The notes beneath the pieces are model-generated. The model ran no database searches, had not been told where the DNA came from, and saw only the letters and a program-made list of their open reading frames with translations. Positions 1 through 50,066 of a DNA stretch of 50,066 nt are shown here, in pieces; within the stretch, counting starts at the first letter, position 1, and every line of letters begins with the position of its first letter. The stretch lies in the NCBI GenBank assembly GCA_023251435.1, contig JAHEYU010000045.1, forward strand, positions 1 to 50,066, written 5' to 3'. This DNA is from Bacteroidota bacterium. Its GTDB lineage: Bacteria > Bacteroidota > Bacteroidia > Bacteroidales > Prolixibacteraceae. Position numbers and translations under genes: made by a program.

Positions 1-1
1 T

Positions 2-982
2 AAACAAATTGAAGGAATCAGGCATGTGCAGGTATTTGCAACCAAACCTGGCATTATCCGCACCGATGATGAAATTCACGGTGTGGTGCTCAAGGGAATT
101 GGTCCCGATTTCGACTGGTCGTTCTTTCAGGAAAACAAAGTTGCAGGCGAGCCATTTCATGTTCAGGATACTGTTCGCAGCAACAAAGTCTGGATTTCGA
201 AACAAATGGCCGACCTGCTGAAACTCCAGCTTGGTGACGATCTTTTCATGTTCTTTATTCTCCCAACCGAATCGATTCCACGTCAGCGAAAATTCGAACT
301 GGCGGGCATTTATAAAACCAGCCTCGAAGAGTTCGACCGTATGTTTGTACTGGTTGATATCAATCACATACGCCGGCTGAATAACTGGAAAAACGACGAA
401 GTGAGCGGGTTCGAAATTCTGGTCAGCGACTTCAGGAATATAAACGATCAGGAAATTGCGGTTCATAATCTGATTCTGCGAAATACCACTCCCGACGGAC
501 CTGTTTTGCAGGTGGTAAGTATTAAGGAGAAGTACCGGCATATTTTCGACTGGCTGGGCCTGCTCGATATGAATGTTTGGGTGATTCTGGTATTGATGGT
601 TTTGGTGGCCGGGTTCAACATGGTTTCGAGTCTGCTGGTAATTATTCTTGAAAGGACTCAAATGATCGGCATACTCAAAGCCATTGGCGCCCGCAACTGG
701 AGCATCCGAAAGGTATTTTTGTACTTTTCGGTGATGCTTATCCTGAAAGCGCTGTTCTGGGGCAACCTTCTCGGCATCGGCATTTGTCTCATTCAGGAAT
801 ACACGCACGTTTTAAAACTCGACCCCACTTCTTACTATCTTGAATATGTACCGATAAATCTTACTATTTTGCACCTGGTTTTGCTGAATGTAGGCACTGT
901 TGTAATTACCATGCTAATGCTGTTGCTGCCTTCTTATTTTATCACCAAAGTTTCACCTGAAAAAACCATTCGTTTCGAGTAA
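2..982 (+). CDS. ABC transporter permease, FtsX/LolC-E type (5' truncated by window edge)
   Basis: The reading frame is open to the left edge, so the true start lies outside the window and about 325 residues are visible. The first two thirds resemble the extracytoplasmic MacB-type domain of FtsX-like permeases. Near nt 560-980 there are three hydrophobic segments, and between the first two is the family signature ERTQMIGILKAIGA, the cytoplasmic loop that couples to the ATPase. Proteins of this family span the inner membrane and, with a LolD/MacB-like ATPase, move lipoproteins or other envelope substrates. No ATPase gene is visible. The next gene starts about 10 nt downstream and may be cotranscribed. 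The family call is secure; the substrate is unknown. Confidence 0.85.
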   Translation, partial: KQIEGIRHVQVFATKPGIIRTDDEIHGVVLKGIGPDFDWSFFQENKVAGEPFHVQDTVRSNKVWISKQMADLLKLQLGDDLFMFFILPTESIPRQRKFELAGIYKTSLEEFDRMFVLVDINHIRRLNNWKNDEVSGFEILVSDFRNINDQEIAVHNLILRNTTPDGPVLQVVSIKEKYRHIFDWLGLLDMNVWVILVLMVLVAGFNMVSSLLVIILERTQMIGILKAIGARNWSIRKVFLYFSVMLILKALFWGNLLGIGICLIQEYTHVLKLDPTSYYLEYVPINLTILHLVLLNVGTVVITMLMLLLPSYFITKVSPEKTIRFE

Positions 983-992
983 GTCGTTGTTT

Positions 993-1625
993 ATGAATCA
1001 AGCACTCCTGAAATATCTGAAAGAAGCACTGCACAGCGAATTGCCCGGATTCGAGGCTCACAGCAAAATGCTTCCGCCCGGACGACGATTGAAGACCCGC
1101 GAAGATGAACTTGCGATGGTAAAACAAAGCAGCGTTTTATTAATTCTTTACCCTGAAGATGACAAGATTTTTACCTGTTTAACCCGAAGGCCGTCAACAA
1201 TGACTTTCCATCCGGGGCAAATAAGTTTTCCGGGAGGAAAGGTCGAGAAGGAAGACCATTCGGCCGAAATGACCGCTTTGCGAGAAGCCCGTGAGGAAAT
1301 TGGTATCGACACTTCTTCTGTCGGGATAATTGGCAAATTGTCGGATTTATATGTGGAAGTCAGCAGGTTTTCGATTCAGCCTTATGTGGCATGGGCCGAT
1401 AAAAAACCCGAATTCAATGTAAATATAGGCGAAGTCGAAGAACTGATTTTGTTTCCGTTAAGCGATTTTATCGGGAATGAAACTATCTCTGAAGCAGTTC
1501 TTGATACCGTAACAGGTCCGCTTCTTATCAAATACTATCCTTTTAACGGTGAAATAATCTGGGGCGCTACCGCCATGATTTTATCGGAATTGATTGAGAT
1601 TCTAAAAAGAAAGGAAAGTGTTTAG
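993..1625 (+). CDS. Nudix hydrolase, CoA pyrophosphatase-like
   Basis: A 210-residue protein with a Nudix box whose core REAREEIGI supplies the metal-binding glutamates. Just before it is HPGQISFPGGK, the extra signature of the NudL/YeaB (CoA diphosphatase) subgroup. Such enzymes cleave CoA or acyl-CoA into phosphopantetheine and 3',5'-ADP in the cytoplasm. The ATG at 993 is preferred over an in-frame TTG at 987. The gene follows the permease stop by about 10 nt, so the two may form one transcript. The subgroup is assigned from motifs only; the substrate could differ. Confidence 0.85.
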   Translation: MNQALLKYLKEALHSELPGFEAHSKMLPPGRRLKTREDELAMVKQSSVLLILYPEDDKIFTCLTRRPSTMTFHPGQISFPGGKVEKEDHSAEMTALREAREEIGIDTSSVGIIGKLSDLYVEVSRFSIQPYVAWADKKPEFNVNIGEVEELILFPLSDFIGNETISEAVLDTVTGPLLIKYYPFNGEIIWGATAMILSELIEILKRKESV

Positions 1626-1643
1626 TCGTAGTAAAATTAGACC

Positions 1644-2204
1644 TCACATTCTTCCATAAGTTATTCTTACAAGCGATAGCTTTTTATCAATTTCCAGTTC
1701 GATGGTTTGGTCATCATCATCCGCAAAATCAAAATGAGTAAATCTAAAGTTCCCGTTTTCTCCAATGTTCCAGTAAATTGTAGCAAAATCTAAGGTGTCT
1801 TTCTTTGTCATTTCAATTTTCCGATCAATTTGTTTGTAAAAATCTTCTATGTTGACAGTATCTAATTTTATCGTACGTTCCATCGTAAAATCACCATGGA
1901 ATCTCGGTTTGTAAGTAAAATGGCGCTTCTCAACAGTTTCATAATCCGGAAATTTCAAACCCGTTTTTGCTTCAATTTCACTTCGGCTTCCGCGCTCGAT
2001 GTAATAATAATGTAACTGATACAGCCCGAATACACCCACTAAAAGTGAAACGATGGTCAAAGGCGCAAATACCGTAAGCACAATACGTCCAACCAACTTT
2101 GGCATTTTCCAGATGATCGAAAATGTCAGGAACAGTGGCGGAAAGATCATCCAGAATAGGAAAAGTGTGAATGTTTTTAATATTGATTTTGCTTGAATTT
2201 TCAT
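1644..2204 (-). CDS. Hypothetical membrane protein
   Basis: A 186-residue protein I do not recognise. Two hydrophobic stretches fill residues about 10-28 and 38-62, followed by a soluble, charged C-terminal domain of about 120 residues rich in aromatic and acidic residues (including a run of four aspartates). The layout suggests an inner-membrane hairpin with a domain exposed on one side. It converges with the Nudix gene (18 nt gap) and is the last of a run of small minus-strand envelope genes (1.6-4.3 kb). No catalytic motif is visible. Confidence 0.6.
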   Translation of the reverse strand: MKIQAKSILKTFTLFLFWMIFPPLFLTFSIIWKMPKLVGRIVLTVFAPLTIVSLLVGVFGLYQLHYYYIERGSRSEIEAKTGLKFPDYETVEKRHFTYKPRFHGDFTMERTIKLDTVNIEDFYKQIDRKIEMTKKDTLDFATIYWNIGENGNFRFTHFDFADDDDQTIELEIDKKLSLVRITYGRM

Positions 2205-2257
2205 GATGCTTCGATTTTTAAAAATTTGGGTGATCCCATCGTTTCATCGATGTGACT

Positions 2258-2704
2258 TTATTCCAGATACCCTTTTAGTACAAGCACCTCGTTTGTTTTC
2301 AGTACCAATATTTCGGCCCTGAATCTAACGGTATTCCCAATAAATATTCGGGTAAAAGTAACTGCGGCCTCTCCCCGGTCACTGTCATAGGTGTTGAAAT
2401 ATTGCCATGTAAATTTCATCTCCATTGCGCGATGTGTTTCTGAAGTTTCCGGTATTTCCTTTTCTTTTATCGCATAAACACCACCGTAAGATTGGGTATT
2501 ACTTTTTCGCCAACTATTGGCGAAACAAATCGTTACCGAATCGCACATGTAAAACGATAATGCAACATCATTTTCCAATGCAATGTTGTCAAAATTTTCA
2601 CCGTTAATCTCATAATTGGTTGCTTTAAAAGTTACAACTTTTCCTTGTCCGTTTGCAAAGCTGATTGTTAGCAAAACATAAATAGTTAAGATAATTAATT
2701 TCAT
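2258..2704 (-). CDS. Hypothetical secreted protein
   Basis: A 148-residue protein with a clear N-terminal signal peptide (MKLIILTIYVLLTISFANG) and no later membrane segment, so probably periplasmic or secreted. The mature part is rich in beta-prone residues and has two cysteines near residues 53 and 60 that could form a disulfide. I recognise no family. It lies 53 nt upstream of the two-TM protein gene and may share its transcript. Confidence 0.6.
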   Translation of the reverse strand: MKLIILTIYVLLTISFANGQGKVVTFKATNYEINGENFDNIALENDVALSFYMCDSVTICFANSWRKSNTQSYGGVYAIKEKEIPETSETHRAMEMKFTWQYFNTYDSDRGEAAVTFTRIFIGNTVRFRAEILVLKTNEVLVLKGYLE

Positions 2705-2791
2705 TTTTGATAAGTTTTTAGCGTTAATAAAAAGGATTTTAAACTGATCAGGTGAATTAAACTCACCCGATCAGTAAAATAGACAAACCAG

Positions 2792-3322
2792 CTAAATAAC
2801 GAGCAGCAATAGAATCCATGCTCCCCAACCCAAAGCTTCCATACCGACAAGCTGACCTTTGGCTTTACTTCTGTAGCAACTTAAATATTCGGGGTCACTG
2901 AATTGATCTTTGTTTTTCGACATCATTAAAGTGTTCCTTCCTTTTTCAGGAGTCTGATTTGAAAGTGCAGTTCCGATCATGGCAAAAGGGCCAAACAAGA
3001 CACCTAAAACAAAGTGTCCACCTTTCTTCCCATGATAGTTATCAGCATCAACTCTTCCATTCATGCATTTATTGGGGTCGCCTTCAGACATTTTCATGTA
3101 ATCGGTGTAAACCTTATTTTCCGGATTCTCAAACTCGATGGTGTATATTTCGGTGGCCGGAACAATATACTTCTTTCCATCAGCCTTAAATAAGACTGAA
3201 CAATCTTTGATTCTGGTCACCTGACATTCAAACACCATTTCATTGTTCAAGGTTAACACATCGCCTGCAAATGAGGCAATTGCGAATAATACTACAACGA
3301 CTGTCAATACAATTTTTTTCAT
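2792..3322 (-). CDS. Hypothetical exported protein with N-terminal 'GD.L.L.' beta module and glycine-rich TM segment
   Basis: A 176-residue protein with a signal peptide (MKKIVLTVVVVLFAIASFAG). It is followed by a short beta module (DVLTLNNEMVFECQVTRI) of the kind seen at the N-terminus of many Bacteroidetes envelope proteins. The exported protein at 37446-38198 carries a similar module. A glycine-rich hydrophobic stretch (HFVLGVLFGPFAMIGTAL) and a hydrophobic C-terminal tail (GAWILLLLVI) follow, so the mature protein is likely membrane-associated. Function unknown. Confidence 0.6.
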   Translation of the reverse strand: MKKIVLTVVVVLFAIASFAGDVLTLNNEMVFECQVTRIKDCSVLFKADGKKYIVPATEIYTIEFENPENKVYTDYMKMSEGDPNKCMNGRVDADNYHGKKGGHFVLGVLFGPFAMIGTALSNQTPEKGRNTLMMSKNKDQFSDPEYLSCYRSKAKGQLVGMEALGWGAWILLLLVI

Positions 3323-3553
3323 TTTTAATCAATTTTTGATTTCCTACTCGTTAGGCTTTTCGGTATCGCCCCGTTTTTAACTTGTTAGTGAGTTCTGTTT
3401 ATTTAATGAACGTTTCTAACTGGTTGATATGGTTTCTGGTCTCCACTTGATTGTGTTTCATTGTCACTCGGGTGGTCAGCCCCCTATTTGACCTTCTTTT
3501 TGCATTTCAAATGAATATCTTCTGTAAGTAACTTTATGAACCGAATTTGATAT

Positions 3554-3751
3554 TTATCCGAAAAGCCAGGCTGCGATTTTGAGAAATATCAAAAAGCCAG
3601 CAATTGCTAAAAAGAACTGAAAGATTACAATGGCACACCCGACACCCGAAGCTGCTGCTCCAGCAACTCCATCTTCTGCCTTTCCGGATGATAAATAACT
3701 TATTATCCCTCCAATGGCAGCAACAATCAAAATCACCCAAAGCCAATTCAT
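3554..3751 (-). CDS. Small two-TM membrane protein, hypothetical
   Basis: A 65-residue protein that is almost wholly hydrophobic: one helix at residues about 2-20, a short charged loop (SSGKAEDG), then a second helix from about residue 28 to the end with an Ala/Gly-rich start. An overlapping frame on the same strand has a Cys/Trp-rich, implausible composition and was rejected. The gene sits between two exported-protein genes and could be on the same transcript as the one upstream (3851-4255). No family recognised. Confidence 0.5.
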   Translation of the reverse strand: MNWLWVILIVAAIGGIISYLSSGKAEDGVAGAAASGVGCAIVIFQFFLAIAGFLIFLKIAAWLFG

Positions 3752-3850
3752 ATTTGAAAGTTTTAAATTATTTCCTATGCTTAATAAACTGAAAGTTGAA
3801 TAAAAACTGAACGTGTTTTGTGGTCTAATTCCTCTGTAGATGCAAGTGAA

Positions 3851-4255
3851 TTACCAGTTGTAACCTGTTGTGCGGGTGCGGCTTCTCTTTACATTACCGG
3901 AGTTGTCGTAATAATTGGTAGTAGTCATTCTGGAACCGCCAAAATCGATACTGGTGGTCCTTGAACTCGACCGGCGTGTTCCATTGCTGTAAACATTGGT
4001 ACCCGACATGTAATTGTTGTTGCCCAGTGATGTTCTGGTGGTATTAACAGTGGTATAACTACGTGGTGTGCTGTAAGTCTGATTGCTCAGATAACTGTCG
4101 TTTGACTTATACGTGGTGTTGTAATTCGTGACCTTTGGTGTTGAATAAAGGGACGAATTTACCTGCGATAAGCCAGTGTTAATTGATCTTGACTGGGCCG
4201 AAGCCATTCCGATTGAACCTAAAACTACTGCTAAAATGATTACTAAATTTTTCAT
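3851..4255 (-). CDS. Secreted Ser/Thr/Asn/Tyr-rich low-complexity protein
   Basis: A 134-residue protein with a signal peptide ending in MASAQS. The mature chain is dominated by Ser, Thr, Asn, Tyr and Arg with almost no hydrophobic core, which suggests a disordered or surface-coating polypeptide. No domain is recognised. It is divergent from the caspase operon (229 nt gap). Two copies of a bipartite promoter-like element lie upstream, the nearer with its CAGAT box 42 nt before the start codon. The same element precedes the genes at 12726-12908 and 17274-17738, so this may be a target of the ECF sigma factor encoded at 6218. That link is inference. Confidence 0.6.
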   Translation of the reverse strand: MKNLVIILAVVLGSIGMASAQSRSINTGLSQVNSSLYSTPKVTNYNTTYKSNDSYLSNQTYSTPRSYTTVNTTRTSLGNNNYMSGTNVYSNGTRRSSSRTTSIDFGGSRMTTTNYYDNSGNVKRSRTRTTGYNW

Positions 4256-4297
4256 GATTGTAATTTTTAAATGATTATTAATTTGTTTTTACTCTTT

Positions 4298-4343
4298 ATC
4301 TGGTTTGCTATAAAAAGGTAATCACTATCGGTGCATTTTTTTT
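4298..4343 (-). promoter_or_regulatory. Bipartite promoter-like element, copy A
   Basis: Read on the minus strand: an A-tract (complement of T at 4336-4343), 11 nt, TGATTACCTTTT (4324-4313), exactly 10 nt, CAGAT (4302-4298), then 42 nt to the start codon at 4255. The order fits an UP-like A-tract, a -35 element and a -10 element. It does not match the usual Bacteroidetes sigma-A form, so an alternative sigma factor is likely. Confidence 0.65.
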
Positions 4344-4378
4344 GAAAAAAATATTTTCGGGAGCGTTTACAAACATCT

Positions 4379-4424
4379 ATCGGTTGGAGTATGAAAAGGT
4401 AATCATCCAAAAACAAGATTTTTT
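4379..4424 (-). promoter_or_regulatory. Bipartite promoter-like element, copy B (tandem with copy A)
   Basis: Same layout 81 bp upstream of copy A: T-run at 4419-4424 (A-tract on the minus strand), 13 nt, TGATTACCTTTT (4405-4394), 10 nt, CCGAT (4383-4379). One base differs from CAGAT in the downstream box. It points to the same secreted-protein gene, and may also affect the divergent caspase operon that starts at 4485. Confidence 0.5.
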
Positions 4425-4484
4425 CGGTTTATTTTCTCTTTTGAATATTAATCTTATGTATCTTAGCGATTTCCTGAAAACTTA

Positions 4485-6212
4485 ATGATGGTTACCCACA
4501 GATCCTTTTTGCAGATAATCCTTATTGTTGTTTCTCTTCATGCCTACTCCGGCGAAAAGCGTGCTTTGCTTGTGGCTGTGGGCGACTACCCTGCAAATAG
4601 TAGCTGGCATAAGCTTAGTTCGGCGAACGATGCCACTTTAATGCGTACAACCTTGAAACTTCAGGAATTTGAGGATAGAAACATCGGAACACTGATCAAC
4701 CAAAAGGCCACCAAAGCCAATATCCTGAAATCGCTTGATTTGCTGGTAGCGCAATCGAATACCGGAGATGTGGCGATTTTCCATTTTTCGGGACACGGTC
4801 AGCAAATTACTGATCGAAATGGCGACGAGTTGGATGGATACGATGAAGCATTTATCCCTTATGATGCGCAAAAAGTAGTATCGGAGCAATACAAAGGGCA
4901 AAACCATTTGCTGGATGATGAACTGAACAAATACCTTTATCAATTGAGAAAAAAAGTGGGCGCCACCGGTGATGTAATCTTCATTCTGGATGCCTGCCAC
5001 AGTGGAACCGGGACAAGAAGCATAAACGACGACTATATTTTCAGAGGTACAGATCAAAAGTTTGAGCTGGAAAAGCAGGGTACGCGAACATTTACCGATG
5101 ATAAGGAACTATTTGATGAACTGCAGTTTCCAACAGAACGCGGCCAAACAGAACTTTCTCCTTTCGCTGTTTTTATGGCTTCCGGACAGCAGGAATTAAA
5201 CCTTGAAATTAAAGATCAGAACAATACCGGGTATGGCTCTCTTACTTTTGCGCTTGGAAAAGTGTTGGGCTCTCAACGGGAAAAATTAAGTTATGCCGCC
5301 CTGTTCGATTTGCTACGCAACGAAATGTGGGCGCAATTTGGAGGAAAACACCAGCAAACCCCACAATTGGAAGGTGCAACCGACCGGATGCTTTTTGCCG
5401 GGCAATCGGTCTCCATTCCTGCACATTGCCGGGTGGTGCAGGAGGTAAATACGATAAAGGCATTGGTTGATGCAGGCGAATTAAACGGCTTAACTGTTGG
5501 TTCAGAAATTAGCTTTTACCCGGTTAATACCACCGATTTAAGCAAAGCCGGGTTGTTGGCCAAAGGAACTGTAAAACGCGCAGGGCTAGCCGAAAGTGAT
5601 GTAGTTTTCGAAACGGAAATAACTAAGGGAAAGCTAAAAAATACCTGGGGTTTTGTGACCAAATACCAATCGGTAAAAGTGGATGTAAACGACACAAGGG
5701 CTGACCTTCTTAGGCGGGTTTCGGCCAGCGAACCATCTCTGAATGTTTCGTTCGAATTGGTTCATCCCAAAACATTACAGGCAATCCCTTTCAATCATTC
5801 GTTTAAAATTGGGGATTCCTGCCTGTTACGTATCACCAATAACGGTAGCAATGATGCCTTTTTCCAAATTATTGATGTTTGGCCCAACAACCAAATAAAA
5901 TTGGTATTTGATGCTACCCGCCATTCACTAAACGATCTGTACATCAAGGCAGGGCAATCCAAGTTATTCAGCAATCCCCCAATTCGTATGACCGAACCAA
6001 GCGGGGTTGAAATGTTTAAATTGGTGGCATCAGAAAAACAACTCGATTTGAGCCCGATTGTAACTAAACTACCGGCAAAAAACAGGGGCAGTTTACCAAC
6101 CGAATTTGAACAAATGGTCAGCGATTTGTTTGAAGCCGAAAACCATAGAGGCGCTGTAAGTTTTAACAAAATCAACATTTTTACCCGCACATTCACGATT
6201 AACGAAAAGTAA
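4485..6212 (+). CDS. Exported caspase-like protease (peptidase family C14) with C-terminal DUF4384-like domain
   Basis: A 575-residue protein. Residues 1-22 look like a signal peptide, so the protease probably acts in the periplasm or envelope. The caspase/metacaspase p20-like domain covers about residues 23-300: catalytic His104 sits in FSGHGQQ and catalytic Cys171 in ILDACHSGTG. The region after about residue 430 (from FKIGDSCLLRITNNG on) resembles DUF4384, a domain often attached to bacterial caspases. The gene leads a five-gene operon: the ECF sigma gene follows after 5 nt, then a TPR membrane protein, a metallopeptidase and a CHAT protease. Bacterial C14 enzymes cut after basic or acidic residues; the preference here is unknown. 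Both catalytic residues are intact. An ATG three bases later is an equally possible start. Confidence 0.88.
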   Translation: MMVTHRSFLQIILIVVSLHAYSGEKRALLVAVGDYPANSSWHKLSSANDATLMRTTLKLQEFEDRNIGTLINQKATKANILKSLDLLVAQSNTGDVAIFHFSGHGQQITDRNGDELDGYDEAFIPYDAQKVVSEQYKGQNHLLDDELNKYLYQLRKKVGATGDVIFILDACHSGTGTRSINDDYIFRGTDQKFELEKQGTRTFTDDKELFDELQFPTERGQTELSPFAVFMASGQQELNLEIKDQNNTGYGSLTFALGKVLGSQREKLSYAALFDLLRNEMWAQFGGKHQQTPQLEGATDRMLFAGQSVSIPAHCRVVQEVNTIKALVDAGELNGLTVGSEISFYPVNTTDLSKAGLLAKGTVKRAGLAESDVVFETEITKGKLKNTWGFVTKYQSVKVDVNDTRADLLRRVSASEPSLNVSFELVHPKTLQAIPFNHSFKIGDSCLLRITNNGSNDAFFQIIDVWPNNQIKLVFDATRHSLNDLYIKAGQSKLFSNPPIRMTEPSGVEMFKLVASEKQLDLSPIVTKLPAKNRGSLPTEFEQMVSDLFEAENHRGAVSFNKINIFTRTFTINEK

Positions 6213-6217
6213 ACGAT

Positions 6218-6808
6218 ATGGATGACACGATAATACTTCAGAAAATTAAAGAGAATGACCAAAGGGTCATTACTGATTTATATAAACGATATTTCAAAGA
6301 AGTAATTTCGTATCTGCAAAAGAATTATCCAAGCTTCACTAAGCAGGATGCGGAGGATATTTTCAATAATAGCTTTTATATTCTTTGCGATAATATTAAA
6401 GCGGGAAAGAATAAAAAGGATGGAGCATTAAAACAATACATCTATGGCATTTGCTGGCACTTGGCTTATGACGAAACGAAGCGTAGAGATAGGGCAAGAG
6501 GAAAATCGGCCACCTTTGATCCTCCTATCCCGGATGAAGAGGACTGGATTGAGTTAGATCGAAAAACAACACTATTAACTGATACTGTAAGTAAATTAAC
6601 CGAACCATGTAAGTCGCTGTTAGAACTCTTTTGGTTTCACTTAAAACGAGACGCTGAAATTGTACAACTGATGAAATACTCTTCGGCCGATACAGTTAAA
6701 ATGCAACGATCGCGCTGTATGAGAACACTAAAAAAAGTGTATCTGAGTGAATTATTAGCTGAAAACCTGATTACCATTTCAGAGAAAAAACGATTAATAG
6801 GAGAATAA
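6218..6808 (+). CDS. RNA polymerase sigma factor, ECF type
   Basis: A 196-residue sigma-70 family protein of ECF size. The sigma-2 region is at residues about 15-95 (DLYKRYFKEVISYL, the DAEDIFNN segment, and the -10-binding part ending ICWHLAYDETKRRDR). A sigma-4 helix-turn-helix follows from about residue 125 (LTEPCKSLLELFWF to SRCMRTLKKVYL). It is translated within the caspase operon, 5 nt after the caspase stop and 3 nt before a TPR membrane protein that occupies the usual anti-sigma position. Its likely targets are the bipartite elements at 4298, 4379, 12939 and 17772, which are not sigma-A-like. That link is inference. Confidence 0.85.
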   Translation: MDDTIILQKIKENDQRVITDLYKRYFKEVISYLQKNYPSFTKQDAEDIFNNSFYILCDNIKAGKNKKDGALKQYIYGICWHLAYDETKRRDRARGKSATFDPPIPDEEDWIELDRKTTLLTDTVSKLTEPCKSLLELFWFHLKRDAEIVQLMKYSSADTVKMQRSRCMRTLKKVYLSELLAENLITISEKKRLIGE

Positions 6809-6811
6809 ACT

Positions 6812-7537
6812 ATGGATACACAAGATAAAATCGAAAAATACCTGCAAAACAGAATGATTGAAAGCGAAAAAGCCGAATTTGAAAACGAACTGGAAAACAA
6901 TCCTTTGTTAAAAGAGCAACTGGAATTGGAACAGGCTATTGTAGAACAAATCCGCAACCGGGCTTTTGTTGACAAACAAATCGTTGCAGCCAAAAATGAG
7001 CTAAGGCGCGGCAAAACGCTTCGGCTTGTTTTGTATTCTGTCACTTCCATTGCCGCAATTTTTATACTTTCTTTATTCATTCCCGGATTATTCACAAATC
7101 CCGATTTCGACCAGCTGTACGCCTCTAATTTCACCACCTATACCAACGATTACATAATGGTTGATGGAGTTACACGCGGAGAAACCACCATTGATTCGTT
7201 GCAGGTAAAGGCCATGAAAGCTTACGAAAACGAAAATTTTACGGAGGCTGAAACACAATTCAACCAAATCCTGGCAGAAAACGAAAACCCGGAACTGCGT
7301 TTTTATTTGGCAGTTAGCCAATTACAAAACGGCAAAACCGAATTAGCCCAACAAACACTCGAAACACTCTATGTACAAACGTCCGATTACTGGTATTACG
7401 AGCAAACCCGCTGGTATTTGGCATTGGTACATTTAAAACTGCACCACAAAACCGAAGCAAAAAAATACCTGAATGAGCTGATAAAGTTGGAAGGAAAGAA
7501 TTTGGATAAGGCGAAAGAAATGATCAATAAGCTTTAA
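6812..7537 (+). CDS. Single-pass membrane protein with periplasmic TPR domain; possible anti-sigma factor
   Basis: A 241-residue protein. Residues 1-69 form a charged, helical N-terminal part (KIEKYLQNRMIESEKAEFE, NPLLKEQLELEQA) like that of Bacteroidetes anti-sigma/FecR-type proteins. Residues 71-92 form one TM helix. Residues about 130-240 carry TPR-type repeats (MKAYENENFTEAETQFNQIL, LRFYLAVSQLQNGKTELAQ). With positively charged residues just before the helix, the N-terminus would be cytoplasmic and the TPRs periplasmic. Its place 3 nt after the ECF gene makes an anti-sigma role plausible, with the TPR part able to meet the exported proteases of the operon. No zinc-binding anti-sigma motif is visible. 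Confidence 0.7.
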   Translation: MDTQDKIEKYLQNRMIESEKAEFENELENNPLLKEQLELEQAIVEQIRNRAFVDKQIVAAKNELRRGKTLRLVLYSVTSIAAIFILSLFIPGLFTNPDFDQLYASNFTTYTNDYIMVDGVTRGETTIDSLQVKAMKAYENENFTEAETQFNQILAENENPELRFYLAVSQLQNGKTELAQQTLETLYVQTSDYWYYEQTRWYLALVHLKLHHKTEAKKYLNELIKLEGKNLDKAKEMINKL

Positions 7538-7563
7538 AATTCAAATCTATAATCAGAAAAATC

Positions 7564-8478
7564 ATGGATGCAAAAGTAGACGGTATTTATCCGGTAAGAG
7601 TGTTAAAAGATGAAGTCCTTAAATGGTATATTACAATATGTGATAGTTCTACAATGGAACATGAACTAAAGTATAATGGATTAAATAAGAAACTGAAATA
7701 TAAGGTAAATGATAAGAAAATAACAGATATTGCTGAAATTCTTAAAACTGATAAAAATCAAATAATTATTTATGAAAATTTTTGTCAATTTTTATGGTCA
7801 TTTTCTTATTCAATAATTGTATTTCTTGATGAGGCTTTCATTAGACCTCGTGTAGAAGAAAATTATAATTTCAAAGAAAATGAATTGCTTGGCATTGCAA
7901 CAGAGAGTATTGAGGCTGCATTCGGATTGTTTTCTAACCCTGATGTTGACACATTTTTTAGATTGCCGAATCCAGAAGCAAAAGAATATAAAGAAGATAA
8001 ACATGTTTGCGCGATAGAAAAAGCTTATTGTTTTGGCATTTCTTTTATCCTTTTACATGAATTTGGACATCAATTTCTTGGACATCTTGAATATGAACCA
8101 GAATCAATACAGCAGCAAAAAAAAGAAGAGGAAGATGCTGATGATTATGCCTTTTCTGTTCTTTCTGATCATTTTGACAAAGAATATGGTAATGCAATTA
8201 AAGTTGGAATCGTCATTAGTCTGATAACCTTGATTTTTACTGATGAAACATTATCCGGTGGAGAAACTCATCCAGACCCTCATCAAAGAATAATGCGAAT
8301 TATCGAAAAAATGGAACTCGAAGACAACCATAACTTATGGGCATTAGCTGCAGTAGCGTTTAAACTTTGGGCATTTAGATATAACAAACCTCTTGAATTC
8401 CCAGATACCGCTGAGTCGTATAAAATACTGTTTGACAAAGCTTTTCTCGAGCTTAATTATTTGAAAAGTCCATTTTAG
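7564..8478 (+). CDS. HExxH zinc metallopeptidase, Lit (U49)/M48-like
   Basis: A 304-residue soluble protein without signal peptide, so probably cytoplasmic. Residues 165-169 are HEFGH, the zinc-binding HExxH. A downstream EEEDADDYA segment (about 188-196) fits the third-ligand region (E..AD..A) of M48- and Lit-type peptidases. The size and the position of the motif are reminiscent of Lit (peptidase U49), the E. coli phage-exclusion protease that cleaves EF-Tu, but similarity is limited to the active-site region as far as I can judge by eye. The gene is visibly more AT-rich than the genes before it and sits 26 nt after the TPR gene and 27 nt before the CHAT gene. The substrate is unknown. Confidence 0.7.
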   Translation: MDAKVDGIYPVRVLKDEVLKWYITICDSSTMEHELKYNGLNKKLKYKVNDKKITDIAEILKTDKNQIIIYENFCQFLWSFSYSIIVFLDEAFIRPRVEENYNFKENELLGIATESIEAAFGLFSNPDVDTFFRLPNPEAKEYKEDKHVCAIEKAYCFGISFILLHEFGHQFLGHLEYEPESIQQQKKEEEDADDYAFSVLSDHFDKEYGNAIKVGIVISLITLIFTDETLSGGETHPDPHQRIMRIIEKMELEDNHNLWALAAVAFKLWAFRYNKPLEFPDTAESYKILFDKAFLELNYLKSPF

Positions 8479-8505
8479 AAAATTTATTTTGAACTTAAAA
8501 TAATT

Positions 8506-11500
8506 ATGAAGCTGGTTTTCCGAAATGCCGCATTATTCTTTCTTTTACTTCTTTCTATTCAAACTGTTTTTGCCCAATCGCAAGTGCAGCTAAACATCCG
8601 TATGCTTCAAGCTGCCAAAAACGATCAAGCTGATTCCGTTAAATATTGGTTAGATAAAGGAGCGGATGTAAATTATACTGATTCAATAGGTCAAAGTTCT
8701 TTAAATTTTGCTGCGAACAATAACAATATTAAATTGAGCGAATTTTTAATTCAGAAAGGGGCAAATGTTAATGGTATGGAAAATTCATTTCCGCCAGTTT
8801 GCAGTGCAGCCTACTCTGGAAATCTCCGAATCTGTCATCTTTTATTTTTGAATGGGGCAAATCTAAATAATTTAAACAACTATAGTGGAAAAACATATTC
8901 TGACTATGTAAAAGAATTTGGATACTTGCGAATTGCTGAATATTTAGAAAATCCTCAGAAATATAGTCAGACCCCAACTTGTTTAGAGTATTATCAATAC
9001 TCTAAAAACGCTTTAAATGTTAATGACACACTAAATGCATTAAAATATGCTGATTTAGCATTCCAAACAGGAGAAGTAGAATTGTCACAAACGTCGAATC
9101 AATTTGGAAATTTTATTAATGATATAGCAATCATTTATTATTATTTAGGTCAATTTAATAAGGCAGAATCACTACTTTTAAATGCACTCAAATTGAATGA
9201 ATTCTATGATGGCAAGGAGAGTGCTTCATATGCAGGTCTTTTAAATGTAGTAGCCCTTAATTACCAGAATCAGAAAAAATATAATGAAGGGGAACCATAT
9301 TTCAATGCAGCTATATCGATCTATCAAAAATTATTTGGAGAAAATAGTCCAACATATCTTTCAACGCTTACCAGCTTTGCCTATTTTTTTCTTATTCAAG
9401 AAAAATTTGATAAAGCTGAAGCTTTGTTTCAACAAATTCAGAAAATACTTCTCAATAAAAATGAAACTCAAAATTCTGAATATGTCAGTACGCTCAATAT
9501 CTTAGGTGAAATAAAATTGATTAAAGGTAATTTTGTCGAATCTGAACAGCTTTATAAACAAGTTCTAAAGATTCAAAAAGAGTTAACAGGAATTTATGAT
9601 ACTGATTATGCAAGATATTCCAATAATTTAGCTCAAGTTTACCTTAAACAGGATAAATACAATGAAGCCGAGAGTTTATTATTGCTGACTTCAGAAATTC
9701 AAAAAACAATGATAAGCGAGAACCACCCAGATTACGCTGAAACACTGAGCAGTTTGGCTAGAATATATGTTAAGAAATATCAATTTAAGAAGGCTGAATT
9801 ATTATATCAGCATGCACTTTCCATTCAAAGAGAACATTCAATTGAAAATAGTATTAGCTCGGCCATTACAATGAATAGTTTAGCAACGCTATATGAAGAA
9901 ACATATCAATGGGAAAAAGCAGAAGAATTATATCTAAAATCTCTTCAAATTGCAAAAGAGCTGGAAGTAAAAGATACTCAGAATTATAGTTCGATGCTTA
10001 ATAATTTAGCCGGATTTTATTCAAACGTGGGACAATACAATAAAGTTGAACCATTATACCAGGATGCACTTGAATTTTTAAAGAAAATATATGGTGAATT
10101 CCATCCAAGTTATCTTAATTGTTTACACAACCTAAGTGTGTTTTATACGAAGATAAAGTTATACGATAAAGCATTTGCAACCTGTGGACTTGCATTAGGT
10201 TTCACTAACATAGCTCAAGGAAAGGAGAATGTCGATTATCTCAGGTATAATAATTCGATGGCCTCATTAAGTATGAATTTGTATTGTTTTGATCTTGCGG
10301 ATTCAATTTTAAACTCCTCAATACAAATTTGTGAAAAGTTAGGATTAGATACTCATGACCCATTATTCCTCAATACAATTGAACTTCTGGCAACATTGTA
10401 TTCTCATCAAAAAAAATATGATAAGGCAGAATCATTGTTAATGCAGTTGCTTGATCCGATGAGAAATGATTTAGGAGAAAAAAGTTTAGAATTAGCATCC
10501 CTATTTCAGAAACTTGGAATATTTTATAGTAATCAATGCAAATTTGAACTTGCAGAACCGTTCTACAAAAAAGCACTTGAAGTTAAAAAAGAAATAGAGG
10601 GTGAAAATCATCCTGATTATATTGAATTACTGAATAGTTTTGGTATGGCTTGTCATGAAAATGGAGATTATGATCAAGCCGAAAAATATTACCTTGATGC
10701 TTCAACTAAATTAACAAATCAAGTTAAATTCTCATTTTCCTATCTTTCTTCACGAGAGAGAGAAAAACTCTGGGAAGAGAATATATCCATTTTTAATGTT
10801 TATAATATTTTTATAAAGGATAGTTACTCTAGGAATTTAGGTATTTCAAAGTTTGCATATAACAATGAATTATTTATTAAAGGATTGCTCTTAAATACAT
10901 CGTTGGATATAAAAAGTAAGATATTAAATTCAAATGATTCAACACTTATAGACGGTTGGAAAACACTAAGGATAATTAATGACCTAATATTCGGCTCAGA
11001 TAGGAAACAAGAAGAACTACTAAAATTGTTACCTACGGCTGACAGTATTGATAAAATCCTGACCAAAAAATCGCAGATATATAGCCAGACCCAGGCCGAA
11101 CTAAAAATACAATGGCAAGATGTTCAGGCCAAACTCAAAGAAGGCGAAGCTGCCATAGAATTTTCTTCATTCAGTTATTTTCATAAAGAATGGACCGACA
11201 GCACTTTATATTGCGCTTTGGTGCTAAAAAAAGGAATGGAATATCCGGTAATGGTTCCGCTTTGTGAGCAAAAGCAGTTAGATAGTCTTTGGGTTGGTGG
11301 CAAAATCGCACCCAACCTGTTGTACGCTTCGCGGGGCGTAACTGCCGAGTATAAAGATCAATTGCCCAACGGCAAAAGGCTTTACCAGCTTATCTGGCAA
11401 CCCTTGGAGAAAGAACTTCAGAATGTTAAAACGGTGTATTATTCGCCCAGCGGTTCGTTGCACCAGGTTTCGTTTGCCGCATTACCAATAGATACAACCA

Positions 11501-12321
11501 ATTATTTGTGCGACAAGTATAATTTGGTGCAGTTATCAAGCACACGCCAATTAGCCACAGCGGCATGGCAAGCCAAACCTGCAGCAATAAGCAGTACCGT
11601 GCTTTTCGGGGGTATTAAATACGATTTTACACCCGATTCAACTCGAAGTTCAATAACATTCGGTTTTCTGAAAGGAACCAAAGATGAAGTAGAAACCATA
11701 TCGGCAACGCTTCAGACTAAAAGCATAAAAAGCACGCTTTACACTGGTATTAATGGAAACGAAGAAGCCTTCAAGGCTTTAAACAATCAAAATATCAACG
11801 TTTTGCACATTGCCACGCATGGTTTTTTCAATCCCATCGAGAAAGAGAAACCACAGGATTTAGATCGTATGATGTTAATGGGCGAACAAAGATTCCGTTA
11901 TTCACCCAATCCATTGCTCCGTTCCGGTTTAATACTGGCCGGAGGAAACCGGACGTGGAAAGGCGGAGAACCGCCAGCTGGAATGGAAGATGGCATTCTT
12001 ACTGCACAGGAAATATCGGAAATGGATTTGCACCAAACCGAGTTGGTGGTTTTGTCGGCCTGCGAAACGGGTTTGGGCGATGTAAACGGCGGAGAAGGTG
12101 TTTTCGGTTTGCAACGTGCCTTTAAACTGGCCGGTGTAAAAACCATCATCATGAGCCTCTGGAAAGTGAACGATGAAGCAACCTCCGAAATGATGCAGTT
12201 GTTTTACTCGAAGTGGCTGGGTGGCATGGATAAGCGTGAAGCCTTTCGCCTGGCCCAGCAGGAGCTAAAAGAGAAGTACAGCGATCCGTATTATTGGGCG
12301 GGTTTTGTGATGGTAGATTAA
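8506..12321 (+). CDS. Exported ankyrin-TPR-CHAT protease
   Basis: A 1271-residue protein. Residues 1-24 form a signal peptide ending VFAQS. About 31-150 are ankyrin repeats (KYWLDKGADVNYTDSIGQSS; LIQKGANVNG; LFLNGANLNN). About 195-745 are some twelve kinesin-light-chain-type TPRs of about 42 residues. The C-terminal third is a CHAT domain (peptidase clan CD) with catalytic His1105 (HIATHG) and Cys1186 (LSACETG), both intact. CHAT proteases with TPRs act as regulated endopeptidases, for example the TPR-CHAT partner of type III-E CRISPR. The signal peptide sets this one apart and points to the periplasm. DNA for the ankyrin/TPR part (to about nt 11040) is AT-rich, while the CHAT part has the composition of the caspase gene, suggesting domain-level recombination. 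It is the last gene of the operon. Confidence 0.88.
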   Translation: MKLVFRNAALFFLLLLSIQTVFAQSQVQLNIRMLQAAKNDQADSVKYWLDKGADVNYTDSIGQSSLNFAANNNNIKLSEFLIQKGANVNGMENSFPPVCSAAYSGNLRICHLLFLNGANLNNLNNYSGKTYSDYVKEFGYLRIAEYLENPQKYSQTPTCLEYYQYSKNALNVNDTLNALKYADLAFQTGEVELSQTSNQFGNFINDIAIIYYYLGQFNKAESLLLNALKLNEFYDGKESASYAGLLNVVALNYQNQKKYNEGEPYFNAAISIYQKLFGENSPTYLSTLTSFAYFFLIQEKFDKAEALFQQIQKILLNKNETQNSEYVSTLNILGEIKLIKGNFVESEQLYKQVLKIQKELTGIYDTDYARYSNNLAQVYLKQDKYNEAESLLLLTSEIQKTMISENHPDYAETLSSLARIYVKKYQFKKAELLYQHALSIQREHSIENSISSAITMNSLATLYEETYQWEKAEELYLKSLQIAKELEVKDTQNYSSMLNNLAGFYSNVGQYNKVEPLYQDALEFLKKIYGEFHPSYLNCLHNLSVFYTKIKLYDKAFATCGLALGFTNIAQGKENVDYLRYNNSMASLSMNLYCFDLADSILNSSIQICEKLGLDTHDPLFLNTIELLATLYSHQKKYDKAESLLMQLLDPMRNDLGEKSLELASLFQKLGIFYSNQCKFELAEPFYKKALEVKKEIEGENHPDYIELLNSFGMACHENGDYDQAEKYYLDASTKLTNQVKFSFSYLSSREREKLWEENISIFNVYNIFIKDSYSRNLGISKFAYNNELFIKGLLLNTSLDIKSKILNSNDSTLIDGWKTLRIINDLIFGSDRKQEELLKLLPTADSIDKILTKKSQIYSQTQAELKIQWQDVQAKLKEGEAAIEFSSFSYFHKEWTDSTLYCALVLKKGMEYPVMVPLCEQKQLDSLWVGGKIAPNLLYASRGVTAEYKDQLPNGKRLYQLIWQPLEKELQNVKTVYYSPSGSLHQVSFAALPIDTTNYLCDKYNLVQLSSTRQLATAAWQAKPAAISSTVLFGGIKYDFTPDSTRSSITFGFLKGTKDEVETISATLQTKSIKSTLYTGINGNEEAFKALNNQNINVLHIATHGFFNPIEKEKPQDLDRMMLMGEQRFRYSPNPLLRSGLILAGGNRTWKGGEPPAGMEDGILTAQEISEMDLHQTELVVLSACETGLGDVNGGEGVFGLQRAFKLAGVKTIIMSLWKVNDEATSEMMQLFYSKWLGGMDKREAFRLAQQELKEKYSDPYYWAGFVMVD

Positions 12322-12353
12322 AGTTGATAAGTGGGTGAAAAATATTGAAACAT

Positions 12354-12542
12354 TCATTTAAAGAGCTCGCTGATAGGTTTCACTTTTCCTTGCTTTATCT
12401 CGCGGATTCCCCTCTTGACTTCGTCGTACGTAGTTGATTTTTCAATCTGTACATCTCCATCGTTAACCATGTCTTTAATAAGGCTTAATAACTGCTTGGC
12501 CTTACCCGACTTTGTGTTTACTTTTATTGTGATGGTTTCCAT
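12354..12542 (-). CDS. Small antitoxin-like protein, apparently without a toxin partner
   Basis: A 62-residue protein beginning METITIKVNTKSGKAKQLL, with a charged middle and ending REIKQGKVKPISELFK. This layout (short beta strand, helix, then an 'I..IK.GK.KP..EL' tail) is common in small Bacteroidetes type II antitoxin-like proteins. No toxin gene adjoins it: downstream it converges with the CHAT gene (32 nt gap), and upstream is a hairpin and another small gene. A TAACTTTG box (complement of 12564-12571), 22 nt before the start, may be a sigma-A -7 element, but no clear -33 TTG is seen. The antitoxin role is a weak inference. Confidence 0.5.
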   Translation of the reverse strand: METITIKVNTKSGKAKQLLSLIKDMVNDGDVQIEKSTTYDEVKRGIREIKQGKVKPISELFK

Positions 12543-12633
12543 TGTGTTACATTTTTGCTGTCACAAAGTTAAAGGTTTTCTGGTACGTAAGCTTTTTTCA
12601 CTAAATATTTTGTTGGATCCTACCAGGTTTTAG

Positions 12634-12805
12634 GGTTGCCAAATTGTTCATTTCAAAACAACCGGCGGGGCTCCTCAAAGAACCCCGCCGGTAATGCACA
12701 AATGAGAATTACTTTTGGAATCCGGTTAATACCCTAACCCATCCATCAAGTCGTCCATGTCAATGCCATCGTGATATTCGCCACATTGACCATCGGTCAA
12801 GGCAT
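12634..12805. repeat. Direct repeat R1 (about 170 bp), partner of R2 at 14006-14176
   Basis: Spans a terminator hairpin and the 3' half of the small acidic gene. The matching stretch at 14006-14176 is nearly identical from the hairpin to the sequence GGCAT, at an offset of 1371 nt. The homology stops sharply after GGCAT. The hairpin itself is inverted between copies. Confidence 0.85.
12661..12692 (-). terminator. Strong hairpin terminator behind the small acidic gene (R1 copy)
   Basis: A perfect 10-bp stem, ACCGGCGGGG (12661-12670) with CCCCGCCGGT (12683-12692), and a 12-nt loop. On the minus strand it is followed by TTGTTTTG, so it should end transcription of the gene at 12726-12908. On the plus strand there is no T-run. 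Confidence 0.8.
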
Positions 12806-12908
12806 AAAAAGTATCTTCTCTAAGTTGCTTTTGGTCATCACGATCATCATAACCACAATCATCATCATAGTTGTCAACTTCTTCGGTGATTTCATTATTT
12901 GCTTCCAT
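12726..12908 (-). CDS. Small highly acidic Asp/Gly/Tyr-rich protein, hypothetical
   Basis: A 60-residue, strongly acidic protein: 17 of 60 residues are Asp, with few hydrophobics and two cysteines (CGYDD, QCGEYHD). The C-terminus is a repetitive DDLMDGLGY. No family is recognised; such composition suggests a disordered, nucleic-acid-mimic or metal-binding chain, but that is speculation. It has its own bipartite promoter-like element (CAGAT box 30 nt before the start) and its own hairpin terminator, so it is a complete minimal transcription unit. A truncated second copy of its 3' half lies at 14097-14176, showing that the gene has been duplicated. Confidence 0.6.
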   Translation of the reverse strand: MEANNEITEEVDNYDDDCGYDDRDDQKQLREDTFYALTDGQCGEYHDGIDMDDLMDGLGY

Positions 12909-12938
12909 AATTAAAGAATTTATTTGTTACAATCCTTA

Positions 12939-12986
12939 ATCTGAAAGTTGATCAAAAGGTAATCATGCAAATATGGTTTTTTTTTT
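12939..12986 (-). promoter_or_regulatory. Bipartite promoter-like element, copy C
   Basis: On the minus strand: a ten-base A-tract (complement of 12977-12986), 11 nt, TGATTACCTTTT (12965-12954), 10 nt, CAGAT (12943-12939), then 30 nt to the start codon at 12908. Same boxes and same 10-nt spacing as copies A and D. Confidence 0.65.
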
Positions 12987-13123
12987 GAAACGCATAGAAA
13001 AACCTGGCATTGACGACACATAAACTCGATTCATTTTGTAAGAATGGGATTTATTCAGCTTTTAATTTCAAGCATAAAACCGCTTCCGTGTATGTTTTTT
13101 ATTTCTACATACGGGTCGTTGGC

Positions 13124-13183
13124 AAACTAAAAAAGAAGTTGAGCGAACTGTATTTTTGGACGGGGTTTGTGATGGTAGATTAG
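13124..13183 (+). pseudogene. Remnant of the 3' end of a second CHAT gene
   Basis: Sixty nucleotides align without gaps to the last 60 nt of the CHAT gene (12262-12321): I count 49 identical bases. The translation keeps the pattern ELKEKYSDPYYWAGFVMVD-stop as KLKKKLSELYFWTGFVMVD-stop, the last five residues being identical. Nothing upstream continues the match. A paralogous CHAT gene once ended here and was deleted. Confidence 0.8.
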
Positions 13184-13186
13184 AGC

Positions 13187-13217
13187 TTGTCTACCGATGA
13201 AATTTTTATTTTCTTTG
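13187..13217 (+). promoter_or_regulatory. Sigma-A-like promoter for the antitoxin/GNAT pair
   Basis: TTG (13187-13189), 20 nt, TTTCTTTG (13210-13217), one base off the Bacteroidetes consensus TAnnTTTG. The start codon of the antitoxin-like gene lies 20 nt downstream. The -33 TTG begins 4 nt after the CHAT remnant's stop codon. Confidence 0.5.
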
Positions 13218-13237
13218 CAGTATAAATTATTCTAATC

Positions 13238-13396
13238 ATGGCAATTGCAATAAAAAGTATTCCGATACTGAAAAGTAAAGATGCAAACGCTTTTATCAAA
13301 AAAGCAGATGCGAAATCGAAGAAACGTGCTACTGTTGATTTCAGTAAGCAAGTCGAGACTTCGCATACCATTCTGGAGAAAGCTAAACTGCATTAA
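13238..13396 (+). CDS. Small antitoxin-like protein paired with the GNAT gene
   Basis: A 52-residue basic protein starting MAIAIKSIPILKSKDANAFI. The N-terminal strand plus lysine-rich helices fit the small antitoxins that precede GNAT toxins of the TacT/AtaT type. It lies 12 nt upstream of the GNAT gene in the same reading frame, with only its TAA stop and four codons between them. Its downstream partner makes the antitoxin reading reasonable; no DNA-binding motif is sharp enough to prove it. Confidence 0.6.
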   Translation: MAIAIKSIPILKSKDANAFIKKADAKSKKRATVDFSKQVETSHTILEKAKLH

Positions 13397-13408
13397 TCCT
13401 CTTTCATT

Positions 13409-14002
13409 TTGAGCTTTTTAGCAACCGAATGCACGTTTTCAGTGCTCGATGAAACGGTTATCAAATCGAGTAAATTGTTTGATTGTGGTCATTCCGATTT
13501 GAATGATTTCTTTTCCAGCGATTGCATTGCCTATTCAAAAGAACTTCTCGGGAAAAGTTATTGTTTTCGGTTAGATGCTGATCCTTCAATTATAACTTGC
13601 TCATTTACTGTCTCAAATGACAGTATAAAAGTAAATTCATTGCCTAATAGTCGAAAAAAGAAGCTAATAAAATCTATTCCCAGAACTAAACAATTCAGGA
13701 GCTATCCGGCAGTACTTATTGGCCGATTAGGTGTTAATCAGAACTTTAAAGGGAAAGGAATTGGCAGGGAATTATTGAATTTTATTAAATCATGGTTTAT
13801 TGATTCCAACAACAAAACAGGTTGCCGTTTCCTTGTAGTTGATGCCTATAACGAACCCATTCCTGTTAAATATTATCAAAGCAATGATTTTGAGTACTTA
13901 TTTAGCTCCGAGGAGCAGGAAAAGAAATATATGGGAAAACAGGTTGGTGAAGCACTCGAAACAAGATTAATGTACTTTGACTTAATAGTACTATCCTCAT
14001 AG
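13409..14002 (+). CDS. GNAT N-acetyltransferase, possible TacT-like toxin
   Basis: A 197-residue protein. The acetyl-CoA-binding motif A is seen as GRLGVNQNFKGKGIGRELL (about residues 108-126), followed by CRFLVVDAYNEPIPVKYYQ, as in TacT/AtaT-like enzymes that acetylate aminoacyl-tRNA. The only plausible start is a TTG at 13409 (or the ATT before it): no ATG occurs in frame until far into the C-terminus. The upstream antitoxin-like gene is in the same frame, so readthrough of its TAA would make a fusion. Plain GNAT enzymes with other substrates remain possible. The gene ends 4 nt before repeat R2. Confidence 0.7.
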   Translation: MSFLATECTFSVLDETVIKSSKLFDCGHSDLNDFFSSDCIAYSKELLGKSYCFRLDADPSIITCSFTVSNDSIKVNSLPNSRKKKLIKSIPRTKQFRSYPAVLIGRLGVNQNFKGKGIGRELLNFIKSWFIDSNNKTGCRFLVVDAYNEPIPVKYYQSNDFEYLFSSEEQEKKYMGKQVGEALETRLMYFDLIVLSS

Positions 14003-14031
14003 GTTGGTTGTCAAATTTTTCCTTTCAAACA

Positions 14032-14063
14032 ACCGGCAGGGTTCTTTGAGGAGCCCCGCCGGT
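14032..14063 (-). terminator. Hairpin terminator in R2, inverted relative to R1
   Basis: ACCGGCAGGG (14032-14041), loop TTCTTTGAGGAG, CCCCGCCGGT (14054-14063). The loop is the exact reverse complement of the R1 loop, and one stem base (A at 14038) breaks the pairing. On the minus strand it is followed by TTGTTTG. It now probably ends the transcript of the genes at 14168-17738. Confidence 0.7.
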
Positions 14064-14096
14064 AATGCACAAATGAGAATTACTTTTGGAATCCGT

Positions 14097-14176
14097 TTAG
14101 TATCCTAAGCCATCCATCAAGTCGTCCATGTCAATGCCATCGTGATAATCGCCACATTGGCCATCGGTTAAGGCAT
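14097..14176 (-). pseudogene. Truncated copy of the small acidic gene
   Basis: Encodes ALTDGQCGDYHDGIDMDDL and the rest of the C-terminus to GLGY-stop, differing from the intact copy (12726-12908) by one residue (Glu to Asp). The N-terminal 35 residues and the promoter are missing; the break lies at 14176, inside the 3' end of the neighbouring 178-residue gene. Confidence 0.8.
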
Positions 14177-14704
14177 TTCGGAATTATTATTCAATAAATC
14201 AGCAATAATAATTGCGGGAGCTTCCTGTTCTTCAATAAGTCGATTAAATGCCGAATAAATATCTTTTGTCGTATTGTAATGACACATCATTTGTTCATAA
14301 GTATCACCACCGTATAGAAGTGGTATTAACAATTCTCTTTTTTGACGATACTCAACATACCCACCATTAACATTTATTACTACAACTCCATTGTTTAACA
14401 GGTTGTTAAAATGAGCTGCCAATATAAAAATATCCGTAGTTAACTCCGTTGGGAAGTTCTTTAATACTTTCACAGCGCAATAATAATATCCATCATATAA
14501 CACATAATAGAATGTTTCTTGTCTTCCATCACAGATTTCAAAAGATGTTTCGATTGTTTTTTCTTTCTCATAAATGCCTGATTTCCATTTTGCTTCTTGA
14601 TGAAGATTTTTCAAATCCTTCCAAACTATTAATTCCTGTTTTTGGACGCTTAATGATAATCGATAAATTCTTTGTAAGTAAAATTTCAGTTTGTCTATAG
14701 TCAT
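14168..14704 (-). CDS. Hypothetical protein, possibly YbjN-like fold
   Basis: A 178-residue soluble protein. The middle (FYYVLYDGYYYCAVKVLKNF, AAHFNNLLNNGVVVINVNGG, then YVEYRQKRELLIPLLYGG) and the helix after it have the alternating pattern of YbjN-like/T3SS-chaperone-fold proteins; this is a tentative fold guess. Its last two codons (Met-Pro) and the TAA stop lie in repeat R2, so the present C-terminus was created or altered by the duplication. It is the last gene of a four-gene minus-strand operon, 39 nt after the helicase. Confidence 0.55.
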   Translation of the reverse strand: MTIDKLKFYLQRIYRLSLSVQKQELIVWKDLKNLHQEAKWKSGIYEKEKTIETSFEICDGRQETFYYVLYDGYYYCAVKVLKNFPTELTTDIFILAAHFNNLLNNGVVVINVNGGYVEYRQKRELLIPLLYGGDTYEQMMCHYNTTKDIYSAFNRLIEEQEAPAIIIADLLNNNSEMP

Positions 14705-14743
14705 AATTTTATTTCTTAAAATTTCAGTTTACTGTTAACCATT

Positions 14744-16780
14744 CTATTCAAAAACCTGTGCTTTTACGACACGCAGGTAGTTGATAAAGACCTCATCTTT
14801 TAGTTGGTAGTGCAGTGGCAATAGTGAATAAAAAAGATCGCTGCCAAGTGGTTGATTAAAAGCATCGATCAACGGATTATTCGAAGTTTCTTCTTCCTTA
14901 AGTAAGCCATTTCTTTTTCGAAGAAATTCGCGTAACCGGTAATGAATTTCCAGGGTGTTGGGGGCATAATCGAGCAATGCCTGAAATAAACCGGGTGATG
15001 GGATGTTGCAATAAATCTCGTTTAGAATACCAGCTCGGTAAAACAGTTTTGGCTCCAGCTTCTTGTCAACCAGCGAATAAATCTGATCGTACAATTCATC
15101 AGCCTCCTGCATCCGGTTTAGCAAAGTCAAAATTCTCGATTTTACATACAGCGCATTCACTGTTCCCGGTCTGCTTTTCAGGTACAAATTGATGTAGTTT
15201 AAACCTATTTCCGGCAGGTTGGAATACAAAGCGCAAACAGCTTTAACAAAATTGGTTTCCGGCGAATCCGGAATCCGGTTCATATCAAGATTAAAATTTG
15301 CGAATAAACCATCGTCGCAAACTACAAAATCCAATGCCCGGTTAAAAAGCTGAAAACAATCGCCGGGATTCCGTCGGCACAAAGCTTCTACACCTTTATC
15401 AATTAGAACTTTAGCAAGCTGGTCGAATTCTTTCTTTTCTAAAAGTTCGTTTACACTTCTGCCATAGTCAATCTCAAAATCAATGGTTTCCTTGTCATTA
15501 AAATCTGCTGCAAAGTTCAATACTTCATCGCTCGTTTTCACATGGTTGAAAATGACAGGACTGGTTAAATAAAGTCCTTCCAGTGTTCTGGCACGGCTAA
15601 GAGCCACATAAGTTTGGCCGTTCGCGAAAACACCCCGGCTAAGGTCAATGCGTACATGATCGAATGTTAGCCCCTGGCTTTTATGAATAGTTATGGCCCA
15701 CGCCGTTTTTAATGGAAATTGAGTGAAAGTGCCAATTATTTCTTTCGTATTGGTTTTGGTTTGTTTGTTGTATTCGTACCTAATATTTTCCCAGGTAACC
15801 GGAGACACTGTCAGTACCCGGTCATTTTCCAGCTTTACTTTAATGGTCTCATCAGTTAAATCGGCTATCTCTCCCAAAGTTCCGTTTACCCACCTGCCTG
15901 AAGGATCATTTCGGGTAAACATGACCTGTGCACCTACTTTTAGCGTCAATTCCTTTTCAGTCGGCGAGTTCTTTTCGTTAAACTCACCATTTATTGTTGC
16001 CTGATAGGTAAATGGTGAAAGGTTAATTTTTTCAAGCGCAGCATCATTAATACTTTTTGCAGTAACATTGTGACTGGTCAGGGTGATGATCATTTTGTCG
16101 TTCTCCGGATTGCACACCCTTGAATTCAGCCTTGTTAAATCAGCAGACGTAGTTTGTTTGTTACGGATACGTTCGAGAATGTCAACAAATGCAGTGTCCG
16201 ATTGCCGGTAAATTTTCCGAAATTCAATAGATACCAATTTCATCCGGTCGAATACCCTGGCTTTAAAAAAATAAGGTTTGTCGGTACTATAATTCTGCAT
16301 GATCAAATCTTTATCGTCATCAGTACTAAGGATAGGTTCCAACTGAAAAAGATCGCCGGTAAATACAACTTGTTTTCCTCCAAAAGGCAATGTACTTGTG
16401 CAGCAGAATTTTAGCATACGGTCAATAGCGTCAATCAAATCGCATCGTACCATCGAAACTTCATCAATAATAATCGTGTCAGTATTCTGAATAATCTCTC
16501 TTCTTTCGGTAGTTATTTTCCCATTATCATTAAAATCCAATGCATGAAGCGGGAATCGGAAGAAAGAATGGAGGGTTTCTCCTCCTGCGTTGATTGCAGC
16601 AATACCAGTCGGCGCTAAAACAATAAACTTTTTAGCGACCAATTCCTGAACATTTTTCAGGAATGTGGTTTTGCCGGTTCCAGCACGTCCGGTTAAAAAG
16701 AAAGAACTGTTGGTATGGGCAATCAGGCTAAAAGCCAGTTGAAGCTCGTGGTTTTGAGTATCTATTTGTGTTGTTTCCAT
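14744..16780 (-). CDS. PIF1/Dda-like superfamily 1 helicase with C-terminal TPR-like region
   Basis: A 678-residue protein. Walker A is GRAGTGKT (residues 31-38); a Walker B segment (TIIIDEVSMV), GDLFQLEPI, TIHKSQGLTF and TYVALSRARTLEGLYL follow in the order of PIF1/RecD-type SF1B DNA helicases. The last about 220 residues are helical with TPR character (FVKAVCALYSNLPEIGLNYI). The start at 16780 is chosen because a longer start at 16861 would overlap the upstream gene by 74 nt; the chosen one leaves 7 nt. The gene sits in an operon with two small paralogous proteins of unknown function under promoter element D. DNA unwinding in the cytoplasm is likely; the pathway is unknown. Confidence 0.85.
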   Translation of the reverse strand: METTQIDTQNHELQLAFSLIAHTNSSFFLTGRAGTGKTTFLKNVQELVAKKFIVLAPTGIAAINAGGETLHSFFRFPLHALDFNDNGKITTERREIIQNTDTIIIDEVSMVRCDLIDAIDRMLKFCCTSTLPFGGKQVVFTGDLFQLEPILSTDDDKDLIMQNYSTDKPYFFKARVFDRMKLVSIEFRKIYRQSDTAFVDILERIRNKQTTSADLTRLNSRVCNPENDKMIITLTSHNVTAKSINDAALEKINLSPFTYQATINGEFNEKNSPTEKELTLKVGAQVMFTRNDPSGRWVNGTLGEIADLTDETIKVKLENDRVLTVSPVTWENIRYEYNKQTKTNTKEIIGTFTQFPLKTAWAITIHKSQGLTFDHVRIDLSRGVFANGQTYVALSRARTLEGLYLTSPVIFNHVKTSDEVLNFAADFNDKETIDFEIDYGRSVNELLEKKEFDQLAKVLIDKGVEALCRRNPGDCFQLFNRALDFVVCDDGLFANFNLDMNRIPDSPETNFVKAVCALYSNLPEIGLNYINLYLKSRPGTVNALYVKSRILTLLNRMQEADELYDQIYSLVDKKLEPKLFYRAGILNEIYCNIPSPGLFQALLDYAPNTLEIHYRLREFLRKRNGLLKEEETSNNPLIDAFNQPLGSDLFYSLLPLHYQLKDEVFINYLRVVKAQVFE

Positions 16781-16787
16781 TGTGAAT

Positions 16788-17270
16788 TTAATTAAGCATG
16801 AGACGTGTTGACTCGGGTAATCTTTTGATGTTTTCAATTGAATTTTGGTAGGTATCTTCAATTATTCCAATGGTCAATTCTTTTAATGTCTCATCGGAAC
16901 CAGTTCCACCACTCAAGGTCATTTGGGTTTTTAAGTAATCAAATGTGAGGGCAATAACCTCATTCTTAATTGTTCCCGTATCATAGAATAGTTTGTCAAA
17001 TTTTTTCTTTCCAATCAAAGTCATCTGGCTGCCATCGAAAGCATAAATTTCAACCTCGTCGATGTAAGTCCAGTTTTTATAAAGACCAATGTGCTCAACC
17101 ATCACAAGTCTTTCCGAAAACCGTAAGCCTTTATAGTACATGTTTCCACTTTCACTTGTATAAGTATTCGATAGAAACATTTTCTGTGTGCTGTCATAAA
17201 TCGGGATGTTTCCCCTTTGATTGCCGTAAGTTGGCAATACCTTGTCTAAAAAGCTGCTGGATATTTTCAT
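16788..17270 (-). CDS. Hypothetical protein, paralogue of the adjacent upstream gene
   Basis: A 160-residue soluble protein without signal peptide. It shares with the next gene upstream the core pattern YTS..GN.YY.G.RFS.R (here YTSESGNMYYKGLRFSER), a following beta-rich stretch (VEIYAFDGSQMTLIGKKKF) and a C-terminal 'LSGG' segment. The pair therefore arose by tandem duplication. Seven nt separate it from the helicase start, implying joint translation. No known family is recognised. Confidence 0.65.
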   Translation of the reverse strand: MKISSSFLDKVLPTYGNQRGNIPIYDSTQKMFLSNTYTSESGNMYYKGLRFSERLVMVEHIGLYKNWTYIDEVEIYAFDGSQMTLIGKKKFDKLFYDTGTIKNEVIALTFDYLKTQMTLSGGTGSDETLKELTIGIIEDTYQNSIENIKRLPESTRLMLN

Positions 17271-17273
17271 CGC

Positions 17274-17738
17274 TTATTGGTTTAGTTGTTTCATGTAGGG
17301 AAGTTGATTTTTCATAGTATCGGAAATCAACGATTGTGCGAAAGAATCCAATACGTTTTCTTCAACATGACCGCCAGAAAGAAGGGCCTGACCACGTAGG
17401 TATTCCTTAACCAAATTTTCGGACTCGTCTCTAATAAATGAATCAATGTGAATCTGGCAATGGTAACTCTTTTCAGCAATCAGAGTAGCCTCTTTTCCGT
17501 TAAATCCGAAGATTCTTAATCCATTGAGGAAGGTGTAGAAAAAACCTTCACCGATTTGTTGAGTGATGATAATACGATCCGAAAATCGAACTCCCTCATA
17601 ATAAGTGTTCCCCGCCTGACTTGTATATCCTTGCGTATGAAGGATGTTTTTACTGGCATTGTAAGTCAGTTCCGCATTTTTAAAAACAGCAGGCATTGCT
17701 TTGTCTGCGATAACCATGATTTCATTTTTTGTTTCCAT
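17274..17738 (-). CDS. Hypothetical protein, first gene of the helicase operon
   Basis: A 154-residue soluble protein with the shared core YTSQAGNTYYEGVRFSDR, then a beta-rich segment (LRIFGFNGKEATLIAEKSYH) and a C-terminal LSGG stretch as in its paralogue 3 nt downstream. Identity outside the core is low, so the duplication is old. Promoter element D ends 33 nt before the start codon. The tie to a PIF1-like helicase suggests a DNA-linked or adaptor role, but nothing in the sequence proves it. Confidence 0.65.
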   Translation of the reverse strand: METKNEIMVIADKAMPAVFKNAELTYNASKNILHTQGYTSQAGNTYYEGVRFSDRIIITQQIGEGFFYTFLNGLRIFGFNGKEATLIAEKSYHCQIHIDSFIRDESENLVKEYLRGQALLSGGHVEENVLDSFAQSLISDTMKNQLPYMKQLNQ

Positions 17739-17771
17739 TTGAATAAGAATTTGAATGTTATTTTCTTATTC

Positions 17772-17818
17772 ATCTGAAAACCGTTCAAAAGGTAATCATG
17801 AAGCGACTGATTTTTTTT
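17772..17818 (-). promoter_or_regulatory. Bipartite promoter-like element, copy D
   Basis: On the minus strand: an eight-base A-tract (complement of 17811-17818), 12 nt, TGATTACCTTTT (17798-17787), 10 nt, CAGAT (17776-17772), then 33 nt to the start codon at 17738. It would drive the four-gene helicase operon. Confidence 0.65.
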
Positions 17819-17861
17819 GATTTAAATCAAATATATTGCCTGAACGTGAAGCAGTCGAAGG

Positions 17862-19847
17862 CTAATCGTAAAACGACCACGCAACCCCGATTCTATAAGT
17901 GCGGCGATAGTATGGGTAGTCGGGAGCAGCGTAAAAATTGTCACCCACCAATCCTGAAGCGGCATTCATTAATTTGAAGAAAACCCGGGTTCGTTTCAGC
18001 TTCATATTTACGTGGAGGTCGATGAACGGGTAATTTCCTATTTTTTGCTTATTCTGAAGGTAAAAGCGTGAAGTTCCCGGCTGATAGGCGTCGGCATAAA
18101 AAGTCGTATTGTAGCGCGTATCAACACCCAACTGAAAGTACAACACCTTCGAAACAAGCGACCGGTAATTCATGCTGATATATCCCGCAACCGTCGGAAG
18201 GTGAATGTATCGTTCGTTGCTTGCTTTCTGAACCAGTAGCTGTGTGCGTACCAGCCAGTGTTTGCGGTCGAAATCCTTGTTCAGATAAGCCGAAAGAATC
18301 ATCAGTTCGCTGCCTGCCTGCGCCGGTAAAGCCTCTTCGTCGTTGTAAATATAATTTCCAATCAGCGAATAGTTGGCTCCGATGTTCGCTTTGTATTGCT
18401 GCGAATGTATGTTCGCCTTAATTGTCAGTTCGTTGATGTTGTCGAAGTTATTTCTCCATTCAAAATGGTTCGAATAATAGTACTGGTCAAAATAATCAGG
18501 AACCAGTGTTTTCAGGCTTCCTTCGATACGAAGACTGGTAGTATCCCTCCCTATTCTCAACGGTTTGTTGATGAATCCGCTCAGTTCTGTTTGTCCGGCG
18601 CGGTAGCCTGTCAGATAAATTCTTCCGTCGGCTTCCCATTGCCAGAATTTTCCTTCATTCCTAAAAATCCCTCCTCCGACAAATGTGTTCGATTGCTTTT
18701 GAGGATAATATTTTCCTGTTCCGGAGAAAAAATACCAAAGCTGATCGTGTCCAATGTAGGCACGTTTCCCGAAGGTAAATTTCCGGTCGGGAGCTTCATA
18801 AATCCTGATTTGAAAAATGTTGGTCAACCGGTTGTATTTGAGGGTGTCGCTGGTTTTTATCGAATCGGAATAAATGTGTTCGAAAAAGTCCTCCTGTGGA
18901 TTGTCTTTGGAAAACAAACGATTGTTGCCAGAATATTCGAGTTCATGAATAAATCCAACTCTGGGAATGAACTGCTCAACAATGTATTCTGCGCTATCAG
19001 CTTCCACTGTTTTTCCCAGGCGATATTCGTTGGTGGTATAAAAAGTATTGTTCTGAATCTTGTTTATTGCAGCATCATCCAACTTGAAAATAAAATCTTC
19101 TGTTTTGGCCACTTCGGTTAGCGATTGGCCTGCCAGAATTCCACCATTTTCTTCGCCCTGCAACCGGTTGAAAATTATATTCGAATGAGACAGAAATTGA
19201 TCGGAATTATAAGAACTTACGATCCCGATGTTGTGGTATTTGTTTTCCTGATTCTGATATTGACCCTGTGATCGGGTTTGGTTGTAAATAAATTCGAAAT
19301 TGAGTTTTTTATTCACATTTTGCGAATGAATAACATTGAACCGTGTTTCGTTTTTCGAACTTCTGTTTTCACTTTGAGTGTAATCCAGCACGGTGTATGG
19401 TGTTGTTGTATTGAAGTACTGAATACGCGATGGAGTTAGCCAATATGCATCGAACGACCGGCTGAAACTAAAGTCGGATGTGAATGATCGTTTGAAAAAA
19501 TCGTTGGTCTGGTAGGCGCCACCGTTGTTACCGGTAAAAATATTACTGATGCTTTTCTGTTCAAACGGATGATACACATGGAAAAATGCAAGAGTTGTAT
19601 CCAGTTCAGACGGTTTCATGTTCGAGCCCTGATTGGTTAATTCCCAGACTTTTATAACCGAAGGAATCTTGGGTTTGGCTGCTTCAGTTTTCGAATCCTC
19701 CTCATTTTCGTTTCCGGTGGCGGTAGTGCGTACCGGACTTCCACCCGAGTTACGTCCCTGTGGTAAATTGCCCGTTCTCGATTGTGCATTGGCTTGAATC
19801 ACAATCAGAAACGCTGCTATAACTATGTAAATGTATTTTCCAGTCAT
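17862..19847 (-). CDS. Putative outer-membrane porin (Porin_10-like)
   Basis: A 661-residue protein with a signal peptide (MTGKYIYIVIAAFLIVIQANAQ), a short disordered Ser/Gly/Glu-rich linker, and a long beta-rich region with alternating aromatic residues ending in AWSFYD, as in Bacteroidetes putative porins. It would sit in the outer membrane. The start at 19847 is chosen because it begins the signal peptide and because a sigma-A promoter (19855-19885) overlaps any longer start. That leaves a transcript leader of only a few bases. Confidence 0.8.
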   Translation of the reverse strand: MTGKYIYIVIAAFLIVIQANAQSRTGNLPQGRNSGGSPVRTTATGNENEEDSKTEAAKPKIPSVIKVWELTNQGSNMKPSELDTTLAFFHVYHPFEQKSISNIFTGNNGGAYQTNDFFKRSFTSDFSFSRSFDAYWLTPSRIQYFNTTTPYTVLDYTQSENRSSKNETRFNVIHSQNVNKKLNFEFIYNQTRSQGQYQNQENKYHNIGIVSSYNSDQFLSHSNIIFNRLQGEENGGILAGQSLTEVAKTEDFIFKLDDAAINKIQNNTFYTTNEYRLGKTVEADSAEYIVEQFIPRVGFIHELEYSGNNRLFSKDNPQEDFFEHIYSDSIKTSDTLKYNRLTNIFQIRIYEAPDRKFTFGKRAYIGHDQLWYFFSGTGKYYPQKQSNTFVGGGIFRNEGKFWQWEADGRIYLTGYRAGQTELSGFINKPLRIGRDTTSLRIEGSLKTLVPDYFDQYYYSNHFEWRNNFDNINELTIKANIHSQQYKANIGANYSLIGNYIYNDEEALPAQAGSELMILSAYLNKDFDRKHWLVRTQLLVQKASNERYIHLPTVAGYISMNYRSLVSKVLYFQLGVDTRYNTTFYADAYQPGTSRFYLQNKQKIGNYPFIDLHVNMKLKRTRVFFKLMNAASGLVGDNFYAAPDYPYYRRTYRIGVAWSFYD

Positions 19848-19854
19848 GACGGCG

Positions 19855-19885
19855 CAAAGATAATTAAATATGCACCCCGCGTCAA
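19855..19885 (-). promoter_or_regulatory. Sigma-A promoter of the putative porin gene
   Basis: On the minus strand: TTG (complement of 19883-19885), 20 nt, TATCTTTG (complement of 19855-19862). It matches the Bacteroidetes consensus in both boxes and spacing. The start codon begins 8 nt after the -7 box, so the mRNA is nearly leaderless. Confidence 0.65.
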
Positions 19886-20055
19886 TATACGCCTGTAAAA
19901 GAAACAATGGTTTGGATGTGGCGATACGATCCGGGCTGCAACCTGTAAACCAAACGGATAATTGTGCAGATTATGATTTTATTCTACTTGAAAATCAGCG
20001 TTATTTTAATAAGTTTTCAACTATTTGTTGTTAATTATTGTCGGGTCCGGAAGAC

Positions 20056-20085
20056 TTGAATCCACTTTTGTTTTCTTTATATTTG
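20056..20085 (+). promoter_or_regulatory. Sigma-A promoter of parE-parC
   Basis: TTG (20056-20058), 19 nt, TATATTTG (20078-20085): a full match to TTG-N19-TAnnTTTG. The start codon at 20106 lies 20 nt downstream, and AAAGGA at 20097-20102 could serve as ribosome binding site. Confidence 0.75.
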
Positions 20086-20105
20086 TGGCAAATTGCGAAA
20101 GGATT

Positions 20106-21938
20106 ATGATGCCGAATTATGACGAAGGTTCAATAAAAACACTTGATTGGCAGGAACATATACGAAAACGCCCGGGCATGTACATTGGCAAGTTGGGCGA
20201 TGGCTCTGCCGGTGATGATGGAATATATGTTTTGCTAAAAGAAGTGGTTGATAACTCCATCGACGAATTTATGATGGGGAACGGGAAGAAGATCGAAGTT
20301 CACGTGAGCGATGAATTGGTTACTGTTCGCGACTTCGGACGTGGAATTCCGCTCGGAAAGCTGCTCGATGTGGCTTCTAAAATGAATACCGGTGCGAAAT
20401 ACGATTCCGAAGTTTTTAAAAAGTCAGTCGGGTTGAATGGTGTTGGTATCAAGGCTGTGAATGCTTTATCGAGCCATTTCCTGATTAAATCGTTCCGCGA
20501 AGGCGAAGTAAAAGAAATTAATTTCAGTGAAGGCATTCTGAAAGAGGAAAAGGTGGTCACCACTGCCGACCAGTCGAACGGAACTTATGTCGCTTTTACA
20601 CCCGATAAAAACATATTTAAAGGCTATCACTATATTGATGATTATGTGATCAATATGATGAAAACCTATTCGTTCCTGAATGCGGGACTGGTAATGGAAT
20701 TCAACGGCGAAAAGTATCACTCGAAAAACGGGTTGAAAGATTTGCTCGAAGAATACCAGGAATCAGAATCGCTCTATCCGGTTATTCACCTTAAAAACGG
20801 CGACATCGAAGTTGCCATTACCCACGGGAACCAATACGGCGAAGATTATTATTCGTTTGTAAACGGGCAGCACACCACACAGGGCGGAACCCACCTGATT
20901 GCTTTCCGCGAAGCCATTGTTAAAACCATCCGCGACTTTTACAAGAAAGATTTTGATCCTTCCGATATTCGTGCTTCCATTGTTGCAGCCATCAGTATAA
21001 AAGTTGAAGAACCGGTTTTCGAATCGCAAACCAAAACAAAACTGGGTTCGAAAGACATTGGCCCCAATGGCCCAAGCGTACGCAACTTTGTGGCCAACTT
21101 TGTTCAAAAAGAACTCGACAATTACCTGCATAAAAATCCTGATGTTTCTGAAGTCTTGTTGCGTCGCATTCAGGAATCGGAACGCGAACGCAAAGCCATT
21201 TCAGGAATTAAAAAACTGGCCAAACAGCGCGCCAAAAAGGCAAATCTGCACAACCGGAAATTGCGCGATTGTCGTGTTCACCTGAACAGCACCCACGAAT
21301 CACGCGAAAATTCTTCCATTTTTATTACTGAAGGAGATTCGGCCAGCGGATCGATCACCAAATCGCGTGATGTAAATACGCAGGCAGTGTTCAGTTTAAA
21401 AGGTAAGCCGTTGAATACATACGGATTATCGAAAAAAATTGTTTACGAGAACGAAGAGTTCAACCTGCTGCAGGCCGCCCTTAACATCGAAGAAAGCATG
21501 GACGATTTGCGCTACAATAAAGTGATTATCGCCACCGATGCCGACGTTGACGGAATGCACATCCGGTTGTTGCTCATTACTTTCTTTTTGCAGTTTTTTC
21601 CTGAAGTAATAAGAAGAGGACATTTGTATATATTCCAAACCCCACTTTTCAGGGTTCGGAACAAGAAAGTAACTTACTATTGCTACAACGAAGAGGAGCG
21701 CGTTTCTGCCATCACAAAACTGGGGAAAACAGCCGAAATCACCCGATTCAAAGGATTGGGCGAGATTTCACCCGATGAGTTCAAAAATTTCATCGGTCCT
21801 GATATTCGTCTCGACCCGATTCTGATGAAGAAACACGAATCGGTACCACAAATGCTAGAATTTTATATGGGAAAAAATACTCCGGAACGTCAGGATTTTA
21901 TCATTGAAAATCTGTATGTGGAGAAAGATGACTTCTAA
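20106..21938 (+). CDS. parE: DNA topoisomerase IV subunit B
   Basis: A 610-residue type IIA topoisomerase ATPase subunit. The GHKL ATPase motifs are in order: NSIDEF with the catalytic Glu, DFGRGIP, and [14 protein letters not shown]. The transducer follows, and then the TOPRIM part with [17 protein letters not shown] and the metal-binding DADVDGMHI. With ParC it decatenates daughter chromosomes. It lacks the long inserts of proteobacterial GyrB and has the length of Bacteroidetes ParE. The start at 20106 (or the ATG directly after it) is set by the promoter at 20056-20085, since a longer frame would begin upstream of the promoter. The parC gene starts 2 nt after the stop. Confidence 0.92.
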
Positions 21939-21940
21939 AG

Positions 21941-24586
21941 ATGACTGAAGAAAATATCAATAAAGAAGAATTCCAGAAGGAAGAAAAGAAAGACGGCATC
22001 ATTTACTTGTCTGGAATGTACCAGCAATGGTTTCTTGATTATGCCTCGTACGTTATTCTCGAGCGCGCGGTTCCGTATGTTGAGGATGGTTTAAAACCGG
22101 TTCAGCGAAGGATTTTGCATGCCATGAATATCATGGATGACGGGCGATTCAATAAAGTTGCCAACATCATTGGTCAAACCATGCAGTACCATCCGCATGG
22201 CGACGCTTCCATCGGCGATGCACTTGTTCAGCTGGGGCAAAAAGATTTATTGATTGATGCGCAGGGAAACTGGGGAAATATTCTCACAGGCGACAGCGCT
22301 GCTGCTCCGCGATACATCGAAGCACGCTTGTCGAAATTCGCGCTCGATGTGGTTTTTAATCCGAAAACCACCAAATGGAAATTATCTTACGACGGACGTA
22401 ACCGCGAACCAATTGCACTTCCGGTAAAATTTCCGCTTTTGTTGGCTCAGGGTGTTGAAGGGATTGCCGTTGGGTTGGCCTGTAAAATACTTCCCCACAA
22501 TTTTCTGGAGTTGATTGATGCTTCCATCGCTTATTTGCGTTGCGAAGAATTCGAGTTATATCCTGATTTCCCTACCGGCGGTTCCGGCGATTTCTCCCGT
22601 TACAACGACGGAATCCGTGGTTCGTCGATTAAAGTGAGGGCTAAAATAGAGAAGAAAGACAGCAAAACCCTTGTAATTACTGAAGTTCCGTTTGGCAGAA
22701 CCACCTCTTCACTGATTGAATCCATCATTAAGGCAAACGACAAGGGGAAAATTAAGATTCGTAAAATTGACGATAACACTTCGGATAAAGTTGAAATACA
22801 AATACATCTGATTCCCGGAATGTCGTCGGATAAAACCATCGACGCTTTGTTCGCCTTCACCGATTGCGAAATATCCATTTCTCCCAACAGCGCCACCATT
22901 CAGGACGACAAACCAAAATTTATTGGTGTCAGCGAAATCCTGAAGATAAATACCGACCAGACAGTTGCCCTGCTGAAACTTGAACTTGAAATCAAAAAAG
23001 CAGAACTTGAAGAAGCATGGCATTTTTCGTCACTCGAAAAAATATTCATCGAAGAGCGCATTTACAAGGACAAAGAGTTTGAAGATTCGGCCAATATGGA
23101 CGAGGCGATCGATCATATTGACTTTCGTCTGACGCCCTGGAAGCCAAAGCTTAAAAGAGAAGTTACCCGCGATGATATTTTGCGCCTGATGGAGATAAAA
23201 ATGGCACGCATCCTGAAATTCAATACCGACAAGGCCAACGATCATTTGCTGGCAATCGAAGAAGAGATTGAAGCGATAAATAAGAACATCGAGAATATTA
23301 TTCCATTCACAATTGCATGGTACGAACGCCTCCGCGCGAAATATGGAAAAGGGCGCGAACGACGTACCGAAATCAGGAATTTTGAAAACATTGTGGCTTC
23401 GAAAGTGGTAGTGGCGAACGAAAAGCTTTATATCGACCGTGTAGAAGGATTTATGGGAACCAGCCTCAAAAAGGCCGAGTATTTATGCGATTGTTCCGAT
23501 ATGGACGATGTGATTGTCTTCAGAAAAGATGGTACTTACATTGTATCGAAAGTTTCTGAAAAGGCATTTATCGGAAAAAATATTCTGCACATTGCCATAT
23601 TCAAGAAAAACGACAACCGCACCATTTACAATGTGGTGTACCGTGACGGGAAAAACGGATTTATTTACATGAAGCGTGTGGCTGTAACCGGCGTAACCCG
23701 CGACAAGGAATACGATCTGACACAGGGCACGCCCGGTTCACGCATTTTGTATTTCAGCGAAAATCCGAATGGCGAAGCCGAAGTTTTGCGCGTTACCCTG
23801 AAACCGAAACCGCGCATCAAAAAACTGATCTTTGAAGTTGATTTTGGCGAACTTGCCATCAAGGGACGTGCTTCTATGGGCAATATCATGACCAAAAACG
23901 AAATTCATAAAATAGCGCTCAAGGAAAAGGGAGTTTCGACACTTGGAGGACGCAAAATTTGGTTCGACGAAGATGTACGGAGGCTTAATTCCGACAATCG
24001 TGGCAAGTATCTTGGTGAATTCAGTGCCGATGATATGATCTTTGTAATCTACAAAAACGGAGAATATCAAATATGCAATTTTGATTTGTCGAACCATTTC
24101 AATGATGGCATTTTGCTCATCGAAAAATTCAATCCCGAAAAAACACTTACAGCGGTTTATTTTGATGCAGAGCAGGGATATTACTACGTGAAACGTTTCC
24201 CGATTGATGAATCGCAAAAGGAAGTTGGTTTTATTGGCGAGCATCCCGAAAATAAACTCGTTAGTTTTACGTGGGTGGGGCATCCACGACTTGAGTTGGA
24301 ATTCGGCGGCAAAAACGAAGGCCGTGAGCCCGAAATTATTGATGTGGCTGAATTTATTGGTGTAAAATCGTACAAAGCCAAAGGAAAGCGCCTGTCGGTT
24401 TACGAAATCAGCAAAATAAATGAACTTGAACCTGTTATCTCCGACGAGGAAGTTGCCGAAGAATCTGTTGAAGAGGTGAAGAATCCGGACATCGTAATTC
24501 CTGACATCGAAGATTTACTGTTTGGAACCGACAAGCCAGGCAATGGAGATGACCCGCCGCCAAATCAGATGGAAATCGAGTTTTGA
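21941..24586 (+). CDS. parC: DNA topoisomerase IV subunit A
   Basis: An 881-residue breakage-reunion subunit. The N-terminal winged-helix domain has the usual GLKPVQRRILHAM and the active-site tyrosine at residue 125 (AAPRYIEARL). A coiled-coil tower follows, then from about residue 490 the beta-pinwheel DNA-wrapping domain (GFMGTSLKKAEYL and repeated blades). The last about 50 residues are an acidic, proline-rich tail (ending MEIEF) that is probably disordered. It is cotranscribed with parE (2-nt gap). The operon partner supports topoisomerase IV over gyrase A. Confidence 0.92.
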   Translation: MTEENINKEEFQKEEKKDGIIYLSGMYQQWFLDYASYVILERAVPYVEDGLKPVQRRILHAMNIMDDGRFNKVANIIGQTMQYHPHGDASIGDALVQLGQKDLLIDAQGNWGNILTGDSAAAPRYIEARLSKFALDVVFNPKTTKWKLSYDGRNREPIALPVKFPLLLAQGVEGIAVGLACKILPHNFLELIDASIAYLRCEEFELYPDFPTGGSGDFSRYNDGIRGSSIKVRAKIEKKDSKTLVITEVPFGRTTSSLIESIIKANDKGKIKIRKIDDNTSDKVEIQIHLIPGMSSDKTIDALFAFTDCEISISPNSATIQDDKPKFIGVSEILKINTDQTVALLKLELEIKKAELEEAWHFSSLEKIFIEERIYKDKEFEDSANMDEAIDHIDFRLTPWKPKLKREVTRDDILRLMEIKMARILKFNTDKANDHLLAIEEEIEAINKNIENIIPFTIAWYERLRAKYGKGRERRTEIRNFENIVASKVVVANEKLYIDRVEGFMGTSLKKAEYLCDCSDMDDVIVFRKDGTYIVSKVSEKAFIGKNILHIAIFKKNDNRTIYNVVYRDGKNGFIYMKRVAVTGVTRDKEYDLTQGTPGSRILYFSENPNGEAEVLRVTLKPKPRIKKLIFEVDFGELAIKGRASMGNIMTKNEIHKIALKEKGVSTLGGRKIWFDEDVRRLNSDNRGKYLGEFSADDMIFVIYKNGEYQICNFDLSNHFNDGILLIEKFNPEKTLTAVYFDAEQGYYYVKRFPIDESQKEVGFIGEHPENKLVSFTWVGHPRLELEFGGKNEGREPEIIDVAEFIGVKSYKAKGKRLSVYEISKINELEPVISDEEVAEESVEEVKNPDIVIPDIEDLLFGTDKPGNGDDPPPNQMEIEF

Positions 24587-24597
24587 TCAATGAGATT

Positions 24598-24670
24598 ATT
24601 TTAATATCCAACGTTCAATATCGAATAACCAATATCCAATAAAAAAACTAAGAAATAAGATATTGGAAAA
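24598..24670. repeat. Short degenerate repeats (ATATCCAA units)
   Basis: In the parC-aroK gap the word ATATCCAA occurs at 24604-24611 and 24632-24639, with related words (TTCAATATC) between, and an inverted form (ATATTGGA) near 24660. It resembles the AT-rich intergenic repeat debris common in this phylum. No gene is present. Confidence 0.4.
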
Positions 24671-24701
24671 CGATGGACAACTTGAAACCTGGAACTGTAA
24701 A

Positions 24702-25211
24702 ATGAGAATATACTTAATTGGTTACATGGGCAGTGGAAAATCTACTTTGGGGAGGAAGCTGGCTGCCGCATTAAACCTCACTTTTATTGATTTGGATACT
24801 TTTCTTGAAGAAAAATATTTCCGCACAATTCCACAGATTTTTGCTGAAGAAGGCGAAGCAGAGTTTCGCAAAAAAGAACAGAAAGTACTGCACGAAGTGT
24901 CGGCATTCGACAATGTAATTGTTGCAACAGGTGGTGGCGCTCCCTGTTTCTTCGATAATATGGATGTGATGAATAATAGCGGTTTCTGTATTTTTCTCGA
25001 CGTTGCTACCGATTCACTGGTTAACCGTCTGATTCATGCAAAAACAGAACGCCCTATTATTAAGGGGAAATCGCCCGACGAATTACATCATTTCATTGAT
25101 GAGATGATGTTGAAACGACGTCCCTTTTACGAGAAAGCCCATCACATAATAAAAGGCAACGAAATTAAGCCCGAGCAGGTAATCAGTTTATTGTCTTTCG
25201 GAAATGATTGA
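24702..25211 (+). CDS. aroK: Shikimate kinase
   Basis: A 169-residue enzyme with P-loop GYMGSGKST at residues 6-14, the shikimate-binding DLDTFLEEK, and the conserved TGGGAPC segment. It phosphorylates shikimate to shikimate-3-phosphate in aromatic amino acid synthesis. The start MRIYLIGYMG at 24702 gives the normal family length; an upstream in-frame ATG would add 13 residues before the first strand. The gene overlaps the next one by 8 nt, implying translational coupling. Confidence 0.9.
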   Translation: MRIYLIGYMGSGKSTLGRKLAAALNLTFIDLDTFLEEKYFRTIPQIFAEEGEAEFRKKEQKVLHEVSAFDNVIVATGGGAPCFFDNMDVMNNSGFCIFLDVATDSLVNRLIHAKTERPIIKGKSPDELHHFIDEMMLKRRPFYEKAHHIIKGNEIKPEQVISLLSFGND

Positions 25212-25965
25212 AATTTGCGCACTGGCTTCGGGGAGTAATGGGAATTGCTATTATATTGGCAATGAATACGACGCAGTATTGGTTGATGCCGGAATTTCAA
25301 CCAAAAAGATAATGCTTCGCATGGACGAAGCCGGATTGCAGGCATCTAAAATTCGCGGCATATTTATTTCTCACGAACACAGCGACCACGTTCATGGCGT
25401 GCGGGTATTGAGCAAAAGGCTTGGAGTTCCGGCATGGTTTACACAACGAACTTTGGATGCTTTAAAGTTTGGAGAAGCGCCCGAATTAATTCAGTTGTTT
25501 ACTCCGGATAAAGCTTTAACAATCAGATCGCTCACCATTCATCCATTCCTGAAAAATCATGATGCGGCTGAACCGTGTTCCTTCAGAATAGAACACGATG
25601 GATGGCATGTAGGTGTATTTACCGACATTGGTGAAGCTTGCCAAAAAGTGATTCATCACCTGCGTAAATGCCATGCGCTGTTTCTGGAAACAAACTACGA
25701 TACAAAAATGCTGTGGGGTGGAGGATATCCGTATCATTTGAAAAGCAGGGTAGCTTCGGCAGTCGGACACTTGTCGAACGATCAGGCTTTTGAATTAATA
25801 CGCGATCATGCAGGCCCGGAGCTGGTTCATGTTTTTTTAAGCCATTTGTCGGGAGAAAACAATCGGCCCGAAATTGCGGAAGAATGTTTTAAGTCGTTAA
25901 CCGATCGGTTTAATGTACAACTTACTTCGAGACATACATTTAGTTCATTGTGCCGGTTGAGGTAG
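25204..25965 (+). CDS. Metallo-beta-lactamase-fold hydrolase, WalJ/YycJ-like
   Basis: A 253-residue protein with an N-terminal ICALASGSNGNCYYIG, the zinc motif SHEHSDHVHG (about residues 56-65), and later conserved segments FLSHLSGENN and LTSRHTFSS. This is the YycJ/WalJ group of the metallo-beta-lactamase superfamily, cytoplasmic enzymes linked in other bacteria to a 5'-3' exonuclease activity and cell-wall/DNA coordination. The group is recognised by motif; the role here is inferred. Confidence 0.85.
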   Translation: MIEICALASGSNGNCYYIGNEYDAVLVDAGISTKKIMLRMDEAGLQASKIRGIFISHEHSDHVHGVRVLSKRLGVPAWFTQRTLDALKFGEAPELIQLFTPDKALTIRSLTIHPFLKNHDAAEPCSFRIEHDGWHVGVFTDIGEACQKVIHHLRKCHALFLETNYDTKMLWGGGYPYHLKSRVASAVGHLSNDQAFELIRDHAGPELVHVFLSHLSGENNRPEIAEECFKSLTDRFNVQLTSRHTFSSLCRLR

Positions 25966-26005
25966 GATAGCGAAATTCGGAACATCGGGTATATAAAAAA
26001 CAAAA

Positions 26006-26031
26006 CCGCCCGAAACCTCTGTTTCGGGCGG
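26006..26031 (-). terminator. Intrinsic terminator of sodB
   Basis: A perfect stem CCGCCCGAAA (26006-26015) with TTTCGGGCGG (26022-26031) and a 6-nt loop. On the minus strand it is followed by TTTTGTTTTTT, and the sodB stop codon lies 18 nt upstream. Confidence 0.9.
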
Positions 26032-26048
26032 AAAAAACCAAAAATCAA

Positions 26049-26648
26049 CTAACCTTTAAACCGTCGGGCAACCTCATCCCAATTAACCACGTTGAAAAAG
26101 GCATCGACATAATCAGGTCTCCGGTTTTGATACTTCAGGTAATAAGCGTGTTCCCACACATCAACCCCAAGCACCGGTGTTCCTTTTACTTCTGCCAAAT
26201 CCATTAACGGATTATCCTGATTAGGTGTAGATGAAATTACCAGACCATCACCTTGCTTTACCAGCCATGCCCACCCAGACCCAAACCGGGTGAGGGCTGC
26301 TTTTGTAAATGCATCTTTAAAATCCTGATACGACCCAAATCCTGCGTTGATTGCTTTCAGTAAATCATTTTCGGGTTGTTTTGCACCACCCGGAGCCATT
26401 ACTTCCCAAAACAGATTGTGGTTGTAAAAACCACCTCCGTTGTTGCGCACTGCAACAGGCTGAGCCGATATATTAGCCAAAATTTCTTCAATTGTTTTTC
26501 CTTCAGTTGCTGTTCCCTGAATTGCAGCATTTAAATTATTGGTATATGCTGCATGATGTTTACCATGATGAATTTCCATAGTTTGTGCATCGATATAAGG
26601 TTCGAGTGCATCGTAAGCGTATGGTAGTTTTTGTAATTCGAATGCCAT
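26049..26648 (-). CDS. sodB: Fe/Mn superoxide dismutase
   Basis: A 199-residue enzyme with all four metal ligands visible: His in [16 protein letters not shown], His in [13 protein letters not shown], and Asp plus His in [14 protein letters not shown]. It converts superoxide to peroxide and oxygen in the cytoplasm. Iron or manganese use cannot be told by eye; relatives in Bacteroides are cambialistic. The gene has its own sigma-A promoter with a Fur-type palindrome over the -33 box, and its own terminator, so it is a single-gene unit likely controlled by metal or oxidative stress. Confidence 0.93.
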
Positions 26649-26689
26649 TTTTATTTATTTAAGAATATAAGACATTTATATCTTCTATG

Positions 26690-26720
26690 CAAACATAGCA
26701 CCTATTTGGAATAATTCCAA
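26690..26720 (-). promoter_or_regulatory. Sigma-A promoter of sodB
   Basis: On the minus strand: TTG (complement of 26718-26720), 20 nt, TATGTTTG (complement of 26690-26697). The start codon is 41 nt downstream of the -7 box. Confidence 0.75.
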
Positions 26721-26722
26721 AT
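26704..26722. promoter_or_regulatory. 19-bp perfect palindrome over the sodB -33 box; Fur-family-like operator
   Basis: ATTTGGAAT-A-ATTCCAAAT, arms of 9 bp around one central base. The core AAT-n-ATT and the 7-1-7 geometry are those of Fur/PerR-type boxes. It covers the -33 element, so binding would block transcription. Confidence 0.6.
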
Positions 26723-26771
26723 AAGTTTGCAATTTTTAACATTCAAAATTTCGATGTCGATATAGACTTAA

Positions 26772-28436
26772 TCAATAAGTGAAACTGCTTCCTCCCAAAA
26801 ACTCCCGGATCACAGAGGTTGGTGGAATTTCCAGATCGTCGATGGCTTTAAAATAGGACAGAAATTTCAGCAATCGGTTGCTTTCGCTAAATTCTGATTG
26901 ACTTTCGGGTACTGACTTCAGGAGTGGTTCAGCATATTTTTTTAGGACCGCCAACTCGTAAATAAGGGCAGAATTGAACATGACATCGGCATTTTCCTGA
27001 TAGGGAAAAATGTTTTTGTCTTCTCCGGCTCGAACACTTGGCCAGCGGCGGATGGTGTCAGAAGCCGAGTAATTCCGGTATTTGCTGTCACGGATTATGC
27101 GACGGATCATGCGGTTATCGGTCGTCGAAATGTGGTTCTGATCGTCGATCGAAATTTGTGTCAGGGCCGAAAGAAATATTTTATAGGTATTTTCAGGATC
27201 AATATGAGGTACCAAATTGGGATTCATTCCATGAATTCCTTCAACAACAAGAATACTTCCGGGACCTAATTGCAATTGCTTTCCTGAAGGGAATTTTTTA
27301 CCCACAGTAAAATTGAATTTTGGTAATTCAATGGTTTCGTTGTTGAAGAGTTGTTTTAATTGTTGGTTAAAGAATTTAATATCAATGGCTTCCAATGCCT
27401 CGAAATCGTATTCCCCATGGTCATCTTTGGGTGTTAATTCGCGGTCGACAAAATAATCGTCGAGCGAAATCATGGTAGGTTTCAATCCGTTTACTGCGAG
27501 TTGTACCATCAGTCGTTTGCTGAAGGTTGTTTTTCCTGAAGCCGAGGGCCCTGCAATCAATACAATTTTCACCTTTCCCCGGCGATCGTGAATCATGTTG
27601 GCAATTTCGGCAATCTTTTTTTCGTGCAAAGCTTCCGATATCTTGATAATATCGCCCGATGTTCCGTTGACCGTGTTTTCATTCAGGGTTGCCACGTTGG
27701 GTACATCCATCAATTCGGCCCAATCTTTATGTTCCTGAAAAACCCCAAACAGTTTTCTAAGTTTGGAATATGGTTGTACCTCATTAAATCTTTCAGGATT
27801 TGGAATTCGGAGCAGCAATCCTTCGAAGTATGCAACAAGATCGAAAACCTTGAGATAACCAGTTGAAGGAACCAAATGTCCGTAGAAAAAATTGGCATGA
27901 TTGCCCATGAAATAGAGGTAGGAAAACATGGCTCCCTGTTGTTCGAAAAGCTTGGCTTTGTATCGGAGATTTTGGTTGTTGCATATTTCAACCGCTTCTT
28001 CGGTTGGCAATCCAATTTTTTCAAAGGGTATATCTTTGTCAACCAATTGTTGCATCTCTAATTTGATGGCAAAAATGTCGGATTCATTAATATCTCGTTC
28101 TAAACCAGCTAATTCGCAATAATAACCGCGTGAAATGCCATGCATCATTTTCAGTTTTACCTCCGGAAACAGTTCACGAACAGAAGCTACCAGGATGAAG
28201 AACAGCGAACGCACATACAGCCGCAAGCCATCGGGATGTGAATAATCTATGAATTCTACTTTTTTGTTCTTGACAAATACAAATGACAATTCTTTTACTC
28301 TGTTGTTTACCAGTGCCCCAACGATTGGGTTAACAAGTTTAACCTCAAAATCATCTTTTATTTCCATCAGGCTTACTCCGAGCGGATAGGTTCTTTTCTC
28401 GCCTGTGTTGACGCAGTAAATATCGATTGTGTTCAT
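26772..28436 (-). CDS. Nucleoside kinase, uridine-kinase-like with N-terminal TGS/ThrRS-like region
   Basis: A 554-residue protein. The N-terminal about 280 residues resemble the TGS and second additional domains of threonyl-tRNA synthetase (YVRSLFFILVASVRELFPEV). The C-terminal part is a uridine kinase/phosphoribulokinase-type P-loop enzyme with GPSASGKT at 296-303, ISLDDYF, and VVEGIHGMNP. This two-part layout is common in Bacteroidetes and Firmicutes and is usually annotated as nucleoside kinase; the true substrate is not settled by sequence. It stands alone between sodB and uvrA. Confidence 0.85.
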   Translation of the reverse strand: MNTIDIYCVNTGEKRTYPLGVSLMEIKDDFEVKLVNPIVGALVNNRVKELSFVFVKNKKVEFIDYSHPDGLRLYVRSLFFILVASVRELFPEVKLKMMHGISRGYYCELAGLERDINESDIFAIKLEMQQLVDKDIPFEKIGLPTEEAVEICNNQNLRYKAKLFEQQGAMFSYLYFMGNHANFFYGHLVPSTGYLKVFDLVAYFEGLLLRIPNPERFNEVQPYSKLRKLFGVFQEHKDWAELMDVPNVATLNENTVNGTSGDIIKISEALHEKKIAEIANMIHDRRGKVKIVLIAGPSASGKTTFSKRLMVQLAVNGLKPTMISLDDYFVDRELTPKDDHGEYDFEALEAIDIKFFNQQLKQLFNNETIELPKFNFTVGKKFPSGKQLQLGPGSILVVEGIHGMNPNLVPHIDPENTYKIFLSALTQISIDDQNHISTTDNRMIRRIIRDSKYRNYSASDTIRRWPSVRAGEDKNIFPYQENADVMFNSALIYELAVLKKYAEPLLKSVPESQSEFSESNRLLKFLSYFKAIDDLEIPPTSVIREFLGGSSFTY

Positions 28437-28513
28437 GGTTTCGATTATTCCAGTTCTTTGTTCCTTTTAATGTCTAGTTGTTTTGTATTTTACCATCAGA
28501 AGATTGCATTTTC

Positions 28514-28538
28514 AACTGTCCGATTCTCTCGGACAGTT
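28514..28538. repeat. Perfect hairpin between uvrA and the nucleoside kinase gene
   Basis: AACTGTCCGA (28514-28523), loop TTCTC, TCGGACAGTT (28529-28538). It lies 25 nt after the uvrA stop on the minus strand. There is no clear T-run, so it may be a weak terminator or an mRNA 3'-end stabiliser. Confidence 0.55.
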
Positions 28539-28562
28539 CATTTCCTTCTTTGCCTTTAGATT

Positions 28563-31430
28563 TTATGATATATCCATTTCCTGTTTCAGATAAATGGCTG
28601 TAAATGATTCTTTGTTTTTAATAACTTGTTCGGGAGTTCCGAAGCAAACTACGTTTCCGCCTTCTTTTCCGCCTTCAGGACCAATGTCAATGACATGATC
28701 GGCAACTTTAATCACATCCATATTGTGCTCTATCACGATGACTGTATTTCCTCGGTCAACCAGTTTATTCAGCACCTCAAGCAGCACACGAATGTCCTCG
28801 AAATGAAGTCCGGTAGTTGGTTCGTCGAGAATGTACATGGTTTGGCCGGTATCTTTTTTAGCCAGCTCGGTAGCCAGCTTTACACGCTGTGATTCGCCTC
28901 CTGAAAGAGTGGTTGATGATTGTCCTAATGTAATGTATCCCAACCCGACATCCTGAATGGTTTTTAGTTTATGCGCAATTGAAGGAATAAATTCGAAGAA
29001 TTCAACTCCCTGGTTGATGGTCATATCCAGCACATCGCCTATCGATTTTCCCTTGTACCGTACTTCGAGTGTCTCGCGGTTGTAGCGACGGCCGTTGCAG
29101 GTGTCGCAGTGCACATATACATCGGGCAAAAAGTTCATTTCAATTTGTTTCAATCCGCCGCCCTGGCAATCTTCGCAGCGACCGCCTTTTACATTGAAAG
29201 AAAAACGGCCGGGTTGATAAGCCCTGATTTTTGCTTCAGGTAATTGAGCAAACAGGTTCCGGATGTCAGAAAAAACACCGGTATAAGTGACAGGATTGCT
29301 TCGTGGCGTGCGACCCAGCGGCGACTGATCGACCTGTACCACTTTATCGATATGATTTAAACCGACCACTTCGGAATAGGGTAGCGGATCTTTTACTGAT
29401 CCATAAAAGTGCTGACTTAGAATTGGTTGGAGAGTAGAATTGATCAAACTGGATTTTCCGCTTCCAGAGACTCCGGTAACACAAATAAGCTGACCCAAAG
29501 GAAAATCAACCGACACATTTTTGAGGTTGTTGCCCGTGCAGCCTTTCAGTGAAAGTACATGTCCGTTTCCTTTCCGACGTTTCTCCGGAACTGCAATTTG
29601 TGCCTCACCCAACAGGTATTTTGAAGTGAGCGTGCCGGCAGTTAGGATTTGCTGCGGAGTTCCGGCAGCCACCACATGACCGCCATGCCGCCCTGCAAAA
29701 GGACCCATATCGATCACATAATCAGCATTCATCATCATGTCTTTATCGTGTTCGACCACAATCACTGAATTGCCGGTATCGCGCAGTTGTTCCAGCGAAT
29801 TGATTAGCCGAAGGTTGTCGCGGTGATGCAAGCCAATGCTCGGTTCATCCAGTATATAAAGCACATTCACCAACTGCGATCCAATTTGAGTGGCCAGCCT
29901 GATACGCTGCGATTCGCCGCCGGATAGTGTTCTCGATGTGCGGTCGAGCGACAGGTATTTCAAGCCGACATCCAGCAGAAAGCGAATGCGGTCGCGGATT
30001 TCCTTAATTACCTCAACGGCAATTTTTCGCTGCCGATCGCTTATTCGTTCTTCCAGATTATCGAGCCACAGGTTTAATTCCGAAATGTCGAGCTGCGCCA
30101 GTTCCGAAATATTTTTGCCATCGATTTTGAAGTAAAGCGACTCTTTTTTTAACCGATGCCCATTACATTCGGGGCAAGGCGTTTCGCGCACAAACTGGTT
30201 GGCCCATTTCTGCGCTTTCTGCGAGGGATTATCGTCCTTTTGCGCATCGATGTATTTAATCACACCCTCGTATGTCATCATGTAATTCATGGAAATTCCG
30301 AGTGGCGAATTCTTTAACTGTATTCGTTCGTTGGTTCCGAACAGAATGGCATTCAAACCATCTTCAGGAATATCTTTGATCGGAGTTTTTAGCGTAAACC
30401 CAAACATTTCCCCCAGCGCCTCGATTTGCCAGAATACCAAGGTGTTTTTATGCGCACCGAGTGGAGCAATTCCGCCATTCTGAATACTTTTTGTATTATC
30501 CGGAACAATTTTTTCGAGATCAATTTCGCTGATCATACCCAACCCGTTGCACTTTGGGCAAGCTCCCTGTGGCGAGTTGAACGAAAAATTATGCGGTGCC
30601 GGTTCGTTATACGAAATGCCGGTTGTCGGGCACATCAGCTGGCGGCTGTAATATTTGCCTACCTGGCTGTCGTGATCGAGAATCATGCAAATTCCATGTC
30701 CGTTTTTCATGGCAATTTGCAACGAATCGCGCAGTCGTTTATCGCTTGCCTCGTCAACCAGCAAGCGGTCGATTACAATTTCGATGAAGTGGTTTTTGTA
30801 GCGATCCAGGCGCATGGCAGCTTTCAGCTCGGTGACTTCACCATCAATGCGGGCATTCAGGAACCCTTTTTTCAGGATTTGCTCGAACAACTCGCGATAA
30901 TGACCTTTGCGGCCTTTAACCACCGGAGCCAGAATCAGGATTTTTCTTCCGGCGAACGAAGATTTAATCAGCGATAAAATCTGATCGTCGGTATATTTCA
31001 CCATCTTTTCGCCGGTGTTGTACGAATAAGCTTCGCCAGCCCGTGCATAAAGCAAACGCAAAAAGTCGTAAATCTCGGTAACCGTACCCACCGTTGAGCG
31101 TGGATTTTTGTTGGTTGTCTTTTGCTCGATAGCAATAACCGGGCTCAATCCGGTAATCAGATCCACGTCGGGGCGTTCCATGTTGCCCAAAAATGAGCGC
31201 GCATAGGCCGAAAATGTTTCGATGTACCTGCGTTGTCCTTCAGCATAAATGGTATCAAAAGCAAGCGAAGATTTGCCGCTGCCGCTCAAACCGGTAATTA
31301 CGGTGAGTTTGTTGCGCGGAATTTCGACATTCACATTCTGTAAATTGTGAACCCGTGCACCATGAACCACAATCATGCCATCTTCTTCGGTTAAGTTTTC
31401 CGGCGTATGTATATTTTCGGCTATTTGCAT
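28563..31430 (-). CDS. uvrA: UvrABC excinuclease subunit A
   Basis: A 955-residue protein with two ABC-type ATPase halves. The first Walker A is GLSGSGKS at residues 47-54, and the second is GVSGSGKSS; signature motifs LSGGESQRIRLATQIG and LSGGESQRVKLATEL are both intact. Zinc-finger cysteine pairs occur in the first insertion (CPKCNGLG), in the second half (CEDCQGGG) and in the partner segment (CDTCNGRRY). UvrA finds DNA lesions and loads UvrB in nucleotide excision repair. The lytic transglycosylase gene lies 8 nt upstream, and both likely use the promoter at 32405-32435. Confidence 0.95.
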   Translation of the reverse strand: MQIAENIHTPENLTEEDGMIVVHGARVHNLQNVNVEIPRNKLTVITGLSGSGKSSLAFDTIYAEGQRRYIETFSAYARSFLGNMERPDVDLITGLSPVIAIEQKTTNKNPRSTVGTVTEIYDFLRLLYARAGEAYSYNTGEKMVKYTDDQILSLIKSSFAGRKILILAPVVKGRKGHYRELFEQILKKGFLNARIDGEVTELKAAMRLDRYKNHFIEIVIDRLLVDEASDKRLRDSLQIAMKNGHGICMILDHDSQVGKYYSRQLMCPTTGISYNEPAPHNFSFNSPQGACPKCNGLGMISEIDLEKIVPDNTKSIQNGGIAPLGAHKNTLVFWQIEALGEMFGFTLKTPIKDIPEDGLNAILFGTNERIQLKNSPLGISMNYMMTYEGVIKYIDAQKDDNPSQKAQKWANQFVRETPCPECNGHRLKKESLYFKIDGKNISELAQLDISELNLWLDNLEERISDRQRKIAVEVIKEIRDRIRFLLDVGLKYLSLDRTSRTLSGGESQRIRLATQIGSQLVNVLYILDEPSIGLHHRDNLRLINSLEQLRDTGNSVIVVEHDKDMMMNADYVIDMGPFAGRHGGHVVAAGTPQQILTAGTLTSKYLLGEAQIAVPEKRRKGNGHVLSLKGCTGNNLKNVSVDFPLGQLICVTGVSGSGKSSLINSTLQPILSQHFYGSVKDPLPYSEVVGLNHIDKVVQVDQSPLGRTPRSNPVTYTGVFSDIRNLFAQLPEAKIRAYQPGRFSFNVKGGRCEDCQGGGLKQIEMNFLPDVYVHCDTCNGRRYNRETLEVRYKGKSIGDVLDMTINQGVEFFEFIPSIAHKLKTIQDVGLGYITLGQSSTTLSGGESQRVKLATELAKKDTGQTMYILDEPTTGLHFEDIRVLLEVLNKLVDRGNTVIVIEHNMDVIKVADHVIDIGPEGGKEGGNVVCFGTPEQVIKNKESFTAIYLKQEMDIS

Positions 31431-31438
31431 TTGATTTT

Positions 31439-32377
31439 TTAGTTCGTTGTTGTGCGGAATCCTTCCACCGGAATTTTTATGGTGTAGGTTTTTCTTGTCG
31501 GGTTTTTTAGTAAAGTGTCACGCAACCAGGGATTAAACATTTTAAGTATTTTGTAGTTGATACCCTTTTCGATGGCAAAGTCGGCCCAACTGGAAACAGG
31601 TCCTTTAACTTCAACCGTTTTTGTTTCGATGATCGGATAAAGCTGGTCTTTTTCTACTATGAACCCGTACTTACCGGGATTTTCCATTATAAGTTTAAAT
31701 GACAAAATACGAAACACATATCGGGTGGTTTCCTCCACAAAAAGCAAATCGTAATAACTTTTCACTTTCTGCGATGTAATTTTTTTGTCAAGTCCTGCTC
31801 TGCCTCCGTTGTATGATGCTGCAACCAGCGACCAGCTTCCGAATTTTTGATAAGCCGACTTCAGAATACGGCACGCTGCCTCGGTCGATTTTTCGATGTG
31901 GTAGCGCTCGTCAACTTCGGTATTTATCTCCAGACCGTTTTCCTTGGCGGCAGATTCGAGTATTTGCCAAAGGCCAACTGCTTTGGCTGGCGAAACGGCA
32001 CGCGGGTCGAAACCACTTTCGGCAACAGCCAGGTATTTAAAATCTTCAGGAACTCCGTTTGCCTTTAGAATAGGTTCGATAATAGAAAAATAGCGTGGTG
32101 CATTTTTGATGTAGCGGATGGTTTGCGAGTGAAAATAGACGGTCGAGAGTAATTCACGATCGAGATTTTCGCGCACGTCGTAATACTCCAGCGGAACCTT
32201 TTCTCCTGCAAATTCAAGCTTTCCGGGTAGTTCAACCGGTGTAAATAAATGAGTTCCGGCAGAATCAGGATGCTGGGTTTTTACTTTCGGATTAGAACAG
32301 GCGACCAGGGGTAAAAGGATTACGACCGGAATGGCCATCATTAATCGGGCGAAACAGGATGATATTTTTAAGATCAT
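31439..32377 (-). CDS. Lytic transglycosylase lipoprotein (SLT domain)
   Basis: A 312-residue lipoprotein: the signal peptide ends in LLPLVAC, with the lipidated Cys at residue 27. The SLT domain holds the catalytic Glu in LAVAESGFDPRAVSPAKAVG, then LWQI and SLVAASYNGGRAGLDKKI. It would cut peptidoglycan from a membrane anchor in the periplasm, as MltD-like enzymes do, but no LysM repeats are seen. It is the first gene of an operon with uvrA, an unusual pairing of wall remodelling and DNA repair that may be only positional. Confidence 0.85.
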   Translation of the reverse strand: MILKISSCFARLMMAIPVVILLPLVACSNPKVKTQHPDSAGTHLFTPVELPGKLEFAGEKVPLEYYDVRENLDRELLSTVYFHSQTIRYIKNAPRYFSIIEPILKANGVPEDFKYLAVAESGFDPRAVSPAKAVGLWQILESAAKENGLEINTEVDERYHIEKSTEAACRILKSAYQKFGSWSLVAASYNGGRAGLDKKITSQKVKSYYDLLFVEETTRYVFRILSFKLIMENPGKYGFIVEKDQLYPIIETKTVEVKGPVSSWADFAIEKGINYKILKMFNPWLRDTLLKNPTRKTYTIKIPVEGFRTTTN

Positions 32378-32404
32378 AGTAAATTTTCAAAATTTGACAA
32401 TTTG

Positions 32405-32435
32405 CAAAAATAGCTGTTTTAATTTCTTCAGTCAA
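32405..32435 (-). promoter_or_regulatory. Sigma-A promoter of the transglycosylase-uvrA operon
   Basis: On the minus strand: TTG (complement of 32433-32435), 20 nt, TATTTTTG (complement of 32405-32412), a full consensus match. The start codon at 32377 is 27 nt downstream. Confidence 0.7.
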
Positions 32436-32578
32436 CAAAGCTTACTCTAAAATGAAAACAAAAACTCCGACAAAAAGATTAACGATATTTTTGTTGCACA
32501 CATTGTCTGTGTTTCCGCTCGTTATACTACTTTTTAATTCCTTAACCTTATTTAACCAAATGAAAAAATATGATTGCG

Positions 32579-32586
32579 TATGTTTG
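32579..32586 (+). promoter_or_regulatory. Sigma-A -7 box before the TonB receptor gene
   Basis: TATGTTTG matches TAnnTTTG. The start codon is 38 nt downstream. No TTG is found 19-20 nt upstream, so the -33 box is poor. Confidence 0.45.
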
Positions 32587-32624
32587 CATAAACTAAAAGC
32601 CCAAAAATCACACAACCACTTCAC

Positions 32625-35009
32625 ATGAGTAAATCTGTAATTATTTTAATGCTGTGTTTTCTCACTCAGTTTTTATTTGCGCAAAACGTTACTATTCGCG
32701 GTTATGTTACCGACCAGGTTAATGGTGAACGTTTGTTAAATGCCAATGTTTATGAGCAGAAAATACTTCGCGGAACCATCACCAACAACTTTGGTTTTTA
32801 CAGCCTGACACTTCCAAAAGGCAATTATTCAATCGCCTGCTCTTTTGTAGGTTATGAAACCTCATTGCTTGAAATTAACTTGCAGAAAGACACCATTGTA
32901 GATTTTAAACTGGCGGCAATAGCTGATTTGGAAGAAGTTATTGTTGTCGGTGAAAAAGTTGAATCGAAGCTTACAAGCTCACAAATGAGCAGAGTGGATA
33001 TTCAAATGGATAAAGTGCAGAGCCTGCCTGCTTTTCTGGGCGAGGCTGATGTCATAAAGACCATCCAGCTATTGCCAGGTGTACAATCCGGAACCGAAGG
33101 CACAAGCGGTTTGTATGTTCGCGGTGGCGGCCCCGATCAGAATTTAATTTTACTCGACGATGTTCCGGTGTACAATGCAGATCATCTTTTTGGCTTCTTC
33201 TCTGTTTTCAATCCTGATGCGATTAAGAGTGTTTCCTTCTATAAAGGAGGTTTTCCGGCTCGTTTTGGGGGACGATTGTCTTCAGTTCTCGATATCAGAA
33301 TGAAAGACGGGAACGAAAAAGAGTTGCACGGCAATTTTTCGATCGGACTAATTTCGTCGAAAATAAACCTCGAAGGCCCTCTGGTAAAGAATAAAACAAC
33401 CTTTAATTTCTCGGCCCGAAGAACTTATGCCGATTTACTGGCTCAGCCATTAATAAAGTCAAGTTCAAATGGAGATGATGCCGGAGGTTACTTTTTCCAC
33501 GACCTGAATTTGAAAATTACTCATAAATTTAATGATCGCAACCGAATTTATTTAAGCGCCTATAACGGACGCGACAAAGCCTATTACAGAAGTGATTCGA
33601 AATACACTTACAACGACATAACAATGCAAACCAAGGATAAATTCTCGTTGGGCTGGGGAAATATCACTACCGCTTTGCGCTGGAATTACATTTTCAGTAA
33701 TAAACTTTTTGCCAACACAACACTTACTTATAGCCGGTATTTATTTGATGTTGCAGAAAATACAACAAATAAGAATATTACAACCGGTAAGAATGGAGAC
33801 GAATTCGGTCTGAATTATAAATCAGGAATTGAAGATTTCGGATTAAAAATGGATTTTGATTATTTCCCGGCTCCCAACCACCGGGTAAAATTTGGAGGAA
33901 GTATTATCGACCACACCTTTAAGCCCGGTATTCTGGCCTTCAAAGAAAGTAATTCCGATATTAGTGCGAAAATCGATACTGCATTCGGAAATCCGAATAT
34001 CCGTGCGCAGGAGCTATATGCTTATATTGAAGACAACATTGATTTGAGCGCCCGGTTATCCGTAAATTTCGGACTTCATGCTTCCGGCTTTTTTGTTGAC
34101 AATACTTTCTATCCGTCATTGCAGCCGCGAATTTCGACCCGGTTCATGGCTACCGACCGCCTTTCGTTAAAAGCTGCATACTCGAAAATGAGTCAGAATA
34201 TTCACCTGCTTTCTTCGTCAACCATCAATTTGCCCACCGATTTGTGGTTGCCCACTACAAAAAAAGTAAAACCACAGACCTCGCATCAATTTGCTTTGGG
34301 CGGAGTTTATCAGGTTAATCCGGCCATTGATTTCAGCGTTGAAGGATTTTACAAGTCGATGGATAATTTGCTCGAATACAAAGAAGGGGCATCGTTTGTG
34401 GGAGCCACTACCGGATGGGAAGACAAAGTGGAAATGGGTAAAGGCTGGTCTTATGGCCTTGAGCTTTTGCTTGAAAAGAAAATAGGAAAGACAACCGGTT
34501 GGATTGGCTATACCTTGTCGAAAACCGAGCGCCAGTTCGATAATCTGAATTGGGGACAAAAATTTTACGCCCGTTACGATCGTCGTCACGACATTAGTTT
34601 TGTGATGACACACCGCTTTTCGAAACGTTTTGATGTGGGTCTGACCTGGGTGTATGGCACCGGGAACGCGGTTACACTTCCAACCCAAAATGTGAATGGA
34701 GCTTATGTGCCATACTTGAATCAGTACTCCTACCAATCAAACTATGAGTATTTTGGTCAGCGAAACAATTACCGTATGCCTTCCTACCATCGAATGGATG
34801 TGGGTTTCAACTTTCATAAACAGAAAAAGCACGGTATAAGAACCTGGAATATAAGTCTTTACAATGCATATTCGAGGCAAAATCCATTCTTCCTGTATTT
34901 TGAATCAACTTCGGAGGCTGAATACAAACAGACAGGCAAATCAAGAAAATTAAACCAATTGAGTCTGTTCCCGATTATTCCATCAGTTTCATACAGCTAT
35001 AAATTCTAA
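32625..35009 (+). CDS. TonB-dependent outer-membrane receptor with carboxypeptidase-regulatory-like domain
   Basis: A 794-residue protein. A signal peptide (to LFAQN) is followed by a carboxypeptidase-regulatory-like beta sandwich at about residues 22-105 (TIRGYVTDQVNGERLLNANV). A plug domain follows (LPGVQSGTEGTSGLYVRGGG, LILLDDVPVYNADHLFG), then a 22-strand-type barrel to the end (IPSVSYSYKF). It imports an unknown ligand using TonB energy. The DUF4249 lipoprotein gene follows after 12 nt, a frequent pairing in this phylum. It is not a SusC/SusD pair, as no SusD-like gene is present. Confidence 0.9.
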   Translation: MSKSVIILMLCFLTQFLFAQNVTIRGYVTDQVNGERLLNANVYEQKILRGTITNNFGFYSLTLPKGNYSIACSFVGYETSLLEINLQKDTIVDFKLAAIADLEEVIVVGEKVESKLTSSQMSRVDIQMDKVQSLPAFLGEADVIKTIQLLPGVQSGTEGTSGLYVRGGGPDQNLILLDDVPVYNADHLFGFFSVFNPDAIKSVSFYKGGFPARFGGRLSSVLDIRMKDGNEKELHGNFSIGLISSKINLEGPLVKNKTTFNFSARRTYADLLAQPLIKSSSNGDDAGGYFFHDLNLKITHKFNDRNRIYLSAYNGRDKAYYRSDSKYTYNDITMQTKDKFSLGWGNITTALRWNYIFSNKLFANTTLTYSRYLFDVAENTTNKNITTGKNGDEFGLNYKSGIEDFGLKMDFDYFPAPNHRVKFGGSIIDHTFKPGILAFKESNSDISAKIDTAFGNPNIRAQELYAYIEDNIDLSARLSVNFGLHASGFFVDNTFYPSLQPRISTRFMATDRLSLKAAYSKMSQNIHLLSSSTINLPTDLWLPTTKKVKPQTSHQFALGGVYQVNPAIDFSVEGFYKSMDNLLEYKEGASFVGATTGWEDKVEMGKGWSYGLELLLEKKIGKTTGWIGYTLSKTERQFDNLNWGQKFYARYDRRHDISFVMTHRFSKRFDVGLTWVYGTGNAVTLPTQNVNGAYVPYLNQYSYQSNYEYFGQRNNYRMPSYHRMDVGFNFHKQKKHGIRTWNISLYNAYSRQNPFFLYFESTSEAEYKQTGKSRKLNQLSLFPIIPSVSYSYKF

Positions 35010-35021
35010 AAAGCGACATTC

Positions 35022-36041
35022 ATGAAAAAACATATAATTTTCAGCTTAATTCTTGTAGCACTTTTTTCGTGCACCAAAACCATCGACTTTGATGAGGAGG
35101 AAATGGCCAGTCAGGTTGTTGTGAATGGCGTTATTTCGCCAGACAATTTCTTTTCAGCATACCTGAGAAAAAGTGGATCAATTTTAATTGAGCGGGTCAA
35201 TAATCAACCCACTGAAGGGTCAATGGATTTATACGAAGACGGAGTTTTGATAAGGCAATTCGCTTCGCAGCTGGGTATATTTTCGGCTACCGACATCATG
35301 CCGAAGCCTGGGAAAAGCTACAAGATGGTAATTTTATCGAACGGGAAAGAAATTATTACTGAAACGATGATTCCTGAACAGGCGGAGGTTCTTTCGATAG
35401 ATACTACCTTTCTTTTTGATGTAAATAGAGTTAGAAGAACTCAGTATAAAGTGAAAATAAAAGATCCGGTGGGGGATGACTATTACCGGATAGTAGTTAT
35501 GAATGAACAACTTATGCAGATGAAAGCTGCTGATGCAAAGAGTGGTGTGAAATACTACTATAGCAAAAATCAGTATTGGGTTAATTCTGAAGACCCGGTT
35601 TTTAAAAGTTTGTATAATAATATGGGGGAAGAGATCATTGACATGGGACCCGAAAATGATTACTATATTTTCCCTGACGACTATTTTAAAGGGAAAGAGT
35701 ATTCAATTCAGTTTCAAATGTCACCCAATGGATATGGATTATATAGTCCATATCAATATGGAGGAAATAGTCCATATAAAAAACTTTTTGAACGAAATGT
35801 GATTCATGTTCAGCGACTGTCGAAAGATCTGTACAATTATCTGAAATACTTGAAACTGTACAATCACTACCACGACAATCCATTTTCGGAGCCTGTAGCT
35901 GTTTACTCTAACGTAAAAAACGGAACCGGCATATTCGCAGGATTTAATGACGATTCCCAATTTGCATTTGAAAAGACATACATACCCTATTCGATGGATA
36001 CCATTAAATTAGAAGAAGGTGGCTATTATTATGGTTATTAA
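35022..36041 (+). CDS. DUF4249 family lipoprotein
   Basis: A 339-residue lipoprotein with lipobox ALFSC (Cys17). The mature N-terminus (VVVNGVISPDNFFSAYL) and the later segments are typical of DUF4249, a Bacteroidetes family found next to TonB-dependent receptors. It is probably anchored in the outer membrane and assists its receptor with an unknown ligand. A hairpin terminator lies 23 nt after the stop. Confidence 0.85.
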   Translation: MKKHIIFSLILVALFSCTKTIDFDEEEMASQVVVNGVISPDNFFSAYLRKSGSILIERVNNQPTEGSMDLYEDGVLIRQFASQLGIFSATDIMPKPGKSYKMVILSNGKEIITETMIPEQAEVLSIDTTFLFDVNRVRRTQYKVKIKDPVGDDYYRIVVMNEQLMQMKAADAKSGVKYYYSKNQYWVNSEDPVFKSLYNNMGEEIIDMGPENDYYIFPDDYFKGKEYSIQFQMSPNGYGLYSPYQYGGNSPYKKLFERNVIHVQRLSKDLYNYLKYLKLYNHYHDNPFSEPVAVYSNVKNGTGIFAGFNDDSQFAFEKTYIPYSMDTIKLEEGGYYYGY

Positions 36042-36064
36042 GTTTGAGATGCGATAAAATAAAA

Positions 36065-36092
36065 ACCGGCGAGTTCATCGCCGGTTTTTTTT
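36065..36092 (+). terminator. Intrinsic terminator of the receptor/DUF4249 operon
   Basis: Stem ACCGGCGA (36065-36072) with TCGCCGGT (36078-36085), 5-nt loop, then a run of T to 36092. The adenines before the stem also give a T-run on the other strand, so it may stop the convergent LVIVD gene as well. Confidence 0.9.
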
Positions 36093-36141
36093 ATGAGAGG
36101 ATACCACAGAGTACAACACGTTCGAGGTAATGGCGAACTGA

Positions 36142-37437
36142 TTATATTTTTTTCACTACAGGAATTATGCCAATTTGTTTAATATTTTCGATGTTTTTAT
36201 AATCATACAACATAAATCCATTTTCCCCTACCATGAAAAGGTAATTATTCATCGGAATTACGTCGTAAGCATTAATTGAAGGGAACTTTGCGATCAAATG
36301 GTCGGTAATTGTAAGCGGATCGGCAGCATTGTAAATTTTTAAACCGGCATCCCCGTCGCAAATAAACAGCAGATCGTCGTCGATTCCCAAACCTTGCGGA
36401 CCATTCATCGGATACGACTTTAATAACGAAAATTGCGAATAATTATTGTTCATTTTCACCACATCCAGTTGGTTGAGTGTTCCCCTGCAAGTGTTTCCGC
36501 CTTTCAAAGTCACAAAAGCCAGATCTCCTTTAATTACTACCGGATCGCAGGCCGTCATGTGCGAGAAAGAACCTTTTTGTGCCGGTTTTTCCGGTACTTC
36601 AAGCGACAGTACGATCATTCCGTTTTGAGTCCCGAGAAAAAGATGGTTGTCGGTAATAAAAATGGTTTCTACATTCCAGTTTACATATCTCGTATCCAGC
36701 AAAGTGACCTGCGAAGTCGAATTCAGTTTAAACGTGAGTAAACTGTTTTGATTTACGATGTATAAAAAGTCTTTGTACAAGCCAAACCTTGCCATACTGC
36801 CGCCAACCCCATAAGTTGAACCGCCTGATCCGGAAGAACCGGTGATACCGCCGTTTGACAGATAAGCTTTATCCATCGATGAACTTTCGAACCGGTAATA
36901 AGTTGGATAATAGCGTTGTTCAAGTTCTTGCCTGACGCTTTTTATTTCCCATTCGGTTACTACGCCTTTCGCCTCATCCAATTTGGCGATCGGATATTTT
37001 GTATCGTAAGTCGGCAAGGTGTAAGGGAAAACTTTTTGTACCCGACCAACTTCTTTTATGCTGGCGAAACTCGAAACATCAATCGCAACCAGGTCGATGT
37101 AACTGTCGGCATATAAAATATTGTCCTTTATGGCAATATCGATGTTCCCCGGAATTTCAATAAATCCTTTATTTGTAGGTTTTGTAGGGTCACTAACATC
37201 ATAAACATGCACACCCTTCATTTTCTCGTTGATGAAAATGTACTGGTCTTTGAAATAGATTTTCCCTGGATTATTCATTTCGCGGGCAGTGCTCATTTTT
37301 ACAGCCGCGCGCAAATTGTCGTAGCTCATATAAACAGGAGCATTGGCCGTGAAAGTTTCGAAAACCTTGTCGCTGCAGGCCGTTGCGAATACAAGAAACA
37401 GCAACAGTGTCTGGTAAATATATTTAGTTTGTTTCAT
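36142..37437 (-). CDS. LVIVD-repeat lipoprotein
   Basis: A 431-residue lipoprotein with lipobox FATAC (Cys21). Repeated beta-propeller units of the LVIVD type follow (YIFINEKMKGVHVYDVSDP; ILYADSYIDLVAIDVSS; LLFICDGDAGLKIYNAADP; YLFMVGENGFMLYDYKN). A Ser/Gly-rich loop interrupts the middle. Such proteins are surface or periplasmic propellers, often without known ligand. It is 8 nt downstream of an exported-protein gene and likely translated from the same mRNA. Confidence 0.85.
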   Translation of the reverse strand: MKQTKYIYQTLLLFLVFATACSDKVFETFTANAPVYMSYDNLRAAVKMSTAREMNNPGKIYFKDQYIFINEKMKGVHVYDVSDPTKPTNKGFIEIPGNIDIAIKDNILYADSYIDLVAIDVSSFASIKEVGRVQKVFPYTLPTYDTKYPIAKLDEAKGVVTEWEIKSVRQELEQRYYPTYYRFESSSMDKAYLSNGGITGSSGSGGSTYGVGGSMARFGLYKDFLYIVNQNSLLTFKLNSTSQVTLLDTRYVNWNVETIFITDNHLFLGTQNGMIVLSLEVPEKPAQKGSFSHMTACDPVVIKGDLAFVTLKGGNTCRGTLNQLDVVKMNNNYSQFSLLKSYPMNGPQGLGIDDDLLFICDGDAGLKIYNAADPLTITDHLIAKFPSINAYDVIPMNNYLFMVGENGFMLYDYKNIENIKQIGIIPVVKKI

Positions 37438-37445
37438 GGCATTAA

Positions 37446-38198
37446 TTAATTAAAGATGAATCCGATTTTGAGCGAAAGGCGCGAAAAGTTGGTTTCGAGT
37501 TTGTACCCGTTTTCTCCTGAATAGTTGAGTTGATGGTGTCGGTAACCGAACGCGAAGAACCAACCAAAGTTATCGGAGGTAAATCGCTGAAACCCGATGG
37601 CCGGATTAATCATGTAGCCGCCTTCAGCATCTAGTTTTTGGCTGGGTTGCGGATTGGGCCAGTAATACGACGTTGAATAGTAATCGTTATAATGTTGGCG
37701 GTTACCATCTTCGAGCGCGACCTGATAACCTGCCTGTAAATTGAAAAATGGTGTGGATTTGGAATCCCTGAATTTATACTGAATTTGCCCAAAAACCGGC
37801 ATGTACGATTCGTCAAAGAATTCGGCACCCAATCCGGCTCCGGCAAACCAATTTCCTTTTATCCTGAAATTGACCGACGACATAAACGAAAACGGCGCTG
37901 ATTGATTATTCCCAGAGCTTCCTACCAAAACACCGGCAGAAGTGTCGAAGAAATAATTCAGTGAAAGTCCGGGTTCGTGGCTGGTTTTTCTGAATTTCGA
38001 AACGCTGTCAACATCAGCCACATTGAAAACCCACTCATTGCCTGCTGAATTGATTTTAACTTTTTCGGAGTCATGGGTAATCAAATCACCTTTTATGATT
38101 CCTCCTGATTTTAAATAAACCAGATCTTTTTTGCCTTTCTGGGCAAAAGCCGGGATGAGAAATAAACCGCATAACAGCAGTATCAGAATTTTTTTCAT
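37446..38198 (-). CDS. Exported protein with 'GD.L.' beta module and small outer-membrane barrel
   Basis: A 250-residue protein with a signal peptide (to PAFAQ). A short module (DLVYLKSGGIIKGDLITHDS) resembles that of the protein at 2792-3322, and an outer-membrane beta-barrel-like region with alternating aromatics follows, ending LSLKIGFIFN. Probably an outer-membrane protein of unknown function. It is the first gene of a two-gene unit with the LVIVD lipoprotein. A phased inverted array of GTCATT words lies about 145-230 nt upstream. Confidence 0.65.
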   Translation of the reverse strand: MKKILILLLCGLFLIPAFAQKGKKDLVYLKSGGIIKGDLITHDSEKVKINSAGNEWVFNVADVDSVSKFRKTSHEPGLSLNYFFDTSAGVLVGSSGNNQSAPFSFMSSVNFRIKGNWFAGAGLGAEFFDESYMPVFGQIQYKFRDSKSTPFFNLQAGYQVALEDGNRQHYNDYYSTSYYWPNPQPSQKLDAEGGYMINPAIGFQRFTSDNFGWFFAFGYRHHQLNYSGENGYKLETNFSRLSLKIGFIFN

Positions 38199-38343
38199 AC
38201 GTCTATAATTTGTTTTTAATCGGTGTCGTTTGTACTCAATTTTGAGTTGTTGGTACTGTTTCGAAGATGTGCTTACTGAAAAAAAGGTTGCGTCGAAGAA
38301 AATATATTACGCGATATAAGTTCAGAATTTCCGGAATGTTATG

Positions 38344-38427
38344 GTCATTGATAGTCATTTAATAGTCATTCAATGGTAACTCGTTGTTGCATTTTACAAC
38401 CAATGACAACCAATGACAAATAATGAC
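38344..38427. repeat. Inverted array of GTCATT/AATGAC words at one-turn spacing
   Basis: GTCATT begins at 38344, 38354 and 38365; AATGAC begins at 38402, 38412 and 38422. The three-plus-three arrangement forms a dyad centred near 38386, with words 10-11 bp apart, that is, on one face of the helix. Confidence 0.6.
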
Positions 38428-38438
38428 CAATAACTTCG

Positions 38439-39851
38439 TTAAAACTCGTAGCTTAAGCCTGTGAATACTCCAATAGTGTAAGGTTTATAAGTAACAGATG
38501 AGTTGCTGTTCAGCGAATTGAGGTAGTATTTAACGCGCGGTTCCACATTCAGGTAAAAGCGTTTCGAAAGTCCGTATTTTAGCCCAATACCCAAAGTGCC
38601 GCTGTAATTCAGCGATTCCATATTCTGCGTGCTTCCAACAAGGCTTTTGCCCGTATTGCTTTCCATGTATGTATTGTTCCCTACCAGCACATTTGAACTG
38701 AAGCCGCCCAGCATTTCCACATCGAACCGCGAATCCAAAATGCTGTACCGCAAATAAAGCGGGATTTCGATGTATTCGAAATTCTGAATAAAACGGGCTT
38801 CCGAAACAACTACCGCATTCGATGCCAGCGATTTGTCTTCAAGGTTGGTTCCCAAAACAATTCCCGAAGGAACTCCACTGAACTCGATTACTCCGGCAGC
38901 GCTGTTCATTATCATTTTGCTCGATTTACTATCGATATTAACGGGGGCATTAAAATATTCCTTGCCGTGTTCGGTGCCGTAATCAGAAGATACCAGATTT
39001 CGGTTCGGGTAGGCCGAATTTCCTGAAGACTGTCCCATTCCCGAATAATAAACGCCACTTTGTAAACTCCAGCGTTTACCCTTTTTAAACTCTACCGAAA
39101 TTCCACCGCCCAAATCAACCGGGTTCGATGAGGCGTTGAGCATGTTGCTGGCATAAACCTGAGAATGGCTGCTCCTCGAAACGTTGTATTCCGGAGAGAC
39201 CTGGGCACCAATCAGCCAGCGGCCTTTTCTGGTATTTTCGGTGTGCGCCATCGTCAGTTGCCGGTTGTGCTCTATAATCTGCTGATCGATTGATTTTTCA
39301 GGGTATTCTGCCTTCAGGTCATTTAATTTTTTCTGATGAAGCAAATTTGCAGAGGCCAGATCCTGTTTCAATAATCCGAAAAGACTTTTTAAAGGTTTCA
39401 GCAAGATAGTTTCATCATTCGATACAACCGGCAAAGCTTCTGCCATTAGGTTGATTTTTCCTGAAACAGAATTTTTTATGATTGATTTTGTGCTTATTTC
39501 ATTGTTTTTTGCTGGTTCATTTACAGCAGCCAATTGAATATTTTCAGGAGCAGCTTGTAAAGTTTTTATTTCAGGAGCAGTCTGAATTGCATTTTCAGGA
39601 GCAGATTGCTGGCTAACTATCACCTGTGGTTCTGTTCCAATTTCATTACGGGAATTAAATTGCCATCCGGCAACAAATGCCAGAAGCAATGCTGCGGCTA
39701 CTCCGGCAATTCGCCATAATACGATCTTCCGTTTTCTACGGGCGCCTGCTGCACCAGCCAGAATATTCTCCAGCAAATAAGCAGGAGGTTCCTGTTCGTA
39801 ATTCAGGAGTTTACTGCGAAACAATTCGTCCAAATTTTTATCTTTCTTCAT
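38439..39851 (-). CDS. Membrane protein with anti-sigma-like N-terminus and beta-barrel-like C-terminus
   Basis: A 470-residue protein. Residues 1-40 (LDELFRSKLLNYEQEPPAYL) look like the cytoplasmic, sigma-binding part of Bacteroidetes anti-sigma proteins; one TM helix follows at about 46-62. A low-complexity Ala/Gln/Glu-rich linker (about 65-170) leads to a beta-barrel-like domain (LIGAQVSPEYNVSRS to FTGLSYEF). The start at 39851 overlaps the sigma gene's stop (ATGA), so the two are coupled. It probably controls that ECF sigma factor; how a barrel-type domain serves on an inner-membrane anchor is unclear. Confidence 0.75.
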   Translation of the reverse strand: MKKDKNLDELFRSKLLNYEQEPPAYLLENILAGAAGARRKRKIVLWRIAGVAAALLLAFVAGWQFNSRNEIGTEPQVIVSQQSAPENAIQTAPEIKTLQAAPENIQLAAVNEPAKNNEISTKSIIKNSVSGKINLMAEALPVVSNDETILLKPLKSLFGLLKQDLASANLLHQKKLNDLKAEYPEKSIDQQIIEHNRQLTMAHTENTRKGRWLIGAQVSPEYNVSRSSHSQVYASNMLNASSNPVDLGGGISVEFKKGKRWSLQSGVYYSGMGQSSGNSAYPNRNLVSSDYGTEHGKEYFNAPVNIDSKSSKMIMNSAAGVIEFSGVPSGIVLGTNLEDKSLASNAVVVSEARFIQNFEYIEIPLYLRYSILDSRFDVEMLGGFSSNVLVGNNTYMESNTGKSLVGSTQNMESLNYSGTLGIGLKYGLSKRFYLNVEPRVKYYLNSLNSNSSVTYKPYTIGVFTGLSYEF

Positions 39852-40408
39852 GCCGTATAGTTGTTTTTGGCATTCCATTCTCCAAATGTCTCATGAACTT
39901 TCTTTTTCAATATGTCTCTGGCTCTTGCCAGATTCGACTTGGATGTTCCTTGTGTGATCGACATTTCTTGAGCAATTTCCTGATGCGACATGCCTTCGAT
40001 TACATACAAGTTAAAAACCAACCGGTAGCGTGGGGGCAGTTCCTGAATAAGTTTCATCAGATCATCAGCCGCTATTTTCGCGATTACATCGTCCGAAAAA
40101 TTGACCGAATCGTAGATTGAAACATCTTCGACAGGATACAGTAAATGCTGTTTCCTGATTTTTTCGAGCGACACATTGATCATGATTCTACGAATCCACC
40201 CTTCAAAAGAACCTTCATTCCTGAAAGACTTTAAATTGGTAAAAACCTTGATAAAGCCTTCCTGCAAATTATCTTCAGCCTCAGTTGCATCTTTGGCATA
40301 ACGCAAACATACCCCGAACATTTTCGGTGCAAACTGCTGATATAGTTTTGCCTGAGCTTTCCGGCTCCCGGCATTGCAATCGGATATGATTTGCTCAAAA
40401 TCTTCCAA
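39848..40408 (-). CDS. RNA polymerase sigma factor, ECF type
   Basis: A 186-residue ECF sigma factor: sigma-2 with KMFGVCLRYAKDATEAEDNL and GFIKVFTNLKSF, and sigma-4 with LPPRYRLVFNLYVIEGMSHQ and the recognition helix region ending NLARARDILKKKV. It is coupled by a 4-nt overlap to the anti-sigma-like gene. It belongs to the large Bacteroidetes ECF group paired with membrane regulators and differs clearly from the ECF factor of the caspase operon. An 8-bp inverted repeat (CCCAAAAT/ATTTTGGG, 40429-40460) lies just upstream. Confidence 0.9.
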   Translation of the reverse strand: MEDFEQIISDCNAGSRKAQAKLYQQFAPKMFGVCLRYAKDATEAEDNLQEGFIKVFTNLKSFRNEGSFEGWIRRIMINVSLEKIRKQHLLYPVEDVSIYDSVNFSDDVIAKIAADDLMKLIQELPPRYRLVFNLYVIEGMSHQEIAQEMSITQGTSKSNLARARDILKKKVHETFGEWNAKNNYTA

Positions 40409-40536
40409 GTGTCCTCTATTTTCTGATTACCCAAAATTAACCATTTAATTAGATTTTGGGCAGAAATCAATTGCCTGTCTATGTTCAGATGCACCGAAAA
40501 TCATGAGACAATTTCACTTAAGATGAAGATGGTGGC

Positions 40537-40653
40537 AGATTGGTTGCGTTGGAGGATCGATTTATTCATTTCCAACAAATTGAAATATATCCCTTTCCAC
40601 TTGCATCAATGAGAAATAATGTAAATTCGAATTTTTTCCAACGCAACCAATCT
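40537..40653. repeat. Perfect 17-bp inverted repeats bounding a 117-bp segment
   Basis: AGATTGGTTGCGTTGGA (40537-40553) and its exact reverse complement (40637-40653) enclose 83 bp without coding capacity. The form is like a miniature inverted-repeat element or a large cruciform upstream of the serpin gene. No clear target-site duplication is seen. Confidence 0.6.
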
Positions 40654-40701
40654 CTTGCTAGTTTCGTCTTAGTCAGTAATAAGTTTAAAAACTCATAAGT
40701 T

Positions 40702-41928
40702 ATGAAACGATATTTTTCAATTTTGACTTTAGCATTAATGGTTTTGTCTTGTGCAAACGATGCTGAAAACCTGCCGGTAACTAATTTGACAACTACCGAA
40801 AAATCGGCCAAAATTATAGCTGCCGATAACCAGTTCGGGCTTGAGCTGTTTCAGAAAATTGACGCATCGCTCGGCGAACCCAAAAATACCATGATTTCGC
40901 CCATGAGTGTTTCGCTCGCATTGGCAATGGTGTATAATGGAGCTGAGGGCAATACCAAAAAGCAAATGGAAGTGATGCTCCACAAAGCAGGGCTTACACC
41001 TGATGATATTAACCAAAGTTACAAAGACCTTGTTGCCGGATTGACCAGCCACGACCCGAAGGTGGAACTGTCGATTTCGAATGCAATTTATTATCGAAAT
41101 ACTTTTCCGGTAAAAGCCAATTTTATTGGTACCAACCAGAATTACTACAATGCCGAAGTTTCGGGACTTGATTTTTCGAAAACCGCACAAACCCTGAGTA
41201 CTGTAAACGGATGGGTAAATAGTAAGACCAAAGGAAAAATCGATAAAATCATCGAAGAGGTAAAACCCGCAGACATCATGTACTTGCTGAATGCTATTTA
41301 TTTTAATGGGGAATGGAAATACCAGTTTGAAAAGAAAGAAACTACCATCTTAGACTTTACGAAAGAGGATAAAACAACGATTCAAGTTCCAACGATGTAT
41401 ATCGAAAAACCATTCAATTTCTACGGACACCAAAATTTCGAACTGCTCGAAATGCCTTATGGGAGTGGTAAATATTCTATGCTGATCTTTTTGCCGGCTT
41501 CAGGGAAAAATACCAGCCATGTAATTTCGCAAATGACCGCCCAAAATATGGACAACTGGATTTCGAAACTGACCGAACAAAAGAAGGAAGTCTATCTTCC
41601 TAAATTCGAATTCAAATTTGACAATAGTCTGGTTGATGAACTGAATGCTTTAGGCATGACCGATGCTTTTAACGATGCCAAAGCCAATTTGAGTGGCATT
41701 TCTGATGCTGCGCAATTGGTCATTTCAGCAGTGATGCACAAATCGTACATCAAGGTTGACGAACGTGGGACCGAAGCAGCCGCTGTAACAGGTATTACAG
41801 TTGGTGTAACGTCTATTCAGCCTGATAAAACATTCAGGGTCGATCGTCCGTTTGTTTTCGCCATCCGCGAAAAAGATACTCAGGCAATTTTGTTTATTGG
41901 CAAAGTGATGAACCCTTTGCAGAATTAG
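40702..41928 (+). CDS. Serpin-family protease inhibitor lipoprotein
   Basis: A 408-residue lipoprotein with lipobox LMVLSC (Cys17), then a complete serpin fold. Seen are the N-terminal helix region (FGLELFQKIDASLG), NTMISPMSVSLALAMVYNGA, and the reactive-centre hinge DERGTEAAAVTG followed by VDRPFVFAIREKDTQAILF and GKVMNP. The Ala-rich hinge predicts an inhibitory serpin. Counting from the hinge puts P1 near Thr-Ser (VGVTS), which does not suggest a trypsin- or caspase-type target. It would be held at the envelope, perhaps guarding against host or neighbour proteases. It ends 4 nt into the convergent CobW gene's 3' end. Confidence 0.92.
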   Translation: MKRYFSILTLALMVLSCANDAENLPVTNLTTTEKSAKIIAADNQFGLELFQKIDASLGEPKNTMISPMSVSLALAMVYNGAEGNTKKQMEVMLHKAGLTPDDINQSYKDLVAGLTSHDPKVELSISNAIYYRNTFPVKANFIGTNQNYYNAEVSGLDFSKTAQTLSTVNGWVNSKTKGKIDKIIEEVKPADIMYLLNAIYFNGEWKYQFEKKETTILDFTKEDKTTIQVPTMYIEKPFNFYGHQNFELLEMPYGSGKYSMLIFLPASGKNTSHVISQMTAQNMDNWISKLTEQKKEVYLPKFEFKFDNSLVDELNALGMTDAFNDAKANLSGISDAAQLVISAVMHKSYIKVDERGTEAAAVTGITVGVTSIQPDKTFRVDRPFVFAIREKDTQAILFIGKVMNPLQN

Positions 41929-42935
41929 GCCAAAAGTTGATTTAAGTTAGTTTCAAGTTCAGTTCTTGAGATGTCTTTCCCGATGAATACGAGTTTGCTG
42001 AAGCGTGCTTCGTCTTTCCATTCTTTGCCCACTTCGAACATGAAAGAACCGCGCACTGCATGGAAAATAAACTGATCGGCGGTGTTTTCAAAGCTCATAA
42101 TTCCTTTAACCCTGAAAATGGTTTCTTTGTTGAAATACAGGAAATTTTGCATCCATAATCCGAATTTATTCACGTCAAAATTACCTGTAAACGTGAAGCC
42201 TTCCGAAGTAATATCGTGACGGTTCGTTTTGGTTGCCGGATTCATTATCATTTTGGTTTCTTCCAGCTTTAATGCTTTCGAGCCGTCGAAAGCACAAAAT
42301 GAGAGGGTCGATTTCTCAATCGCTTCGCCCGAATAGGAATTGGTATCCAGCACATTAATTCCGTCGATATTGGCAAAAGAAGTGGGGAAGATCTTTGCCA
42401 TCGGGCTGATTTCGGCAATTATCCCTGTCAGGATTTTTATATAGTCAGAATGGACACAGTCGGTTTTATTCAGCAAAATCAAATCGGCCAAAGCCAGTTG
42501 TTTTCGCACTTCCAATTGTTCATCCATCAAATCTTCCATATTTACTGCATCGGCTACGCAAACAACACTATCGATACGGAACCGGGTTTGGATACTTTCT
42601 CCAGAAATAAAAGCATCGATGATGGATGAAGGATCGGCAATGCCGGTGGTTTCAATCAACAAATGGTCGAATTCAGATGATCGCCCGAGCAGGCTTTCGA
42701 GTGTAAACAGAAAATCTTCGCCCAACGAGCAGCAAATGCATCCATTGCTCAACTCAAAAATATCATCAGGCGCAGAGGCAATCAAAGCACCGTCAATACC
42801 GGTTTCGCCAAACTCATTTTCAATAATGGCGAATCTTTTCTCCGGATGTTTGCTGATTAGCCGGTTAAGCAAGCTGGTTTTGCCGGCACCTAAAAATCCG
42901 GTGATAATTGTTACTGGTATTCGTTGTGGTTTCAT
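41925..42935 (-). CDS. CobW/COG0523-family metal-chaperone GTPase
   Basis: A 336-residue G3E GTPase. Walker A is at residues 13-20 (GFLGAGKT); the metal-binding GCICC has Cys66, Cys68 and Cys69; further motifs are LLIETTGIADPS and LLNKTDCV. The C-terminal CobW domain carries a single-His context (FTGNFDVNKFGLWMQNFLYF). Such proteins pass zinc or other metals to client enzymes in the cytoplasm. It overlaps the upstream HAD gene by 4 nt. The client is unknown and no zinc-responsive operator was noticed. Confidence 0.88.
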   Translation of the reverse strand: MKPQRIPVTIITGFLGAGKTSLLNRLISKHPEKRFAIIENEFGETGIDGALIASAPDDIFELSNGCICCSLGEDFLFTLESLLGRSSEFDHLLIETTGIADPSSIIDAFISGESIQTRFRIDSVVCVADAVNMEDLMDEQLEVRKQLALADLILLNKTDCVHSDYIKILTGIIAEISPMAKIFPTSFANIDGINVLDTNSYSGEAIEKSTLSFCAFDGSKALKLEETKMIMNPATKTNRHDITSEGFTFTGNFDVNKFGLWMQNFLYFNKETIFRVKGIMSFENTADQFIFHAVRGSFMFEVGKEWKDEARFSKLVFIGKDISRTELETNLNQLLA

Positions 42936-43567
42936 TCTATCAATTGCATCAGTTCATCGATAACCAGAGTTCCTGTAGCTTCGAGTAATTGTTTTGACTG
43001 ATGTCCGTTGGCAACAAGCACACACCTGCAGCCTAATTCAGTGGCAACTTCAAAATCGTGAACAGTATCGCCAATCAGAACCAACTCGTCGGTATTCAGG
43101 TTTAATTCAGCGATTAACTGTTGCCCGTTTTCAAGTTTCGAAGCGGCATAATGGTTGTCCAATCCTGAAACATGCTCAAAAAAATGATTGACATTTTGCT
43201 GTTCAAGACATTGATCCAGTGCATCTTGTTTCATAGCCGACAGAATAAACTGACGGATGCCAACCGATTGAAAATAATTGAGTAAGGTTATAGTGCTTTC
43301 GTGAAGTTTGCAGTTTTGTACCCTGCCATTGTAGTTGTCAATAAATTCACGGGCAGGTATTTCGAAAGGTTCGGCAATAAAATCGAATCCAATTTTCTGA
43401 TAGTAATCTTTCACCGGAAACGAAAAAACTTCCCTGTATTTATCAACCGACAACTTCTGAAGGTTTCTTTTCTGAAGCATATCGTTTATTGTTTGAACAC
43501 ATAAGTCAATGTCGTTCAGTAATGTACCGTTCCAATCCCAAATTATTCCACCAATACGATCGATCAT
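42932..43567 (-). CDS. HAD-superfamily hydrolase, phosphoglycolate-phosphatase-like
   Basis: A 211-residue protein. Motif I is DWNGT (Asp11), with Asn in place of the second Asp; motif II is FILSAMKQD; motif III/IV is LVLIGDTVHDFEVATELGC. The cap is of the small helical type. It probably dephosphorylates a small metabolite. The Asn in motif I, where the general acid/base normally sits, is known in a subset of the family and may alter activity. It lies between the acyltransferase (7-nt gap) and CobW (4-nt overlap) in one operon. Confidence 0.82.
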   Translation of the reverse strand: MIDRIGGIIWDWNGTLLNDIDLCVQTINDMLQKRNLQKLSVDKYREVFSFPVKDYYQKIGFDFIAEPFEIPAREFIDNYNGRVQNCKLHESTITLLNYFQSVGIRQFILSAMKQDALDQCLEQQNVNHFFEHVSGLDNHYAASKLENGQQLIAELNLNTDELVLIGDTVHDFEVATELGCRCVLVANGHQSKQLLEATGTLVIDELMQLIE

Positions 43568-43574
43568 TGCTTGT

Positions 43575-44720
43575 TTAGTTCATCGATTTTCGCTGGTTCA
43601 GAATCGGGTTTACATACATCTGTAAAAACATCGAGCGGATTACTTCTGTGTCACCCTGTATTTCCGAAACAGCTTTTTCGAGCAGATTCTTAAATTTATT
43701 GTATTGATCTTCAGTATAAAGATCTGAATTATTGTTTGTTCCATTCAGCATGTCTTCGGCAATGTAATTGTTGGGCCAAAGTTTGAAATTCCGGTATATC
43801 TGCTGATCAATGTGTTGCCCAAGTTTTTCAATTTGTTCGTTGATCGTAGTTTCTTTTGCAAAGGAGTCGATCTGATTGATAATTGGTTCACCAAATGCAA
43901 AATGAACGCGTCCTTTTGGATTTACAAGTCCGTGTCCCATACTTCGCAGATCATCTTCCTGTGTTTTCTCAAATCCTTCTGTCTGCCGTTTGTACAATTC
44001 GTCCACCTTCGAGGTACCACAGGGCTCAATTTCGTACGAAATCGAAAGCGGAACAATCTGTAATTCCTTGAATCCTTCGCTGTATTCTTTTATGTTGCTT
44101 AAATTGAGCATTTTAAGCAAAGCAATTTGAGTCTTGTCGTTTCCGTCTTTGGTTCTTCCTTCGCGTTGGGCTATCCAAACAGAGTTGTTCTTTTGGGTAA
44201 TATTTCTCCTGATATATTCTGAAAGCTTTTTTGAAGCCATCAGCATTTCACGTACAGGAAGATTACGTCTGACAACAAATGCACGGTTGAGTTTTACTGC
44301 GTATTCGATCCATTTTCCAATCAGCAAATTATTGCCAATGGCAATTTCAGTAGTATTCATCCCCTCAAGTACAATCAGGTAATTCAGGATTGCCGAATCG
44401 AGAATAATATCGCGGTGGTTCGAAATAAACAGGTAGCTCTTGTTTTTATCGAGTCGTTCCAACCCACTTGAGGTTAATCCATCGGTTGACCTCGTCAGGA
44501 TTAGATCGTTAACAAGCTGATAAACAAATTTATGCTGCAGGTCTTTTATTGTATGAATATTAGAGAGCATCAATTTTGCCTTCTCTATTTTTTCGGCATC
44601 TCTAAAAATAAACTCCAAAATGTGCTGAAAATAAGCATCCTTAAGGAGTAGCTGAATATGTTCGTCAACCTCTGAATCGTTGAAAGGTCGAATATCGTCA
44701 AAGTTTATTTTGGGAATCAT
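43575..44720 (-). CDS. PlsC-type acyltransferase family protein
   Basis: A 381-residue protein with the glycerolipid acyltransferase catalytic motif FISNHRDIILD (H and D of NHxxxxD), then AFVVRRNLP and IAQREGRTKDG, corresponding to motifs I-III. No clear TM helix is visible. It probably transfers acyl chains in lipid synthesis at the inner membrane. The start at 44720 is preferred over an in-frame ATG at 44750 because that ATG lies upstream of the predicted -7 box (44739-44746). Confidence 0.8.
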   Translation of the reverse strand: MIPKINFDDIRPFNDSEVDEHIQLLLKDAYFQHILEFIFRDAEKIEKAKLMLSNIHTIKDLQHKFVYQLVNDLILTRSTDGLTSSGLERLDKNKSYLFISNHRDIILDSAILNYLIVLEGMNTTEIAIGNNLLIGKWIEYAVKLNRAFVVRRNLPVREMLMASKKLSEYIRRNITQKNNSVWIAQREGRTKDGNDKTQIALLKMLNLSNIKEYSEGFKELQIVPLSISYEIEPCGTSKVDELYKRQTEGFEKTQEDDLRSMGHGLVNPKGRVHFAFGEPIINQIDSFAKETTINEQIEKLGQHIDQQIYRNFKLWPNNYIAEDMLNGTNNNSDLYTEDQYNKFKNLLEKAVSEIQGDTEVIRSMFLQMYVNPILNQRKSMN

Positions 44721-44738
44721 TCGATTTTTTTTGAAGCG

Positions 44739-44746
44739 CAAATATA
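44739..44746 (-). promoter_or_regulatory. Sigma-A -7 box of the acyltransferase-HAD-CobW operon
   Basis: TATATTTG on the minus strand. A TTG lies 24 nt upstream, rather far for the usual 19-20 nt. The start codon at 44720 is 18 nt downstream. Confidence 0.5.
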
Positions 44747-44843
44747 GCAATAGAGAATGAATCGGCGGAACAAAAGTTTATAATTTTAATTTCAGATTCG
44801 TTATAACGAATTGGTTTTGGCTAATTTACAGTATTAAATCCGT

Positions 44844-46829
44844 TCAGAATTGATACCTGATCTGAACTTTTATCTCCGATTTTGTGGTTTGTTCAGCCGT
44901 TTCTGAATCTGAAAAACGACGGGTGGTGGCAAACTTCAGCCAAAGTGTTAATTTTTCATTCAGGGTTTGTCTGAAATTCAGGTAAGTTCTGATGCCTTCT
45001 CCGTAGAGAGCAGGAATAGAAAAAGCGTATAACAAATCGTTTTCGTAAGCATATAATCTCGAATTGTATCCATCAGTCTTAAAATACGCCAATCGTCCGT
45101 TTATCGAAAACTGCCTGCCAGAAGGTTTGTACATTAAATCCTGATAAACCAGAAATCCTTTTTCATCGCTTTGCTTTGAATAGAGCGAACCTTCGATCCT
45201 GCTTTTTAAGCTGAAATTCTGGTTGATCTCTTGCGATAAATTTAACCGCAACCGGTTTATTTTCTGAAGTTCATTGTTCCTGAGATTTTGCAATGTCACT
45301 TTCTGTTCTTTTTCCTCCTGAAAAAATCGCAGGTAAATTTCAGTTCTCTTCGTTGGATTAAATGCCAGTTGCGCAAATAATTCGGTGCCTTTTGACGGAG
45401 CGGCTGTTGTATATTTAATCCACCGGTGTTCAAAGAAATCGGCGTAACAGCGAAAAGTCCAATGGGGAGCAGGGAAAATTTTCAATCCAAAGTAAAGCGC
45501 CTGTTCGTCATTCGTTCGTGACGATTCGGTGAATGCGTTTGCAAAAAAGCTGAAATACGTTTTGTTGATATTTCGGTAAATTGCAGTGAATTCTGCATTC
45601 GGAGCCGGTTTCAGCATCATTCCGGTCAGCAGCGCTTTTCCCCGGTTCGCGCTGACAGCAGCCTCCCCGAAAATAAATACATTCTTCACCGATCCTTTCC
45701 AGTCAAAACCGGTTACTAAATTTCCCTTTCCTTCCCATAAAAATTGGTTTTCGGGCTCATCGCTTCGGTCCATTTCAGCATTAAATCCGGTATAAACTGC
45801 TGTAACTCCAAACGACCAACGTTCGTGTTCGAAATTAATATGTCCTCCGCCAACTATTTGTTCCAGTGCATTTTTGCCTGCAATTTCAGTTTTTGTACGG
45901 TGATAACCACTGGTTTGAAATGCCCCAAAAAATGGATTCCCTTCAATTGTATCAATATTTGCGTCCAGCGAACGAAATGAAATAAAAGGCGTTAACGTAA
46001 ATTTTCCGTATTTCAGTTGGCTTCCAAATCCCCTGAAAAACTGGTTCTCGTCGGTTGACGAGCTCGACCGTATTCCTTGTCCCGATCGGAATATCTGGGT
46101 CGTCTCCGACGATTTTCCCATCGAAAATCCCTGCCATGCAACCAGTCCTTGTCCAAAACTTACATGATAATCGCCCGCAAATATTCTTTGCCCGCTTGTT
46201 CCAATCCTGAAATTGGCATAAGCTCCAGCGTAATCAAATCCGTGTTTGTTCGATCCGGAAAAGAATGCTTCTCCCGGATCTTTTTCTGCCACAACTCCAT
46301 ATTCCAAATTGGCTGAAGTGTACTTAAACCGTATATAGTACCGCTCCAACGCTCCCTCGTAATTTGGGTTTCCGACACCGCCTTCTTCATCAGAAAATGC
46401 CCTTGTTGAACGCACAAACAGGTCGTTGTCAGCTTTTTTTCGTTTACTGCTGTTCTCCTGAATTTCAAAACTGATAAACGGTTCAAGCTTGTTCAGTAAA
46501 TCAGGATTGAATCCTTTGATGGCAGCCATTTCATATAAACTGTATATCTGACCGGTTTTTGTCCTGAATTCGATTAATTCGTCAATTTGAATTTCTGACA
46601 AAAAGTGCAGGCGGTATAATTCATCTTTCGTAGCCAAATTTACCGACAGCGGATGTTGGGAAAAATACGACAGGTCGTCAAGTATTTCCTGAAAATCAGT
46701 ATTTTCATCAGGTTCCGTGCCCAGCGATTCCATTAAATCTTCAAGTGTTTGCTGAAATTGCTGATCCTGCGCCCTCGCTGCACCGGCAAAAAAAAGTATC
46801 ATTAATATCTGACAAACGATTTTTACCAT
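44844..46829 (-). CDS. Exported protein with helix-hairpin-helix domain and outer-membrane barrel
   Basis: A 661-residue protein with a signal peptide (to GAARAQD). A ComEA-like tandem helix-hairpin-helix region spans about residues 55-125 (VNLATKDELYRLHFLSEIQI, LYEMAAIKGFNPDLLNKLEP), followed by a large beta-barrel ending IKVQIRYQF. The pairing is common in Bacteroidetes; DNA binding at the surface has been suggested for HHH domains but is unproven here. It overlaps the upstream barrel gene by one base (TGATG), so the two are translationally coupled. Confidence 0.8.
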   Translation of the reverse strand: MVKIVCQILMILFFAGAARAQDQQFQQTLEDLMESLGTEPDENTDFQEILDDLSYFSQHPLSVNLATKDELYRLHFLSEIQIDELIEFRTKTGQIYSLYEMAAIKGFNPDLLNKLEPFISFEIQENSSKRKKADNDLFVRSTRAFSDEEGGVGNPNYEGALERYYIRFKYTSANLEYGVVAEKDPGEAFFSGSNKHGFDYAGAYANFRIGTSGQRIFAGDYHVSFGQGLVAWQGFSMGKSSETTQIFRSGQGIRSSSSTDENQFFRGFGSQLKYGKFTLTPFISFRSLDANIDTIEGNPFFGAFQTSGYHRTKTEIAGKNALEQIVGGGHINFEHERWSFGVTAVYTGFNAEMDRSDEPENQFLWEGKGNLVTGFDWKGSVKNVFIFGEAAVSANRGKALLTGMMLKPAPNAEFTAIYRNINKTYFSFFANAFTESSRTNDEQALYFGLKIFPAPHWTFRCYADFFEHRWIKYTTAAPSKGTELFAQLAFNPTKRTEIYLRFFQEEKEQKVTLQNLRNNELQKINRLRLNLSQEINQNFSLKSRIEGSLYSKQSDEKGFLVYQDLMYKPSGRQFSINGRLAYFKTDGYNSRLYAYENDLLYAFSIPALYGEGIRTYLNFRQTLNEKLTLWLKFATTRRFSDSETAEQTTKSEIKVQIRYQF

Positions 46830-47650
46830 CAGAATTGGTATTGAAATGAAACGGAAGGAGAGTTGCCCAGGTACTGATTGTAAGCCACGGCCATGTCAAT
46901 TTTAAATCCGGATACTGCAAAGCCCATTCCGGCCGACAATTGGTAAGGTTTGCCTGAAATACCTGTGCGTATAAATAATTTTTCCCCGATAGCGTATTCC
47001 AGTCCGGTTTTTATGAGTAGCGGGTACGAAAATTCTTTCTCTACTTCGGTAACGAATCCGAATAATCCGGAAAACCGATAATGTGCCCCGATGTTGTAGC
47101 GCGATGGATAGGCATATTCGCCCGAGAATGTTTTGATGCTGATTTTATAGGGGTTTAAAGAATGAAACCCCAGCAATAGCCGGTTGGTAAGTTGATACTG
47201 AAATCCGAGTTCTGCTCCATAAGTGCCAATGGCCTGATTTTCTTCGGCCATAAAAATACGGTAATAGTTGAATTGCAGTCCAAAATGAAGTCGGGGATTT
47301 AAACTTCGGGCAAAAGTGAACCCAAATTTCTCGTGCCTGAAAGTTGTTTTTCCGAATTGATAAACTGAAAATGCAAAAACAGACGATTGAACCGGCAGAA
47401 TGAAAATACCTGAACCTGAAGATAATTCTTTGATCAGAAACCTGCTTTGAAAAGTACCGCCAATGGTTAATCTGCGGGTTGTGGCTAAACCGGCCTGGTT
47501 ACCAAAAACCGACCAGCTATCGGCAAGGCTGACAGAAGCGCCGCCCAATGCCTGTGCACGCGAGCCAGGCAAACAGAATTCCTGCGCCACCGAATCTGAT
47601 ACCGCAAGGATAAAAATTACAATTATTGAAGAAGCTGTTAACAATTTCAT
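46829..47650 (-). CDS. PorV/PorQ-like outer-membrane beta-barrel protein
   Basis: A 273-residue protein with a signal peptide (to SVAQE), a mature start GSRAQALGGASVSLADSWSV typical of PorV/PorQ-type barrels, and a C-terminal aromatic SVSFQYQF for BAM insertion. Its coupling to the HHH barrel protein suggests they work together at the outer membrane. A hairpin with T-run lies only 12 nt upstream, between purE and this gene. Confidence 0.75.
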   Translation of the reverse strand: MKLLTASSIIVIFILAVSDSVAQEFCLPGSRAQALGGASVSLADSWSVFGNQAGLATTRRLTIGGTFQSRFLIKELSSGSGIFILPVQSSVFAFSVYQFGKTTFRHEKFGFTFARSLNPRLHFGLQFNYYRIFMAEENQAIGTYGAELGFQYQLTNRLLLGFHSLNPYKISIKTFSGEYAYPSRYNIGAHYRFSGLFGFVTEVEKEFSYPLLIKTGLEYAIGEKLFIRTGISGKPYQLSAGMGFAVSGFKIDMAVAYNQYLGNSPSVSFQYQF

Positions 47651-47661
47651 AACCTGAAAGC

Positions 47662-47694
47662 AAAAAAAAGTTCCTGAAGAAATTTCAGGAACTT
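47662..47694 (-). terminator. Terminator/attenuator between purE and the barrel gene
   Basis: Stem AAGTTCCTGAA (47668-47678) with TTCAGGAACTT (47684-47694), 5-nt loop; on the minus strand it is followed by eight T residues. It ends purE transcription, or acts as an attenuator just before the gene starting at 47650. Confidence 0.85.
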
Positions 47695-47738
47695 AGATTC
47701 TGCCTACAAGTTACAAATGTTTTGTTAATAAGCCAAAT

Positions 47739-48245
47739 CTAATTCGTCTTGAACCTGAATTTAATTTCAGAAAGATCTTTGTTTGCTTTTTCAATTTTCA
47801 ATTTCAGGTCTTCTTTAAATGTATCAAGCTTGTTTGCAAGTTGTTGATCACCAAGAGCCATCATTTGAACTGCAAGGATTCCGGCATTTTGAGCTCCGTT
47901 TACGGCCACGGTCGCTACCGGAATTCCAGGAGGCATTTGCACAATTGCGAGCAACGAATCCAACCCGTTTAGCGACGCATTAATCGGAACTCCAATCACC
48001 GGCAAAGTAGTCATTGCAGCAATTACCCCTGGCAAATGAGCGGCCATTCCGGCGGCGGCAATTATCACCTGAATTCCGCGAGCTTTGGCACCTTTTGCAA
48101 ATATTTCGACAGCTTCGGGAGTACGGTGAGCCGACAAAGCATTGATTTCGAATGGTATTTCAAAATCATTTAACACTTTTGCCGCAGCTTCCATTACACT
48201 CAGATCGGAGGTGCTTCCCATTATAATACTTACTCTTGCTTCCAT
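47739..48245 (-). CDS. purE: N5-carboxyaminoimidazole ribonucleotide mutase
   Basis: A 168-residue class I PurE: IIMGSTSDLSVMEAAAKVL at the N-terminus binds phosphate, INALSAHRTPE holds the catalytic His, and AAGMAAHLPGVIAAMTTLPV follows. It interconverts N5-CAIR and CAIR in purine synthesis. No purK lies beside it here. The divergent hpt gene also serves purine supply. Confidence 0.93.
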   Translation of the reverse strand: MEARVSIIMGSTSDLSVMEAAAKVLNDFEIPFEINALSAHRTPEAVEIFAKGAKARGIQVIIAAAGMAAHLPGVIAAMTTLPVIGVPINASLNGLDSLLAIVQMPPGIPVATVAVNGAQNAGILAVQMMALGDQQLANKLDTFKEDLKLKIEKANKDLSEIKFRFKTN

Positions 48246-48380
48246 CTTTTAAGAATTTAATTTTTCCAATATAAATTAGTTTTGTTACTTTGTCGCTTTA
48301 ATTTTTCAGGCCAAAAATAAGCCAAAAAAATAGAAAAAGAGATTCTACAGCAATTGATTATTTTCCCAATTTTAAGCAAC

Positions 48381-48923
48381 ATGAAGAACGTAACTATTTT
48401 AGACAAAGAGTTTGAACTTTTTATACCTTACGAAAAGATCAGAGCGATTATTGAAGAAATGGCAGAACAGATGAACAAGGACTTGAAAGATAAAAATCCA
48501 CTGTTTATCTGCATTTTAAATGGTTCATTCATGTTTGCAGCCGAAATATTTAAGCGCATTTCGTTGCTTGATGCTGAAATCTCGTTTATTAAACTGGCTT
48601 CTTATTCAGGAACCAATACCACCGGATCGGTTAAAGAGCTGATCGGACTGAATGAGGATCTTACAGGTCGCACAGTAGTTGTTCTCGAAGATATTGTTGA
48701 TTCGGGTATTACGATCGACAAAACAATTGAGCAAATCAAAAGCAAAAACCCATTGGAAATCAAAATTGCTACATTGCTTTTAAAACCCGATGCCCTTCGG
48801 GTTCAAGTCCCGCTCGACTATATCGGAATTGAAATTCCCAACGACTTTATAGTTGGTTACGGGCTGGATTATAATGGCAGAGGGCGCAATCTGATTGATA
48901 TTTATAAAGTTACCGAAAACTAA
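48381..48923 (+). CDS. hpt: Hypoxanthine phosphoribosyltransferase
   Basis: A 180-residue enzyme with the PRPP-binding motif VVVLEDIVDSGITIDKT, an N-terminal ILNGSFMFAAEI loop and a C-terminal DFIVGYGLDYNGRGRN. It salvages hypoxanthine or guanine. The start MKNVTILDKEF at 48381 gives the usual length; an in-frame ATT at 48354 is not a likely start. The gene is followed by adk after 13 nt. Confidence 0.92.
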   Translation: MKNVTILDKEFELFIPYEKIRAIIEEMAEQMNKDLKDKNPLFICILNGSFMFAAEIFKRISLLDAEISFIKLASYSGTNTTGSVKELIGLNEDLTGRTVVVLEDIVDSGITIDKTIEQIKSKNPLEIKIATLLLKPDALRVQVPLDYIGIEIPNDFIVGYGLDYNGRGRNLIDIYKVTEN

Positions 48924-48936
48924 CCCATTTTTTCAG

Positions 48937-49509
48937 ATGTTAAACCTTGTATTGTTTGGTGCTCCGGGTGCCGGTAAAGGTACTCAGGCTGATTTTCTTA
49001 TTGAAAAGTTGAAACTTACACATCTTTCGACGGGCGATTTGTTGCGCAGTGAGATTGCGGCCAAAACAGAACTCGGACTAGAAGCTAAAAGATTGATTGA
49101 TAAAGGATTTCTTGTTCCGGATTCGATTGTAATTGGTATGATCAAATCTAAATTACTGGAAAATAAAGATGCCAACGGATATATTTTTGATGGTTTTCCG
49201 CGCACAGTCGAACAGGCTTTGGCACTCGATGAACTATTAGAAGAAAATGGCTCTTCAGTTTCGGGAATGCTGTGTCTTTGTGTCGATAAAGAGGAATTGA
49301 TCAATCGTATTTTGAGTCGTGGAAAAACATCAGGGCGGGCTGATGATCAGGATGTTTCTATAATTCGAAACAGAATTAAAGTTTACAATGAAAAAACTGA
49401 TCCATTAAGAAATTATTATTCTGCTCAGAATAAATACCATAAAATTGATGGCATGGGTTCGGTTAACGAAATTGCTCAGCGCCTGATTGATACTGTTGCT
49501 ACACTTTAA
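48937..49509 (+). CDS. adk: Adenylate kinase
   Basis: A 190-residue short-type enzyme: P-loop GAPGAGKGTQ at residues 7-16, the AMP-binding THLSTGDLLRSEI, FDGFPRTVEQA, and a short LID (RILSRGKTSGRADDQD) without zinc cysteines. It balances ATP, ADP and AMP. The start MLNLVLFGAP at 48937 gives the usual length and avoids overlap with hpt. A terminator follows 18 nt after the stop. Confidence 0.95.
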   Translation: MLNLVLFGAPGAGKGTQADFLIEKLKLTHLSTGDLLRSEIAAKTELGLEAKRLIDKGFLVPDSIVIGMIKSKLLENKDANGYIFDGFPRTVEQALALDELLEENGSSVSGMLCLCVDKEELINRILSRGKTSGRADDQDVSIIRNRIKVYNEKTDPLRNYYSAQNKYHKIDGMGSVNEIAQRLIDTVATL

Positions 49510-49527
49510 GTTTCTGATAATAAACAC

Positions 49528-49564
49528 AAAAGACGAGTGGTTGTAAAATCATTCGTCTTTTTTT
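49528..49564 (+). terminator. Intrinsic terminator of hpt-adk
   Basis: AAAAGACGAGTG pairs with CATTCGTCTTTT (one G-T pair) around a short loop, and the T-run continues to 49564. Confidence 0.85.
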
Positions 49565-49883
49565 GTCCGGCTCGTCCGGATATGCTTTCACTTTGCTTCG
49601 AAGCGGCTGGTGCTGATTTGCAATCAGCACCTCTTGGTTGCGGATCTGTGATCCGTATATACTTAGCAGCGCAAAGTTTTAAATCAAGTTGCATATTCCA
49701 TTTCAAAAAACGTTGGACTAAGTTAACAAAACTTTGCAAACGAAGCCACCGGTAAAAAAGCAGCTTTGTTGTTTCTATTTCAAAAAAGGATTACAAATCG
49801 CCACCAGCGGTTGCCAGCTTTTAGACATATCAGCAGGAGCGGGTTAAAGATTACCTACAAAAAAATATTGCTGCATTATAAGC
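49565..49883. other. 319-nt intergenic stretch without genes
   Basis: No frame here has coding character. It holds a pair of tight hairpins (49609-49655) and a 10-bp inverted repeat GCAAAGTTTT/AAAACTTTGC (49671-49680 and 49728-49737). Small open frames over the hairpins are by-products of the repeats. Confidence 0.6.
49609..49655. repeat. Twin-hairpin intergenic repeat
   Basis: GGTGCTGATT-TGC-AATCAGCACC (49609-49631) and CGGATC-TGT-GATCCG (49641-49655): two perfect stems with 3-nt loops, 9 nt apart. The form is that of dispersed palindromic intergenic elements known in Bacteroidetes genomes; only this copy is in the window. Confidence 0.6.
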
Positions 49884-49911
49884 AAAGAAGCCCGGTTGCC
49901 CGGGCTTCTTT
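49884..49911. terminator. Strong bidirectional hairpin terminator before the group II intron
   Basis: AAAGAAGCCCGG (49884-49895) pairs perfectly with CCGGGCTTCTTT (49900-49911), loop TTGC. The proposed intron 5' end is 4 nt behind the stem. Confidence 0.8.
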
Positions 49912-49915
49912 ATTA

Positions 49916-50066
49916 GTATGTCGGGCATGGTGATAAACTAGCAGAATGGAAGTTTCTGCATACGCCGAGTTGAGAGGAAGTATTAGCGAATGGCAAGGGT
50001 GTCCAGAGTGATTTGGGATCTGAAAGAAGCCATCAGCAAACCTGAAGTTCTGACGCACAGAAATCT
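49916..50066 (+). mobile_element. 5' end of a probable group IIC intron (truncated by window edge)
   Basis: GTATG (49916-49920) fits a relaxed GUGYG 5' splice end and is followed by TCGGGCATGG, then GGCAAGGGTGTCC, GGGATCTGAAAGAAGC and CAGCAAACCT. From memory these match, in order and spacing, the conserved domain I segments of group IIC introns such as that of Oceanobacillus iheyensis. Class C introns insert behind terminator hairpins, as here. The reverse transcriptase gene would lie beyond the window. An open frame from 49990 is read as intron RNA, not protein. Confidence 0.75.

Follow-up and report, generated by a model that had tools for sequence, protein, structure and literature searches.

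The window, i.e. the whole stretch of DNA that was analysed (50,066 nucleotides), holds four copies of an element that are likely to be promoters of the ECF-type sigma factor encoded at position 6218, serving a local regulon in which the sigma factor would be held by a putative membrane anti-sigma factor and released by proteolysis. The element comprises an A-tract, 11-13 nt, TGATTACCTTTT, 10 nt and CMGAT, and its four exact copies in the genome (n = 4) all lie in the caspase/CHAT island. The initial annotation had placed them on the minus strand, and a pattern search of the window returned each as an exact match. Copy 1 (4298-4343, core 4298-4324) consists of an A-tract and TGATTACCTTTT-N10-CAGAT, and copy 2 (4379-4424, core 4379-4405), with CCGAT, lies in tandem 81 bp upstream of it. 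Copy 3 was found at 12939-12986 (core 12939-12965) and copy 4 at 17772-17818 (core 17772-17798). Copies 1, 3 and 4 lie 42, 30 and 33 nt upstream of the ATG of the probably secreted S/T/N-rich protein, the 60-aa acidic protein and the 154-aa protein encoded first in the helicase operon, respectively, and thus within the 30-42 nt reported before. The A-runs measure 8, 6, 10 and 8 A and end 11-13 nt upstream of TGATTACCTTTT, and the inner spacer is 10 nt in 4/4 copies. Copy 2 lacks its own start codon and sits in the divergent gap ahead of the caspase gene; the same gap holds a site in two other genomes (G116 and G121).

When at most two mismatches were allowed, the window yielded five matches, where 100 shuffled versions averaged 0.02. 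The whole genome (5,729,331 bases, 148 contigs) yielded four exact matches and a backwards-read control none, whereas at up to three mismatches there were 80 matches against 35 in the control (four at zero, none at one, two at two and 74 at three mismatches). The four copies are well separated from the genomic background: the genome-wide search recommended earlier met no crowd of stray copies, and the statement that the window contains no further full match holds even for the genome. A scan for sigma-70-type promoters found 54, little more than the 45.6 expected. A plus-strand near-copy at 6768-6794 (two mismatches), absent from the initial annotation, lies within the final codons of the ECF gene, 17 nt upstream of the ATG that follows, and was considered as a promoter of the putative anti-sigma gene; it was rejected, as the protein end (ISEEK/ISEKK) is kept in G116 and G121 and the DNA element is not, and it is probably a coding coincidence. 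Regarding autoregulation of the ECF gene, which is common among ECFs and not obligatory, no plus-strand element was found in promoter position before 4485, and the near-copy at 6768 is not conserved in the two orthologues.

The proposed reader of the element is a protein of 196 aa (6218-6808, plus strand) with orthologues in other genomes. It matched NCBIfam TIGR02985 (E 4.5e-10) and TIGR02937 (E 3.2e-8) over residues 19-173, both below the curated cut-off, and Pfam Sigma70_r2 (E 0.007, 16.6 of 24 bits), likewise below the cut-off; a four-sequence profile compared with the PDB matched sigma factor 8z6g, SigH and SigW at E 0.002-0.004. By its similarity in sigma regions 2 and 4 the protein is classed as an ECF sigma-70 factor. 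Overlapping samples of roughly 900 genomes were surveyed for relatives, with the best candidates of a first look (at most eight per genome) being scored, and at least three further genomes (G116, G121 and G168) encode an ECF that groups with this protein in one small clade. In an unrooted tree the four sequences fall on one side of a branch with a support of 93/87, recovered in 94% of 200 bootstrap trees. The close ECFs scored 333-346 bits with the four-member model, compared with 140 bits, a gap which is inflated because the model was built from these four, and the grouping therefore rests on the tree; with a model built without G168, this genome scored 184.8 bits and the next one (G340) 133.4 bits.

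The ECF gene belongs to an operon on the plus strand. It is preceded by a caspase gene (4485-6212, Peptidase_C14) whose product has a probable signal peptide (judged by eye) and intact SGHG and DACHSG motifs. It is followed by the gene for a putative anti-sigma factor (6812-7537), which combines helices at the N-terminus, a single hydrophobic stretch starting at residue 72 and a TPR region at the C-terminus. The structural model of this protein predicts helices at residues 3-11, 17-29 and 31-86, with a low pLDDT in 65-94, and a comparison of its N-terminus with solved anti-sigma factors gave no significant match (best RsrA, E 0.62). Next come a Lit-like metallopeptidase (7564-8478, HEFGH at residue 165), in which no signal peptide was seen and which matched NCBIfam NF007238 (E 1.3e-29, 103 of the 274 bits needed, i.e. 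below the cut-off) and PADLOC Lit (E 1.3e-22), and an ankyrin-TPR-CHAT protein (8506-12321) with a probable signal peptide and intact ATHG and SACETG motifs. None of the five operon genes (caspase, ECF, anti-sigma, Lit-like, CHAT) has a conserved copy of the element upstream. The proposal that the motif ties the exported proteases into the regulon was therefore not borne out, and the proteases are candidate controllers rather than demonstrated targets.

That the ECF drives the elements without involvement of the caspase and CHAT proteins is a serious possibility, if somewhat short of probable; the anti-sigma factor would then be an ordinary membrane protein responding to another signal, with the proteases acting downstream or separately. 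Single-helix membrane anti-sigma factors are common, and no caspase was seen in the 19-kb stretch of G168. The gene order caspase, ECF, anti-sigma, however, recurs in the window, G116, G121 and two further loci (L077 and L132), and a CHAT or caspase gene lies within the stretch in 12/21 other near ECF relatives and in 7/12 more distant ones.

The suggestion that the elements are targets of the ECF at 6218 draws its support from co-conservation. Comparison with related genomes, as proposed in the initial annotation, located the element at the ECF locus in 4/4 clade genomes and in none of the 33 stretches around other ECF relatives. In the three further clade genomes (3/3) it lies within 7 kb of the ECF gene, 26-40 nt before start codons. 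G121 and G116 each gave two matches at up to three mismatches (0.10 and 0.07 expected), a number reached in 0/200 shuffles, and G168 gave one site of 22.6 bits with a matrix built without G168, where 150 Markov replicas averaged 0.007. All matches of the degenerate pattern in the four ECF-clade genomes (9/9) fall at ECF loci. Eight of the nine sites went into the matrix, and all nine were known when the degenerate pattern was drawn up, so that presence at the loci is partly by construction; this bias does not touch the G168 site, the A-tract or the element's absence from other places. The A-tract played no part in finding the five outside sites and is thus an unselected replication: 25/30 letters there are A, which 0/1,000,000 resamples equalled. 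Independent events are few, copies 3 and 4 sharing ancestry and G116 and G121 being close relatives.

Among 56 genomes without the clade ECF the degenerate pattern matched 12 times. Seven of the 12 matches lie inside ORFs of at least 100 aa, three precede an open frame within 150 nt, and none has five or more A at -19 to -14; two have four A in the place of the tract, equal to the weakest of the nine sites (G121, four A). Regarding the question of whether the motif occurs in genomes lacking this sigma factor, in these 56 genomes the core alone does, whereas the core with a tract of at least five A does not (0/12). Two genomes lacking this ECF (G103 and G105) carry homologues of the 154-aa target protein without the element. 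The plain pattern alone is not specific across genomes: with one mismatch, 28 of 140 family genomes matched, with 34 matches in 27 other genomes against eight in the control, three of them exact (G037, G088 and G127), and no long gene follows the site in G004. The extended pattern was likewise unspecific at one mismatch (23/32 genomes; G116 has one stray match of this kind, C189); its exact matches comprised nine in the four ECF genomes and one in G010, which by eye resembles a terminator hairpin. A caspase-based search found 14 of 393 genomes of the order at E 1e-70 or better, and the 13 caspase loci outside the window had, to a distance of about 1.5 kb, neither a clade-type ECF nor the element; G340 and G514, both from this set, encode a less closely related ECF 8 and 17 kb off, where the element is likewise missing. 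In the named collection, four loci (24-32% identical) gave a best element score of at most 13.2 bits.

An operator for a different regulator, or an element acting on RNA, that is conserved across these islands would account for an ECF operon without a conserved element of its own and for a copy 2 without its own start codon, but is improbable. The layout is promoter-like (A-tract, -35, fixed 10-nt gap and -10), with a start codon 26-42 nt downstream in 8/9 sites and the element always facing the gene. The ECF and the anti-sigma factor are the genes common to all four loci in the available sequence (the contigs of G116 and G121 end in the anti-sigma gene), and a difference in the -35 letter (TGATTAC, TGTTTAC) parallels one in the sigma region-4 helix (DTVK[MN]QRSRCM, DVVKVKRSRCM), although in two groups only.

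On the minus strand, copy 1 precedes the gene for the S/T/N-rich protein (3851-4255, 134 aa), and copy 3 that for the acidic protein (12726-12908; 21 D/E, 3 K/R), which is followed by a terminator-like hairpin at 12692-12661. Copy 4 precedes an operon of four genes: P154 (17274-17738, 154 aa), a member of a rare family with a homologue under the element in G116 and G121; its paralogue P160 (16788-17270); a PIF1-like helicase (14744-16780); and P178 (14168-14704, 178 aa), which has no Pfam match. The predicted structure of P154 (mean pLDDT 83) matched no PDB entry at E 0.001 or lower. The 3' ends of the acidic-protein unit and the helicase operon are 91% alike over 150 nt, and copies 3 and 4 have common flanks through duplication; because both ends are shared in this way, the two copies are not independent. 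Of the earlier description of three unrelated units, the part concerning these two thus fails, and the three are not all unrelated. These shared flanks and 3' ends are what would be expected if the four copies were a dispersed repeat that had spread through duplication and played no regulatory role, yet this is very unlikely and largely refuted by conservation in G116, G121 and G168, where the same element lies within different flanks, while the flanks of copies 3 and 4 have diverged with TGATTACCTTTT and CAGAT unchanged and copies 1 and 2, compared by eye, do not clearly resemble them beyond the element and A-tract.

In the promoter reading, a UP-like A-tract, TGATTACCTTTT as -35 and CMGAT as -10 would be read by the ECF at 6218, and a small local regulon of three transcription units would comprise the secreted protein, the acidic protein and the P154-P160-PIF1-P178 operon. 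The caspase-ECF-anti-sigma-Lit-like-CHAT operon, itself without a conserved element, would supply the sigma factor, which the putative TPR anti-sigma factor (6812) probably keeps at the membrane. Proteolysis probably releases it, in the manner of the Craspase Csx29-Csx30-sigma pathway, with the export-like caspase and CHAT proteins as candidate triggers.

Bacterial caspases and CHAT proteases are widespread, and to our knowledge their outputs are mostly unknown outside Craspase. With a promoter, a sigma factor and a short target list at hand, an element-driven reporter would show when the caspase/CHAT module fires, and the element may serve as a sequence tag for targets in other genomes. The boundary between clade loci and other stretches offers natural pairs for studies of ECF-promoter recognition. 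A protease-equipped switch may here govern a small, private set of genes.

RpoE-RseA and SigW-RsiW are classical pairs of an ECF and a membrane anti-sigma factor, which the island resembles in that the ECF gene is directly followed by one for a predicted one-helix membrane protein with a predicted helical N-terminus; it differs in the C-terminal TPR and the caspase/CHAT genes, and no DegS- or RseP-type gene was seen in the operon. ECF54 factors have CHAT, subtilase or carboxypeptidase genes nearby, and proteolytic control has been proposed for them (review, PMC8999054, in the available excerpt). The island ECF is likened to them by neighbourhood, with a CHAT-domain gene in conserved context, but has a putative anti-sigma factor after the ECF gene, where the same excerpt describes control without one. 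The EACC2 caspase systems, in the accessible part of the TRADD-N paper (PMC8195603), likewise combine a caspase, an ECF sigma and a TPR gene in one neighbourhood; unlike in these, no EACC or TRADD-N domain was found in the island proteins scanned, and the caspase matched the EACC1-associated caspase model weakly (E 5e-9, 35.9 of 140 bits). Type III-E Craspase, composed of the TPR-CHAT protease Csx29, the inhibitor Csx30 and the ECF-like CASP-sigma, also encodes a CHAT-family protease, a sigma inhibitor and an ECF sigma together. In the island the putative inhibitor is a membrane TPR protein, the proteases are export-like and the operon includes a caspase and a Lit-like peptidase; the Pfam, NCBIfam and PADLOC scans turned up no Cas family in the window proteins they covered, and no CRISPR array was found in the window (direct repeats of at least 22 nt spaced up to 120 nt). 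According to the available part of the CASP-sigma study (PMC10028731), the motif has three strong matches in its own locus and one outside below the q-value limit, and a small regulon with motif copies mainly within the sigma factor's own locus is also what the island would present. It is conceivable, though rather doubtful, that the island is a CRISPR-free, envelope-facing counterpart of Craspase, in which the exported caspase and CHAT protein would cut the membrane TPR anti-sigma factor and free the ECF for a private, exchangeable effector set (the PIF1 helicase operon and the secreted and acidic small proteins) framed by a promoter and a terminator end that are both conserved; if so, the island would be one instance of a caspase/CHAT-ECF module recurring across Bacteroidota.

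Judged from its sequence, the element is a real, rare and co-conserved promoter element, which together with the ECF sigma factor encoded at 6218 very probably forms a private ECF regulon. The four copies described in the initial annotation were recovered as exact matches to TGATTACCTTTT-N10-CMGAT, all on the minus strand, at 4298-4343, 4379-4424, 12939-12986 and 17772-17818 (copies 1 to 4), and the shuffled window held a mean of 0.02 matches with up to two mismatches. A search of the whole genome holding the window (148 contigs, 5,729,331 bases) yielded no exact match beyond the four, none at one mismatch and two at two mismatches (contig position C11:10290 and window position 6768); with up to three mismatches, 80 matches in total were found versus 35 for the control, the pattern read backwards. 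Each copy has an upstream run of 6-10 A that stops 11-13 nt short of the motif. Three copies had been placed 30-42 nt before start codons, and the distances to ATG were measured as 42 nt (copy 1), 30 nt (copy 3) and 33 nt (copy 4); copy 2 lies in tandem with copy 1, 81 bp upstream of it.

The plus-strand island operon is tight (intergenic gaps of 5, 3, 26 and 27 nt) and encodes a caspase (4485-6212; PF00656, E 1.8e-22), the ECF sigma factor (6218-6808), a one-membrane-helix protein with C-terminal TPR (6812-7537; putative anti-sigma), a Lit-like metallopeptidase (7564-8478; NCBIfam NF007238, E 1.3e-29, below the cut-off; PADLOC Lit, E 1.3e-22) and an ankyrin-TPR-CHAT protein (8506-12321; PF12770, E 2.6e-69). 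An ECF-CHAT operon is unexpected company for a phage-exclusion peptidase. The His/Cys motifs are intact in caspase and CHAT, and by eye and hydropathy only, both N-termini are likely signal peptides, the caspase being the weaker case (none of its 19-residue stretches reaches 1.6). A full-length serpin (40702-41928; PF00079, E 6.1e-118) is encoded 28 kb from this operon on the same contig; serpins are a family of protease inhibitors.

The element heads three minus-strand units. One encodes a protein rich in S/T/N whose start resembles a signal peptide, and the second a 60-aa acidic protein; the third is an operon whose genes specify a 154-aa protein, a 160-aa paralogue of it, a PIF1 helicase and a 178-aa protein. 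The flanks of copies 3 and 4 align from the A-tract through about codon 7, an alignment that marks the two as of common ancestry. Besides promoter and first codons, the acidic-protein unit and the helicase operon have in common a 150-nt direct repeat (12656-12805 versus 14027-14176, 91%), which pairs the acidic-protein gene 3' end and terminator with the final part of the helicase operon; since the middles are unrelated, one unit looks like a shell with an exchanged middle, i.e., cargo exchange inside a conserved shell. The CHAT gene 3' end (12265-12323) is repeated at 13127-13185 (85%), a remnant 862 bp downstream that suggests past duplication of that island part. At 13239-14002, a small plus-strand ORF (by eye) precedes the gene for a GNAT-like acetyltransferase (13409-14002; Acetyltransf_1, E 1.1e-4), an arrangement resembling a toxin-antitoxin pair.

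In a search of 140 family genomes, the window ECF had its nearest relatives in genomes G116 and G121 (39% identical; E 5e-33 and 4e-32), the next best reaching E 1e-16; both loci have the order caspase-ECF-anti-sigma, with caspases 47% identical to that of the window. Of 393 order genomes, 27 gave an ECF match at E 1e-16 or better, with one further outlier, G168 from another family (184.8 bits versus 133.4 for the next, G340), whose ECF is 43% identical to that of the window in a locus ordered ECF-anti-sigma-CHAT. No further ECF came near that level in 71 genomes of the family of G168 and 375 of the class, where the best others under a four-sequence model reached E 5e-33 and 4e-32; the samples overlap and cover roughly 900 genomes (handles up to G903). 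An unrooted tree of 61 ECFs contains a branch that separates the four from the rest (support 93/87; recovered in 94% of 200 bootstrap trees).

The co-occurrence of motif and ECF looked for in related genomes was found, the element being present at the ECF locus in G168 and in G116 and G121, which are close relatives of each other. G121 holds TGTTTACCTTTT-N10-CAGAT and TGTTTACGTTTT-N10-CCGAT, and G116 two similar sites, all preceding divergent genes adjoining the caspase-ECF operon (expected 0.10 and 0.07, respectively; two were reached in 0 of 200 shuffles). In each genome one site lies in the caspase-divergent gap, like copies 1 and 2, and the second upstream of a homologue of the 154-aa protein. 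The G168 site (TGATTACCTTTT-N10-CGGAT), detected with a matrix built from the other eight, lies 6.9 kb from the ECF and 28 nt upstream of a gene whose 137-aa product has an N-terminus resembling a signal peptide (chance expectation, mean 0.007 across 150 Markov replicas). Counts of A at -19..-14 in the nine sites were 6, 6, 6, 6, 5, 4, 5, 5 and 6, and all nine have A at +29 (three bases past GAT); in the five sites outside the window, whose detection made no use of the A-tract, A accounts for 25 of 30 tract letters, as high a value occurring in none of 1,000,000 intergenic 6-mer resamples. The degenerate pattern TGWTTACVTTT-N11-MVGAT, composed once all nine sites were known, was run on 60 genomes: in the four ECF-clade genomes all nine matches fall at ECF loci, and the 56 others gave 12 matches in 10 genomes, none with five or more A at -19..-14 (two with four), seven within ORFs of at least 100 aa and three upstream of an open frame within 150 nt.

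Sites of 20 bits or more numbered 4, 2, 2 and 1 at the four clade loci and zero in 33 stretches (32 loci; L122-L134 and L197-L216) around other ECF relatives (best 17.8). A second, paralogous caspase-ECF-anti-sigma module in the genome that holds the window, with a CHAT gene downstream (G000:C92:46000-58000, L077), is without the element (best 13.9 bits). The 154-aa family is rare, occurring in 4 of 139 other family genomes (G116, G121, G103 and G105) and in none of 197 other order genomes. G103 has no relative of the window ECF at E 1e-8, and G105, counted as without a clade ECF, only a distant one (E 6.8e-9); the element is absent from the stretches around their 154-aa homologues (best 7.4 and 7.8 bits). 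Variation in the -35 letter goes with variation in the region-4 helix, in two groups only: TGATTAC with DTVK[MN]QRSRCM (window and G168), and TGTTTAC with DVVKVKRSRCM (G116 and G121). With one mismatch, the plain pattern matched 34 times in family genomes versus 8 for the control. In genus mates there is a similar yet distinct element, [AG]GGTTACCTTT ... GATNAA, likewise preceded by an A-run (G013:C120:102714, G016:C176:7127, G019:C53:10166, G021:C454:11195 and G021:C495:15633), possibly the promoter of another ECF; of three checked, those in G013 and G016 have an open frame of at least 60 aa downstream (75 aa in the former; 356 aa in the latter, its product by eye resembling a secretion membrane-fusion protein), and no such frame follows in G019.

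The simplest account is that RNA polymerase holoenzyme with the window ECF would read the element promoters. As modelled, the putative anti-sigma combines helices at its N-terminus with a transmembrane stretch and TPR (pLDDT 79, low in 65-94; pTM 0.56), and it gave no significant match to solved anti-sigma factors. From gene order and the Craspase precedent we infer that proteolysis by caspase or CHAT would release the ECF from it. Of 21 other near ECF relatives, 12 had CHAT or caspase genes in the stretch retrieved (5-20 kb), as did 7 of 12 more distant relatives hand-picked from the 140-genome family search; for caspase these counts were 6 of 21 and 0 of 12. The interesting part is this candidate protease-triggered switch.

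Among the papers listed by the literature search, none dealt with this promoter or with a Bacteroidota caspase-ECF-TPR-anti-sigma-CHAT module; since the search did not extend to the ECF classification paper, absence from print is not established. Within the portions of the sources consulted, caspase-ECF-TPR neighbourhoods are on record for EACC2 systems (PMC8195603) and an adjoining CHAT for ECF54 (PMC8999054). In contrast to Craspase, no Cas protein was present among the window proteins scanned and no short-spaced repeat array in the window; in Craspase, according to the portion consulted, the TPR-CHAT protein Csx29 cuts the sigma inhibitor Csx30, and the sigma factor has three motif copies within its own locus (PMC10028731).
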